From IMG/VR virus record IMGVR_UViG_3300022926_002497, positions 1 through 48,756 of that record: a DNA stretch of 48,756 nucleotides; one strand, written 5' to 3'. Each line of letters opens with the position of its first letter. The first letter of the stretch is position 1. Positions 1-48,756 of this stretch are shown here, in pieces. The translations under genes and the position numbers were made by a program. Source of the DNA: a virus. Below the pieces are notes generated by a model. It was not told the DNA's origin. It ran no database searches and saw only the letters and a program-made list of their open reading frames with translations.

Positions 1-264
1 ATCTCCGTATTTTAAACCTCCGTTAAAACCACTTTTGCTTAAAAATAGCCTTGTAATCGGCTCGTCATCAGATATCATCAACCTAGAAAAACTAAGATTT
101 CCAACCCCCGCACCGTTTTGCATACTTTTTATAGCTCCATTATATCCCAGGAAAACTTCCTTCTCTGAGGGTATTGTATAACCCATGTTAATAGAAGATA
201 TTCCAGATATTTGTGTTCCATCTATATAGAAAGCTTGCTCTTCGTTTGCTATAAAGTTTTTCAC
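1..264 (-). CDS. Partial tail protein downstream of the tape measure (N-terminal 88 codons)
   Basis: The minus-strand frame is open from a GTG at 262-264 to the left edge, so the C-terminus lies outside the window. The GTG shares its first base with the tape measure TAG stop (TAGTG), and a GGAGGT ribosome-binding site lies about 10 nt upstream, which supports this start and translational coupling. The visible part reads VKNFIANEEQAFYIDGTQIS and then alternates short hydrophobic strands with GxxxG-type turns, as beta-rich tail proteins do. Its pattern (DGTQISGIS, a GYNG segment, GNLSFSR) resembles the core of the tail-tube-like gene at 11472. By position it would be a distal tail or second tube-fold protein. 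That assignment is inference from order and faint resemblance. Confidence 0.6.
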   Translation of the reverse strand, partial: MKNFIANEEQAFYIDGTQISGISSINMGYTIPSEKEVFLGYNGAIKSMQNGAGVGNLSFSRLMISDDEPITRLFLSKSGFNGGLKYGD

Positions 265-3200
265 TACCTCAATCTACCTCCAGTTCTTTGCTCTTTAGCT
301 ATAACGTCCATCACCGCAGCCTTCACTTTTTTAGCAAAACTAGCGGATTTAGTTGGATCAGACATTGAAGAACTAACACCTCCCCCAGAGTCAACATTAA
401 TATTTATGTTTACATCTCCATGGGAAATATTTGATACACTACCTGATCCACTACCGCCCTGAACTGGCAGGGTTCCCGTATTTAATTGATTCATAACATT
501 AGAACCATATTTTTTTACGGACTGCGGGTTCATTACATACTCACCAGATGTTAACACACTTGGAACTCCTCCGCCTTTATTCCTAAGTATTACTTGATTT
601 TGTGTCACCTGCCCCCTTTGTCCAGTTCTAGCCATTTCAGAGGCGGCTATTTGAGGCCCTTCATAACGTCTTAACGCATCATAATAATCATGCGCTGCGA
701 CCCTATCATCTGGGTTCTTGTAAATTGAGGTTGCGCTATTTCCAGGCACGTCAATGTATCCATCTCTTTTGTATTGCTTCTCAGATCTTTCTTTAAATCT
801 TTTTTGGCCAAAATCACTTTCTCTATACTTCTGTCTTGCAAAATCTGCCACCTTTCCAATCACAGCCCCCCCGACCATTCCGTAAAGCATTCCAAGCATT
901 GCATTTTTTTCCAGTTTCTTTTGGTAATCTTTAACTTTTTCCCTGTATTTTTCTTGGGCGGCTGTTTGTTGATCCTGACGTAATATATTTTCTTTGTCTT
1001 TAAAGTATTCCTGAATCACTCTATCGTTCGCTATAGCATATGAACTTAAATTTTTATTGATTCCTATTTCCCCTCTCGTTACTTTGTATCTCGTTACCGA
1101 ACCATATTCATTAGTGTCTTCATACTCTTCTCTTTTAGCGGCGAAAGGAGCTCCAATACTGAGTCCAACTGCCCCTCCGTCTTTATATCCACCCAGTATT
1201 CCTTGATTCAAATTGTTCAAAAAGTGAACTCCGTATTTATCTACAGAACTTTTTTTAATAACATATTCCCCACCAGTAAGCATTGCTGGAACATCATCCC
1301 TAACACCACTTCCACCAGTTACCATGCCTCCATAATTATAACCAAGCCCAGTTATTTCTCCAAATGCACTTAAAACTCTTGATGAGGCACTTTTTAATAC
1401 AGCTTGCTGTATATGATTTATCAATTGGATGCCTACTTTTTTCATGGCATTGCCGAAGCTATCGGCGCCGCTTAATGCCACACCCATTGCATCAGCAAGA
1501 CCGTCCCTTAATTGCATAGGCAAATCTTGACCAAGTCTTGTATATATTTGCTCTGCATCGCTTTTTACATTTGCAAATCCAGATTTTAATCCATCAGTCA
1601 TGTTGGGAAAAAACTCTCCCATGAATCCTCCGTCACGACGAGTTGTTCTTGACATTTGTGATGCAAGGTTTTGCATGCTTTTATCCAATGTTTCTATTGA
1701 GCTTTTTAATGAATCCGCAGCTTGTATGCTTGCTGGGTCTTGAGATTGGTAACCTTGACTTTGTCTCACTTCTGATAAAGCAGCTAGTTTTTCAGTCCTT
1801 TCATCTATCATTGAGGAAAATTTTTCAAGCTGATCAGGAGTACCAATCGATTGTTGGTTTGCCATTATCCTAGCTTCAGCCACTTCAGCTGAACTCGCTG
1901 AAGGGTCTCTAGCTAAAACTTCATATTGTTTTTGTCTTCCTAATTGCTCTACAGCTCTATCAAATGCAGATGCTCCAGCTTGAGCTTCCACATCTAATTG
2001 ATTTAAATTTCTAAATTTATCAATAGTTCCTGATGAATATTTTCCAAACTTTAAAGAGCCTTCGAAGTTCTCAATATCTCTTTGAGCTTGGCGCAGAAAC
2101 TCTTGATTCGTTAGTTGATTAATTGTTTCTTGATATTTATCTCCAAATACCTTCAGAGTATCTACAAGATTTTTAAATTTATTATAATTTTTATCGCTCG
2201 AAGGTATTGTTGATAACATGTTATTTAATTCATCATTAATACCTTGAATGCTTGTTCCCTCTTTTATCTTCTCATCGTATTTTTCAGTTAAATTAATATT
2301 GATATTGTCAAATGTTTTGATTTGTTGAGTTACGGCCTCATTGGCTTGCCTTGATTTATCAATAACAGTTTTTGAAGATTGGTTTGGTGTTGAAGATTGT
2401 TTAGATGCAGCCTTTAATTCAGTATTTATATCTTTTAGTTCTGAATTTAATTTTTCTAAACCTTTGTCTGCATCAGCCAATACAGCTTCCTGTGCTGCGA
2501 CAAGTTCTTTTTGCTCTTTAATAGCTTCTGGTAGCCTGTCCCTGACTTTCTCATAATCACTAGAATCTATATTCCTGACGCCCTCTGAAATCATTGACGA
2601 TCCTGGCCCAGCTGCATAAACTTTATAACTTTCTTTAAGTAAGTCAGGCATATTAGCTCCGCCTTCGGACAAAGAACCTCCTACATATTTCTTTAGCAGC
2701 TTGTCGCCTGCCGAAGTTAATGGTTGAAAAATTCCTTTATTTTTATCTTCCTTAAATAAATTAAATGCTTTTTCGAGAGCATCTAAAGATTTTCTTTTTG
2801 AATCTAAAATACTTGCTTGGAGCTTTCTTGCTTCCCCTGCCTGCTCTACAGCTCCTTTCTTTGCTCCTTGCTTGTCTCCAAGTTGAGCTATATAATCGCT
2901 AGGGGCTCTAGGTCTTGAAATTCCAGGTATTCCTCCACCTTTATTTACTGACACATTCGTTTTCGAGCCATCTGGGATAATTAAATTATTTCTAGATGTT
3001 TCTCCTCCATCTGGAGCCAATTCATCTTTAATAGTGTCTCCTAATTTATTGAGAGAATTGATTAGATCTCTCTCGGACATTAATCTAAGAGCATCTCTTT
3101 TGAAATTCGAAAGCATCTCTGATTGTTTTAGAGCTTTTTCTTCTTCAAATATTTTTCTTTGTATTGAGTCTTGACGTTTTATTTCTTGCTCGTCAGTCCT

Positions 3201-6200
3201 CATCCCTCTAAATATAGGAGACTGCTGAAATTCCAATTTACTAATATTGCTGGATGCTCTTCCTTCAGCTCTCATCAATGATAAATCAGATCGAGCCTCA
3301 AACAAACCTATTGAAGATGATCTATCTTCAAGCATGCCTTGTATTTTAGATTGAATTTTATTTATTTGATTGGTTAATTCTAAGTTTCTTTTGTCTGCAG
3401 CTATAGATTCTGCCAAAACATCACTTTTATCATAAGTCTGATTAAGCATTTCTTGCAACATTTTAGCTTGTTCAGGACCTATAGATTTGCTGAATGAAAC
3501 TAATAAGTCTCCCCCTTGGTTAACAATGCTTTCATAATTTTTAACTAATGTTTCTATGGCGGCTCGCTGTTCCTCAAGAGTACCTACCCCCAAATAGGCT
3601 TTAAGTTCTCCAGGGTCATTTGGCATTTGTATACTGCCTTCTCCACGAGCATTTAAACCAGCTATTTCAAAAATTTTAGATGCTCTATCTTGATTTATCT
3701 TAGTTTCTATTTGAGCATCTAGTTGCCTGCTTGTTACCATTGATTGTAGTGCTCCAGGGCCTTGACTATTTACAGCTCTTCTAACCGCATCTAATTGAGG
3801 AGCAGTTAAATCCAATTCTTTTTCTTTTGACATAACACCCCTAAGTAAAGAAACTACATTTTCTCTATCTTGACTTCTGGCTTTCAAAGAAGCTTGCATT
3901 TGAAATATTCTAGACTCTTCGTTTGATAAAAATTCTGTAGCATTTCTACCAGACATGAATTGAGCTGCAAAATTTGATCTAGCCTGTCTGTTTTGAATAT
4001 TGCCAGAAGTTCTAATTCTATCAATCTCCATAGCCTTAATGCTTTCAGCTATGGTTGTTTTAAATTTTTGAGAAACATTAAATAACTGACTAGCTATGGC
4101 GTCTGAAGCATCTCTAGTTTTTTGAAAATTCTCCACATTTTTCTTGGCCTCTTCTATGATTTCAGCAAAAGAAACATTGCCTTCTTTGAAAAGAGCCATC
4201 ATTTGATCTACAGCCTCCCTTGACATTACTCCTGCATCTACCAGCTTATCAAACTCAGCTAAATCATCTAAACCCAAATCGGTATATTCTTTTAATTCTT
4301 TTTGAGCTCCACCTATTCCGAAAAACCCTCCAGTTTCAACTTGTCTTCCCGCATAAGCGCCCACTCCAGCTCCTATTGAAGCCATTAATAGAGGACTAGC
4401 TAGACCTCCAGTTAAAGCAGTTAAAAGAGCTGACCCACCTATTAATGCAGCAGCACCAATCCCAGCTCCTACACCGATAGCCCCACCAGCTAGAGTTCCT
4501 GTAGATGTGAAACCTTGTCTACCTTCAGCTGTTGCTCTAAGGTTTTTCATTGTTTCTGGGTCTAATTGTTTACCAGTTGCAGTTCTAGTTTCAAGACTGG
4601 TTTTTATAGCATCTAATGTACTAAAAACTTGGCTTTCTGTGGTTTTACCATTTCTGATATTCTGAGCCATTATAGAGCTGATAGCAACTCCAGCATTCCC
4701 AGCATTCCCAGTTCTTAATGCCATTCCGAAGTTTTGAATTGATGTTGCTACTGCCGTTTGGTCACTTAATTCCTTTTCTATCTTAGATAAAGTGAGTGGG
4801 TCTCCTCCAGACTGAGCCACTCGCTTTAAAATTTTTGGATCAGTAATATTTGACATCATTTGATTGATTGAAGAATCAATTCTATCCAATGACATTGTAT
4901 CTCCTCGCCCAAAAGCCTCGGCTCTTGCCGAAGACATTCTTTGTATATTTGAAATTGCTTGGATGTTTTGAGATGTTACAGAAATTTCTTTTTCCCTCAT
5001 TCTGATTTGCTCATCTATAGTTAGCGTGGCTTTTTGCATAGATGATATAAATCCAGCCGCTCCTCCCACTATGGCTCCTGGAAGCCCAAAAATAGCACCC
5101 ATTCCAGCTCCTACTAATGTGCTTGGCAAAGCTCCTGTGTCACTTACTCTATAAGATCCATCTTTTAAAGTTGCCCTGTCTTCTCTGCTTACTTTATTTT
5201 CTAAAAATCCAGCTAGAGCAGGCAATATAAAAGAAGCTCCTAACCCCACTGACCCACCAAAACCTTTTAATCCATTGGCAAATTGTTTCGTTGGGTCTTT
5301 TAAAAATCCCCCTATTCTGCCCGCTCTATTTGCTATCCCTCCTCCAGCTCCACGGCTAATATTTTGCCCAAGGTATCCTGCTTGAAAAGACCCGAGAAGT
5401 CTCTGTCCAAAACCTTTAACCCCTGTTTCTCTGGAAGCTAAGTTGTTCCTCGCCTTGCTTGCTGAGCTTTCAGACCTCCGTCTTGATTGGTCCTGCTTTA
5501 CGGTTTCTCTTATTGCTGATGTCGCACCTTGTAATGTTGAAATTGCCGTAAGATTCCTGGCGCTAGAAGAAGCATCATTTCTTAATTGTTTTTCTAGGTT
5601 ATTTGCTAATTTTGTATTTCCTGATTGTAAGGCTTTTGTAAAAGCATCTAATTTTCCTAAAAAGGGCTTCGCATTTCCCCTCACTAAACCACCAAATTCA
5701 CCACTTCTAAATCCAGCCATAGCCAATGATTTATTTGAAGAAAGAACCCCTTGCTCTTTCATGAAGGAACTAAATTCTCTCCTTGCTGATGTTCCCATAC
5801 TAGCAATTATTTTATTTGCTTCTTTTTTGTCTTGTGTTTGAATTCCCTTTGATTCTAAAAAGCTTTGTGCATAAAATTTCCTAGCTTCATTTTTGTTAAA
5901 TCCCTTACCTCTTTCTTCAAACACTCTAGATTGAGACCTAACCTTACTCTCTGCTTTTAAAGCTTTGTCCATTGCCCTTGCTGTAGTTAAAGGCATATTC
6001 ATCATTTGTTTTGCTTGCGTGTCTAAGTTTCTATTTAATGCATTTAGGGTTCTTAGTGTTTCTTTATTTTGTTCTACATTAGTTCCCTTAGATATGTTTT
6101 TCAGTGCTAGTGCTTGTGCGGTCGCCAAAGACTTCTCAAGCTCTCTTGGTCCTTGATTTGCAAATTGAGCTGCTAAAGCTCCTACAGCGCCTCCTTTTTG

Positions 6201-9200
6201 AGCTACTGATTGTAAAGCTTCAGCTCTAAACATTTGTTTTGCGAATTGTCGCCTGTCTAGAGATTCCTTCCCCATCAATCCAACTCTAGCTGATTCTTTT
6301 AAGTTGTATTCTTTTATGAGATTGGTGGTTTTTCCAAATGAATTTGCTATTCTATTTAAATATTGAGCTCCTCTTTTAGTGCTAGCGCTAAATAAGTTTA
6401 TACTGTTTCTGGCTTCCATGAAAGATCTCTCCATCATATTTAAACCTTCTGCTCGAACGGCTCCTGCCGCTTGACGTCTTACATTAATTACATCTCCTAG
6501 ATCCAATGCATAATTAGGCATTGAGGTTTTTTGATTAGGATTTAATCCTCCGTGTAAAGCTCTAGCTTTAGCCAAAGAACCTCCTTCTTGTTCTTTGTTA
6601 ACAACAGCTAGTCCAGGGTTTCTTGAACTTTTAAGAGAGGGGGCGGAGACGACTTTAGGAGTCACTCCGAAAGAAGCTTCTCTGGATACAGCGTCCGCTA
6701 CAGCCCCAGCATATCCAGGATTTGAATTCAGTATATCTTTTGCTTTACTAGAAAATAATGCATAGTTTGGCACATGGCCTTGATTCGACATTTTATAAGT
6801 CCAAGAGTCGCTGCCCCAATTACCTTCTGGCTCAAGCTCATCCTTACTGAATTTTAAATCTTTATTTTTCTCGACTTTAAATTTTCCTTTTTTGGCTATA
6901 CTGTCAATTACTCGCATAGCTGATTTTGATGTAGTCATATCTCCATACAAACCAGTATAACCACTCTTTTTAGCATAACGAGCCATGAATTCATAAAGTT
7001 GACGACCGTAACCTTTGCCTCTTAATGCTTGATCAGATTCACCAGTAAAGATAACTTGCAATCCCGTCTTTCCAGGTCTTTTTGGATCATCAATTTCTGT
7101 AGCTTGAGACTTTACGAATTTTTTATCCCCTACAAACGAAGAAAACTGAACCTGTTTTGGCGGCCCAAATGGCCCATCTTCCCCGCCAAACTGTTGAGTT
7201 TTTACTCTAAATTTTGCAAAGTTTGGAATTAATCCAGCTGCAGCCATATTAGGATCTACTAATAATTTTTTACCTCTATGAACAACGCTTTCAATTCTAT
7301 CTAAATGTACCCTTCTGTAACCTTTATCTCCAGGTCCAGCTGAAGGTATGTGAAGAACTCTAGTTCTACCCACATTTGCTGTCCTATCGAAATCATCCCA
7401 ACTATCAAATCCTTTTGGTGGAGGAGCTCCTTTTTTATATTTATGAACACCATGTCTGCCGACATATGTTATCGGATCTCCACCTTTTAATGGGTGATAC
7501 TTTACAGATTTATATAAATGATTTTTTATAATATTGTCTAGCTCAGACATACCAATGACTCCATCATGGCCAGATTTACTAACCGCAGCGCTTCTTTTCT
7601 GGCTCGCATTAATTCTCAACGGAATGAAATTAGGAACAAAACCATCTGCAAAACCGAATCTTTTAAACGCCTTTGCTCTTCTTTTATCAAAAAAGTCATC
7701 GACTATATCTCTTTGTCCAAAAAATCTAGAACTTCTTTTGAATAATTTTCTTTCAGCTTCTTCTGGCCCTACCCCATCAAGCATTTTTTCAAATTGGCCA
7801 GGAATCAAGCTTGGTAAAAATTTATCTAAATATTTAGAAGATTGTGAAGCATTCACATTTTGCATTACAGTCTCCTGTACAGCTTTTAATGTTTTTAATT
7901 GGTCTCCTCTAAATCTGCCAGAAAGTTCTCCAAAATAACCAGACTTCCCAGTCATGGAGCTAGCGGATTTACTTGGTGTAAAGCTTTTGTAAAGTTGAGC
8001 TAATTGCATTCCTACGGGCCTAGCTTTAGTAATCCATTGCTCTGGATCATAACCTAATATCATTCTATTAGATTTAGGTCTATCATCTAAAGAGCTTGAT
8101 TTCCCGTAGAATTCCATGAACTTATTTTCACTTAATAGATTGCTTCTTCTGCTTGGGTCACCTAACATACCCTTCACATTTTTTCTTACTTTAGATCGAA
8201 CACCTTTTGTTCCAAAAAAGTCTTCCCTTAGTAAGCTTAAATTATCCGCCCTTGTTTTACTGAATCCATCTTCAGAATGTTTCATTGCGGGGACTGCTCC
8301 GTATTTATCTCGGAAAAATTTTTTCTCGCTAGAGTTTAACCCCGAATTAATATTTATAGAAGAAGATTTTCCAGTCAAATAACTATAAAAACTATTTAAA
8401 ACTCCTGGGCTAGAAAGTATTTCTCTTTTTCTTGCGGAAGAAATATTACGCATTCCATATGTTGAGTCGCCTTCAAATAAAGACTTATACTGATTAATTG
8501 GTATACCAGTATATGACCCCTTAAATTCTAAAATATTAGCATCAGCATTTTTGATGAATGTTTTTAATATTGATTGTAAACTGGATTTATCTAAATATTT
8601 AAGAGCATCAGTATTATTAAGTAATCTTTTTTCTTCTGAATAAGGATCAAAAACACCCGTCTTTTTAGGAAAATCAAATGTGGATGAAAGTAGTGATCTT
8701 ACTAAAGATTGTTCGTTAAGATTTTTATCAAAACTAAATGCTGAGAAATTTGGAATTTGTAATTTTCGATCTCCTAAATCTTTAATTCTTTTGTTTCTTA
8801 CGGCGGCTCGTTTCGTGTTTAAATCATAGACCATGCCATTAAGATAACCATCTTTGGGGCCCATTGACCATGTTTGCGGGACATTGTTGCCGTAAAGTTT
8901 TAAGCTATCTTCTACTTGTTTCAAGAATCCAGGAGAAGCATTTTTAAGAAATTTTCTATGAATTAATGTTCTGACGGAGTCAAGCTCTGACTTGGTTCTC
9001 ATCGAAGCACTAAATGAATGCCATACATCGCTTAATGTCCTGTCTGTACCGTCATTCAAAGATAGTCCAGTAGCTCTTCTTTTGCCGTAGATTAAGCCTG
9101 CCGCTACATTAGCTGGTGTTGCTTTATATGCAAAATTTGGTATCACTCCAGGTCTTTGAGTATTCAAAGACTGCAGCATAGTATTCGGTATAATTGTATT

Positions 9201-11387
9201 AGCGAAAAGTTGCCCAGGGATTACTTTACCAGGTCTTTGATAGTAAGATGTTGGATTGTAATACATGGTCAATGCCTTTTCATACATTGAATCTGGCAAG
9301 TCACCAAATACCATTGCTTTATTTTTTAGATTTGCTTTTTGTGATTTTGATTTTAAATAAGACGGTAAAGAGCTCCTAGCTATATCTCTTTCCCTAGCAG
9401 CTTGCTGCTCCAAATTATCCATTATAGATCTCTGCTCGTTAGACATTTGGGAATAATTACTATCCCATCTTGATTTTTTTCTTGAAGCAAAATTAGGAAT
9501 TAAACCCCCGTTAGCATAAGGATTAAATCCATGTTTATTTTTAAAATTGTTTTTATATTCTTTCCCTGCTCTACTTCTTTCTGGAGGGATAATTGCAGGT
9601 TGTTTCATCCCAGGGAATTTCTTGATCTTTTCAGCGCTGTTATAAATAATTTGACCTAATCCAGAAACATTCATTGACTTAACGGACCCAGCTGTATATC
9701 CTCCTTTTTTAGCTCCATTTTTTTCAGCTATCCTTTCTGATGGGCTTACATAGTTAGGAACATGTCCTCCACTTCTAATCTTACTTAAGCTTGGTCCGTA
9801 ACCAGCCCTAGAGATAGCTGGAGCTATAGATCTTGCAGCGGCAGCTATTTTCATCTGTTCTCGGCTCTGAGCTTGAAGAATAGAAAGTATTGTTTTTTCT
9901 TGAGCCGCTCTATTTCCTTCTTGGGATAGTATTCTTTTTTGAAGGTTTGAATTTTCTCCTAATACTCCAACTATTGATTGCTGTATCTGTCTTTGCTGCT
10001 CTGTTGTAGAAACTATTCCCAGTAATTCTTTAGCACTTCCTGCTAAAAATTTAAAAGTTGTCCTGAATAACTTAGCAAATAAACCTATTCCAATAACCAA
10101 GCCTGGGCCAGAAATCACATTACCTATTCCCTTTAATGCTCCCTTCATGAAATCTGCCCCAGCACTTTCACCATCTTCTTTTGAAAGTAAATCACTTAAA
10201 CTGCTAAGGTTATCTCTTATTAGGGTTAAATAAGTTGTTATATTATCGCTAAATGCTATATTTCCAGCCAGTGCTGTCAGTTCCTTAATCACGGTTCCTG
10301 TTTGGTCTGCTAGTGCAGACATAGATCGATTTAAAATTTCATTTTTCTTATAAGCTTCATCTGTTGCCTGAGATGCTATTTGAGTTGCTCTTGCTAAAAT
10401 GCTATTTTCATCAGATAAATCTTTAATTGCTGCCTTCAAAATGTTGATTTGAAATACCCCACCAACTTGTTCCGCTACAGCAGCTTTTGTTGTGTCAGTT
10501 AAACCCTCATATGTTTTTGAAAGATTTTCTAAAACAGTTATTGCGGGTAATGTGTTACCAGCTATGTCTCTTACAGCTATGCCAAGCTCTTCTAACCTCT
10601 TAATAGTGCTAGATCTTTGCACCCTTGTGAAAATAGTTTTAAAACTATTACCAATAACTTTACCTCCTCTTGCAGTTGCTTGCTGAGCTGCCGTAACCGC
10701 ACCTAATAGTTGATCAAAACTCACTCCCGCATCATTTGCTACGGCTCCAGCTCTAGAAACTCCATCGATTAAGTCTTCAGTACTAACTGCAAACTGAACA
10801 TCAACAGCAGCCATTTTGCTTAAAATTCTTGTAGAATCCAATCCTGCCTTGTTGAATGTGTTTAATGCGGCTGTAAGTCCACTTACAGCACTAGCCGCAT
10901 CCAACCCAGTCAGTCTTGTTAAAATAAGAGCATCATTAGTCCTCTTCAAGGTTTCTTCCATGGTTAAACCTTGACGAGCCAATTCAGTTGCCGCAGTTGC
11001 TACAGTCCCAAAGCTTTGAGCTGTATTTTTTGCAACCTTGAATAGTCCACTTGAGAATTCCTCTAGTTGCCTATTGGTTAAACCCATAACAACATTTATT
11101 TCCGTCATGCTCTTTTCGACCTGCATAGCGGATTTAACTAAATTAGCAAATGCACTTTGTACACCATTAATGATTCCAACCGACGCCCCGAAAGCTAAAA
11201 CCCGAGCATTAGACGCTTCTAAAGATTTATTAAATTCACTAACAGATCCTGTGATTTTACCTAAAGCTCCTGTGAATTTTCTATCATTAATATTAAGATG
11301 TATACCTCCTTTGGAGTTAAATCTTCTTACGGCCTGATTGATAGATTGCTCTAGGCCAATTTGTACTGTTTCAATTTTTATCGGCAT
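264..11387 (-). CDS. Giant tail tape measure protein (3707 aa) with embedded modules
   Basis: Tape measure proteins set tail length and sit inside the tail tube before DNA ejection. Residues about 75-330 have the TP901-1-type tape measure core (EKSMTEINVVMGLTNRQLEE, then ATELARQGLTMEE, ARGGKVIGNSFKTIF). Hydrophobic Gly/Ala-rich segments lie near residues 420-456, 2045-2115 and 2297-2350. Long helical, Gln/Lys-rich stretches fill residues 2350-3330. Residues 541-1627 differ: eight G-x-[IV]-P-N-[FY]-A motifs separate distinct modules, including a GNAT-like domain. The C-terminus has two related segments, DVPAMLTGGEYV (P3367) and GVPSVLTSGEYV (P3609), each followed by a KYG...LN.G pattern. The start is ATG with an AAGGA ribosome-binding site inside a small hairpin. 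At the usual 0.15 nm per residue a fully extended protein would imply a tail of about 550 nm, probably an overestimate because of the globular inserts. Confidence 0.95.
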   Translation of the reverse strand: MPIKIETVQIGLEQSINQAVRRFNSKGGIHLNINDRKFTGALGKITGSVSEFNKSLEASNARVLAFGASVGIINGVQSAFANLVKSAMQVEKSMTEINVVMGLTNRQLEEFSSGLFKVAKNTAQSFGTVATAATELARQGLTMEETLKRTNDALILTRLTGLDAASAVSGLTAALNTFNKAGLDSTRILSKMAAVDVQFAVSTEDLIDGVSRAGAVANDAGVSFDQLLGAVTAAQQATARGGKVIGNSFKTIFTRVQRSSTIKRLEELGIAVRDIAGNTLPAITVLENLSKTYEGLTDTTKAAVAEQVGGVFQINILKAAIKDLSDENSILARATQIASQATDEAYKKNEILNRSMSALADQTGTVIKELTALAGNIAFSDNITTYLTLIRDNLSSLSDLLSKEDGESAGADFMKGALKGIGNVISGPGLVIGIGLFAKLFRTTFKFLAGSAKELLGIVSTTEQQRQIQQSIVGVLGENSNLQKRILSQEGNRAAQEKTILSILQAQSREQMKIAAAARSIAPAISRAGYGPSLSKIRSGGHVPNYVSPSERIAEKNGAKKGGYTAGSVKSMNVSGLGQIIYNSAEKIKKFPGMKQPAIIPPERSRAGKEYKNNFKNKHGFNPYANGGLIPNFASRKKSRWDSNYSQMSNEQRSIMDNLEQQAARERDIARSSLPSYLKSKSQKANLKNKAMVFGDLPDSMYEKALTMYYNPTSYYQRPGKVIPGQLFANTIIPNTMLQSLNTQRPGVIPNFAYKATPANVAAGLIYGKRRATGLSLNDGTDRTLSDVWHSFSASMRTKSELDSVRTLIHRKFLKNASPGFLKQVEDSLKLYGNNVPQTWSMGPKDGYLNGMVYDLNTKRAAVRNKRIKDLGDRKLQIPNFSAFSFDKNLNEQSLVRSLLSSTFDFPKKTGVFDPYSEEKRLLNNTDALKYLDKSSLQSILKTFIKNADANILEFKGSYTGIPINQYKSLFEGDSTYGMRNISSARKREILSSPGVLNSFYSYLTGKSSSININSGLNSSEKKFFRDKYGAVPAMKHSEDGFSKTRADNLSLLREDFFGTKGVRSKVRKNVKGMLGDPSRRSNLLSENKFMEFYGKSSSLDDRPKSNRMILGYDPEQWITKARPVGMQLAQLYKSFTPSKSASSMTGKSGYFGELSGRFRGDQLKTLKAVQETVMQNVNASQSSKYLDKFLPSLIPGQFEKMLDGVGPEEAERKLFKRSSRFFGQRDIVDDFFDKRRAKAFKRFGFADGFVPNFIPLRINASQKRSAAVSKSGHDGVIGMSELDNIIKNHLYKSVKYHPLKGGDPITYVGRHGVHKYKKGAPPPKGFDSWDDFDRTANVGRTRVLHIPSAGPGDKGYRRVHLDRIESVVHRGKKLLVDPNMAAAGLIPNFAKFRVKTQQFGGEDGPFGPPKQVQFSSFVGDKKFVKSQATEIDDPKRPGKTGLQVIFTGESDQALRGKGYGRQLYEFMARYAKKSGYTGLYGDMTTSKSAMRVIDSIAKKGKFKVEKNKDLKFSKDELEPEGNWGSDSWTYKMSNQGHVPNYALFSSKAKDILNSNPGYAGAVADAVSREASFGVTPKVVSAPSLKSSRNPGLAVVNKEQEGGSLAKARALHGGLNPNQKTSMPNYALDLGDVINVRRQAAGAVRAEGLNMMERSFMEARNSINLFSASTKRGAQYLNRIANSFGKTTNLIKEYNLKESARVGLMGKESLDRRQFAKQMFRAEALQSVAQKGGAVGALAAQFANQGPRELEKSLATAQALALKNISKGTNVEQNKETLRTLNALNRNLDTQAKQMMNMPLTTARAMDKALKAESKVRSQSRVFEERGKGFNKNEARKFYAQSFLESKGIQTQDKKEANKIIASMGTSARREFSSFMKEQGVLSSNKSLAMAGFRSGEFGGLVRGNAKPFLGKLDAFTKALQSGNTKLANNLEKQLRNDASSSARNLTAISTLQGATSAIRETVKQDQSRRRSESSASKARNNLASRETGVKGFGQRLLGSFQAGYLGQNISRGAGGGIANRAGRIGGFLKDPTKQFANGLKGFGGSVGLGASFILPALAGFLENKVSREDRATLKDGSYRVSDTGALPSTLVGAGMGAIFGLPGAIVGGAAGFISSMQKATLTIDEQIRMREKEISVTSQNIQAISNIQRMSSARAEAFGRGDTMSLDRIDSSINQMMSNITDPKILKRVAQSGGDPLTLSKIEKELSDQTAVATSIQNFGMALRTGNAGNAGVAISSIMAQNIRNGKTTESQVFSTLDAIKTSLETRTATGKQLDPETMKNLRATAEGRQGFTSTGTLAGGAIGVGAGIGAAALIGGSALLTALTGGLASPLLMASIGAGVGAYAGRQVETGGFFGIGGAQKELKEYTDLGLDDLAEFDKLVDAGVMSREAVDQMMALFKEGNVSFAEIIEEAKKNVENFQKTRDASDAIASQLFNVSQKFKTTIAESIKAMEIDRIRTSGNIQNRQARSNFAAQFMSGRNATEFLSNEESRIFQMQASLKARSQDRENVVSLLRGVMSKEKELDLTAPQLDAVRRAVNSQGPGALQSMVTSRQLDAQIETKINQDRASKIFEIAGLNARGEGSIQMPNDPGELKAYLGVGTLEEQRAAIETLVKNYESIVNQGGDLLVSFSKSIGPEQAKMLQEMLNQTYDKSDVLAESIAADKRNLELTNQINKIQSKIQGMLEDRSSSIGLFEARSDLSLMRAEGRASSNISKLEFQQSPIFRGMRTDEQEIKRQDSIQRKIFEEEKALKQSEMLSNFKRDALRLMSERDLINSLNKLGDTIKDELAPDGGETSRNNLIIPDGSKTNVSVNKGGGIPGISRPRAPSDYIAQLGDKQGAKKGAVEQAGEARKLQASILDSKRKSLDALEKAFNLFKEDKNKGIFQPLTSAGDKLLKKYVGGSLSEGGANMPDLLKESYKVYAAGPGSSMISEGVRNIDSSDYEKVRDRLPEAIKEQKELVAAQEAVLADADKGLEKLNSELKDINTELKAASKQSSTPNQSSKTVIDKSRQANEAVTQQIKTFDNININLTEKYDEKIKEGTSIQGINDELNNMLSTIPSSDKNYNKFKNLVDTLKVFGDKYQETINQLTNQEFLRQAQRDIENFEGSLKFGKYSSGTIDKFRNLNQLDVEAQAGASAFDRAVEQLGRQKQYEVLARDPSASSAEVAEARIMANQQSIGTPDQLEKFSSMIDERTEKLAALSEVRQSQGYQSQDPASIQAADSLKSSIETLDKSMQNLASQMSRTTRRDGGFMGEFFPNMTDGLKSGFANVKSDAEQIYTRLGQDLPMQLRDGLADAMGVALSGADSFGNAMKKVGIQLINHIQQAVLKSASSRVLSAFGEITGLGYNYGGMVTGGSGVRDDVPAMLTGGEYVIKKSSVDKYGVHFLNNLNQGILGGYKDGGAVGLSIGAPFAAKREEYEDTNEYGSVTRYKVTRGEIGINKNLSSYAIANDRVIQEYFKDKENILRQDQQTAAQEKYREKVKDYQKKLEKNAMLGMLYGMVGGAVIGKVADFARQKYRESDFGQKRFKERSEKQYKRDGYIDVPGNSATSIYKNPDDRVAAHDYYDALRRYEGPQIAASEMARTGQRGQVTQNQVILRNKGGGVPSVLTSGEYVMNPQSVKKYGSNVMNQLNTGTLPVQGGSGSGSVSNISHGDVNININVDSGGGVSSSMSDPTKSASFAKKVKAAVMDVIAKEQRTGGRLR
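6507..9767 (-). repeat. Eight-copy G-x-[IV]-P-N-[FY]-A motif array inside the tape measure
   Basis: Protein-level repeat read directly from the tape measure frame. Copies: GHVPNYV (residues 541-547), GLIPNFA (628-634), GVIPNFA (747-753), LQIPNFS (876-882), GFVPNFI (1249-1255), GLIPNFA (1385-1391), GHVPNYA (1537-1543) and TSMPNYA (1621-1627). Most are preceded by a small Ala/Gly/Asn-rich linker. The distances between copies (87, 119, 129, 373, 136, 152 and 84 residues) are the size of single protein domains, and the sequence between copies is unrelated from one interval to the next. The motif therefore looks like punctuation between inserted modules. Its function (docking strand, processing site or linker) is not known to me. 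Confidence 0.8.
6798..7190 (-). other. GNAT acetyltransferase-like domain embedded in the tape measure (residues about 1400-1530)
   Basis: Between the GLIPNFA copy ending at residue 1391 and the GHVPNYA copy starting at 1537 lies a segment with the GNAT order of elements. A beta strand (LQVIFTG) is followed by the acetyl-CoA pyrophosphate loop R1456-x-x-G1459-x-G1461 (ALRGKGYGRQLYEF), a long helix (ARYAKKSGY), a strand (GLYGDMT) and the motif B-like helix SAMRVIDSIAKKGKF. R/Q-x-x-G-x-G/A is the family signature for acetyl-CoA binding. The module fits exactly between two punctuation motifs. Its substrate cannot be told from sequence. Activity inside or after ejection from the virion is inference. 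Confidence 0.7.
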
Positions 11388-11392
11388 GCCTT

Positions 11393-11409
11393 ATTCCTTA
11401 CAAAGGAAT
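11393..11409 (-). promoter_or_regulatory. Hairpin covering the tape measure ribosome-binding site
   Basis: The top strand reads attcctt-aca-aaggaat, a 7-bp perfect inverted repeat with a 3-nt loop. In the minus-strand transcript the right arm (AAGGAAT) contains the AAGGA ribosome-binding site of the tape measure, whose ATG follows five bases later. Folding would hide the site, so it may hold down translation of this very long protein. The structure is seen in the sequence. The regulatory role is inferred. Confidence 0.45.
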
Positions 11410-11424
11410 TACACATAAATAAAC

Positions 11425-11450
11425 AAAAAAGCCCTCTTAAAGAGGGCTTT
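11425..11450 (-). terminator. Rho-independent terminator after the tail-tube-like gene
   Basis: The top strand has gccctct-taa-agagggc (11431-11437 and 11441-11447), a 7-bp GC-rich stem with a 3-nt loop, flanked by A's on the left. On the minus strand this is a stem followed by six T's. It begins about 20 nt after the stop of the gene at 11472, so it would end or attenuate transcription between the abundant tube protein and the tape measure. Confidence 0.85.
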
Positions 11451-11471
11451 AATGATTGGCTTGAAACCAAA

Positions 11472-13154
11472 TTACATGCCTGGAATTTGAGCTTTTGCAG
11501 GTATCGAGTTTTGATTCGCACCTGATATAAATACTCCGTGAATCAAATCTTCTGCCCCACCGAGTTGTGTAGTCCAAGTTAAATCTATACTTTTATTGCT
11601 TCCAATATCTGAGCTGATTGATTCGCTATCAAGCTTAGCTCCTTTGAAGTCTATAACCATAGCATCAATTTTCTTTGTTTGACAAGGAGATTGGCCTTTT
11701 AACTTAATTCTAACATCGTATTCTCCACAATCATCTAACAGCTTTGCTAAGTTGCCTGTGCCAATTTCTGAAATTATCGCATTAACACTCATTGTTGCTA
11801 CGATTGGTAAATCTACGACACGAGCAAACGCATATCTAGAACCTATTCTATCGATAGGGGTTCTTGATAAAGGCAGCGACAAATTAAAACTCTGAATATG
11901 GGCCGAGCCTTCACCTTCAATATCTGTGAATAAACCTAGTTCTTGTGGGAACTCTAATTGTATATCTCCAGGCCTTAATACTGTTAAGGCACTTGCTCCG
12001 AATTCTCCTGTAGATGGGTTAGCTCCCTTAGAGTCTCCACGATTAATTTCTGCATGACCTAATGTGAAATTAATTCCTTCAATAGGGGTTCCTTCGACCA
12101 AATCGATGGATGGAACTTGTATGCCAGTTGTTCCTGCATCAGATTTTGCATTAAACAATTCTACCGTACTTGAAACCGTTGGTATTGAGCCAACAGATGC
12201 TTCAAAAGAGTAATCACTAACATATCCATTACCAAGACCAATTACAGATTTTCCATCGTTTCCTACGGTTGTGTTAAATGCGTCTGTGTTTTCTGGAGTG
12301 GTTAATATGAAAAAGTTTTGACCAGCATTTTCTTCACTAACATGATTCATTGCTGCATTCTTTTGAGCACTTCTGCTTGGGTCATTTGCATTATTAACAT
12401 AAAAATTTAAATTTCTTTCGTTGAACCCGTCTGTAGGATAATAAGAAAAGTCTAAATTTACTGTTGGTGGCTCCAGTGATATCGCATCAATTCTAGCTAA
12501 TTGCCCGAAAACATTAACATCAGTCCTATTTATAGTGAAACTATAATTAGCGCTTTGAACTCTGTGTATTTGCTGGACTAAATTTTCATAACTTCCATTC
12601 CATGGCTGAACAGAAACACCAACCCCAACATTATTCGCATCAGCAATGTCATTATAGTAACCGCTCAATGCTGTATTCCAAGCATCTACATCATCATACA
12701 AATTCAAGCCGCTAATTTCAGCAAAGTCGACTGGATTGGTTTTATTGGATGTTGCCCCGTTTCCGTCAGAACTAAATTGTAAACCATTGGGCCATCCAGC
12801 AGAACGGAAAAAAGGATCTGTATTTACAACTGTGCCAGTTAATCCAGTAACATATGCATAAATTGCACTAGCCGCTGATCCACTTAAATATGTCAGGTCT
12901 TCATCACCAGCGGCCACACTAGTGGACTTTAATATCGCTGGGTCTTGACGTAGCCCGATTGGATTAATAAAACTTAAATAGCCTACCGCGTTTCCAGAAC
13001 CTCCAAATTGAGGATGGGATGGAGGTGTATTACCAGGATTTGTTCCTGTCGGACCCATTCCCGTTTGAAGTGCCAAGCAGGAGAAATGCGCTCCTGTAGC
13101 ATCTGGACTTACAAATAAAGCTTCGCTTTGATAAATTACTCTGTTTCTAGCCAT
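11472..13154 (-). CDS. Major tail (tube) protein candidate, 560 aa
   Basis: The gene lies directly upstream of the tape measure and is followed by its own strong terminator, as expected for an abundant tail protein. The N-terminus MARNRVIYQSEALFVSPDAT and the segment HRVQSANYSFTINRTDVNVF (around residues 195-215), followed by LARIDAISLEPPTVNLDFSYYP, have the beta-strand and turn pattern of tube-fold proteins. Repeated strand segments such as VSDYSFEASVGSIPTVSSTV and AHIQSFNLSLPLSRTPIDRI suggest two or more beta domains. At 560 residues it is longer than most siphophage tube proteins, so extra outward-facing domains are possible. No ribosome-binding site is obvious; an A/T-rich leader precedes the ATG. 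Alternatives are another beta-rich structural protein or a sheath. The tube call rests on context and pattern, without an alignment. Confidence 0.6.
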   Translation of the reverse strand: MARNRVIYQSEALFVSPDATGAHFSCLALQTGMGPTGTNPGNTPPSHPQFGGSGNAVGYLSFINPIGLRQDPAILKSTSVAAGDEDLTYLSGSAASAIYAYVTGLTGTVVNTDPFFRSAGWPNGLQFSSDGNGATSNKTNPVDFAEISGLNLYDDVDAWNTALSGYYNDIADANNVGVGVSVQPWNGSYENLVQQIHRVQSANYSFTINRTDVNVFGQLARIDAISLEPPTVNLDFSYYPTDGFNERNLNFYVNNANDPSRSAQKNAAMNHVSEENAGQNFFILTTPENTDAFNTTVGNDGKSVIGLGNGYVSDYSFEASVGSIPTVSSTVELFNAKSDAGTTGIQVPSIDLVEGTPIEGINFTLGHAEINRGDSKGANPSTGEFGASALTVLRPGDIQLEFPQELGLFTDIEGEGSAHIQSFNLSLPLSRTPIDRIGSRYAFARVVDLPIVATMSVNAIISEIGTGNLAKLLDDCGEYDVRIKLKGQSPCQTKKIDAMVIDFKGAKLDSESISSDIGSNKSIDLTWTTQLGGAEDLIHGVFISGANQNSIPAKAQIPGM

Positions 13155-13233
13155 GATAATTTTAGATTAAATGTATATTGTGTTGTACTTCTAATTACAG
13201 ACAAGTCCTTTCAATGTGAAATTTTTTATTAAT

Positions 13234-14091
13234 TTAATATAATCTAGGATACCTTAATTTAGATACTTCAAAATCTAAAAAACCTATATACAATGTTGGT
13301 GATATAACTTGAGACATGTTTTCGCTTATTTTTGAAGTGGTAACTCTTTCTATGAAAAATAAACTATCTTTCCTTTGTTCTTGTAAATCTTCATAACTAT
13401 ATGAACTCGATTTTAAATCTCCGTATTCATTAATAGGGTGATCCGAAAAACTCAACTCTGCAAAACAGCAATCCCTTGTGTCCGCAAATAATGAAATCAT
13501 TCCATCTAGTTGATATAAATTTTCCGCAAAAACAACTACTTTAAAAGTTAAGTTTGTTTTGTTTTCGCCTCCAAATGCAAAAGGTTCGTTTTCTATGAAT
13601 TCATTGTTTATAAATACAGCAGGCACAACAAAATCATAAGGAGCTATCCCGCTCTCAGGAACATAGAACCTGCTATTGGTATCAAATTTAGTCTCTATAA
13701 TTAATGATTCCTCACTCTGGTTTGTATTGTATATGTTGAAATCTTTTGTAGCAAAACTTCCGTTTATTTGCATATGTTCGTTAGTAGCATTACCAGTAAA
13801 CACGACTCCTCCATTAAAAAAATCTATAAAATAACCATTGTTGGGGTCTGATTTATCTATAGGACCACTTGCATTAGATATATATTCAGGCACATTTACT
13901 CCATCTATTGATTCATGAACCCATTGTTTGTATGGGCTACTATATCTATAAAATCCATCAGGTAATCTTTCGTCTTCTATATAATACAGCTTAGTATCAA
14001 AATTTTTATATGCTTCTCCGTGTTTCAACATCCAATGTTCAAACCATAAAGTAAAACTAGTTGTAGCGTTATGTCCAAAATTATTTTTCAT
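13234..14091 (-). CDS. Hypothetical structural protein, 285 aa (tail completion candidate)
   Basis: I do not recognise the family. The protein is rich in aromatic residues and Asn, mostly predicted beta, without signal peptide or membrane segment. It starts TLWFEHWMLKHGEAY within its first 30 residues, and its C-terminus is VISPTLYIGFLDFEVSKLRY. It lies between the neck-like gene (14091-14753) and the tube candidate. Its ATG overlaps the upstream stop as TAATG, so the two are translationally coupled. Tail terminator or tail-completion proteins often occupy this place. A cysteine pair (DCCF) is visible near residue 210. Function is inferred only from position. Confidence 0.75.
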   Translation of the reverse strand: MKNNFGHNATTSFTLWFEHWMLKHGEAYKNFDTKLYYIEDERLPDGFYRYSSPYKQWVHESIDGVNVPEYISNASGPIDKSDPNNGYFIDFFNGGVVFTGNATNEHMQINGSFATKDFNIYNTNQSEESLIIETKFDTNSRFYVPESGIAPYDFVVPAVFINNEFIENEPFAFGGENKTNLTFKVVVFAENLYQLDGMISLFADTRDCCFAELSFSDHPINEYGDLKSSSYSYEDLQEQRKDSLFFIERVTTSKISENMSQVISPTLYIGFLDFEVSKLRYPRLY

Positions 14092-14753
14092 TAAATTTTG
14101 ATTTTCCTTAAATCATTAATAGATGTTCTAAAATTTTTTAATATAGCAGATATGTATGGGGCCCTTTTGTATCTTGACCTTTGTAATGAAATCGCTCCAC
14201 CTGTGCTTTCACCCCCAAAAGCGGATTGAGATTTCTTCCCTCCTTTTAATTGAATCGCTGGGCCAGATCTTGATTTAGATATACTTTTACCTTTTTCATA
14301 AAAATAATAACCTAGCCCAGATAAACCTGTCTCAATACCGTCTACCCAACTTCTTCCCCCTGATATTTCATTTCTAAAATCAGAAATTTTTGTTATCGAG
14401 AATATTTCTTCCCTAGAAGGCTCTGTAGTAATAAATTGAAAAACCCCTTTAGAATACCCTATAAATTGCAATTTTGTCTCACTCAATCTTTCTTCAATTG
14501 GCTTAATAGGATCATGACCATCTGGAAAACCTATAAAGGTGTATAAGTTACCATATCCGCCTAAAGTATTGCTTGAGTTAGATGCGTTTACGCCTCCTTG
14601 AATTTCAACAGTAACAGGGTGACTTAAAAATTCATCAATCATGTTCATCTTTAATGCTTCAAATTGTTGATGGATTCTTTTTTTTACTTGAGCTCCGATT
14701 TCTTTCGGTAATTGTTTATTTATAGAATCTTGAACGTCTCTAGGTAGTCTCAT
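14091..14753 (-). CDS. Neck / head-tail joining protein candidate, 220 aa
   Basis: First gene of the minus-strand tail block, leading into the 285-aa gene through a TAATG overlap. The N-terminus is helical (VKKRIHQQFEALKMNMIDEF), followed by a beta-rich part (HPVTVEIQGG, GNLYTFIGFPDGHDPI), then a basic, Gly/Ser-rich C-terminal third (AIQLKGGKKSQSAFGG) and a helix. A helix followed by a small beta barrel is typical of neck and tail-completion proteins of long-tailed phages. Hence the call, at moderate confidence. A GTGTAATATATA motif ends nine bases upstream of the ATG. Confidence 0.6.
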   Translation of the reverse strand: MRLPRDVQDSINKQLPKEIGAQVKKRIHQQFEALKMNMIDEFLSHPVTVEIQGGVNASNSSNTLGGYGNLYTFIGFPDGHDPIKPIEERLSETKLQFIGYSKGVFQFITTEPSREEIFSITKISDFRNEISGGRSWVDGIETGLSGLGYYFYEKGKSISKSRSGPAIQLKGGKKSQSAFGGESTGGAISLQRSRYKRAPYISAILKNFRTSINDLRKIKI

Positions 14754-14762
14754 GATACAACT

Positions 14763-14774
14763 TATATATTACAC
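14763..14774 (-). promoter_or_regulatory. GTGTAATATATA start-proximal motif (before the neck-like gene)
   Basis: The minus strand reads GTGTAATATATA, preceded by an A-run and followed after nine bases by the ATG at 14753. It matches six other copies in the window in sequence and in closeness to a start codon. If TGTAAT acts as a -10 box, transcription would begin almost at the ATG, giving a leaderless or nearly leaderless message. The promoter role is inferred. Confidence 0.4.
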
Positions 14775-14815
14775 TTTTTTTTGATTTTTATAAAAATTAA
14801 TCAATAATATTATTA

Positions 14816-15118
14816 ATGAAAGACTATAGTAAAGAAATATTAGAACAAAGATACGAAAAGAATATCAAAGACCTTTTTAAATCTTTCTTAGTTCTAATTG
14901 AGGACCTTCATCAAGACCACATAAATCATTTTTCTAAACTAGAAAAAGCAATACCCAAAGAATATTCCCATATAATTAATTTAGCAAATTATTTTGACGA
15001 TGAAAAAAAACAATACTTAAGAAAAAAAGTTTTAGACATGGGGAATTCTTCAGTAAGAAATCAAAGTGAAGATTTAGAAAAATTTACAGTAGTTTTTAAC
15101 TTTAAAAATAGCAAATAA
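14816..15118 (+). CDS. Small helical hypothetical protein, 100 aa
   Basis: First gene of the plus-strand island inside the structural block, divergent from 14753 with a 62-nt A/T-rich gap that must hold promoters for both directions. The protein is charged and almost wholly helical (EILEQRYEKNIKDLFKSFLV, then HINHFSKLEKAIPKEY), ending in a short strand (KFTVVFNF). It has no membrane segment or known motif. No ribosome-binding site is evident. It is followed after 17 nt by the chaperone-like pair, so a role in tail assembly is possible but unproven. Confidence 0.6.
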   Translation: MKDYSKEILEQRYEKNIKDLFKSFLVLIEDLHQDHINHFSKLEKAIPKEYSHIINLANYFDDEKKQYLRKKVLDMGNSSVRNQSEDLEKFTVVFNFKNSK

Positions 15119-15135
15119 TATATATTATATAAAAC

Positions 15136-15897
15136 ATGAAAGAAATTTACAGTTTTAACATTGAGGTCAATAGAGAAGTCACCGAAGAGGTGGCTAAAAA
15201 ACGCAAGAATAAAGAAACAGGCAAAATGGAAGAGTATTTCGAAGATAAGGTTGTGACGAAACCTGTTCCCGTAAAGATAATTATAAAAGAACCAAACCGA
15301 AAAGAACTCGAAGAAGCTGACATTGAATACAGCATCGAAATGAGTAAGTGCATTAAAAAGGGAATACTCACCAAAGCCATGCTCGCAAAAAAATATAGCG
15401 ATTCGGGAGGTTTATTAAGCGAAGAAGATGCTCGACTATTAACTCGTCAATATGCTACACTAGGAGACCTTCAAAATAAATATTCTAGATTATCAGCTAA
15501 AACAAAAAAAGACCAGAAGGATGAAGACAAGTTAAGAGACCTGTTGGGGGAAATGGCTGAAGTCAGAAAAAGCATTGTTGAGATGGAGAGCAGTTATTCT
15601 TCCCTTTTTAATCACACGGCTGATAGTAAAGCTCAAAACAAAGTTATTCTTTGGTATTTGGTAAACTTATCTTTTTACCAAGATAATGAATCGGATAATA
15701 TTATTCCATTTTTCAATGCGGAAGAGTCTGAAGATAAAATAGATCAGTTTTATGAACTAGATGAAGAAGGTCATGAAATATTTGACATAGCTAAAGATAA
15801 AATTTCAGCTATATTAAGTTTTTGGTATTTTAGCACTAACGCCACCAAAGAAGACTTTGACGCGGTAAATGATGATATAGACTCTGGCAATGTATGA
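15136..15897 (+). CDS. Tail assembly chaperone candidate A, 253 aa
   Basis: The N-terminus is beta-rich and charged (VNREVTEEVAKKRKNKETGK and PVPVKIIIKEPNRKELEEAD), followed by a helical region. Residues about 66-115 (SKCIKKGILTKAMLAKKYSD, LLSEEDARLL) match residues about 50-100 of the next gene (NKAIKRGLKTEKEALDDAIK, LWTKEDEDFI). The C-terminal half is acidic. Two overlapping genes with a shared region near the tail genes are what long-tailed phages use as tape measure chaperones. Here they lie on the opposite strand from the tape measure, which is unusual. The end overlaps the next ATG by eight bases (ATGTATGA). No slippery heptamer is seen there, so coupling is more likely than frameshifting. 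Confidence 0.55.
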   Translation: MKEIYSFNIEVNREVTEEVAKKRKNKETGKMEEYFEDKVVTKPVPVKIIIKEPNRKELEEADIEYSIEMSKCIKKGILTKAMLAKKYSDSGGLLSEEDARLLTRQYATLGDLQNKYSRLSAKTKKDQKDEDKLRDLLGEMAEVRKSIVEMESSYSSLFNHTADSKAQNKVILWYLVNLSFYQDNESDNIIPFFNAEESEDKIDQFYELDEEGHEIFDIAKDKISAILSFWYFSTNATKEDFDAVNDDIDSGNV

Positions 15898-16900
15898 AAA
15901 ATCAGATAAGACGTTATTTCAAAAAATATTCAGAGATATAACTCAAGGTTTTTCAAAAACATGTTACGAAGGTAAACCAATATTCATCAAACATTTAAAG
16001 CCTGAAGACTATATTCTCATCAATGAGAAAGAAAACGAGATACTGAATAAGGCTATTAAAAGAGGCCTTAAGACTGAAAAAGAAGCTCTTGATGACGCTA
16101 TTAAAGACGATTTATGGACTAAAGAAGATGAAGATTTTATTTTTCAACAAGAACATTTTCTAGATAATTTAAGAAAAACCGCTTCACAACTACTACTTAA
16201 GTCTGAAAGAGAGAAACATGCAATACTGATCAAGGAGGAGCAAGAAAAATTAAATAAAAAATTATTGCAAAAACAGTCATTAACACAACATACAGCAGAA
16301 CAATATGCCAAAAACAAAATAAATGATTTTTTTCTCACCTTTGTTTTTTTTAAAAACCAAACCTTAAAAGATGTTTTTTTTAGCGAAAGCGATTTTTACG
16401 ATTTAAATTACTCTGAGGTTTTAAAACTTATTAAAATTAACAATAACTTTTCTTCGGTTTTTTCTGAATTGAATATTCAAAAGCTAATTCTTGAAGAATT
16501 CTTTTTTCCATATATGATGTTATGTGAAAAACCCTTGGATATATTTGGTAAAGCGGCTGTAGAATTAACAACCTTACAAATGTCAATTTGTACATACTGC
16601 AAAATATTTAAAAATATTTTCGATAATAACCCTAAGATTCCAGAATCTATAAAAAAAGACCCAGAAGCTTTGCTTGAATATGTTAATAGTGAATCTACAA
16701 AAAGCAAAGAGAATTTAGACAAACATTTATCTAAAGAAGGAGCAACAACAGTATTTGGTGCAGATAGAGAAGACTACCGACACTTAGGAGTTGAAGATCA
16801 AGACATTAAAAGCAACATATCATTGACAGAAGCTGCTAAAAAGAAAGGCGGAACTTTAACAATGCAGGACCTTATGGAATTGCAAGGTAAAGGTTCTTAA
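15890..16900 (+). CDS. Tail assembly chaperone candidate B, 336 aa
   Basis: The start overlaps gene A in the +1 frame; an in-frame TAG at 15878 rules out a longer version. The N-terminal part (residues 30-45, PIFIKHLKPEDYIL) leads into the helical segment shared with gene A. A long Lys/Glu/Gln helix (residues about 90-135) and an aromatic-rich domain with FFFPYMMLCEKPLDIFGKAA (around residues 205-225) follow. The C-terminus is polar with a GGTLTMQDLMELQGKGS tail. No membrane segment. The stop (16898-16900) touches the stop of the convergent gene at 16901 with no intervening base. The chaperone role is inferred from pairing and context. Confidence 0.55.
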   Translation: MYEKSDKTLFQKIFRDITQGFSKTCYEGKPIFIKHLKPEDYILINEKENEILNKAIKRGLKTEKEALDDAIKDDLWTKEDEDFIFQQEHFLDNLRKTASQLLLKSEREKHAILIKEEQEKLNKKLLQKQSLTQHTAEQYAKNKINDFFLTFVFFKNQTLKDVFFSESDFYDLNYSEVLKLIKINNNFSSVFSELNIQKLILEEFFFPYMMLCEKPLDIFGKAAVELTTLQMSICTYCKIFKNIFDNNPKIPESIKKDPEALLEYVNSESTKSKENLDKHLSKEGATTVFGADREDYRHLGVEDQDIKSNISLTEAAKKKGGTLTMQDLMELQGKGS

Positions 16901-17422
16901 CTAGACAGGGGCGTCTTTTCCAGCTACTTGAGAGGGGTTAGAATTACTTATATTATACTTGTATACAAGGTCTTTTAAATTTAAATCAGCGTCTAATGAA
17001 TAGTTTGAATATTGCCTTGATGCTGTAACTTTTGTTGCTGGGCTAGCTGTAGTCACCTGTCTTTTAATATAGCTGTCTCCTTCTCTTAATTCTATCCAGT
17101 CAGACATGGTTGTTTCTCCGTCGCTACCCCCTGTTTCTGTTGTTGAACTCGAGACTCCCATTAATGTTTTTCTCGCAAGTTTTCCGTAATATGATTTTAA
17201 AAATATTTGACGAAAAATTGCTTGCTCTTCGCTTTGTAAGCCTGGATTTTCTCCTTGAAAATTTGTATGAATTAATACATTTAATTCTCCAAGATTATTA
17301 GCTAGCCATCCTGATATATAATCAGAACTTATTGAACTGGAATCTTCGTCGAAATCATATTTAAATATGCCCGATGCTAAATTGCCTATTTCATTGACGG
17401 AAGAATCAAAAAAATAGCTCAT
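16901..17422 (-). CDS. Head-tail connector candidate, 173 aa
   Basis: The N-terminal two thirds are helical: DYISGWLANNLGELNVLIHT, then EEQAIFRQIFLKSYYGKLAR. The middle is Ser/Thr/Gly-rich (around residues 92-106). The C-terminus is polar. A compact helical protein encoded between capsid and tail genes fits a head completion (adaptor) protein, and the NLGELN..I.T.F.GENP pattern is familiar to me from such phage proteins, though I cannot verify it by search. The start codon overlaps the upstream gene's stop (ATGA, 17419-17422). Its TAG stop is immediately adjacent to the stop of the opposing gene, leaving no room for a terminator. Confidence 0.6.
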   Translation of the reverse strand: MSYFFDSSVNEIGNLASGIFKYDFDEDSSSISSDYISGWLANNLGELNVLIHTNFQGENPGLQSEEQAIFRQIFLKSYYGKLARKTLMGVSSSTTETGGSDGETTMSDWIELREGDSYIKRQVTTASPATKVTASRQYSNYSLDADLNLKDLVYKYNISNSNPSQVAGKDAPV

Positions 17423-17796
17423 CTTTCATTTAATATACGCATGACTTCTTCTGCGATCTTAGCGTCTTGAATTAAAGGGGATTCCGAAGAAGAAGTATAT
17501 CTTTTTTCTCCACTGGATGTTCCGTACTTAGTCTTAAATTCTTTCTTGATTTTATTTCTAAGTGTGGTTTTATTTCCTGAAGGGAAAACACTGGCTTTTA
17601 CAGCAAGTTCTTGCATTTGAATTAAATTCATTCCTTCTAAGCGTTCTTCTAGTTCGGTTATAGAATTCGTTCCAAATGGATTCTTTGTGGTTTGTAGAAT
17701 TTCTTCGATGGTTTTTGATTTCTTATGTTTTTCTGTGGCTTCATCAACTTTTCCATCTATAAATTCTAACTTTTGAGATTGTTTTTTCTTAGGCAT
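17419..17796 (-). CDS. Small head-associated hypothetical protein, 125 aa, with SAP-like helical segment
   Basis: The basic N-terminus (MPKKKQSQK) is followed by a helical segment around residues 43-90: NPFGTNSITELEERLEGMNL, IQMQELAVKASVFPSGNKTT and LRNKIKKEFKTKYG. The helix-L-x-x-L-A-x(n)-P-x-G-x-K-x-x-L-x-x-K-I order resembles SAP or Rho-N-type nucleic-acid-binding folds, a weak resemblance. It sits directly downstream of the capsid terminator and overlaps the connector candidate by ATGA. A GTGTATATAAAA motif ends seven bases upstream of the ATG, suggesting its own transcript start. The exact role in the head or neck is unknown. Confidence 0.6.
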   Translation of the reverse strand: MPKKKQSQKLEFIDGKVDEATEKHKKSKTIEEILQTTKNPFGTNSITELEERLEGMNLIQMQELAVKASVFPSGNKTTLRNKIKKEFKTKYGTSSGEKRYTSSSESPLIQDAKIAEEVMRILNER

Positions 17797-17803
17797 AATT
17801 ATA

Positions 17804-17815
17804 TTTTATATACAC
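17804..17815 (-). promoter_or_regulatory. GTGTATATAAAA start-proximal motif (before the 125-aa gene)
   Basis: The minus strand reads AAAAGTGTATATAAAATA, ending seven bases before the ATG at 17796 and placed just after the capsid terminator, exactly where a new transcription unit would begin. It is one of seven related motifs in the window. This copy has the best context for a promoter. Confidence 0.45.
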
Positions 17816-17837
17816 TTTTATTATAATATATAGAAAC

Positions 17838-17865
17838 AAAAAATCCACCCTAAGGTGGATTTTTT
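17838..17865 (-). terminator. Terminator after the major capsid gene
   Basis: aaaaaatccacc (17838-17849), loop ctaa and ggtggatttttt (17854-17865) form a 12-bp stem with T-runs on both strands, so it can act in either direction. It lies 24 nt beyond the capsid stop codon, and insulates the abundant capsid message from the connector genes. Confidence 0.85.
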
Positions 17866-17889
17866 GAAAAGAAGGTTTAAGTTTAAAAC

Positions 17890-18963
17890 TTAAACACCCA
17901 TAGCAATGATGCCTCGATCACTAATAATGGTACGCCCTTCTTCAAGTTCGGCATAGTATCCGATCTTTTTAGAACGACCAACATATTGATCATCCGCACT
18001 AACGGTAAGGGTGGCGCCAGACTCAGCATCAACAGCTACTGCACGAAGCATGCTTTCCCTGCTGCGGTCAAGACCAAGAACCACATCATTACGGCCATGT
18101 CCACTAATTAGAGTTTTTGCAACTTTTTGATACTTTTGATTTGGTCCAAGCTCATAGATTTCCATAAGGGAGATTCCGTAGAACTCGGGCAATCCAGCTT
18201 GAGAGAAGAGAGCTTCACGCATAGAATCGGTAGCAGCGATAGGTCCAGTAACTTCACCAGCTGCAGTTGATTTAAGAGTGGTGTTGACTGGATTGTAAGC
18301 GATCTCACGAAGACTCTGAATCACTTCAGGAGAAACGATCAAGTCGGTAAGGCCGCGTGAACGCTCAGGAGTTCCACCGCTCCAGGAAGGATTATTACGT
18401 TTAGCAATAGTCAAAAGCTTGTTAAAGTCAGCCAATGTAAGACTTCCACTTGCGGCAGAAGAAGTATAAAGCTTAGATTGATTATCGGCTATTGTTCCAA
18501 ATAATAAGCTAGCGGAAGCATTTTCTTGCTGAAGTAGTATCTCTTGAGCCAAGCGAGTCATGGTTTTGCTCACTACATCAAGGCGAGAACGAGAAGCATA
18601 ACGCTTGTCGAAGTCTACTGCGCTTTCCAAACGATAGGTGGCAAGCTTCAACTCACTATGAGTGGGTGTTACATGACTAGATGGAAGACCACCAGGAGCA
18701 TTCGTGCTGTAGGTCTTGATGTACTCGTCATCGGTTACATCATGATACAGATCTAAAGGAATGCTTGGATTGTCATCAGCAGCAAATTGAAATGCTGTGA
18801 AAAGGTTGCTAAGTGTCGGAGCATTATCAACTACTTCAGCAAGTACGGGGCCAATAAAGGCGGCAAGTGCTTGTTGAGCTTCATATGCAACATCTCTGTC
18901 GCGAGAGGCCATAGCCTTTACGAGTTCGATTTGCTCTTCGGTTCTTTTGAGTGTAATATTCAT
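17890..18963 (-). CDS. Major capsid protein, HK97-fold type, 357 aa
   Basis: Lies in the standard order portal, protease/scaffold, decoration candidate, capsid, connectors, and is followed by a strong terminator. The protein has the pattern of the HK97 fold. An N-terminal helical arm (QIELVKAMASRDRDVAYEAQ) is followed by the P-domain spine helix around residues 125-150 (RLDVVSKTMTRLAQEILLQQ). An A-domain segment follows with LTDLIVSPEVIQSLREIAYN, and a beta-rich C-terminus ends in GYYAELEEGRTIISDRGIIA. A leading AAGGT ribosome-binding site lies about six bases before the ATG. The gene is visibly richer in G and C and in frequent-type codons than its neighbours, fitting high expression. Confidence 0.85.
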   Translation of the reverse strand: MNITLKRTEEQIELVKAMASRDRDVAYEAQQALAAFIGPVLAEVVDNAPTLSNLFTAFQFAADDNPSIPLDLYHDVTDDEYIKTYSTNAPGGLPSSHVTPTHSELKLATYRLESAVDFDKRYASRSRLDVVSKTMTRLAQEILLQQENASASLLFGTIADNQSKLYTSSAASGSLTLADFNKLLTIAKRNNPSWSGGTPERSRGLTDLIVSPEVIQSLREIAYNPVNTTLKSTAAGEVTGPIAATDSMREALFSQAGLPEFYGISLMEIYELGPNQKYQKVAKTLISGHGRNDVVLGLDRSRESMLRAVAVDAESGATLTVSADDQYVGRSKKIGYYAELEEGRTIISDRGIIAMGV

Positions 18964-18990
18964 TTTTTACCTTGTTTTTTTAAATTAAAA

Positions 18991-19635
18991 TTAGCAATCG
19001 AGCTTGATTACATAATAAGCTCCCTCCTGGACGTCAGGATAAAGTTTTGAGTCTGCATTGTTGGCTCCTCTATAACCTGTTGCTAGAACTGTTCCGATTG
19101 CAGCGTCCGCAGTATTTTCAAATTTAGCAAACTTTCCGTTACCGTCACTGATCAAAGCATCGCCTACCGAAGGAGCGCCTGCCCCAATTGCATTTGAAGA
19201 AATCGTAACAATTCCTCGAGTTAATACGGGTACAGTTTGTCCAGAAAGAACTGCTTGAAGCTCATCTTTTTTGACTGGGTTAAAAAGCAAGCTTTCACCG
19301 TTTTCGTCGTTAGTCAAAGTTTGATTAAGAGTAACTCCTAAAGGAAGCACTCCAGATGCAGCAGGCACAACCTTTAAAGGGTTAGTGGGATAAGGGTTGC
19401 GTCCAACGGGTGAACCGTAGTTGTTCATAAAGCGAGAGTCTTCAGAAACATCAATAATGTCGTTCTCTGTGAGGTTTCCAGCTTGCACTGAAACAAGAAC
19501 TCCGTCTGCATTAATGTCATCGTCTCCAGGCTTTGTCAGTTGCAAGCTTTTTGAGCAACTGTCCGCGTTAAGAGCAAACATATTTACGACATCATTTTCG
19601 TCGTATTGTCTGAATGGTAATAGTCTGTGTGCCAT
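18991..19635 (-). CDS. Head decoration / capsid-stabilising protein candidate, 214 aa
   Basis: Encoded directly between the protease/scaffold and the capsid gene, the usual place for a decoration protein. The sequence is acidic and beta-rich, with barrel-like strands: ADGVLVSVQAGNLTENDIID, GVLPLGVTLNQTL, TVPVLTRGIVTISSNAIGAG, AIGTVLATGYRGA and a final GAYYVIKLDC. An alternation of short strands with 'GxVL..G' turns is typical of trimeric capsid decoration proteins. Its base composition matches the capsid gene, suggesting similarly high expression. No membrane or signal segment is present. The role is inferred from position and fold pattern. Confidence 0.6.
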   Translation of the reverse strand: MAHRLLPFRQYDENDVVNMFALNADSCSKSLQLTKPGDDDINADGVLVSVQAGNLTENDIIDVSEDSRFMNNYGSPVGRNPYPTNPLKVVPAASGVLPLGVTLNQTLTNDENGESLLFNPVKKDELQAVLSGQTVPVLTRGIVTISSNAIGAGAPSVGDALISDGNGKFAKFENTADAAIGTVLATGYRGANNADSKLYPDVQEGAYYVIKLDC

Positions 19636-19641
19636 GATATT

Positions 19642-21273
19642 TTAGTATTTAATTGTTATAGATTCTTTTGAGAAAGCTTGTTCGAACTTGTCTTTCAAGC
19701 TAATTGCTTTGTCTGTAGATTCTCCATTGTTTGATGGTATTTCTTCAGACGCCTCGATTTCATCAAGAACTTCCTCAACATTTTCTTGCTTTTCTTCAAC
19801 CACTTCTTCGGTTGTTTTTGTGGAAGCTTCGATCTTGGCTTTAACAGCCGCTTCGAGTTTTTCATTAAATTGCTTCTCTTGATCCTCGATGAATTTTTTG
19901 CTTTTGTGACTATAAACTACAGCCATGCGCTCTTGATAAGCTGCAAAACTCTCTTCAGCAGAATCTAAATCTTTAATGTCGGATGCGATAATCTTGCGAT
20001 CTGCATCAGATAGTACATATTCTGAATCTAGAGAATCCATTCGATCATTAAACAACTGAAGGTCTTTAGCCGCTTTCACTTCAGATTCTAAACTTTCAAG
20101 TTTGGCTAAGGTTTCTGCTAGATTAGCTTCTAGTTCAGCCGCTTTAGTTTCTGATTCTTGCTTTGCCGCTTCAGCAGCTGCTTGTTGTTTTTCCATTTCA
20201 GCTTTTTCTTTTACATAAGATTCGCTGCGATCTTTAATAGCTTCAGTTACAACTTTCACTACATTCGCAACAGCTTCTTCAGAAAACTTATCTGATGTAG
20301 AAGCCTGAATGGTTTCTTTGAGTTCTTGTATTAGTTCTTTCATTTCCATTTTTTTAATGTATGAATTAAATTTATCGTTGTCTGAAATTACAACATCTTT
20401 TTCTTTATGTGAAGATTTTTTTTTGCTTTTTATTAATTTTTTTAAAAATAGATCTGAATTTATCTCTATTTTATCTTTTTCATAAGCTATTGAATCTTCT
20501 TCATCTTGGGTTTTTGTTTGATCTTTTTTTTTAGAATCTAACTTTACGAGACCCTCTACATTTGCAGCTGGATTAGTGGTAAAACCTACTCCAAGAGGAT
20601 AAACATCTCCAGATATTAATCTGTACACCTCTGTGCCGTCTTCCATTATTCCTTCACCATCAAATGCTTTTAAGTATTTATTAAACTCTTCGATTTGGTT
20701 TTCTTTATGTATAATTTCTGCTTCTTGTAAGTTTTTACTTCCCACAGCTATCACATAATCATTAAAACCAACCTCCCAGCTTGCTGATATTTTTTGATAG
20801 TATGGACTATTAACATCTAAGCTTTTTTCCAGTAATTCAGCAAAGTCCTTTTGCACTGTTTTATAAACAACTGAAGACAATGCTATATTGAAAGGACTTA
20901 AATCGTTTTCATCTATATCCTCTTCATTAATAATTTCATTGGACCCATATTTTGAGAATCCTGCAGATATAATGTGGCCAACAACTTTTTCTTTTTTATG
21001 TTCTATATTTGTAGGTTTATGTACAAATTGCGAATATACCTTCTTAGCCATTGAAGTGCTCATCCCATCATGGTTTTTATTAAAAACATTGACGACTGCC
21101 GCATTAAATGCAATAGCTAGTAAATCTATATTACTCTCAAGATCAATGGTATTAGGGTTTAAACTTCTTAAACTTTCTAATGATGCTTGTATGATTTTTT
21201 GATGTTTTTCGTTATTATTACTGGCTGTAATAATTCCATCAAAACTCGTGTGGTATTTAAATGGTTTTCGCAT
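19642..21273 (-). CDS. Prohead protease fused to scaffold protein, 543 aa
   Basis: Residues about 55-200 look like a capsid maturation protease: FVHKPTNIEHKKEKVVGHII, then ISASWEVGFNDYVI. The His of NIEH (H92 from the ATG) and the Ser of SASWEV (S165) are my candidates for catalytic residues. An acidic linker follows, and then residues about 310-520 form a long Glu/Ala/Lys coiled coil typical of scaffolds (EKQQAAAEAAKQESETKAAE). Two in-frame ATGs (20347-20349 and 20341-20343) open the coiled-coil part, and base composition changes there, so a separate scaffold product by internal initiation is possible. I chose the ATG at 21271-21273 over the in-frame GTG at 21286-21288. Neither has a clear ribosome-binding site. 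Confidence 0.75.
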   Translation of the reverse strand: MRKPFKYHTSFDGIITASNNNEKHQKIIQASLESLRSLNPNTIDLESNIDLLAIAFNAAVVNVFNKNHDGMSTSMAKKVYSQFVHKPTNIEHKKEKVVGHIISAGFSKYGSNEIINEEDIDENDLSPFNIALSSVVYKTVQKDFAELLEKSLDVNSPYYQKISASWEVGFNDYVIAVGSKNLQEAEIIHKENQIEEFNKYLKAFDGEGIMEDGTEVYRLISGDVYPLGVGFTTNPAANVEGLVKLDSKKKDQTKTQDEEDSIAYEKDKIEINSDLFLKKLIKSKKKSSHKEKDVVISDNDKFNSYIKKMEMKELIQELKETIQASTSDKFSEEAVANVVKVVTEAIKDRSESYVKEKAEMEKQQAAAEAAKQESETKAAELEANLAETLAKLESLESEVKAAKDLQLFNDRMDSLDSEYVLSDADRKIIASDIKDLDSAEESFAAYQERMAVVYSHKSKKFIEDQEKQFNEKLEAAVKAKIEASTKTTEEVVEEKQENVEEVLDEIEASEEIPSNNGESTDKAISLKDKFEQAFSKESITIKY

Positions 21274-21276
21274 TGT

Positions 21277-21288
21277 AAATAAATACAC
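21277..21288 (-). promoter_or_regulatory. GTGTATTTATTT start-proximal motif (before protease/scaffold)
   Basis: The minus strand reads AATAGTGTATTTATTTAC, ending three bases before the preferred ATG. It is the weakest match of the seven copies. Its GTG is also the alternative start codon of the gene. If TGTATT is the -10 box, transcription would start close to the ATG. Confidence 0.3.
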
Positions 21289-21312
21289 TATTTTTCACTA
21301 TTTTTTCTTAAA

Positions 21313-23334
21313 TTATTTTTTGCTGTGATACAATAATGCGGCTGCATATGTCTCTAGCTCATGTTCTTCCGCAACTTTTACTATATTTTCAATGATTCCC
21401 AGTTCTCCTATTTTATTAAAATCTTTAATGCAAGATGTCGCGGTCTTTTTCCATAGTTTTGATTCTTTTGATAAAACTATAGACGAACACAAACTCATTG
21501 CTGATTCTTGTTGTTGTTGGTTTAATTCTTTTACTTTGTATTTTTTTATTAAATTAGCTTGTATATGGTTTTTTAAATCTTCTACTTTGTATACTATATC
21601 TTGAATCTCTTTTCTGGAGTACAATTCGCTAGCATTAACACTTCTCGGTATTCCAGTAGTTCCTTTTGGTCTACCAACTGGTCTTCCTTTACCTTTCGGG
21701 GTGGGGGTTTTATTGCTTGCGGGGGTTTGATCAGTCTGACCTGCAGTATCTATATCGCCATCTCCATCGACATCAATCATAGGCAACCCACCAACTAACG
21801 GATTATATTTTCCTTCTTTCCTCATTTGTATATATCTATCTTGAGCTGGTTCAATATCTTCGGGGTTTGGATATATCCCCGTTTTTATAGCATTGATTCC
21901 TTGCTCGGGTGTTAGTATTCCCATTTCTATTAACCTGGTTACGACCCTTTGCAATTGAACTTCATCTTTAATGTCTATTTCCTCAAATTTGGCGGTTGGA
22001 TAGTTTTTAAAACCCATATCTTTGCAAACCATTTTTATTTGGGGTTGCAGGAAGTTATTCACAAAAGAATTTCTAGCTTCCTTTAATCTCTCCAAGAATA
22101 TTTCGGCCTTCACTTGGGTATTTTTATATTTTTCATCTCCGACAATTACATTTTGTAGGCCCTGTCTAATATCTTCATTAACAATTTGATATTTTTCAGG
22201 ACCTATAATTTTGCTGATATCTGGCATTATAAATTGAGCTTTAGTTGTATAATCTGCCACAAGAACCCTTCCGATACTTTCGTTTTGAAATAAAGATTGC
22301 ATAGCCTGCATATTCTTGGGGTTTATTCCTCCTTTGTCTGGTTCAGCCCCCATTGTTATTAACAAAATAACATTCTCAATAGTTCTGCTAATAGCTTGGT
22401 CAACTTTTTTTAATTCCATTTTCCAATTTATATCGTCCAAAACTGGAAATCCAAAAGGGATGGCAAAAGGCTCGTAATCTTGTTTTTTATAAAATGAATG
22501 TATTAATTTTGTTGCATCAAGATCCATTGTTATGCCCTGTTGGCTCCACCCCCCTTCTTTTATTCTTTTCTTAACGTCAGCAGGCATACTGTTAAATATC
22601 TCCTTATCTTCATCTGTTTTTGGGTTTTGCAATTTTTCCAATTCATATTCTGATAAAATCTTTTTGTACGCATTCAGTTTGAATGATGTACTTCTTGTGG
22701 CGATTATATCATAAGGATTGAGCAAAACATATTTAATAGGAATTTTACCTGAAGGAGTGATCCTATCAGATGCATAAATTTTATTGATTCTCGAGAAGTC
22801 TTCTGCTGTGAATTTCCCATCTAACCTGTATATAAAAACATTCCCACTACGATAATATTCTCTAAAGTATTGATCTTTTAACCCCCATAAATTAATTTTA
22901 GCAAACCATTTTTCTACGAATGTTTTTGAGGCTTCATTGCCTCCGTCTAAATATATAGGTGAATTCGCTAGCTCGGCCATAATATCAATTGCATTTCTGA
23001 AAATAGGAACATTTGCATAAGCTTTTTGGCATAATTCTATAGCATCTCTTACATCCACTCCGTCCGATGTCACTGTGTATGGCAACATCCCCTGCCTAAT
23101 GTTTGTAAATCGATAGTTTTTAGTTGAAGATCCTGCTGAATTTCTTCTTCTTAAAGTAGAGTTAGAACGACTAGTCTGGACAGAAGCTTCTGAGCTATAA
23201 TAACTATCTCCGTTTAAAGATGGTTCTACTCCATCTTGCAATATTTCATTGATATTGTTTGTTTTATTTTCTGCTCCAGAAACTTCGAACTTTTTCCAGT
23301 ATTTAGATTTTTTTGTATATTTTCTTTTAGGCAT
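21313..23334 (-). CDS. Portal protein, 673 aa
   Basis: The portal forms the dodecameric DNA channel at one capsid vertex. Features typical of portals are visible. An N-terminal region has AIELCQKAYANVPIFRNAID (around residues 97-116) and DQYFREYYRSGNVFIYRLDG, followed by LNPYDIIATRS, the segment DATKLIHSFYKKQDYEPFAI with PFGFPVLDDI, and a long helix around KKVDQAISRTIENVILLITM. A C-terminal region contains ITRLIEMGILTPEQGINAIK-like turns, an acidic DVDGDGDIDTAG calcium-loop-like string and a basic GKGRPVGRPKGTTG segment resembling an AT-hook. An upstream in-frame TTG (23350-23352) exists, but the ATG at 23332-23334 is the better start. Confidence 0.85.
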   Translation of the reverse strand: MPKRKYTKKSKYWKKFEVSGAENKTNNINEILQDGVEPSLNGDSYYSSEASVQTSRSNSTLRRRNSAGSSTKNYRFTNIRQGMLPYTVTSDGVDVRDAIELCQKAYANVPIFRNAIDIMAELANSPIYLDGGNEASKTFVEKWFAKINLWGLKDQYFREYYRSGNVFIYRLDGKFTAEDFSRINKIYASDRITPSGKIPIKYVLLNPYDIIATRSTSFKLNAYKKILSEYELEKLQNPKTDEDKEIFNSMPADVKKRIKEGGWSQQGITMDLDATKLIHSFYKKQDYEPFAIPFGFPVLDDINWKMELKKVDQAISRTIENVILLITMGAEPDKGGINPKNMQAMQSLFQNESIGRVLVADYTTKAQFIMPDISKIIGPEKYQIVNEDIRQGLQNVIVGDEKYKNTQVKAEIFLERLKEARNSFVNNFLQPQIKMVCKDMGFKNYPTAKFEEIDIKDEVQLQRVVTRLIEMGILTPEQGINAIKTGIYPNPEDIEPAQDRYIQMRKEGKYNPLVGGLPMIDVDGDGDIDTAGQTDQTPASNKTPTPKGKGRPVGRPKGTTGIPRSVNASELYSRKEIQDIVYKVEDLKNHIQANLIKKYKVKELNQQQQESAMSLCSSIVLSKESKLWKKTATSCIKDFNKIGELGIIENIVKVAEEHELETYAAALLYHSKK

Positions 23335-23337
23335 ACT

Positions 23338-23349
23338 AATATAGTACAC
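23338..23349 (-). promoter_or_regulatory. GTGTACTATATT start-proximal motif (before portal)
   Basis: The minus strand reads TTGGTGTACTATATTAGT, ending three bases before the portal ATG. It shares GTGTA-x-TAT with the other copies. The direct repeats at 23372-23400 lie immediately upstream, so this short intergenic stretch looks like a control region. Confidence 0.35.
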
Positions 23350-23371
23350 CAATAGATCGTAAAGTCTAAAG

Positions 23372-23400
23372 TAACTTTTAAAGTTAACTTTTAACTTTTA
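23372..23400. repeat. Three direct TAACTTTTA repeats with a 12-bp palindrome upstream of the portal gene
   Basis: TAACTTTTA occurs at 23372-23380, 23385-23393 and 23392-23400 on the top strand. A perfect 12-bp palindrome, aaagttaacttt, spans 23380-23391. All sit between the 167-aa gene and the portal, about 25 bases upstream of the GTGTACTATATT motif. Closely spaced repeats next to a candidate promoter suggest a regulator binding site. The stretch is very A/T-rich, so chance is possible. Confidence 0.45.
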
Positions 23401-23413
23401 CAATTTTATATGA

Positions 23414-23917
23414 TTAAAAGTTTACATATCCAGCAAAGAAAATCGAAAAGTTATTCTGTCCGTATTGTCTTGCAAAGCTTGCCATTGCTACCGCTCGCGC
23501 ACTATAATTGCTTGTATTTATACTCCATTTTGCACAAACGTTAACACCGAAATTAGTTCCGCTTGCCCCTGGTGACTGTCCGTATGTTCTCGTTGCATTA
23601 ATTCCTGTTCCGTTGGTTCCTCCATTGGTCCCACCAGGACCTGTTGTTGTTGTACAAGTGGTATTATTCTGTTGCCATCTTTGATAATGTAAACTGGCTA
23701 TTGCCGTAAGACGCCCTCCCGCAAAGTTTACTCCACTCATCCCTGTAAGAGGGATGATTGGGATGTTTACTGGTTTGTTATAGCTGAATGAAGAACCTAC
23801 TATAGTTGTAATCTGTGAGTATACTGGGACTCCACCAAGTGTGCCAGGCCCCATTACTGGACCCGTTGTATTAGGATTCGTCCCATTTCCATTTCCATTG
23901 CCTCTAGGTGTCGTCAT
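23414..23917 (-). CDS. Gly/Thr/Asn-rich structural protein candidate, 167 aa
   Basis: I do not recognise the family. The N-terminus is low-complexity (PRGNGNGNGTNPNTTGPVMG) and a second run near residues 88-105 is Thr/Gly/Asn-rich. Between and after these are segments that look folded: GSSFSYNKPVNIPIIPLTGM, RLTAIASLHYQRWQQN and a C-terminal ARAVAMASFARQYGQNNFSI with a hydrophobic end (FFAGYVNF). Such composition is common in small virion surface or head-fibre proteins. It lies between the BspA-like surface protein and the portal. A GTGTATATATAA motif ends 32 bases upstream of the ATG. Function is unknown. Confidence 0.65.
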   Translation of the reverse strand: MTTPRGNGNGNGTNPNTTGPVMGPGTLGGVPVYSQITTIVGSSFSYNKPVNIPIIPLTGMSGVNFAGGRLTAIASLHYQRWQQNNTTCTTTTGPGGTNGGTNGTGINATRTYGQSPGASGTNFGVNVCAKWSINTSNYSARAVAMASFARQYGQNNFSIFFAGYVNF

Positions 23918-23949
23918 TGATTTTTACGTTTATTGTTTTCTATTCTATT

Positions 23950-23961
23950 TTATATATACAC
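23950..23961 (-). promoter_or_regulatory. GTGTATATATAA motif (before the 167-aa gene)
   Basis: The minus strand reads GGTGTGTATATATAAAAT. The 12-mer ends 32 bases upstream of the ATG, one of two copies in the window with enough room for a normal untranslated leader. This placement supports a promoter reading of the shared motif. Confidence 0.45.
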
Positions 23962-23982
23962 ACCTTTTTTTAAAAAAACAGA

Positions 23983-26900
23983 TTAATTAAAAGAATAAAA
24001 TTCTAAGTCTTTCTGATCAGAAAATACAGCAACCCTTGTTCCTATAAAATCATTTATATCATAAGTTGGTTCTCCAGGACATCTCTCCCCCCAACTAGGT
24101 AGTGTGGTAAACTTTGCGTTATTTGAAAAATCTTGAGGAGCTTGACTTATGTGAGAAACGCACCAATTTGCAAAATCTACATAAGTATTGTCTAGAGAGG
24201 TACAATTAATAAACATCCTATCAAACGATGTGGTTACTTTATAATCCGCAACAAGTTCAGGTATAAGTAATTTTACCAGTGCAGTGCAGCCTTCAAACAT
24301 TCCAGACATACTAGTAGCGGATGATCCAGCAACATTAGAGAGATCAATCGTGTTTAATGAAGATGCATTTCTAAACATATTTTCAAAACTATTGATAAGA
24401 TTATTGTTCCATTGAGATAAATCAATTGATTTTAATGCTACACAACCATCAAACATTCCTGATATAGCCACTATTGATTCCGCATTCCAATGATTAATAT
24501 CCAAGCTTGATAAAGAAGAACAATCCTTGAACATATTACTTGTATTCGCTAAAGATGATGTATTCCAATCAGGAGACAGAAATTCGCTTAAATCAGTACA
24601 GCCAGAAAACATTGACTCCATAGTAACGACCTTAGAAACATTTAATCCCGATAAATCTAATGAAGATATTTGAGTGCAATTCTTAAACATTTCTTTAAAT
24701 GATGTGATTTTTGAATAATCAACCTCAAAGCCGCTTATTGCAGCATTGCTCATGTTTGCAAATGCGCCCTCCATTGATGTGAAAGAATCCCCCTTCAATG
24801 TTATTGATTCTACTAGACTTGCACTAGTTTTTAATTCATTGTTTTCTGTATCAACAGCTCCGAAGTGAGTAATGTCCCCAAGAATTTTAACTGTTTGATT
24901 TGTATTTTCTGAAAAATTGATCGTAATATTACCCTGGTCTGCGGTTGTATATTCTTCAAATGTTTGCTCAAATTCTACCCTCACTCCATCTACACCTATA
25001 CCAGCAAGAGGTAAAACTACTGAATTCGTTGATCCATAAGATATCTCTATTATTGATTTTGGCTCTGAAATTGTATTCGAACAGTCAATAAAACTTTCCA
25101 ATGGTTTTTCTGCAATAATCACATTTCCATTTTCTTTCCAGTCGGCTTCAGTTTCATATTGTTTTACATCAACATCCCTCCACCTTCCAGTAAAACCAGT
25201 CCCTTTTGTTAGATTTATTTGTGACTTGATAGCTTCCGTATCTTGAAGTAAAATTGTTAAATCACACTCGTTTGTTAGCCACGGGCAGTCTCTAAAAATT
25301 TCATTAAATTCAACGAGGTTTCTAAAAAATCTTAATCTTTGTATTATGCCAGAGCAGCTTTCTTGTTGGGTGTTAGCAAATGCTCTATTAGCTTTTTTCA
25401 CAGAATCATTAATCCAATTCCATGACCCTATCCCTCTATGATGGTTTGAGCCCTCAAACATTCCAGAAATATCTTCTAATACTGAGGTTTGGCCTGGATA
25501 TTTATCCGCGATAAACCAGAAGTGGCTCACCAACTTACTTTGATCGAAAACCGTGTTCTTAAACATGTTTTTCGCAGATATCAACTTCGGGAATAGCCAG
25601 TTCCTCGTTCTACCTGAATAATTAGCTCCTTGAAACATGCCTTCAGCATTCTCTAAATTAGGAAACGGGCTGAATCCCATTACATCTTGAGTTAAGTTAG
25701 TGTTTTCAAACATGTAACTAGTGTTTTTAGCTGAACTTAAATCTAAAAGAGTACCAGTATCAAATTTTGAATTGGCGAACATGTAAGAAAAGTCTTCCCC
25801 AATATGATTGCCTTTTTTTAACCAATCTATTACAAATACTCCTGTTGTGTTTTCAAAAAATCTACTAAAGTTTTTACATTTTGGAAATCTCCAATTTCTT
25901 ATTCCTGGAGTACTAGCAACTAAGTTATCTTTATAAAACCCTTCGCATGTTAAAACATTTTCGAAAGCTTGGGAAACATAAGGCATGGAGCCTTTTGAAT
26001 TTTCAAATAGATATGAAACATCCTCAAAGGGGCTTAAATCCCAAACGCTAACACCTGGTAAATAAGTATTTTTCAATTCTGCAAACATCCCAGAGATATT
26101 AGTAACTGAGTGCCCTGATGGAAACCATTGACTTATTACACCAGCAAAATTACTTCCTCTAAAAAAATCTTTTAAAGAAGTCGCTTCGTGTAGTTTGCAC
26201 ATAACCCACATCCAGTTAGCATTTTGAATAAACCCTGTAGAATCCTTAAAAAATCCTTCAAAATTAACGTTCGAAGCTTCAGATGTTACTGAAAATATTT
26301 GATTAAAATTATTTGTCTCAGCGAAAAAGTAAGAAAAATCTGTTGCAGCTGGAGCTTTCAAAAAAATAGATTCAGTTCTAGAGCTTCCTTGATAAAAACC
26401 TTGCAAAGAAGTCACATTAGGTATTACCCAGGCATTTATAGGGCCTTCGTATATTTGTTTATCTTGAAAAACTCTTTTTGCAGATATGCACTTTAGAAGA
26501 TTGAGTCCGTTTAGTTTTCCGCTCCATGCACAATTAGGGCCAGAAAACATTCCGTCTATGATTTCAGCCGCACTTGTATTTAAATAATCGCCTACAAATG
26601 CACTGTTTTTAAAACAGTTTGTCCAATCTTTAACCTTAGAAGTACTCCAGAAAAAAGTCCCATTCCATAGTGAATTTTCGAAAGTGGATTCTAGTTTAGT
26701 GCAATTATCTGATGCTTCTACCAAACTGCTAAAATTAGCAGGATTTGTTGTAAATTTTGTATCTGCAAAAGTTCTAACAAAATGCATTTCACCCCCATTA
26801 GTAACATTTTGTATCTTAGACGCTGGATTCAAAGATTTAATCATTGTAACTGGGCCTTGTTTTTTAGGCAAAGTCAAAGATGTTAAATTTACCATCCCAG

Positions 26901-27774
26901 CAAATTCTCCATATCCATGCAAAGCTGCGGGTCTCCAATCCCATATTTTTATCAACTGGATATTTTCTGGAGTATCGCAAAAACTTCTGTCATATTCAGC
27001 GGCAAGAGTCATAATTCTTTCACCTACAAAGTTTCCGTCGCCTAAACCTCCACTGATTCTTATATCTCTTTCAGCAGGCGAGTCAAAAAACATTTTTACT
27101 CTAGCACAGCCTTCTTCAACTTCAATATTGCCGCCCATAGATCCGTGGTTCCCGCATTTATACCACAACTCCGAAGGCGTTTCCTTAACAGCTTGTAGTC
27201 TTGTATATGCTCCGAAAGACCCTGGGGATGAAGACCCGTATGTAACTCCGTTTGAGTAATCTGGACCGTCATTTGTGGTGGAAAACTTTAAATAGTGGCT
27301 TTGATTACTCTTATCTTCTTGTTTAAATGTGTAGTAGTTTCCTATTTGTATTTCAATTCTGTTTTTTATAACTACGCCGCCTATGAATTCGTCTTTGTTA
27401 TAATCAACCTCTATATCTTCAGTATCTTCCATGGAAAGTTGAAGTGTGATTTTCTTCACACCTCTGTCGGTTATTCCTTCCGCAACTGAAACTACAGTTG
27501 ATCCTGATATTTGATCTCCAGCCCTAATTTTTGAAACTGGATATTGATTCCATTCAAATGTATACTCTTTAGACGGGTTTACTTTGACATCAATTTCATA
27601 AGCTATATATGCTATTTCTGAAATCTTCCCTTTAGAGAAAAAATCTTCATGGTAATCTGTATCTGCCCCATGCTGTACAACAAAACCGAAGCTTTGCTTA
27701 TTTAAATAGCTTGGTTTCCCAAATGATATTTGAGTCTCTTTTGTATTTACTGTTTTTAAGTCTATAAGTCCCAT
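23983..27774 (-). CDS. BspA-like (DUF285) surface protein with a cupredoxin-like motif, 1263 aa
   Basis: Large virion adhesin candidate. Residues about 150-220 contain a beta-rich module ending in LWYKCGNHGSMGG, with C207, H210 and M213 spaced like copper ligands of cupredoxin-type domains; related 'YYYCxNHxGMGG' strings occur in virion proteins of marine phages (from memory). Residues about 330-870 hold divergent BspA-like repeats (FSYMFANSKF, TSYMFENTNLT, ISGMFEGSNH). Residues about 995-1215 hold canonical DUF285 repeats (SMEGAFANMS, FKEMFKNCTQISSLDLSGLN, MESMFSGCTDLSEF, SGMFDGCVALKSIDLSQWN). The end has WCVSHI and LPSWGERCPG, closely matching the DUF285 domain of the gene at 45349. BspA-type repeats bind surfaces or proteins, so host adhesion or capsid decoration is inferred. 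There is no signal peptide. Confidence 0.8.
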   Translation of the reverse strand: MGLIDLKTVNTKETQISFGKPSYLNKQSFGFVVQHGADTDYHEDFFSKGKISEIAYIAYEIDVKVNPSKEYTFEWNQYPVSKIRAGDQISGSTVVSVAEGITDRGVKKITLQLSMEDTEDIEVDYNKDEFIGGVVIKNRIEIQIGNYYTFKQEDKSNQSHYLKFSTTNDGPDYSNGVTYGSSSPGSFGAYTRLQAVKETPSELWYKCGNHGSMGGNIEVEEGCARVKMFFDSPAERDIRISGGLGDGNFVGERIMTLAAEYDRSFCDTPENIQLIKIWDWRPAALHGYGEFAGMVNLTSLTLPKKQGPVTMIKSLNPASKIQNVTNGGEMHFVRTFADTKFTTNPANFSSLVEASDNCTKLESTFENSLWNGTFFWSTSKVKDWTNCFKNSAFVGDYLNTSAAEIIDGMFSGPNCAWSGKLNGLNLLKCISAKRVFQDKQIYEGPINAWVIPNVTSLQGFYQGSSRTESIFLKAPAATDFSYFFAETNNFNQIFSVTSEASNVNFEGFFKDSTGFIQNANWMWVMCKLHEATSLKDFFRGSNFAGVISQWFPSGHSVTNISGMFAELKNTYLPGVSVWDLSPFEDVSYLFENSKGSMPYVSQAFENVLTCEGFYKDNLVASTPGIRNWRFPKCKNFSRFFENTTGVFVIDWLKKGNHIGEDFSYMFANSKFDTGTLLDLSSAKNTSYMFENTNLTQDVMGFSPFPNLENAEGMFQGANYSGRTRNWLFPKLISAKNMFKNTVFDQSKLVSHFWFIADKYPGQTSVLEDISGMFEGSNHHRGIGSWNWINDSVKKANRAFANTQQESCSGIIQRLRFFRNLVEFNEIFRDCPWLTNECDLTILLQDTEAIKSQINLTKGTGFTGRWRDVDVKQYETEADWKENGNVIIAEKPLESFIDCSNTISEPKSIIEISYGSTNSVVLPLAGIGVDGVRVEFEQTFEEYTTADQGNITINFSENTNQTVKILGDITHFGAVDTENNELKTSASLVESITLKGDSFTSMEGAFANMSNAAISGFEVDYSKITSFKEMFKNCTQISSLDLSGLNVSKVVTMESMFSGCTDLSEFLSPDWNTSSLANTSNMFKDCSSLSSLDINHWNAESIVAISGMFDGCVALKSIDLSQWNNNLINSFENMFRNASSLNTIDLSNVAGSSATSMSGMFEGCTALVKLLIPELVADYKVTTSFDRMFINCTSLDNTYVDFANWCVSHISQAPQDFSNNAKFTTLPSWGERCPGEPTYDINDFIGTRVAVFSDQKDLEFYSFN

Positions 27775-27778
27775 TTAA

Positions 27779-27790
27779 GATATATTACAC
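27779..27790 (-). promoter_or_regulatory. GTGTAATATATC start-proximal motif (before the BspA-like gene)
   Basis: The minus strand reads GCGTGTAATATATCTTAA directly before the ATG at 27774, with four bases between motif and start. It fills most of the 24-nt gap after the sulfotransferase gene, so the BspA-like gene probably has its own transcript start, almost leaderless if TGTAAT is the -10 box. Confidence 0.4.
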
Positions 27791-27798
27791 GCAAAAAA

Positions 27799-28407
27799 CT
27801 AAAATACATAAGAAAACATAGCTATGGATTCTGACCCGATTTCTTCTACCATACTTCTTGTTTCATCATTATACATTTTTTTATAATCTTTATCATTTCT
27901 GCCCGTTTTATGATCGTGATTGACTATTTCATAATTCTCTAAACCTATTTTTGAGCATACATATTTCAAACCTTCGTTATATTTCTCTTGCCTTATAACA
28001 AAGTCAACACAATAATCTCCGTTATAAAATAAATATGGTTTTATTTCCAAAGGTTTTCTGCATCCATTTTTAATAAAAGAACGGTGGTGAAATTTCACAT
28101 ACTCTTCAAATGTTGAAATGTTTTTTTTCTTGTAGAAATCTACATATTTTATATCGAAGAAAAACCTTGAAACCATTCGGTCCCATGGGTTTCTGACTAC
28201 AGAGAATTTAAACGCTTTTTCTATATCCATCCCTGATTGTTTTGCTTGATCAGCTATGTCATTTAAAGGTTTATGTAGAAGACTTCTATGTATTTTAAAA
28301 AGCTCGGTCTCTTTATTTAATTTCCATAATCCTAATGCTATTGCCACACTCGATCCAGCGCATTTTTGAGGATGTGTAAATATGTAATTTTGTTCTATAT
28401 TATACAT
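27799..28407 (-). CDS. Sulfotransferase, carbohydrate type (Sulfotransfer_2-like), 202 aa
   Basis: Transfers sulfate from PAPS to an acceptor, typically a glycan. The 5'-phosphosulfate loop is at residues 9-20 (IFTHPQKCAGSSVAIA, with K15), and the 3'-phosphate site is at residues 68-82 (KFSVVRNPWDRMVSRFFF, with R72 and S80). Length and the C-terminal aromatic end (IAMFSYVF) fit the compact carbohydrate sulfotransferases. It lies five bases downstream of the glycosyltransferase-sulfotransferase fusion on the same strand, so the two are probably co-transcribed. The substrate may be host surface polysaccharide or a phage-made glycan. This cannot be read from the sequence. Confidence 0.85.
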   Translation of the reverse strand: MYNIEQNYIFTHPQKCAGSSVAIALGLWKLNKETELFKIHRSLLHKPLNDIADQAKQSGMDIEKAFKFSVVRNPWDRMVSRFFFDIKYVDFYKKKNISTFEEYVKFHHRSFIKNGCRKPLEIKPYLFYNGDYCVDFVIRQEKYNEGLKYVCSKIGLENYEIVNHDHKTGRNDKDYKKMYNDETRSMVEEIGSESIAMFSYVF

Positions 28408-28412
28408 TTTGA

Positions 28413-30947
28413 TTATTGAGTTACTATATTATTAAATAAAGTTTCGTATTTTACTCTTTCTTGGAATATTTTTTGAATTTCTGGGTCTATGCTTTCTAAT
28501 TCTATTTTTTCGTATTTATTTATGTTATCTACTTCTACAATCAAATCAGATTCTGCAACCTTTATATTATAACATTCTTCTAGGACATGTGCAATTACCT
28601 CATTACTGTATTTAACATATTTACACAAGAATTTATTCTTCTTCATCCAATCTATAGCTTTAAAATAATGATCATCCGCTATAGGTTGTGAATTTGGAAT
28701 TTTCGCAAGCTGTCTTATCGTCCAGCTATCTTCAAGCATTTCTGAACTTAAATAAGCTTCAATATTTTTAAACTTATTTTCGAAGTTAGTGGATTCATGA
28801 TTAGACTTTTGTGAATTCAAATAATGAAACATCGATTGCGTGCGCGACCAAGCATCCCTAACTAACATAAAATTTAATGGATAAGAATTGCTCTGTTTTA
28901 AAATTTCCCAAACTTCTTCAAATTGATCTACTGCATTTGATTTAAAACTAGACTCTACTGTTACTGCTAAAATAATCATCTTTTTCTCATTAAGATACTT
29001 AACAATAGTGTCTAATGTGGTTTTTCTTGACCGAGGGGCAGGTTCCCTTTTGTTCTGTTTTATTTTTTTGTCTTTTTTCCAAGATTCATCATAGAAAAAT
29101 CCAAATATTATAAGGCCTTGCCTTTTTTCTTCATCAATACTTAACCTTTGAACATTGCAACCTTTGTCTCCACCAAATATCCTAACAAAATACCTAGTCA
29201 TTGTTCCTATTAAGAATGTTCCAGCATTTTTAGGTATATGAAATAGTATTGGAACTTTTCTGTTAACAGAAGTTTTATTCGAAGAGAAATCTTTTGAGAA
29301 GTTCATATAAATACAGTCGTAAAATTTTGCTTGATGCTTGAATTCATTATATTTCCTTGTAGATCTATTTATCGTATTTATTAAATAAGTTTTGTCTTGA
29401 AAATTTATTTCAGGTCTATTTGTTTTTTCGATATTCAGGTAACTGGAAAAAACATTATCCATTACTTGATCTACACATTCTATTCTAAAAAAATTAAATT
29501 TACTCAAAATACAGCATAAGTGGTCGAACTGGTCCCTAGAAGGATAAGATATTCCGATCAATTTCTTTATTAAAAAATTGAAATCATCTGTTGATCTTAT
29601 ATATTCACTAAACTTTTGAGTTCTTAAATTCTTGTCCTGTATTTCTCCTCCAAAATTAGTTTTTTCATAATTTAAAAACATGGAAGATATGAAATTCTCT
29701 GAATTAGACATGAAAGAATATAAAAAGATATCACTTTTAATTTCAGACCTTAATATATGAAAGTTTAGAAATGTCTGAGTCTCAAAGTCGGACGAGTATC
29801 TAGCATCAATAATTACAGATAAAACATTAATAGATCCATCTGCTATTAGCTTTTTTAAATTAAAAATTTTACATATAAATACATTGCCCTCTTTGTCTTC
29901 AAAAAATTCTTTTGGGTAGTTGTCAAATGAAGAGTATTTAAAACCTTGGACTATTATTTTCCCGCCCATGGGGGACAACACCTTTATTTTCACAAAACTA
30001 TCTTTATAATCTTCCCGTAAGTTAATATCCAATTTTTTTATAACATAATCGGATGCTCCTTTTGCATTGCAAAAAAATACAGGAGTTTTTTCTAAAGATC
30101 CATGGTTGTCAAAAAGAGCTGGGTTTATAATTTTGTTTATTTTTTGTCTTTTTTGATGTACTACTATAGCATTTTTGTGCTCTGTTTTAATCTCCTCCTT
30201 AGATATTTTATAGTCTCGCGGGTCACTTAAATTTATAATCAATTCTGTGTCTATTAAATCGTATTTTTTTCCAACTTTTTTGTTGAATAAAAAATTAGAT
30301 ATATCAAAATTCATATAACCAGATTCTTCTAAATTCTCTTCGATGTATTTCTGCCCTCCCAGCAAAAGATCTTTTAGTCTTTTACTATTTTTATACAAGG
30401 CTACTCCGTTTATATGTTCTCTGAATTTTGATTCTAAATGACATTTTTGCCTGCCTTTATATATGCTTCCAGCTATCTCAAATTTTTTTGTCTTTATATA
30501 TTTTAAAAACAAGTCGAACCACAAGTCTTCAAGGCAGAAAGTATCAGCTTCTAACATTAAGAAATTTTCGTATTTCGCTGGCATTTCCATCATTTTGAAC
30601 ATGCTTTGATAGAATAATTCGTTAGCTCCTGCGGTATACCCTAATTTTGGGATTGTTTTTGGTTTGGGGGATTTGGACCAAGGATACCAGAAAACATCAT
30701 CTTTTTCGCTAAGGTTTAAATTAATATATTCAGCGGCGTTTATGCTCGGGTTACCATTCAATTGTGAAATTAAATTTTCCAAACGAGTAATGTTTGAAAC
30801 TTTATTAAAAAATAGAAATAAATCAAAAGAGTAACGTTTTGAAGGCTTCCTTCCCATGAATTGATGTAGGCAATCCTCTAGCTCGCCACTTTCTAACTCT
30901 CTTTCAGTACAAACATAAAAAACAGATATTTTTTTTGTGTAAATCAT
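28413..30947 (-). CDS. Glycosyltransferase-sulfotransferase fusion, 844 aa
   Basis: The N-terminal part (about 1-270) looks like a GT-A-type glycosyltransferase. A Rossmann-like start (KISVFYVCTEREL) is followed by a YTAGANELFYQSMFKMME helix and FLMLEADTFCLEDLWFDLFL, where E133-A-D135 is the DxD-like metal site; EIAGSIYKG and HINGVALYKNSKRL follow. The middle (about 280-560) is not recognised. The C-terminal part has a PAPS loop at residues 566-577 (ILFHIPKNAGTFLIG, K573) and a 3'-phosphate site at 693-707 (FMLVRDAWSRTQSMFHYL, R697, S705). So one chain could add a sugar and a sulfate to the same glycan. The ATG at 30947 is divergent from the lipoprotein gene with a 50-nt gap. The domain order is read from motifs; the combined activity is inference. 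Confidence 0.75.
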   Translation of the reverse strand: MIYTKKISVFYVCTERELESGELEDCLHQFMGRKPSKRYSFDLFLFFNKVSNITRLENLISQLNGNPSINAAEYINLNLSEKDDVFWYPWSKSPKPKTIPKLGYTAGANELFYQSMFKMMEMPAKYENFLMLEADTFCLEDLWFDLFLKYIKTKKFEIAGSIYKGRQKCHLESKFREHINGVALYKNSKRLKDLLLGGQKYIEENLEESGYMNFDISNFLFNKKVGKKYDLIDTELIINLSDPRDYKISKEEIKTEHKNAIVVHQKRQKINKIINPALFDNHGSLEKTPVFFCNAKGASDYVIKKLDINLREDYKDSFVKIKVLSPMGGKIIVQGFKYSSFDNYPKEFFEDKEGNVFICKIFNLKKLIADGSINVLSVIIDARYSSDFETQTFLNFHILRSEIKSDIFLYSFMSNSENFISSMFLNYEKTNFGGEIQDKNLRTQKFSEYIRSTDDFNFLIKKLIGISYPSRDQFDHLCCILSKFNFFRIECVDQVMDNVFSSYLNIEKTNRPEINFQDKTYLINTINRSTRKYNEFKHQAKFYDCIYMNFSKDFSSNKTSVNRKVPILFHIPKNAGTFLIGTMTRYFVRIFGGDKGCNVQRLSIDEEKRQGLIIFGFFYDESWKKDKKIKQNKREPAPRSRKTTLDTIVKYLNEKKMIILAVTVESSFKSNAVDQFEEVWEILKQSNSYPLNFMLVRDAWSRTQSMFHYLNSQKSNHESTNFENKFKNIEAYLSSEMLEDSWTIRQLAKIPNSQPIADDHYFKAIDWMKKNKFLCKYVKYSNEVIAHVLEECYNIKVAESDLIVEVDNINKYEKIELESIDPEIQKIFQERVKYETLFNNIVTQ

Positions 30948-30963
30948 TATGTTCTATAATTCG

Positions 30964-30975
30964 GTGTAATATATA
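30964..30975 (+). promoter_or_regulatory. GTGTAATATATA motif in the divergent gap (before the lipoprotein gene)
   Basis: The plus strand reads CGGTGTAATATATACTGTGT, with the 12-mer ending 22 bases before the ATG at 30998. It is identical over 12 bases to the copy at 14763-14774 on the other strand. A separate TATAAT lies at 30955-30960. The 50-nt gap separates divergent transcription units, so promoters are expected here. Confidence 0.45.
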
Positions 30976-30997
30976 CTGTGTATTCTACTTATTTTTA

Positions 30998-31261
30998 ATG
31001 AAATTTAAAGTGTTTATTTTGCTTTGTTTTGTTTTTTTTAATTCTTGCTCGTCTTTTAAAGAAAAAAACCTAAAAACAATTGATTTTATTGGAGTAAACA
31101 TAGCTCCCGATAAACAGGCAAATTCAAGCCAGCCAATTAAACCTGAAAACTATAGTCGTCCGTTTATTGTTTTTTGTTCATTAGTAGCTTTTGTTGGTTT
31201 AATCAATCTTTTGACATCCGCCTCCCCTAAAGTGCTTAAAAGATTTCAAAATCAACTATAA
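30998..31261 (+). CDS. Small lipoprotein with a C-terminal membrane segment, 87 aa (unimolecular spanin candidate)
   Basis: The start is the ATG at 30998, downstream of the candidate promoter; a longer in-frame version beginning at 30935 would destroy the signal peptide. Residues 1-18 form a lipoprotein signal: basic start, hydrophobic core FILLCFVFF and lipobox FNSC with the lipid-accepting Cys at 18. A polar, Lys/Asn/Pro-containing stretch follows, then a hydrophobic segment FIVFCSLVAFVGLINLLTSA near the C-terminus and a basic tail. Outer-membrane lipidation plus a C-terminal membrane anchor is the architecture of unimolecular spanins, which fuse the two membranes at lysis. It is short for that role, so a simple membrane lipoprotein is the alternative. 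No lysis neighbours are seen. Confidence 0.65.
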   Translation: MKFKVFILLCFVFFNSCSSFKEKNLKTIDFIGVNIAPDKQANSSQPIKPENYSRPFIVFCSLVAFVGLINLLTSASPKVLKRFQNQL

Positions 31262-31424
31262 TTAAAAAATTATTTTCTTTTTTTCTTACCATCTTAAACC
31301 CATTTAAATTCATGCGTAAACATAAGTCTGTAATGTATTTTTTATTCAAAATAATTTTTATTTTTTTCCCTTCTACTTGAATTTCATCAGCATATTCTTT
31401 ACATATATCTAAGGCTTTTTGCAT
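31236..31424 (-). CDS. Small hypothetical protein, 62 aa, on the opposite strand
   Basis: It fills the otherwise empty space between the lipoprotein and the J-domain gene. The ATG is at 31422-31424, 12 bases from the divergent ATG at 31437, and the last 26 bases overlap the end of the lipoprotein gene tail to tail. The protein has a plausible composition: a helix (ALDICKEYADEIQVEGKK), a strand pair (IKIILNKKY, NFLIIVDFEIF) and a basic middle. No motif is recognised. It could be a small regulator or simply a spare open frame. Confidence is moderate because of its size and the lack of a ribosome-binding site. Confidence 0.45.
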   Translation of the reverse strand: MQKALDICKEYADEIQVEGKKIKIILNKKYITDLCLRMNLNGFKMVRKKENNFLIIVDFEIF

Positions 31425-31436
31425 ACAATCATTATT

Positions 31437-32072
31437 ATGATTAACTTTTCAAATTTACACACTAAAAAATTTTACAAAAAAATTAGAAGGAATTGGAGGG
31501 AGTGTTTTTTAGAATACCAAGAAGTGGTGAAGATAGAATCAATAGCTCTCGTTGAATTTAACAAACATTTAATAAAGTATATGTCTGAAGCGGGAATGGA
31601 TATCCCCCAACCTAAAACGGAAAACAAAAATGAGAGCCATAAAGATCATAAAGACAAATTCGAAAAAGATGAAATAAAAAAAATTTTTAGAGAGGCTGCA
31701 AAACTTTCCCACCCCGACTTAGATCCGACTTCTAGCAACATGGAATTATTTAAAGAATTAATTCAAGCAAAAAAAGAGAATCAGTTAAATAAATTTTTAG
31801 ATATAGCCAAGCAAATTGATAATAATATAAAAAATACAAATAATAAAACACCGTTGGCTAAGACAAAAAAAAATAATACCGAAACGAATGAATCTATTTC
31901 ATTAGGTAGCGTGGATCATCTAGAAAAAGAAGTTTCCGACTTAGAAACTAAAATTCAAAAAATCAAAAATAGCATTCATTGGACTTGGTATTATGCCTCA
32001 GATTCCTCAAGAATTAAAATCATTAAGAAATCGGCAAATTTTATAAATAATGAGCAAAATAAAAAAAAATAA
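31437..32072 (+). CDS. J-domain (DnaJ-like) protein, 211 aa
   Basis: J-domains stimulate Hsp70 (DnaK) ATPase through an HPD tripeptide. Here residues about 78-128 contain DEIKKIFREAAKLSHPDLDP with H92-P93-D94, followed by ELFKELIQAKKENQLNKFLD, matching J-domain helices II and III. The N-terminal 60 residues are helical and aromatic (FYKKIRRNWRECFLEYQEVV), and the C-terminus has an Asn/Thr/Lys linker and a coiled-coil-like helix (LEKEVSDLETKIQKIKNSIH). The start is the ATG at 31437, since the in-frame upstream codon at 31419 is TTG. The gene overlaps phoH by 23 nt, indicating coupling. A phage J-protein could recruit host DnaK for virion assembly; that role is inferred. Confidence 0.75.
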   Translation: MINFSNLHTKKFYKKIRRNWRECFLEYQEVVKIESIALVEFNKHLIKYMSEAGMDIPQPKTENKNESHKDHKDKFEKDEIKKIFREAAKLSHPDLDPTSSNMELFKELIQAKKENQLNKFLDIAKQIDNNIKNTNNKTPLAKTKKNNTETNESISLGSVDHLEKEVSDLETKIQKIKNSIHWTWYYASDSSRIKIIKKSANFINNEQNKKK

Positions 32073-32781
32073 CACTACAAAAAGCCCCTTAATAGGAAAT
32101 AAATTAGACGAGTTTCGGCTGCGTTCTTTTAAACTAACTGAGAAGCAAAAAACACTCCTTAGTTTATGCATGGACCCTGAAACTAAAATAATTTTTATTT
32201 CAGGACCTGCTGGTAGCTCTAAAACATACATGGCGATATACTCGGCCCTAAGAATAATGCAAGAATCTAGAGATATGGACTTGCTGTACATTAGAACTAT
32301 TATAGAAAGTGCAGAAAGGGGTTTAGGGGCATTACCAGGAGATTTGCAAGAAAAATTTAATCCCTATATCATGCCTTTATTGGAAAAACTTGATGAAATA
32401 ATACCCGCTGAAACCACATCAAAAAAAGAGCTGCTGCAAGATAAAAGAATCGATGCGATGCCCATAAATTTCTTAAGAGGAGCTAGCTGGAAAAACAAAA
32501 TTGTAATTATGGATGAAGCTCAAAACGCAACAATAAAAGAGCTAACAACTCTAGTTACAAGAATAGGGGAAAACACTAAGTTATTTATTTGCGGAGATTT
32601 GATGCAAAGTGATATAAATGGGAAAAGCGGATTTAATGAAATCATTAAAATTTTTAATGATGAAGAGAGTTCAGATAAAGGCATCCATACTTTTAAGTTT
32701 AACACTTCAGACATTAAGAGAAGTGCAATATTAAAATTCATAATTAAAAAAATATCAGATCATGGAAGTAGTGAAAAATAA
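32050..32781 (+). CDS. phoH: PhoH-family P-loop ATPase, 243 aa
   Basis: Residues 52-59 are a Walker A motif (SGPAGSSKTYMAIYS, K58), residues 151-159 a Walker B motif (KIVIMDEAQNAT), and FICGDLMQSDI near residue 179 is the family's sensor-like segment. LLYIRTIIESAERGLGALPG and KFNPYIMPLLEKLDEI are typical PhoH strings. The canonical G-x-x-G-x-G-K-T has Ser in place of the last Gly. PhoH-like genes are common in marine phages and their function in infection is unsettled; an RNA-linked helicase or ATPase role is proposed. Its start lies inside the J-domain gene's end, in another frame, so expression is coupled. Confidence 0.9.
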   Translation: MSKIKKNNTTKSPLIGNKLDEFRLRSFKLTEKQKTLLSLCMDPETKIIFISGPAGSSKTYMAIYSALRIMQESRDMDLLYIRTIIESAERGLGALPGDLQEKFNPYIMPLLEKLDEIIPAETTSKKELLQDKRIDAMPINFLRGASWKNKIVIMDEAQNATIKELTTLVTRIGENTKLFICGDLMQSDINGKSGFNEIIKIFNDEESSDKGIHTFKFNTSDIKRSAILKFIIKKISDHGSSEK

Positions 32782-32833
32782 TTTATTAAAATAGATTTTT
32801 TTTAAATATTAAATAATATTATATTTAATACCA

Positions 32834-33154
32834 ATGATTGAAATTATAATAGCTTTAATCTCTTCTGCTACAACAGTTTTCGTTGTGCTTTTCAAACAAA
32901 AACATCAATCTCAAAAATTTAGAGATAGTTTCTCGGATATTGCGAACAATCCACAAGTTGAAGAATTTAGCATTCATATTAAAAATAAAAAGGGGTTTCG
33001 ATTTGAGACTAATGCATGTGAGTTAGTCACTAAAAACGACAGACTTAAAATTTCAATTGGGTATTCTGATGGAGTCTCGGATGATTTAGTAAAATCTAAT
33101 AGCATCCAAGCGAATTTAATACATGGTAAATTAGAAAGGTTATTTTATGGCTAA
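32834..33154 (+). CDS. Small membrane-anchored hypothetical protein, 106 aa
   Basis: Residues 3-20 form one hydrophobic segment (EIIIALISSATTVFVVLF) followed by a basic cluster (KQKHQSQKFR), which predicts an N-terminal anchor with the rest in the cytoplasm. The remainder has short strands (EEFSIHIKNKKGFRFET, LKISIGYSDG). I do not recognise it. A 52-nt A/T-rich gap separates it from phoH, and its last eight bases overlap the zinc-ribbon gene. An AAAGG ribosome-binding site for the next gene lies within its final codons. Confidence 0.6.
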   Translation: MIEIIIALISSATTVFVVLFKQKHQSQKFRDSFSDIANNPQVEEFSIHIKNKKGFRFETNACELVTKNDRLKISIGYSDGVSDDLVKSNSIQANLIHGKLERLFYG

Positions 33155-33503
33155 TATTTATTGTCCTAATTGCGGGAAAAAACATTTTTTTAATTTAAAA
33201 AGACCTGAAAAATGCGATAGTTGTGGGTCTAGTTTTTCTCCAAATAATAACAAAAACATACCTCAGAAGAAAAACGAATATTCAGTTTCTGAAAAGACAC
33301 AAAATTTAAATACATCATATGACGAGGATTACTCAGAATCTTTATCCGTCCCTAAAATAAAATCTTTAGCATATGATCTAAATTTCGAAGGTATTTCCAA
33401 AACTATAAAAGGTAAAGATATCATAGGAGAGGCTCCGACTAAAACAAAACAAAACGATCACAAGTGGAAAAGAAAAGTTACGAAGCATTCGAAGAGCAAA
33501 TAG
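33147..33503 (+). CDS. Zinc-ribbon protein, 118 aa
   Basis: The N-terminus carries a CxxC...CxxC zinc ribbon: C6, C9, C23 and C26 (IYCPNCGKKHFF, KCDSCGSSF). The rest is polar and probably disordered (KNEYSVSEKTQNLNTSYDED), then a basic C-terminus (KRKVTKHSKSK). An AGAAAGG ribosome-binding site lies about seven bases before the ATG. The gene's last 40 bases overlap the start of the sigma-like gene in a different frame, so the two are tightly linked. Zinc ribbons of this kind bind nucleic acid or RNA polymerase. Partnering with the sigma-like protein is inference from overlap. Confidence 0.65.
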   Translation: MANIYCPNCGKKHFFNLKRPEKCDSCGSSFSPNNNKNIPQKKNEYSVSEKTQNLNTSYDEDYSESLSVPKIKSLAYDLNFEGISKTIKGKDIIGEAPTKTKQNDHKWKRKVTKHSKSK

Positions 33504-34156
33504 ATCACGAACTTAAAAAACGTAAGGGTAAATGGAGGCTCAGCTCTATAGCTTGGATGGATTACGATGATGTTTGTCAAATTATTAGAGCTCATATATT
33601 TAAAAAATGGGACCAATGGGACCAAATTAGACCCCTAGCCCCTTGGGTTAATAAAATCATAACTAATCAAATTAAAAACTTGTTAAGAAATCACTACCAG
33701 AATTATGCTAAGCCTTGCATCAATTGCCCTTTTAGCTCATCTAGTGGTATTGACGACTCTTGCTCTTTCACTGTAACTCAATTACAAGACAGCAATTGTC
33801 CATTATTCAAAAAATGGAATAAGAGTAAGAAATATGCATATAGTGTTAAACTTCCATTATCCATTGAAGATAATCTCCATAAATTAACTAACCATGACCC
33901 GAATTACTTACACTCAATAGAAGATTCTATTGGCAAGGTTAATCAAATTCTCAAAGAGAAGCTTTCTGAAAAACAATTTTTCATTTACAAAATCCTCTTT
34001 ATAGACAGAGCTAGCGAAGAAGAAGTTGCTGAAATTCTAGGATATAAGACTTCTGAAAAAGGAAGAAAAGCTGGATACAAACAAATAAAAAACCTAAAGA
34101 TGAAATATAAAAAAATGGTCATCGATATAATTGATAAAAACGATATTCTATTTTAA
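33464..34156 (+). CDS. Sigma-70-like (ECF-type) transcription factor with Cys-rich insert, 230 aa
   Basis: Residues about 25-80 resemble sigma region 2 (IAWMDYDDVCQIIRAHIFKK, then PLAPWVNKIITNQIKNLLRN). Residues about 168-218 resemble region 4 with a helix-turn-helix (LSEKQFFIYKILFIDRASEE, EVAEILGYKT, KQIKNLKMKYKK). Between them C85, C88, C100 and C112 (KPCINCPF, DSCSF, NCPLF) probably bind zinc. Two sigma domains without regions 1 and 3 match ECF-type factors. The start is GTG at 33464 inside the zinc-ribbon gene. Its stop overlaps the next ATG (TAATG). It may direct host RNA polymerase to phage promoters, with the GTGTAATATATA-like motif as the natural candidate target (inferred). Confidence 0.75.
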   Translation: MEKKSYEAFEEQIDHELKKRKGKWRLSSIAWMDYDDVCQIIRAHIFKKWDQWDQIRPLAPWVNKIITNQIKNLLRNHYQNYAKPCINCPFSSSSGIDDSCSFTVTQLQDSNCPLFKKWNKSKKYAYSVKLPLSIEDNLHKLTNHDPNYLHSIEDSIGKVNQILKEKLSEKQFFIYKILFIDRASEEEVAEILGYKTSEKGRKAGYKQIKNLKMKYKKMVIDIIDKNDILF

Positions 34157-35208
34157 TGAAATTGAATTCTGATCAAAAAAAATTTATCGATGCAAACTAT
34201 ATACAAATACCAGATATCGATCAATTAACAAGGACTTTATTTCAAAACGAAAAACTTGATGGAAGAAATAAAGAAGGCAAGGCTGTGGCTGCATATATGC
34301 TTGAAAGGGGTTATGGATACAAGACTAGGGTCCATGCTAAAGTCAAATCAATAGAACTCTCTGAATCTCAAAAAAGCCTAATATTAGAATATAGTGAAGA
34401 TGATTTAAGTAGCCTGCAAATTGCTCAATTAATTTTTCAAGATAGAGAAGTTAAAAATTTAAGTATGGAGCAAAGAGCTGTCGCAGACTTTTTAAAAACA
34501 AATAAAAAAGGCTTCATAAAGCCTTCTGATTTGGATTTTGACAATAAATACGAACCTCCAAAAAGCTTAGATTCTATTGTGGCAAAAATTAAAAAGCTAT
34601 CCCATGCGAATATTGCTGATAAATACATAGATTTAAAAAAGCAAGATAAAGATAAAGTAGATAATTTGAAAAAATATTTATCTTCACCTCGTTTTAGTCA
34701 ATTAATGAACACATATCGATGCGATAATGCAGAACTCTTTGAGTCTGAATTTATAATGGCTACATGGGATAAGCCAGATTTAACCGCAGACGAAGTCAAT
34801 CTTTACATAAATGTATGTGTTGATTATGTTAACTTAAAAACCATACAAAGAAACATGGACAAGCTAAATGCTATGTTTGATGACTGCGAAGATCAAACCG
34901 AAATGTCTGTCAAGTTGGCTGAAATTTTAAAAGCTAAATCCTCAGAATATCATCAATGCGAACAGAGGCAAGAGTCATTAATTAAAAAACTTAATGGCGA
35001 CAGATCTGTCCGAATGAAAGACAAGAAAAATCAGTATGCCTCTGTTTTGAATTTAGTTCAATCTTTTCAGGAGTATGAAGAAAGAAAAAGAATGATTGAG
35101 ATAGCTGAAAAACAAAAAATGCTAGTAAATGAAGAAGCAGATAGAGTGGAAAGTATGGATAGTTGGAAGGCTAGAATTTTAGGGTTAAGGAGGGACGATG
35201 TTTTATGA
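34156..35208 (+). CDS. Helical tandem-repeat protein, 350 aa (small terminase candidate)
   Basis: Residues 4-52 and 69-119 are two copies of a helical domain. Shared positions include SDQKKFI/SESQKSLI, LTRTLFQNE/IAQLIFQDR and EGKAVAAYMLERG/EQRAVADFLKTN. These look like helix-turn-helix units. The middle is helical (VDNLKKYLSSPRFSQLMNTY, EFIMATWDKPDLTADEVNLY), and the C-terminal third is a charged coiled coil (about 230-330). DNA-binding repeats followed by an oligomerising coiled coil, encoded shortly upstream of TerL, fit a small terminase subunit, but at 350 residues it would be large. A DNA-binding regulator is the alternative. The stop overlaps the nuclease start by ATGA. Confidence 0.5.
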   Translation: MKLNSDQKKFIDANYIQIPDIDQLTRTLFQNEKLDGRNKEGKAVAAYMLERGYGYKTRVHAKVKSIELSESQKSLILEYSEDDLSSLQIAQLIFQDREVKNLSMEQRAVADFLKTNKKGFIKPSDLDFDNKYEPPKSLDSIVAKIKKLSHANIADKYIDLKKQDKDKVDNLKKYLSSPRFSQLMNTYRCDNAELFESEFIMATWDKPDLTADEVNLYINVCVDYVNLKTIQRNMDKLNAMFDDCEDQTEMSVKLAEILKAKSSEYHQCEQRQESLIKKLNGDRSVRMKDKKNQYASVLNLVQSFQEYEERKRMIEIAEKQKMLVNEEADRVESMDSWKARILGLRRDDVL

Positions 35209-35561
35209 AAAATAACCAAGAATTGTACTACTATAAAGTTTCTAAAGTGATTAAAGTTGTAGATGGCGATACGGTTGATGTTATGCTTGATCTCGGTTTT
35301 GATATACATATTAAATGTAGAGTTCGGTTAATGGGCATCGATGCTCCAGAGACAAGAACCAAAGACAAAGCCGAAAAGAAGAGAGGAATGGCATCAAAAG
35401 CCAGATTAAAAGATTTGCTTAAAGATGGTTTAATGTTACATTCTCATGGAAAGGGTAAATTTGGTAGAATACTTGGGGAGTTTTATTCATGTGGAGTGAA
35501 TCTAAACGCCATAATGGTTGCGGAAGGGCATGCTAAAGAATATTTCGGAGGAGAAAGGTAA
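35205..35561 (+). CDS. Staphylococcal nuclease-like (SNase) endonuclease, 118 aa
   Basis: Complete small SNase fold. The calcium and catalytic set is visible by comparison with the staphylococcal enzyme: D20 and D22 in VVDGDTVDVML, R41, D46 and E49 in VRLMGIDAPETRT, and R88 in KFGRILGEF. There is no signal peptide, so it acts inside the host cell or is retained there. It overlaps the upstream gene by ATGA and is followed after six bases by the ERCC4-type nuclease. Host DNA breakdown or processing of replicating phage DNA are the usual options. Confidence 0.9.
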   Translation: MKNNQELYYYKVSKVIKVVDGDTVDVMLDLGFDIHIKCRVRLMGIDAPETRTKDKAEKKRGMASKARLKDLLKDGLMLHSHGKGKFGRILGEFYSCGVNLNAIMVAEGHAKEYFGGER

Positions 35562-35567
35562 AACTAA

Positions 35568-36512
35568 ATGAACCTCGATTCGCTTACATGTAAAGTGTGC
35601 GGTAAAACTTTCACATCTTTAAAAGGTAAGCATTTACATATAAGCAAGTTTCATAATACTTCGCTTAAAGAATACTACAAAACATTTTATCCAAAACTCA
35701 GTTTATTATATCAAAAACCTATACCGTTTAAGGATGTAAATCAATACAAAAACACTGATTTTATTAGTAGATCTGAGTTGATTGAGTGGAGCTTAAAATC
35801 AAATAAAAAAGAAGTCCAAGATTACTTGATAAAAATTTTGCAAAACAGAAAGAAAGCCAAAAATATTAAATTTTCTTTAAGTGAAATTGAGCTGGAGCTT
35901 TGTGATTTTCCCACTATAGCTGTCTATCAAAAAATTTTTGGAAGTTACTCTGAAGTCTGTGTAAAAATAGGTTTTAATAATTTCCTAAACAGAAACATTC
36001 CCTTAAACTTTTTCGAAGATGAAAGTTATGATGATTTAAAAATTTTTATAGATACTCGAGAGCAAAAACCTATAAAATATAATAATTCCGATTTTATGAA
36101 ATTGGATTTTGGAGATTATACAGCTGCTGGCAATTTCTATGATTACACTTTTATTGATAGAAAAAGCGAGCAAGATTTCAAATCAACTCTTAGCGGTAAA
36201 AATTTTGAAAGATTCAAGAGAGAACTGGATAGAGCTAGAGAATTTGATTCTTATGTTTTTGTTGTGGTTGAGAGCGATATAGATAAAATTAAAAAAAATA
36301 ACTTATTTTCTCCTCATAAATCTAAATTACCCTACATATGGCATAACTTGAAAGAGCTGTGTCAGGATTATAAAGACTGTTGTCAGTTTGTTTTTGCAGG
36401 AAATAGAAATGGATTGAAAAAAATCATACCAAAAATATTATTATATGGTAAGCAGCTCTGGAAAGTTGATTTGCAATATTTCATTAACAAACAAATACAA
36501 TTAAAAAAATGA
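35568..36512 (+). CDS. Zinc-finger / ERCC4 (XPF-type) nuclease, 314 aa
   Basis: The N-terminus has a C2H2-like finger (C8, C11, H22 or H24, H29 in CKVCGKTFTSLKGKHLHIS), followed by a helical middle with repeated homing-endonuclease-like FGSYSEVCVKIGF. Residues about 158-260 form an ERCC4 nuclease: IFIDTREQKPIKY (D162, E165), LDFGDYTAAG (D183) and TFIDRKSEQDF (D197, R198, K199, D203). The family signature GDY...ERKxxxD is kept, except that Asp replaces Glu. Such enzymes cut branched or flapped DNA. Its place just before the packaging genes suggests a role in resolving DNA before packaging (inferred). AAGG-type ribosome-binding bases precede the ATG, and its stop overlaps the next gene by ATGA. 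Confidence 0.8.
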   Translation: MNLDSLTCKVCGKTFTSLKGKHLHISKFHNTSLKEYYKTFYPKLSLLYQKPIPFKDVNQYKNTDFISRSELIEWSLKSNKKEVQDYLIKILQNRKKAKNIKFSLSEIELELCDFPTIAVYQKIFGSYSEVCVKIGFNNFLNRNIPLNFFEDESYDDLKIFIDTREQKPIKYNNSDFMKLDFGDYTAAGNFYDYTFIDRKSEQDFKSTLSGKNFERFKRELDRAREFDSYVFVVVESDIDKIKKNNLFSPHKSKLPYIWHNLKELCQDYKDCCQFVFAGNRNGLKKIIPKILLYGKQLWKVDLQYFINKQIQLKK

Positions 36513-36874
36513 ACAATAAACCTGAAACCTTATGGTCTTTAGATTTTATCTTTAACTTAAAAGATTGTGATATTAAATTTGAAGAAAAAACCATAAAAAA
36601 TATCGGACAATCCCTGGGTGAGTTAATTGATCCTGGCGGAGAAATCATAGGAATCGTTAATGATTTTGGAGAGCATTGCGAAGACATGCATGGATTAAGG
36701 TTTTTCCATGAAACTCAGAATTGTTTAATCACAGGCCATTTTATTTTTAAGTCAAAAAATATATATTTAAATATACATTCTTGTGCTGGATATAAACCAA
36801 GTGTGGTGCTCGCTAAAGTTATTGAATTAATGAAACCTAAAACTTACAGCGCTCAAAAAGTTTACAGAGAATGA
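36509..36874 (+). CDS. SpeD (S-adenosylmethionine decarboxylase)-like protein, 121 aa, probably inactive
   Basis: Length and strand order match the bacterial and phage SpeD fold. LWSLDFIFNLKDCDI opens the chain, residues 68-78 are ETQNCLITGHF, residues 86-92 are YLNIHSC, and VVLAKVIELMKPKTYSAQKV closes it. Active SpeD is self-cleaved at a serine to make a pyruvoyl group, in strings such as ESHxxxHT or ETSSITGHF. Here that position reads ETQNCLITGHF, with no serine next to the conserved Glu, so normal self-processing looks impossible. Cys72 is the only similar nucleophile. It is coupled by ATGA overlaps on both sides, to the nuclease and to TerL. A binding or regulatory role is inferred. Confidence 0.55.
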   Translation: MNNKPETLWSLDFIFNLKDCDIKFEEKTIKNIGQSLGELIDPGGEIIGIVNDFGEHCEDMHGLRFFHETQNCLITGHFIFKSKNIYLNIHSCAGYKPSVVLAKVIELMKPKTYSAQKVYRE

Positions 36875-38742
36875 GTTGGGATGCTGGAGAGCAGCAAAGA
36901 GCTATTAAGGAAGATTTTAATAAGCTTTTGCTACAGAAAAAAGGTTTTATCGAAGAAGATGAAGCTCAAATTTTGTTGTATAAATTTTTAAGGGAAAATA
37001 TTACTTTTGCAACTCATTTAATAGCTGGCGTTGATTTGTTTCCCTTTCAACATATGGCCATCAAAGCAATGTTTGAAACTGATTACACTTTAGGAGTGTG
37101 GTCTCGTGGTATGTCTAAATCTTTTACAACAGGGATATATGCTTTTTTAGATGCGATATTCAATCAAGGAGTTGAGATCGGAATTCTATCAAAATCATTC
37201 AGGCAATCCAAAATGATTTTTAAAAAAATTGAAGATATTGCAGCCAAACCAGAGGCAGCTCTTTTAGCCCAATGTATTACTCATAAATCTAAAAGTAATG
37301 ACGAATGGTTGATGGAAATAGGAAGCTCAAGAATTAGAGCCTTGCCTTTAGGGGATGGATCTAAATTGCGGGGATTCCGTTTTCATAGAATTATCATTGA
37401 TGAATTCTTACTGATGCCAGAAAGAATTTATAACGAAGTTATTGTGCCCTTTCTTTCTGTAGTTGAAAATCCCGTAGAGAGAGAAAGAATGTATAATGTT
37501 GAAACCGAGTTAATTAAACAAGGAAAAATGAAAGAGGAGGATAGACGTCAATGGCCAAATAATAAATTAATAGCTCTCTCTTCCGCGTCTTATAAATTTG
37601 AGTATTTATATAAACTTTATGAACAATTTGAGGGTCTTATATCTGGTAAAATCGTAGAAGACGGGGGAAATGCTACTAGGTGTATTATGCAGTTTAGTTA
37701 TGATTGTGCTCCCAAAAAATTGTATGATGAAAATTTAATTTTACAGTCTAAAGCCACTATGAGCCAATCTCAATTTGATCGAGAGTTTGGCGCGATTTTC
37801 ACAGATGATAGTTCTGGATATTTCAAAACTTCCAGAATGGCTTCTTGCACGATTCCAGCTGGAGAATCTCCTTCTGTTGAAGTAAAAGGAGATCCCACAT
37901 CTGATTATTTAATTTCTTTTGACCCTAGCTGGGCTGAATCTGAAAGTTCTGACTTTTTCGCCATACAGGTGTTTAAACTTAATAACGAAACTAAACAAGG
38001 CACCTTGGTGCATGCATATGCACTAGCAGGAACGAACCTAAAGCACCATATTTTTTATTTTCACTATCTTTTAAAAAATTTTAATATTAAATTCATAGTC
38101 GGAGATTATAACGGCGGACTACAATTTCTTAATGCATGTAATGAAAGCAAAATATTTAAAGATTCAAAAATAAAAATACAAAACTTAACCCCAGCTTTTG
38201 ATAATCCAGAAAATTATAAAGAAGATCTCAACTTAGGGAAAAGAGAATATAATCCATCAACATACAAATATTGTATACTAAGAAAACCATCATCAGCATG
38301 GATAAGATCAGCCAACGAGCTTCTCCAAGCAAGCTTCGACCATAAAAGAATATGGTTTGCAGCAAGAGCCATCAACGACAGCTATTCCGAACAGATAAAA
38401 CATAACATACCCATTGATAATATTAAATTCTTAAACACAGCCTCTAATGAAGAAAAACAATCAATAGGAGCAAAGATGATTGATTTCGTCGAACACCAAT
38501 CTGATATGATTGATTTAACGAAAACGCAGTGCTCTCTTATTCAAATCAAAACAACCCCGCAAGGAACACAAACATTTGATCTACCAGATACTTTAAAGAG
38601 GACTACAGGCCCAAATAAAGCCCGTAAAGATGCCTATTCGGCCTTAGTGTTAGGTAATTGGGGGATTAAGATATATAACGATATAAAATCTCATAAAGAG
38701 CATTATGTAGACAATTCTTTCACCCCCATGTTTATAAAATGA
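36871..38742 (+). CDS. terL: Terminase large subunit, 623 aa
   Basis: This ATPase/nuclease motor packages phage DNA through the portal. The ATPase half has the Q-type string FPFQHMAIKAM (57-66), Walker A SRGMSKSFTTGI (78-89, K83), IGILSKSFRQSKMIF, and Walker B RIIIDEFLLM (173-182, D177, E178). The nuclease half has acidic residues D351 (YLISFDPSWAESESSDFFA), D412 (FIVGDYNGG) and a final Asp near residue 590 (KARKDAYSALVLG), as in RNase H-like terminase nucleases. The length is normal. It overlaps the genes on either side by ATGA (36871-36874 and 38739-38742), forming one translation-coupled run with nucleases and glycan enzymes. Confidence 0.95.
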   Translation: MSWDAGEQQRAIKEDFNKLLLQKKGFIEEDEAQILLYKFLRENITFATHLIAGVDLFPFQHMAIKAMFETDYTLGVWSRGMSKSFTTGIYAFLDAIFNQGVEIGILSKSFRQSKMIFKKIEDIAAKPEAALLAQCITHKSKSNDEWLMEIGSSRIRALPLGDGSKLRGFRFHRIIIDEFLLMPERIYNEVIVPFLSVVENPVERERMYNVETELIKQGKMKEEDRRQWPNNKLIALSSASYKFEYLYKLYEQFEGLISGKIVEDGGNATRCIMQFSYDCAPKKLYDENLILQSKATMSQSQFDREFGAIFTDDSSGYFKTSRMASCTIPAGESPSVEVKGDPTSDYLISFDPSWAESESSDFFAIQVFKLNNETKQGTLVHAYALAGTNLKHHIFYFHYLLKNFNIKFIVGDYNGGLQFLNACNESKIFKDSKIKIQNLTPAFDNPENYKEDLNLGKREYNPSTYKYCILRKPSSAWIRSANELLQASFDHKRIWFAARAINDSYSEQIKHNIPIDNIKFLNTASNEEKQSIGAKMIDFVEHQSDMIDLTKTQCSLIQIKTTPQGTQTFDLPDTLKRTTGPNKARKDAYSALVLGNWGIKIYNDIKSHKEHYVDNSFTPMFIK

Positions 38743-39755
38743 AAACCCATGCCTTAAATATAGATTCCACTCTTGACGATTTTATTAACTTAATAAGAAA
38801 TATTATTTCGCTAGACCCAGAACAATCCCAAAATACTATTATCAAAATAATAGACCCCTCGGCTTCTAATACATTTAATGAACTTTATAGCCATCGACAT
38901 TTAGACAATAAGAAATTAGCATATAAAAATTTTTTAAAACCCAATTTGGACTTGTATAAAACTCCAAACATTTTTATAGGAAATATATTTTTAGATTATA
39001 ATTTTGTTGAATATATTTCTATTTGTTGCCCAGTAAAATTGCTTAAAGAAGAGTATCTTAATGCTTTTGAAGATTTAAGGCTTTTAGTAAGCATTCTTTA
39101 CAGGAGATTCATTTTAAACACTAAAAAAATACTTATATGTATTTATTCTTCGATTGATCATCAAGATAAAATCAAAAAATTAAAAAACACGATTTGGTAT
39201 AAAGATTTTTCCAGAAATAGTAATTTGAATTTCTTTGAAATTTATGGCGGAGCTGAAAACACTTACACTAAAGGCGGAAAAGTTTTTCTAAATGTTGAAG
39301 AGGGGTATGACAAGTTGAGCTTGAAAACTTTTAAAATGATTGAGCACTTCAATAAGTATTATGATTTCGACTATTTACTTAAAATAGATTCTTCAATTAT
39401 AGATAGAGATTCTTCGATAAGACAATACACGTTTCACAATTTCGAGAACAACTTTAGATATAAACTCTTTGAACGAGATTATGACGGAGTTTTAAATGTA
39501 GAAAACCACAATTTTAGGTATATTCATCAATGGGCTCAATCTAAAAACATGAAAGCATATCCAGAAAAAATTTTTAAAAATGAAAAAATACCAGATTTTT
39601 GGGGTGGTAACGCATATGCTTTATCAAAAAAATCTTGTAAAATTTTATCTCAAAATAGGGAGGTTTTTCATGATTTCAAACAATATATGTGCGGTTGCGA
39701 AGATTTGTGCGTAGGGTACATATTGAAAAAAAACGGTATTAAAAACTGGAATTAA
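38739..39755 (+). CDS. Galactosyltransferase-like (GT31-type) glycosyltransferase, 338 aa
   Basis: Residues 128-334 follow the beta-1,3-galactosyltransferase pattern: ILICIYSSID, then VEEGYDKLSLKTFKMIEHFN (the family's D-x-Y-x-N-L-T-x-K string), FDYLLKIDSSII (K215, D217, equivalent to KxDDD, with Ser in place of later Asp), PDFWGGNAYALSKKSCKIL (289-303) and CGCEDLCVGYILKKNGI (E321-D322). The N-terminal 120 residues are not recognised. The degenerate metal site leaves activity open. No membrane anchor is present, unlike eukaryotic relatives. It overlaps terL by ATGA and begins the glycan-modifying group. Confidence 0.7.
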   Translation: MKTHALNIDSTLDDFINLIRNIISLDPEQSQNTIIKIIDPSASNTFNELYSHRHLDNKKLAYKNFLKPNLDLYKTPNIFIGNIFLDYNFVEYISICCPVKLLKEEYLNAFEDLRLLVSILYRRFILNTKKILICIYSSIDHQDKIKKLKNTIWYKDFSRNSNLNFFEIYGGAENTYTKGGKVFLNVEEGYDKLSLKTFKMIEHFNKYYDFDYLLKIDSSIIDRDSSIRQYTFHNFENNFRYKLFERDYDGVLNVENHNFRYIHQWAQSKNMKAYPEKIFKNEKIPDFWGGNAYALSKKSCKILSQNREVFHDFKQYMCGCEDLCVGYILKKNGIKNWN

Positions 39756-39780
39756 TTCAACCATCTTTTATATATAATAT

Positions 39781-40551
39781 ATGCATGTTTTTACATATTA
39801 CGACGCCTCTGTTGGTCACCCAGGACAATCAGAACTTATAGAATTGTGGAAGAAAAGCTGGGAGAATAAAGGCTTCACACCCGTGGTCTTAACTAAGAGT
39901 CACGCTGAAGACCATAGTTATTTCAAAGAATACACAGAACAAATAGATGAAATACATAAAAAAATTATGTATGGCATTCCTGTTCGAAGTTATGGATTAT
40001 CATGTTACCATAGGTGGTTGGCATATGCCACACATGGTTCAAAGCACTACTGTTCCCTAACATGCGACTATGATGTCATAAACTTGAGTCTTGATGTAAA
40101 TGAGGCTCGTAAATATCTAGAAAAATATGGAACAAAAATTGTTTTTCATCATGGGACTACCCCTTGTTTAGTTTCTGGCCAAAGAGATTTGTTTGAATTT
40201 TTATGTAAAGAAATCGTTAGAATATCCAATAAAAATGTGCATTTACTTAAAAACACTATACATCCCCATTATAATGATCAAGAATTTGTTCAATTCAATC
40301 GGTCAGATTTATTTTTAGGACCAAATAGAAACAAATTTGAAATTAATAACTCACTCGCTCATGAAAGAATAATAGGGGACTATGAACACTCTATCCACGA
40401 TCTCTCCAAGAAACTAATTCACTTTTCACATTATTTCTGTGACTTGGCTAGAATAAAATTAAAGAAACCAGGTATGCCTATTGACGACGTTAGAATTAAA
40501 ATAGTTTCTAAAATGCTCGATTTTGATAAAACCTTTTTTGATTGTTTATAA
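39781..40551 (+). CDS. Probable glycosyltransferase (GT-A-like), 256 aa
   Basis: The N-terminus MHVFTYYDAS plus GFTPVVLTKS gives a Rossmann-type opening. YHRWLAYATHG and CSLTCDYDVINLSL carry a D96-x-D98 motif at the end of a strand, where GT-A enzymes bind metal and nucleotide sugar. FHHGTTPCLVSGQRDLF resembles acceptor-side segments of sugar-polymer transferases. The family is not firmly recognised. TATATATAATAT directly before the ATG could be a promoter. The stop overlaps the sulfotransferase ATG (TAATG), linking sugar transfer to sulfation. Confidence 0.6.
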   Translation: MHVFTYYDASVGHPGQSELIELWKKSWENKGFTPVVLTKSHAEDHSYFKEYTEQIDEIHKKIMYGIPVRSYGLSCYHRWLAYATHGSKHYCSLTCDYDVINLSLDVNEARKYLEKYGTKIVFHHGTTPCLVSGQRDLFEFLCKEIVRISNKNVHLLKNTIHPHYNDQEFVQFNRSDLFLGPNRNKFEINNSLAHERIIGDYEHSIHDLSKKLIHFSHYFCDLARIKLKKPGMPIDDVRIKIVSKMLDFDKTFFDCL

Positions 40552-41168
40552 TGTTAAAAAATTCAATATCTAATTTTCATAATTTAATATATATCCACAT
40601 ACCTAAAACTGGAGGCAATTCAATAAAACATTCCTTGGGTCATTTCGATGGGGACTCTCATTTCAAACTGAATGATTTTGATTCAAGTTATTCGGATTTC
40701 AGGTTTGCCGCTTTTGTTAGGAATCCTTGGGATAGAGTCTTTAGCGCTTATTATTATTTATTGCACAATGGGTCTGGCAATAATTTAGACCTTAACAATA
40801 AAAAACAATATATTGATCCTTATAATTCGTTTGAATCCTTTATTCTTCATGGGTTAAAGGAAGCTTCCCTTCAATGTATTCACTTTGTCCCTCAAATAGA
40901 ATTTTTGAAAAGTAAAAATCATAAAATGTCTTTCATTGGAAAGCTAGAACATATGATATCTGACTTTTATTTAATGTGTCACTGTCTTCAATTAAAACCG
41001 TCTGATCATATTTGTAAAATCAATCAATCATTTAAACCTGATTATCGCAATTATTTCACTCATGAAATGAAGGTTCGTTTATATAATACTTATATGGATG
41101 ATTGCAATATCCTTGGCTATCGATTCGATGAAGCCACCGTTATAAATTCGGGCCTAGCTTATGTTTAA
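40551..41168 (+). CDS. Sulfotransferase, carbohydrate type, 205 aa
   Basis: 5'-phosphosulfate loop at residues 13-25 (IYIHIPKTGGNSIKH, K19) and 3'-phosphate site at residues 53-68 (AAFVRNPWDRVFSAYYYL, R57, S65); both are near consensus. FIGKLEHMISDFYLMC and YNTYMDDCNILGYRF match the C-terminal pattern of the family. The start is the ATG at 40551 overlapping the previous stop; an in-frame TTG at 40542 is less likely. It is the second stand-alone sulfotransferase of the window, and differs clearly from the one at 27799. It ends the plus-strand run, 27 bases before the convergent fibre gene, with no obvious terminator between. Confidence 0.9.
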   Translation: MLKNSISNFHNLIYIHIPKTGGNSIKHSLGHFDGDSHFKLNDFDSSYSDFRFAAFVRNPWDRVFSAYYYLLHNGSGNNLDLNNKKQYIDPYNSFESFILHGLKEASLQCIHFVPQIEFLKSKNHKMSFIGKLEHMISDFYLMCHCLQLKPSDHICKINQSFKPDYRNYFTHEMKVRLYNTYMDDCNILGYRFDEATVINSGLAYV

Positions 41169-41195
41169 GATTAATCGATTCCTTATTTTAGAATT

Positions 41196-44100
41196 TTAAT
41201 TAAATAAACCTGTCGGCGTGGTAAAATTTTCTATATAAATCAATTCGTGTGAAATCCTGAAACTTTGCAAGCTAAAGTTTTGGTTTACAGTGGATTCTCT
41301 CCCTGCCTGATTGTTGACACTAATGTTTCCAATTTTTAAGACATCGATGGGCGAAATAGAATTTATTTTTTCGTTAAATTGATCCACCGCTACACCATTA
41401 ATATATAAAATATATACACCTTCATTATTGCATATAGCTATATGATGCCAATTTGTTCCAAATGCATTATTTGATGATAAAATTTGTTTGCCTCTAAAGT
41501 TTATTGTGATTTGGCCGTCTGCGTTTTCTGTATCTTCAGGGAGCCCGTCTATATTAATTTGTAATTCTATTCTAGAATCGGTAGATATATTACTGTCTGC
41601 CCAATGAACCAATGTATGCTTTGCTTCGTTTTGTAAATTTTGATTATATTTTATCCAAAACTCTATTGTGAAGGCACTGTCGCTTAAACCTTCAATATAT
41701 GTTGATATTTCTTGATTTTCAGTAAAATTTATGGTTCTAGCTCCGAAAAGAGCACTAACATTATTAGCTTTAACTTCGCTCGTATTAGTTATAGCTCTTC
41801 CAAATGGACTTAAGTCTTTCACCTCTTCATCAACTAAGATTTTAGTCATTAATGCAGTCCCCATTCTGGTAAACCCTCTTTGAGTTGACGTGCTTTCGCC
41901 AAAAATAATATTTTCATCTAACATGGAGAATGTCATATACCCATAATCTGATATTGCTTTTACTAAGTACCATGTCCCTGTTGAATGATTTTTTGCGAAA
42001 AGGTTTAATTGTCCACTCCCTCCTACGATTAACATTTTTTCACTTGAGCTTTCTTTACTAAACCTTTGCATTTTTATATTTCTTCCAAGGTATCTTTTGT
42101 TTTGGTCTCCTCTTATATTTTGTAAATAAGAATAAGTCCCGCTGGCATTTTTTTGAAATATAAAAACATCCCCTCTCAAGTCAAATCTTCCATTCTGACT
42201 TGCTCCAGCCGCCAATGTGTCTTTGTCGATAGCCAAGGATCTGCCATATAAAGCACTGGTCCAGTTCAGACTTGGCGCTGATACCGTTTGTAAGAGTCCC
42301 CAATTGCCATCAGTTTGTTTTTTATAAACTTGCACTCCATTCTTTGTATAATTGAAGGCCATAAATCCATCTTTCACATCCATTGCATATCCGCCAGCAT
42401 CTGCATTACTTTGTGCTGGATTTTTTATAACAACAGAGTCAAAAACCCAAGTGCCAGAAGAAGAGTTTTCTAATTTATATTGCAAGACCATGCCTTTATA
42501 GCGGGTATTACTCCAACTATCCCCCTCGACTATGTCCCTGCAAACATAAAAAATATCTTCATCAACAACAATGTCATTTACCGTCCCCCAAGTTAGAATA
42601 TTGCCTATTCCCGCTGGCGCTGGATCAAATAATTGAATTAAATCCCATTGACCTTGACCCACTTCCTTATAAATATATATAGTGCCTTTAAGCTGGTTGG
42701 TCCAGTTGGCGGATAAATCATTTCTCTCTCCAGCAACTATGGCCATAAATTTTCCACCACCAGCTTCTTCGCTTAATGAATACATAAGTACTTGATATCC
42801 GAATTGTTCTCTTAATCCATATTGATAATTTCCAACACTATTGCTACCACTGGAAAATTTGCTCATTTGTAATGCGTTTGGGATCCATGTTTCTATTGTA
42901 GAATCTAATGACCATGAATCAGATTTTTTGTATATATAATATCTTGGTTTATTGTTTGTTATATTAGGTTTAGCTTGAACAACCATAAGATCTCCAGACA
43001 CAACAACAACCATGTTTCCAAATTGTCCATTTTTAGGGTCTAGTCTGCTGGGGGTGTTTATGTCTTGTATTTTTGTTAGGTTTCCGTTTTCTTCAATTTC
43101 ACAAACCGTTATTTGGTCTTCTGTTTCGACATTGCTTATTTTTCCATCAATGACTGTCGATTTTTTACACAATACTGCTTGATTCTGATTTTTATCAAAA
43201 CCTAATAAAGTATATCCATTGTTTTCTCCGATTATATTTGTTAAATGCGAATCATGGTTGATAAAAGAGAAAGACCCATCTGTTTGGTTAATTCTAAATC
43301 TAGACACTATTATTTTGTATCTGTTATTGGATAAATCTTGCTCGTTATCAGCTTTTGTATTGCCATTTGAGCAAATATATAAAACGATTTCTCCGTCAGA
43401 CTTTTCTTTTAAATAACATCCACCAGCTGATCCTGCAGGCCAAATAGAATCCCAGTCTCCAAAATTTTTAATATCTATAGCTTGTTTAAATAACCAATTT
43501 CCGCTTTCATCTTTTACGAATGTTTTATATATTACTTCGCCATTTTCAACAACACTGATAACTATTATATTATTATGCAATGCTATTCCATATCTTCCTA
43601 TATCTGGGGATGAGTCATCAGATCCCGAACTAATAAAACTAGAAAAAGCCCATTTATTAGTAGATGGATTTTTTTCAAAAACTACAATTACACCGTTTTT
43701 TTGGTCGTCTGTAAGTCTCAAATCAACAGAAACTATCATAGTGTTTTGATGGATGTCTATACTTCTAATGTTATGTTTCTGACTGTAATATGATGCTCCA
43801 TCAGGTATATTTGCATATTGCAATAATTCTTCAAAAGGAAACTTTATTATCTGGAAAATAGCCCATCCATCTGGCTTCGAATATGCAGAGCCCACATTAG
43901 AGGTAAAATAATCAGAGGTATCTTCATATATGTATATTTCCCCCATTGACAGGTTTAAAAATTGTTCGTCTTCAGGTGCTCCTTCAATGAAGTTCCAAGA
44001 TGGCGATCCAATTACTGCAATTGTTTTCCCGTCTATCGCTACATTTTTTGCCGAAGTTTGCGTTTCATCAAGAAAGTCAGAATTAGGATTTACTGGCCCT

Positions 44101-45362
44101 AATATTTCATCACTGATAGTTTTTACATCTATTTTCTCAAAAGTTAAAGTATCTGCTTGTATTAAAAGTTTAGTACTTGGACTTTCCCCGATTAAGGAGC
44201 TCGGAAAAGATATTGGCATTTCTGAAACTTCATAAAGTTTTCCATCTTCTTCGGTGTGGTAAATTTTATTCAAATGGCTCGCATCAATAAGGGGTGGTGG
44301 TTCAAGATTCGAATCTGAGTCATATTGTGGGCCAAAAGATATTTGAGTTAAGCTGCTAGATTCGCTAGTGCAGAAAAGTCGTTGATTCGGAACATTAGGC
44401 CATGAAATTTCTCCAACCTTAACGACGTCTTTATGAGCGAGGGTTTTGTCTGTCTGGTTGTAATCGAATGAGTGTAGGTAAATTGCATGTATAGGCCAAG
44501 TCAACCCCTCAGACAATAGAATCAGGAGTTTATACCCTCCAGTTTCGGTTTTATATATTCTGCCATGAAGAGGGCTCAAGGACCCTTCAGTTTGTTTGAA
44601 GTCTAGATCTAAAGTTTTCACAAACAATGAGCCGTCTTGAGTGTCGAGTAAACTTTCGAAACTAGCGGTTCTAGATTTATCTAGATCGAGAATATGAATA
44701 TTTGTTCCTGTAGCAGGGTCGATAGCAAACATCTCTGTACTCTGCAACGATTCAGACCCAACAAGAAAGGGGTGAGCTCTTAGATGTGATTGCTTGGTGA
44801 TCGCACTAGTTTCAACATCAATATGCCAAACCCCATACCCATCAACACTGCCTGTTGAAATTGGAGCCGTTACATAAATGTATTTGTTCGTTGAAGAATA
44901 GCTTTCTATTATTTGTGTCGGCCCAACTCGCCCTGCAGCACTTTCGTATGCAGTTGCGTCGTCCCAACTTTCCCTGCCGTGTTGAGACCATTTAGCTCCT
45001 ATAAATTCTTTTTGAGGCACAACTTGTTGATAAGAAGCTTTTTGAACCCATGTGTCAGACTCTAATTTGTACAACAATACACTATCGTTTTCATAATTCT
45101 CTGCACTGATATAATACCCGCTTTTTACGGCTACCAAAAAAATTCCACCTAGAGTATTTGGACAATTTAGAATTTTGAAGCGTAAGAAATAACAATCGGG
45201 TATATCCCAACCCATGTCTATTCCTACAGTATTGTATACCTTGAAAGTATTGCTCGCGGTTAAAAAAGAGATGTACTGGCCATCGTTGCTAGTGTCGAAA
45301 TACCTTCGTTTATCGAAATCGACTGCTAATGTTTGATCTAACGACCAATCACTTGTATTCAT
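41196..45362 (-). CDS. Large fibre/adhesin protein with propeller-like repeats and a C-terminal LamG-like domain, 1388 aa
   Basis: The start is the ATG at 45360-45362 (MNTSDWSLDQTLAVDF); the longer frame from 45410 begins with TTG. The middle has FG-GAP-like or propeller-like strands, each of 'dgk.iavig.p....G.iyiy' type (AIDGKTIAVIGSPSWNF, GEIYIYEDTS, SLAIDKDTLAAGASQNG, GDVFIFQKNASGTYSYLQ). The last 200 residues form a concanavalin/LamG-type domain: RTINFTENQEISTYIEGLSD, AFTIEFWIKYN, NWHHIAICNNEGVYILYING and SLQSFRISHELIYIENFTTP. Such domains bind glycans and fit a receptor-binding protein. Around 44271-44503 it carries a segment nearly identical to one in the neighbouring gene. The 14-nt overlap with that gene's end suggests coupled expression. 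Confidence 0.75.
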   Translation of the reverse strand: MNTSDWSLDQTLAVDFDKRRYFDTSNDGQYISFLTASNTFKVYNTVGIDMGWDIPDCYFLRFKILNCPNTLGGIFLVAVKSGYYISAENYENDSVLLYKLESDTWVQKASYQQVVPQKEFIGAKWSQHGRESWDDATAYESAAGRVGPTQIIESYSSTNKYIYVTAPISTGSVDGYGVWHIDVETSAITKQSHLRAHPFLVGSESLQSTEMFAIDPATGTNIHILDLDKSRTASFESLLDTQDGSLFVKTLDLDFKQTEGSLSPLHGRIYKTETGGYKLLILLSEGLTWPIHAIYLHSFDYNQTDKTLAHKDVVKVGEISWPNVPNQRLFCTSESSSLTQISFGPQYDSDSNLEPPPLIDASHLNKIYHTEEDGKLYEVSEMPISFPSSLIGESPSTKLLIQADTLTFEKIDVKTISDEILGPVNPNSDFLDETQTSAKNVAIDGKTIAVIGSPSWNFIEGAPEDEQFLNLSMGEIYIYEDTSDYFTSNVGSAYSKPDGWAIFQIIKFPFEELLQYANIPDGASYYSQKHNIRSIDIHQNTMIVSVDLRLTDDQKNGVIVVFEKNPSTNKWAFSSFISSGSDDSSPDIGRYGIALHNNIIVISVVENGEVIYKTFVKDESGNWLFKQAIDIKNFGDWDSIWPAGSAGGCYLKEKSDGEIVLYICSNGNTKADNEQDLSNNRYKIIVSRFRINQTDGSFSFINHDSHLTNIIGENNGYTLLGFDKNQNQAVLCKKSTVIDGKISNVETEDQITVCEIEENGNLTKIQDINTPSRLDPKNGQFGNMVVVVSGDLMVVQAKPNITNNKPRYYIYKKSDSWSLDSTIETWIPNALQMSKFSSGSNSVGNYQYGLREQFGYQVLMYSLSEEAGGGKFMAIVAGERNDLSANWTNQLKGTIYIYKEVGQGQWDLIQLFDPAPAGIGNILTWGTVNDIVVDEDIFYVCRDIVEGDSWSNTRYKGMVLQYKLENSSSGTWVFDSVVIKNPAQSNADAGGYAMDVKDGFMAFNYTKNGVQVYKKQTDGNWGLLQTVSAPSLNWTSALYGRSLAIDKDTLAAGASQNGRFDLRGDVFIFQKNASGTYSYLQNIRGDQNKRYLGRNIKMQRFSKESSSEKMLIVGGSGQLNLFAKNHSTGTWYLVKAISDYGYMTFSMLDENIIFGESTSTQRGFTRMGTALMTKILVDEEVKDLSPFGRAITNTSEVKANNVSALFGARTINFTENQEISTYIEGLSDSAFTIEFWIKYNQNLQNEAKHTLVHWADSNISTDSRIELQINIDGLPEDTENADGQITINFRGKQILSSNNAFGTNWHHIAICNNEGVYILYINGVAVDQFNEKINSISPIDVLKIGNISVNNQAGRESTVNQNFSLQSFRISHELIYIENFTTPTGLFN
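44271..44503 (-). repeat. Duplicated segment, copy A (in the LamG-like fibre gene)
   Basis: About 233 bp that match copy B at 48523-48755 with roughly 16 differences by eye, no gaps seen. It encodes IYLHSFDYNQTDKTLAHKDV through PPPLIDASHLNK. Several differences are silent or conservative. Copy B reaches the right edge of the window, so the full duplication is probably longer. Confidence 0.9.
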
Positions 45363-48300
45363 AAACGCGAACGTGACCAATATTGTTATTCTGAGGAGCT
45401 CCAATCGCAACGACGGTTCCGTCTGAACTTAAAGATATTGAATATCCGCTTCTATCGTTAGCAGCTTCACCATCTATTGATTCCCCAATTTGCGCCCAAG
45501 CTCCACCGTTATTTTGATAAACACGAACACGTCCAGTACGGCTATTAGTTCTCCATGATCCAATTGCAACTATTGTTCCGTCTGAACTTAATGACACTGA
45601 AGCTGAACCGATATCAGTAAATTCACTATCCTCTCCAATTTGTTCCCAATTTCCTGAATTATACTGATATACTCGAACAAGGTCGCCACCAGAGCCAATC
45701 ACAACAACGGTTCCGTCTGAACTTAATGACGTTGACCATCCAAATGAAGCATATCTAGTTATACCTTCGATGTCTTGACCAATTTGCACCCAAGTTTCCG
45801 AGGAGTTTTGGTATCCATAAACACGAACATGACCAATATTGTTATTCTGAGGAGCTCCAATCGCAACGACGGTTCCGTCTGAATTTAATGATACTGACCG
45901 TCCGCTGTTGTCATATATAGCTTCTCCGTCAATATCTTGACCCATTTTCGTCCAAGTGTCTGAAGTGCTTTGATATTGGTAAACCCGAACATGGCCAGAA
46001 TCTTGTCCATTGTCATCATTACGAAGCGCTCCGATTGCAACAATTGTTCCAGACTGGTTGAGGCTCACCGAATGTCCGCTTTCATCTCCCACAGCTTCTC
46101 CTTCAATATCCTGACCGATTTGTGTCCAATTATTTGAAGAGCTTTGATATTCAAAAATGCGAACATAGCCAGTAAGTGAATTCATCAAATTTGCTCCAAT
46201 CGCAAGGATATTTCCATCCGAACTTAGCGATACTGAATATCCATTTCTAGTATTACCGACTTCACCTTTTATATCTTGACCCATTTGTGTCCAAGTTCCT
46301 GAAATATTTTGATAAACCCGAACCATGCCTGCATCATTTTTAGAATCATCGTCATGAAAAGGAGCTCCAATTGCGACAATTGTTCCGTCTGAATTCAATG
46401 ATGTTGACCATCCACTTTCATCACCAGCAGCTGCCCCGTCTATATCATCACCTATTTGCGTCCAAACTAACATAGGCACCTCAAACTTACTTATAATTGC
46501 ATCGGCCCCGTGATCATATTGTAATGGATCTTTTAAAACTAAAGATCCGAATGATAAGATTTGGTTAGTCTCTTCTATTTCGGTTCCTGGATCTATGACA
46601 ATGCTATCGCCCTCAGAGAAAATTTGTTGATCCGATTCTTGAATTTGTAAAACAGTGTCTCCTGCACTTACGGGCTCAATTAAACCTGTAAATGGGACAC
46701 AATCTTCCCCCCATTTTGGTAAACCTGCACCTGCAGGATCTGTGAGCCCAGGAATAGGGGTAAGATCGACAAATTGGCTAGAGCTTGTGATTTTAGAAAC
46801 ACACCAATGTCTCAAATCAAAAACCTGGCCAGGAGCAAATTCTGTTAATTTCATGCAAAAGTAGAACATGGCAGTCATGTTTGTCACATTTTCAGTCTTC
46901 CAGAGTTTTACATTTAATGAAGGCAATGCTCTACATTCAGCAAACATGTAGCTCATGTCCGTTACATTGCTAGTGTCCCAAGTAGATACATTTAACGAGG
47001 TGAGGGCTTGGCAGTTGTAAAACATTTCTTTCATGCTAGTAACTTTGCTGGTGTCCCACTTTGACAGATCCAATCTGGTGATATCTGTCATGCCTTTGAA
47101 CGCTCCATCCATATTGGTTACTTTACTAGTATCCCAATCTTCTATTGGCCCATATTTAGATATTGTCAGGTCTGGATCTTCTCTAAACTCAGCCATTCTA
47201 GTTGGAAAATCCATCGGCTCCTCAATCGAAATACTATATACACGAGTAGCTCCTGCATCTCTAGCAAATTCATCATTAGAAGGAGCTCCGACTACAAGGA
47301 TATTTCCAGCTGAGTTTATAGAAATTGATCTTCCATAACCTTGTTCGGGAATTTTTCCTTTAAGATCTTGACCTATTTGTTTCCAAGTATCTGAAGTGCT
47401 TTGATATTGGTAAACCCAAATCCAACCAGAATTCTGTATGTCATCGGGGCTGGCATTTGGAGATCCGATTGCAACGATATTTCCAGCTGAGTTTATAGAT
47501 ACTGTACTTCCATGACGTTGTTCGGGAATTTTTCCTTTAATATCTCCACCTATTTGCGTCCAAGCTCCATCTATATTTTGGTAAACCTGAACATGACCAG
47601 AATTCTGTATGTCATCGGGGCTGGCATTTGGAGATCCGATTGCAACGATATTTCCAGCTGAGTTTACAGATACTGAATATCCATTACTTTGTGGGGAAGA
47701 TGTTCCTTTAATATCTTCACCTATTTGTGCCCAAGTATCTAAAGTGCTTTGATATTGGTAAATGCGAACATAGCCAGCACTCTGTATGTCATCGGGGCTG
47801 GCTTGTGGTGCTCCGATTGCAAGGATATCTCCAGCTGAGTTTATAGATACTGAAAATCCGCTTTGATCACGTGATTCATCACCATCAATATCTTGACCTA
47901 TTTGTTCCCAAGCTCCATCTATATTTTGGTAAACCCGAACATGGCCTGCAAGAGCTCCATTACCATCGTTAGATGGAGCTCCGATTGCAACGATATTTCC
48001 AGCTGAATTTAAAGATACTGATTGTCCGCTATGATCGCCTCCCTCTTCACCATCGATATCTTGACCTATTTGTGTCCAGGTATCTGAGGTACTTTGATAT
48101 TGGTAAACCCGAACATGGCCTGTCATAGATCCATCAATGTCCTTGTTTTTAGGTGCTCCGATTGCAACGATATCTCCAGCTGAGTTTATAGAGACTGAAT
48201 ATCCGCTTTGATCGCCGAATTCGTTGCTGCCTTCACCATCAATATCTTGGCCCATTTGTGTCCAAGTTCCATCTATATTTTGGTAAACCCGAACACGGCC

Positions 48301-48756
48301 TGCACCTCCATTATATGTTAATGCTCCGATTGCAACAATATTTCCAGCTGAGTTTACAGATACTGAAATTCCGCTTTCATCTCTTGCAGATTCGCCAAAA
48401 ATATTTTCACCGATTTGTGTCCACTCTCTAACTAATTCAGGAAATAAAATACTTGGATATGCTTTTTGCAGTTCAGGAACTTCTTCAAGCTCGCCTTCAT
48501 CAGTGATATGAATGGTTTTATTTAAGTGGCTCGCATCAATAAGAGGTGGTGGTTCAAGATCCGAATCTGAGTCATATTGTGGGCCAAAAGATATTTGAGT
48601 TAAACTGCTAGATTCGCTAGCGTAGAAAAGTCGTTGATTCGGAACATTAGGCCATGCAATTTCTCCAACCTTAACAACGTCTTTGTGAGCGAGGGTTTTG
48701 TCTGTATAGTTGTAATCGAATGAGTGTAGGTAAATTCCATGGATGGGCCAAGTCAG
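45349..48756 (-). CDS. FG-GAP/BspA-like adhesin, partial (at least 1135 aa, N-terminus beyond the window)
   Basis: The frame is open through the right edge, so the ATG at 48255 is internal. Domain order in the visible part: a segment shared with the neighbouring gene (48523-48756), seven FG-GAP-like repeats, a BspA-like DUF285 domain (MDGAFKGMTDITRLDLSKWD, MKEMFYNCQALTSLNVSTWD, MSYMFAECRALPSLNVKLWK), a short beta-rich spacer (AGDTVLQIQESDQQIFSEGD), then seven more FG-GAP repeats to the stop. Each repeat has the form W-x-Q-I-G-x-D-I-x-G-E...S-V-S-x-N-S-x-G-x-I-V-A-I-G-A-P...G-H-V-R-V-Y. Seven repeats are the number of blades of a closed propeller. A tail fibre or surface adhesin is inferred. 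Confidence 0.85.
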   Translation of the reverse strand: MTWPIHGIYLHSFDYNYTDKTLAHKDVVKVGEIAWPNVPNQRLFYASESSSLTQISFGPQYDSDSDLEPPPLIDASHLNKTIHITDEGELEEVPELQKAYPSILFPELVREWTQIGENIFGESARDESGISVSVNSAGNIVAIGALTYNGGAGRVRVYQNIDGTWTQMGQDIDGEGSNEFGDQSGYSVSINSAGDIVAIGAPKNKDIDGSMTGHVRVYQYQSTSDTWTQIGQDIDGEEGGDHSGQSVSLNSAGNIVAIGAPSNDGNGALAGHVRVYQNIDGAWEQIGQDIDGDESRDQSGFSVSINSAGDILAIGAPQASPDDIQSAGYVRIYQYQSTLDTWAQIGEDIKGTSSPQSNGYSVSVNSAGNIVAIGSPNASPDDIQNSGHVQVYQNIDGAWTQIGGDIKGKIPEQRHGSTVSINSAGNIVAIGSPNASPDDIQNSGWIWVYQYQSTSDTWKQIGQDLKGKIPEQGYGRSISINSAGNILVVGAPSNDEFARDAGATRVYSISIEEPMDFPTRMAEFREDPDLTISKYGPIEDWDTSKVTNMDGAFKGMTDITRLDLSKWDTSKVTSMKEMFYNCQALTSLNVSTWDTSNVTDMSYMFAECRALPSLNVKLWKTENVTNMTAMFYFCMKLTEFAPGQVFDLRHWCVSKITSSSQFVDLTPIPGLTDPAGAGLPKWGEDCVPFTGLIEPVSAGDTVLQIQESDQQIFSEGDSIVIDPGTEIEETNQILSFGSLVLKDPLQYDHGADAIISKFEVPMLVWTQIGDDIDGAAAGDESGWSTSLNSDGTIVAIGAPFHDDDSKNDAGMVRVYQNISGTWTQMGQDIKGEVGNTRNGYSVSLSSDGNILAIGANLMNSLTGYVRIFEYQSSSNNWTQIGQDIEGEAVGDESGHSVSLNQSGTIVAIGALRNDDNGQDSGHVRVYQYQSTSDTWTKMGQDIDGEAIYDNSGRSVSLNSDGTVVAIGAPQNNNIGHVRVYGYQNSSETWVQIGQDIEGITRYASFGWSTSLSSDGTVVVIGSGGDLVRVYQYNSGNWEQIGEDSEFTDIGSASVSLSSDGTIVAIGSWRTNSRTGRVRVYQNNGGAWAQIGESIDGEAANDRSGYSISLSSDGTVVAIGAPQNNNIGHVRVYEYK
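45352..46464 (-). repeat. FG-GAP repeat array 2 (seven units)
   Basis: Seven consecutive units from VWTQIGDDIDGAAAGDESGW to the stop. Units begin with W-[TVEA]-[QK]-[IM]-G and end in VRVYxY or VRVYQN. They are more divergent than array 1; two units (VVIGSGGDLVRVYQY and VAIGSWRTNSRTGRVRVYQ) are shortened. The typical core here is LSSDGTVVAIGAPQNNNIGH, which occurs in two units and is a sign of recent unit copying. Confidence 0.85.
46690..47215 (-). other. BspA-like (DUF285) domain between the two FG-GAP arrays
   Basis: Starts near PTRMAEFREDPDLTISKYGP, has four regular leucine-rich units with WDTSKVTNM/WDTSKVTSM/WDTSNVTDM/WKTENVTNM spacing, and ends with HWCVSKI and LPKWGEDC. The closing pattern WCVS-I...LP-x-WGE-x-C also ends the BspA-like gene at 23983, so the two domains are related capping versions of one module. 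Confidence 0.85.
47222..48423 (-). repeat. FG-GAP repeat array 1 (seven units)
   Basis: Seven units, from REWTQIGENIFGESARDESG to GATRVYSISIEEP. Linkers alternate between YQNIDGA/T and YQYQSTSDT types, and 'ASPDDIQ' occurs in three adjacent units, showing that units were copied in tandem. The DNA repeats are visible (for example gcaacgatatttccagctga recurs), and are coding repeats of about 170-190 bp. Confidence 0.85.
48523..48756 (-). repeat. Duplicated segment, copy B (in the FG-GAP adhesin gene), cut by the window edge
   Basis: Matches copy A (44271-44503) over its whole visible length. It encodes IYLHSFDYNYTDKTLAHKDV through PPPLIDASHLNK, upstream of the first FG-GAP unit. After the shared segment the two genes diverge abruptly (copy A continues IYHTEEDGKLYEV, copy B continues TIHITDEGELEEV), so the boundary is at about 48522 and 44270. 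Confidence 0.9.

Follow-up and report, generated by a model that had tools for sequence, protein, structure and literature searches.

The tape measure protein and the question it raises

What is a stretch resembling a GNAT acetyltransferase doing inside a phage tape measure protein? The question comes from a viral DNA record of 48,756 bases (the whole stretch analysed, called the window below), whose minus strand encodes a tape measure protein (TMP) of 3707 residues. The initial annotation had seen in it an acetyl-CoA loop framed by two short punctuation motifs, and had proposed an acetyltransferase carried in the tail and delivered from it into the host cell. The assignment as a phage TMP is given by a TP901-type N-domain in a very long protein. 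PhageMin_Tail (Pfam, E 1.3e-26) and nine PHROG tape measure families also match.

264..11387, minus strand: tape measure protein (TMP) gene, 3707 aa; matched by TIGR01760, PhageMin_Tail and PHROG profiles
10341..11162, minus strand: TP901-type tape measure N-domain, residues 76-349; NCBIfam TIGR01760, E 3.4e-32
267..6509, minus strand: long C-terminal part of the TMP, residues 1627-3707; length near-constant in relatives

An array of short units, separated by a recurrent motif, lies between the N-domain and the C-terminal part. Downstream of the last array motif, 2081, 2085, 2177, 2023 and 1999 residues follow in the window and the related loci L125, L126, L131 and L127, respectively. Measured between its outermost motifs, the array spans 1080, 842, 1416 and 996 residues in the window, L125, L126 and L131. 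Between the window and L125, the nearest non-identical relative, the C-terminal part keeps nearly the same length at 28-52% identity and the array varies in length. Since the length of the C-terminal part is near-constant and that of the array is not, it would be the C-terminal part that acts as the ruler. A lone FPNM at residue 3260 of the window TMP was left out of the array.

The punctuated array

The array of the window consists of seven units, named by similarity across related loci.

9489..9749, minus strand: M0, entry linker, residues 547-633; first array unit, in a group listed with at least 25 members
9132..9488, minus strand: M6 cassette, residues 634-752; Pfam finds nothing at E<=0.01
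8745..9131, minus strand: M5 cassette, residues 753-881; Pfam finds nothing at E<=0.01
7626..8744, minus strand: M2 cassette, residues 882-1254; Pfam finds nothing at E<=0.5
7218..7625, minus strand: M1 cassette, residues 1255-1390; predicted fold small and rich in beta strands
6762..7217, minus strand: M3, GNAT-fold cassette, residues 1391-1542; supported by profile comparison, predicted fold and exchange
6510..6761, minus strand: M4, exit linker, residues 1543-1626; last unit before the C-terminal part, in a group listed with at least 48 members

M3 is the only one of the seven to be recognised. M1 was considered as a WYL or Sm domain and this was dropped: Foldseek gave no match at E<=1e-3, and the Hfq- or WYL-like rows are weak and non-significant. 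The motif at the cassette ends has the consensus G-[FLYH]-[IV]-P-N-[FY]-A. Its strict form occurs at six sites in the frames of at least 80 aa in the window, and all six are within the TMP, so there is no sign that it is a site common to other virion proteins.

The order of the units differs strongly between loci. It is M0-M6-M5-M2-M1-M3-M4 in the window and L124, M0-M2-M1-M3-M4 in L125, M0-M5-M7-M8-M2-M1-M3-M4 in L126 and L129, and M0-M1-M3-M2-M9-M4 in L131 and L132. In L128 the order M0-M5-M6-M1-M2-M3-M8-M10-M6-M1 is found, where the locus ends. L127 begins with the GNAT at its cut 5' end, followed by M7-M6-M1-M2-M4, and L130 (M0-M5-M6) and L133 (M0-M5) each end inside the GNAT. M0 leads in nine of the ten related loci, which represent seven different arrays, the tenth being L127 with its cut 5' end. 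M4 closes all five different arrays that extend that far.

Loop and sequence profiles of M3

The segment first reported, 6798-7190, corresponds to residues 1400-1530. The full unit from motif to motif is residues 1391-1542, and it is indeed bracketed by the two motifs, LIPNFA and HVPNYA, as had been described.

7215..7229, minus strand: upstream punctuation motif (L)IPNFA, residues 1387-1391, with I at 1387
7005..7022, minus strand: acetyl-CoA pyrophosphate loop RGKGYG, residues 1456-1461; consensus from the available text of PMC4964394
6759..6773, minus strand: downstream punctuation motif (H)VPNYA, residues 1539-1543, with V at 1539

The GNAT P-loop has the consensus Gln/Arg-x-x-Gly-x-Gly/Ala and lies ahead of alpha3, as given in the available text of PMC4964394. 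In M3 the sequence RGKGYG at 1456 agrees with it, the residues R1456, G1459 and G1461 are present as the initial annotation had them, and R, G, G, Y and G are invariant across the family. A loose form of the loop, [RQ]xxGx[GA], occurs 6 times in the TMP with 7.07 expected from shuffles, and a tight form, [RQ][GN]xG[YIFLVA][GA]xxL, occurs once, with at least one occurrence in 3.15% of 2000 shuffles. Given these shuffle frequencies, the loop taken alone is a weak lead.

Sequence profiles taken alone are weak too. Pfam Acetyltransf_1 (PF00583) matches M3 with an E value of about 0.0026-0.0028, so that the proposed profile search against GNAT families does yield a match, but one of 18.4 bits against a curated cut-off of 20.7 and over about 30 residues. 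An unrelated family, Vit_b-sht_shell (Vitellinogen beta-sheet shell), nearly equals it on M3 (E 0.0096), so Pfam E values of this size mean little alone. Acetyltransf_1 and Acetyltransf_CG are matched by all six members of the M3 family at E<=1, with a best E of 0.0013. NCBIfam profiles gave no match to M3 at E<=1. A search of PDB sequences with the family profile returned six rows with E values of 0.32-1.7, namely four acetyltransferases, the uncharacterised YjdJ and a phosphoketolase.

Predicted fold of M3

The M3 model was built from six aligned sequences (window, L125, L126, L127, L128 and L130) and is of middling confidence, with a mean pLDDT of 65.4 and a pTM of 0.66. Its predicted elements follow the order b-b-b-b-alpha-b-alpha-b-b. 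The GNAT core order beta4-alpha3-beta5-alpha4, then beta6 and beta7, is found in the model, and M3 is read as a GNAT core without alpha1 and alpha2. The strand and helix order, thought at first to be intact, is therefore kept from beta4 onwards but lacks the first two helices in the predicted fold. Conserved Y and D residues are present in the M3 family.

In the fold check suggested at the outset the model is GNAT-like, with Z scores up to 11.1 in structural searches. Foldseek gives 31 PDB chains at E<=1e-3, which their titles describe as acetyltransferases (14), mycobacterial ICL2 (13), an Rv1916 fragment (one) and an unnamed domain of M. jannaschii (three). ICL2 ranks first with Foldseek, and the VIA-align match spans residues 628-746 of the ICL2 chain, in its C-terminal part. 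We take this C-terminal GNAT-fold part to bind acetyl-CoA in a regulatory role and not to transfer acetyl groups. With VIA-align, 691 of 1000 chains reach a Z score of 8 or more. The top row is 1y9k (Z 11.1, 123 aligned residues, 3.2 Å), together with Naa80 (5wjd, Z 10.9, 121 aligned, 2.8 Å) and RimI (2cnm, Z 10.6, 114 aligned, 3.3 Å), rows within 1 Z unit being treated as tied. Among the best 50 of the 1000, 48 are acyltransferases or Nat-complex entries by title, with 3kkw counted as an acyltransferase via its sister entry PA4794; the two exceptions are 1z4e, titled transcriptional regulator, and ICL2. Viral structure models that match M3 are mostly GNAT-named, and some are large and named RadC-like and ART-PolyVal-like.

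Conservation and selection

Conservation was counted over six aligned full-length sequences, and L130 was excluded as partial. Invariant columns make up 73% of beta5-alpha4 and 52% of the loop with alpha3, compared with 34% before and 32% after. Between the window and L125, M3 has a dN of 0.030 and a dS of 0.339, giving a dN/dS of about 0.09. Other pairs give dN 0.056 and dS 0.501 (L126 and L127), dN 0.045 and dS 0.169 (L126 and L128), dN 0.054 and dS 0.432 (L127 and L128), dN 0.191 and dS 1.845 (window and L131), and dN 0.335 with dS saturated (window and L126). M3 is under strong purifying selection. Taken together, the Pfam matches across the family, the predicted fold, the conservation of the loop with alpha3 and of beta5-alpha4, and the low dN/dS carry the GNAT reading beyond chance, and M3 very probably has the GNAT fold.

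Exchange of whole cassettes

In a comparison of the window TMP with that of L125, M3 stands apart. At aligned positions the identity is 71% in residues 1-75, 89% in the N-domain (76-349) and 66% and 57% in the two parts that come after it. It is 95% in M3, 75% in M4 and 28-58% in the other parts. The dS is 0.33 in M3 and 1.28-3.8 or saturated in six other TMP segments, and the identity at third positions is 0.83 in M3 compared with 0.45-0.61 in the other segments. The best change-point segment covers residues 1377-1545 with a log-likelihood gain of 83.5, starting at 1377-1378 and ending at 1535-1546. Its right edge falls at the motif, while the left edge lies about ten residues ahead of the motif, inside the common VDPNMAA. 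We read this segment as the exchange of a whole cassette.

The same is seen in a different type of GNAT cassette, type 3, which is 94% identical between L043 and L096. Here the similarity stops at the motif downstream (0 nt beyond) and reaches 7 nt beyond it upstream, where only 21 nt are available. Among the matches listed, at least 239 cassette pairs are from different loci and the same group (three linker groups and pairs with more than 30 nt of difference left out). A DNA identity of 80% or more is reached by 45 of these, many of which come from near-identical phages. Among these 45 pairs, 16 have at least one flank below 65% identity and five have both, some flanks being unavailable. The edges were mapped in 12 of these pairs, which were picked by hand, in most cases because their flanks differ; some loci were used more than once. 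In 10 of the 12, ungapped similarity stops 2-10 nt before the upstream motif (with only 6 and 21 nt available in two), and in 9 of the 12 it stops 0-3 nt after the downstream motif. In the exceptions the similarity runs on for 75 and 729 nt at the left side, and for 72, 487 and 42 nt at the right side. The 42-nt exception nearly spans its 48-nt stretch.

These comparisons, which go beyond the initial annotation, support M3 as one of several cassettes that phages acquire, lose, rearrange and trade with one another, the breakpoints being at the motif or close to it.

Spread of the arrays and their cargo

A scan of IMG/VR with the pattern G-[LF]-I-P-N-F-A found at least 120 stretches. Together with three further loci these gave 123 loci and 112 ORFs, and 109 ORFs after L001-L003 were left out. 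Among these 109 motif-found ORFs listed, the TMP N-domain is found in 66 (E<=1e-5), another 36 are without it but open at the locus edge, and seven are without it and not open at the edge. Each of these seven has a single motif and may be a chance match. The survey supports a restriction of the motif arrays to TMPs.

The listed ORFs contain at least 387 inner units with a median length of 131 residues, and the 320 listed units of 70-600 residues fall into 95 groups. The exit-linker group that holds M4 has at least 48 members and is preceded by 21 different groups in 43 cases. The entry-linker group that holds M0 has at least 25 members, with 10 different groups downstream in 24, and a second exit-type linker group has at least 24 members.

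The cargo was surveyed by Pfam in 89 module representatives of 95 residues or longer from the 95 groups listed. At E<=0.01 they match 16 families, several of which look like chance. Acetyltransf_1 is found in three of the 89 (the window type, with E 0.0028 on its own, possibly being one), SNase in one and a GHKL-type ATPase in one. The SNase (staphylococcal-nuclease) module is above the Pfam cut-off (26.8 versus 21 bits), and the ATPase is just under it (24.2 versus 25). The GNAT modules of L065 and L043 exceed the Acetyltransf_1 cut-off of 20.7 bits, with 22.2 and 23.4 bits. Judged by sequence, GNATs of at least three kinds are present in such arrays, the kind in the window being the weakest. 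A single family for all GNAT modules is unsupported (window-type profile against L006, E 0.81), and an L109 module with a GNAT-like loop had no Pfam match at E<=0.5 and was not counted as a GNAT. Modules assigned by eye as HAD, kinase and PD-(D/E)XK were not confirmed by Pfam, and AAA_30 in L087 is under its cut-off.

Relatives in cultured phages and bacterial genomes

None of 50,697 phage records holds a close relative of M3. Five records match at E<=1, the best with E 0.05; four of the proteins are annotated as internal core or internal virion proteins and one as hypothetical. One of them, the core protein of SFN6B, is annotated with a note of the N-acyltransferase superfamily, and its GNAT domain scores 32.4 bits against the Pfam cut-off of 20.7. 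A profile comparison of the M3 family with the SFN6B GNAT gives a probability of 89.1 and an E of 2.2e-6, for a single pair, in an alignment of 73 columns that begins in beta3 and ends in alpha4. The SFN6B-type GNAT is found at E<=1e-3 in 8 of the 50,697 records, which represent five phages: SFN6B, ZH5, myPSH1235, KpV48 and Tunturi_5 (25.7% identity). The whole array matches none of the 50,697 records at E<=0.01. Among sequenced phages, no match was found to the L065 GNAT at E<=0.1 or to the M0 linker and an exit linker at E<=0.01. In bacterial genomes a short-peptide pattern scan, which distant relatives may escape, matched 38 stretches, and none of them encodes a relative.

Proposed function and alternatives

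Computation supports the predicted fold, the loop, the selection, the modularity, the junctions at the motif and the restriction to TMPs, and we infer how the cassette might be delivered, what it might catalyse and on which target, and what the motif might do. The TMP would be built into the tail, exit ahead of or with the DNA, and take the cassettes as far as the inner membrane or across it. In the host the GNAT cassette would bind acyl-CoA and acylate an amino group at the start of infection, the target being most likely a host protein. No observation suggests nucleotides or a toxin, the other targets considered in the initial annotation. The motif may serve as a hinge or docking element (for the tube or a chaperone), or be a site of cleavage by which the cassettes are released. 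A virion holds a few copies of the TMP, and such low numbers favour a catalytic cargo. The C-terminal part of the TMP exits the tail first. The requirement of a GNAT for acyl-CoA points to the cytoplasm. A protein amino group is our first guess for the acceptor, based on the RimI and Naa80 matches (tied rows) and on the GNATs of polyvalent proteins, which the available text of Iyer 2017 (PMC5512222) describes as two families in a RimI-like clade thought to modify proteins.

Two observations in the available text of PMC13190303 bear on delivery. The lambda TMP is labelled by TurboID-ManZ, which indicates that TMPs reach the inner membrane at injection, and the Bas14 TMP is crosslinked to SNIPE, whose working domains are cytoplasmic, with the enhanced-binding SNIPE mutant only. 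Folded domains may not fit the lumen of the tail tube. On balance we slightly favour an injected GNAT-fold enzyme cassette, in a modular TMP array between N-domain and C-terminal part, that acylates an early host target.

For catalysis itself the main alternative is a GNAT fold that binds acyl-CoA or a protein partner and serves as a sensor, plug or scaffold. The best Foldseek matches are ICL2 chains, alpha1 and alpha2 are absent from the model, and a general acid or base is not assignable in M3, all of which would suit such a role. Nevertheless, conservation is highest in the loop with alpha3 and in beta5-alpha4, as in an active site (or a CoA-binding site), and enzyme-like domains are present in some other arrays. 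We consider a non-catalytic M3 unlikely, and M3 is probably an active enzyme. That M3 would not be a GNAT, with its loop a chance match, has a very slim chance. The loop frequency of 3.15% of shuffles, the Pfam score under the cut-off and the middling model would allow it, but fold search and profile comparison agree on GNAT, and this concordance rules out a chance loop as the sole explanation.

The place of action can also be read differently. It is established that the TMP arises in the producing cell, as particles are assembled, and delivery to the next host is deduced; M3 might work in that cell or in the particle, acylating the TMP, a chaperone or tail proteins. The turnover of cassettes beside an N-domain that is 86-89% identical would fit a changing outside target better, which makes a role in the producing cell or particle improbable, and there is a reasonable likelihood that M3 acts in the infected host. 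The array could also be a variable spacer or camouflage, in which TMP diversity evades membrane defences that read TMPs and enzyme folds are incidental. In line with this, the available text of PMC13190303 reports that SNIPE associates with the lambda TMP at injection and that Bas14 escapes engineered SNIPE mutants via TMP changes. These changes are, however, at residues 100-150 of the Bas14 TMP numbering (same text), and camouflage would hardly account for a dN/dS of about 0.09 in M3 or for its conserved loop and beta5-alpha4; we regard it as highly improbable.

Returning to the injected enzyme cassette, a wider form of this reading stands at even chances. Uncultured phages would run a combinatorial effector array in the TMP, with cassettes placed between entry and exit linkers, swapped whole at the motif and delivering changeable enzymes before phage gene expression; the cargo would include at least three kinds of GNAT, together with a nuclease, a module resembling an ATPase and, judged by eye only, kinase-like and other modules. 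If true, the TMP would be a carrier of swappable enzymes in environmental phages, besides being ruler and channel, and the motif would offer a simple handle for finding such cassettes in number. It would then become testable what TMPs bring in besides DNA and how tails store folded domains. Injected GNATs would extend from polyvalent and podovirus core proteins to TMPs.

Comparison with known systems

GNATs in injected polyvalent proteins, GNATs in core proteins of short-tailed phages and enzyme domains in TMPs are already known. In the open-access PMC literature, with few subscription papers included, we found no GNAT in a TMP and no motif-punctuated TMP cassettes, which is limited evidence. 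The papers PMC6918029 and PMC10142737 were considered as precedents and set aside, as their available text concerns phage GNAT genes and not GNAT domains in a TMP.

The polyvalent proteins resemble the M3 array in having a GNAT in a large multidomain protein, a predicted co-delivery with DNA and modification of host proteins, according to the available text of PMC5512222. They differ in that the main text of that paper, as available, is without the term tape measure and describes no framing motif. Polyvalent proteins combine several conflict-type domains; in the window array the GNAT alone is recognised, and SNase and GHKL-like modules are found in other arrays. The Shigella and Klebsiella phages SFN6B and myPSH1235 (Drulisvirus) likewise have a GNAT in a virion protein, and the SFN6B-type GNAT shares with M3 a loop of the SLRGKGxG type and the stretch GYxxLxxD, after which SA follows. 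The protein that carries it, however, is a core protein of Autographiviridae and not a TMP. Another phage GNAT, the Rac acetyltransferase of phiKMV-like phages, is aimed at the host RNA polymerase and is likened here by its description in the available text of PMC7824862. As we read that text, Rac is free-standing, unlike the cassette M3.

Enzymatic domains within TMPs are represented by the cell-wall hydrolases of TM4 (available text of PMC1796659) and of SPbeta-type YomI (by annotation). These hydrolases act on peptidoglycan at entry, whereas a GNAT needs acyl-CoA, a cytoplasmic co-factor. TMPs are among the protein classes with a mosaicism signal in the available text of PMC10684548, whose authors were unable to confirm genuine recent mosaicism; in contrast, the swaps in arrays of the window type are recent and sharp. 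The arrangement of polymorphic toxins, with a variable domain at the C-terminus, is not that of the window, where the cassettes are internal and followed by a conserved linker and the long C-terminal part. The contractile injection effectors Tme (PMC11126660) and Sle1 (PMC13277306) of Streptomyces are, in the available text of both papers, TMP-like proteins loaded into a machine that resembles a tail, with a species-variable functional domain, as here. This domain is C-terminal and belongs to injection systems, while the window has several internal cassettes in a phage TMP.

Further GNAT cassettes and the neighbouring M1 cassette

Besides the GNAT cassette of the window's tape measure protein, two more GNAT cassette types are found, one in loci L061 and L065 and the other in L043 and L096. 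By eye, both types have in common, following the loop, a stretch with YPQ/FPQ and AKSS. Recent exchange is seen for the L043/L096 type as well. In the arrays, the GNAT cassette is frequently adjacent to M1, another cassette of the same array, with exceptions. Structure prediction gives M1 a small beta-rich fold (pLDDT 66.9), and its matches to Hfq and WYL are weak and non-significant.

Window 7218-7625 (-): M1 cassette, adjoining the GNAT cassette

Cassettes with other possible enzyme domains

A Staphylococcal-nuclease domain scoring over Pfam's cut-off is observed at L005:1670-2272 (+), where it forms a cassette flanked by two motifs in a tape measure protein other than that of the window. 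At L039:5327-7054 (+), a cassette resembling an HSP90/gyrase-type ATPase scores slightly under the cut-off of Pfam. Four more cassettes were typed by eye and are unconfirmed by Pfam:

L051:7369-7974 (-): kinase-like
L019:6070-6516 (-): HAD phosphatase-like
L122:1057-1743 (+): PD-(D/E)XK nuclease-like
L087:2337-2837 (-): P-loop ATPase-like

Other genes of the window

A pair of very large ORFs, of 1404 aa and at least 968 aa, occupies the right end of the window (41196-48756, -); the PHROG search returned zero matches at E<=0.001 for the 1404 aa ORF. The PHROG named RNA polymerase beta subunit is matched weakly (E 7e-4) at 15890-16900 (+). Adjoining the terminase gene, a Galactosyltransferase-family protein (PF01762, E 1.7e-6) is encoded at 38739-39755 (+).
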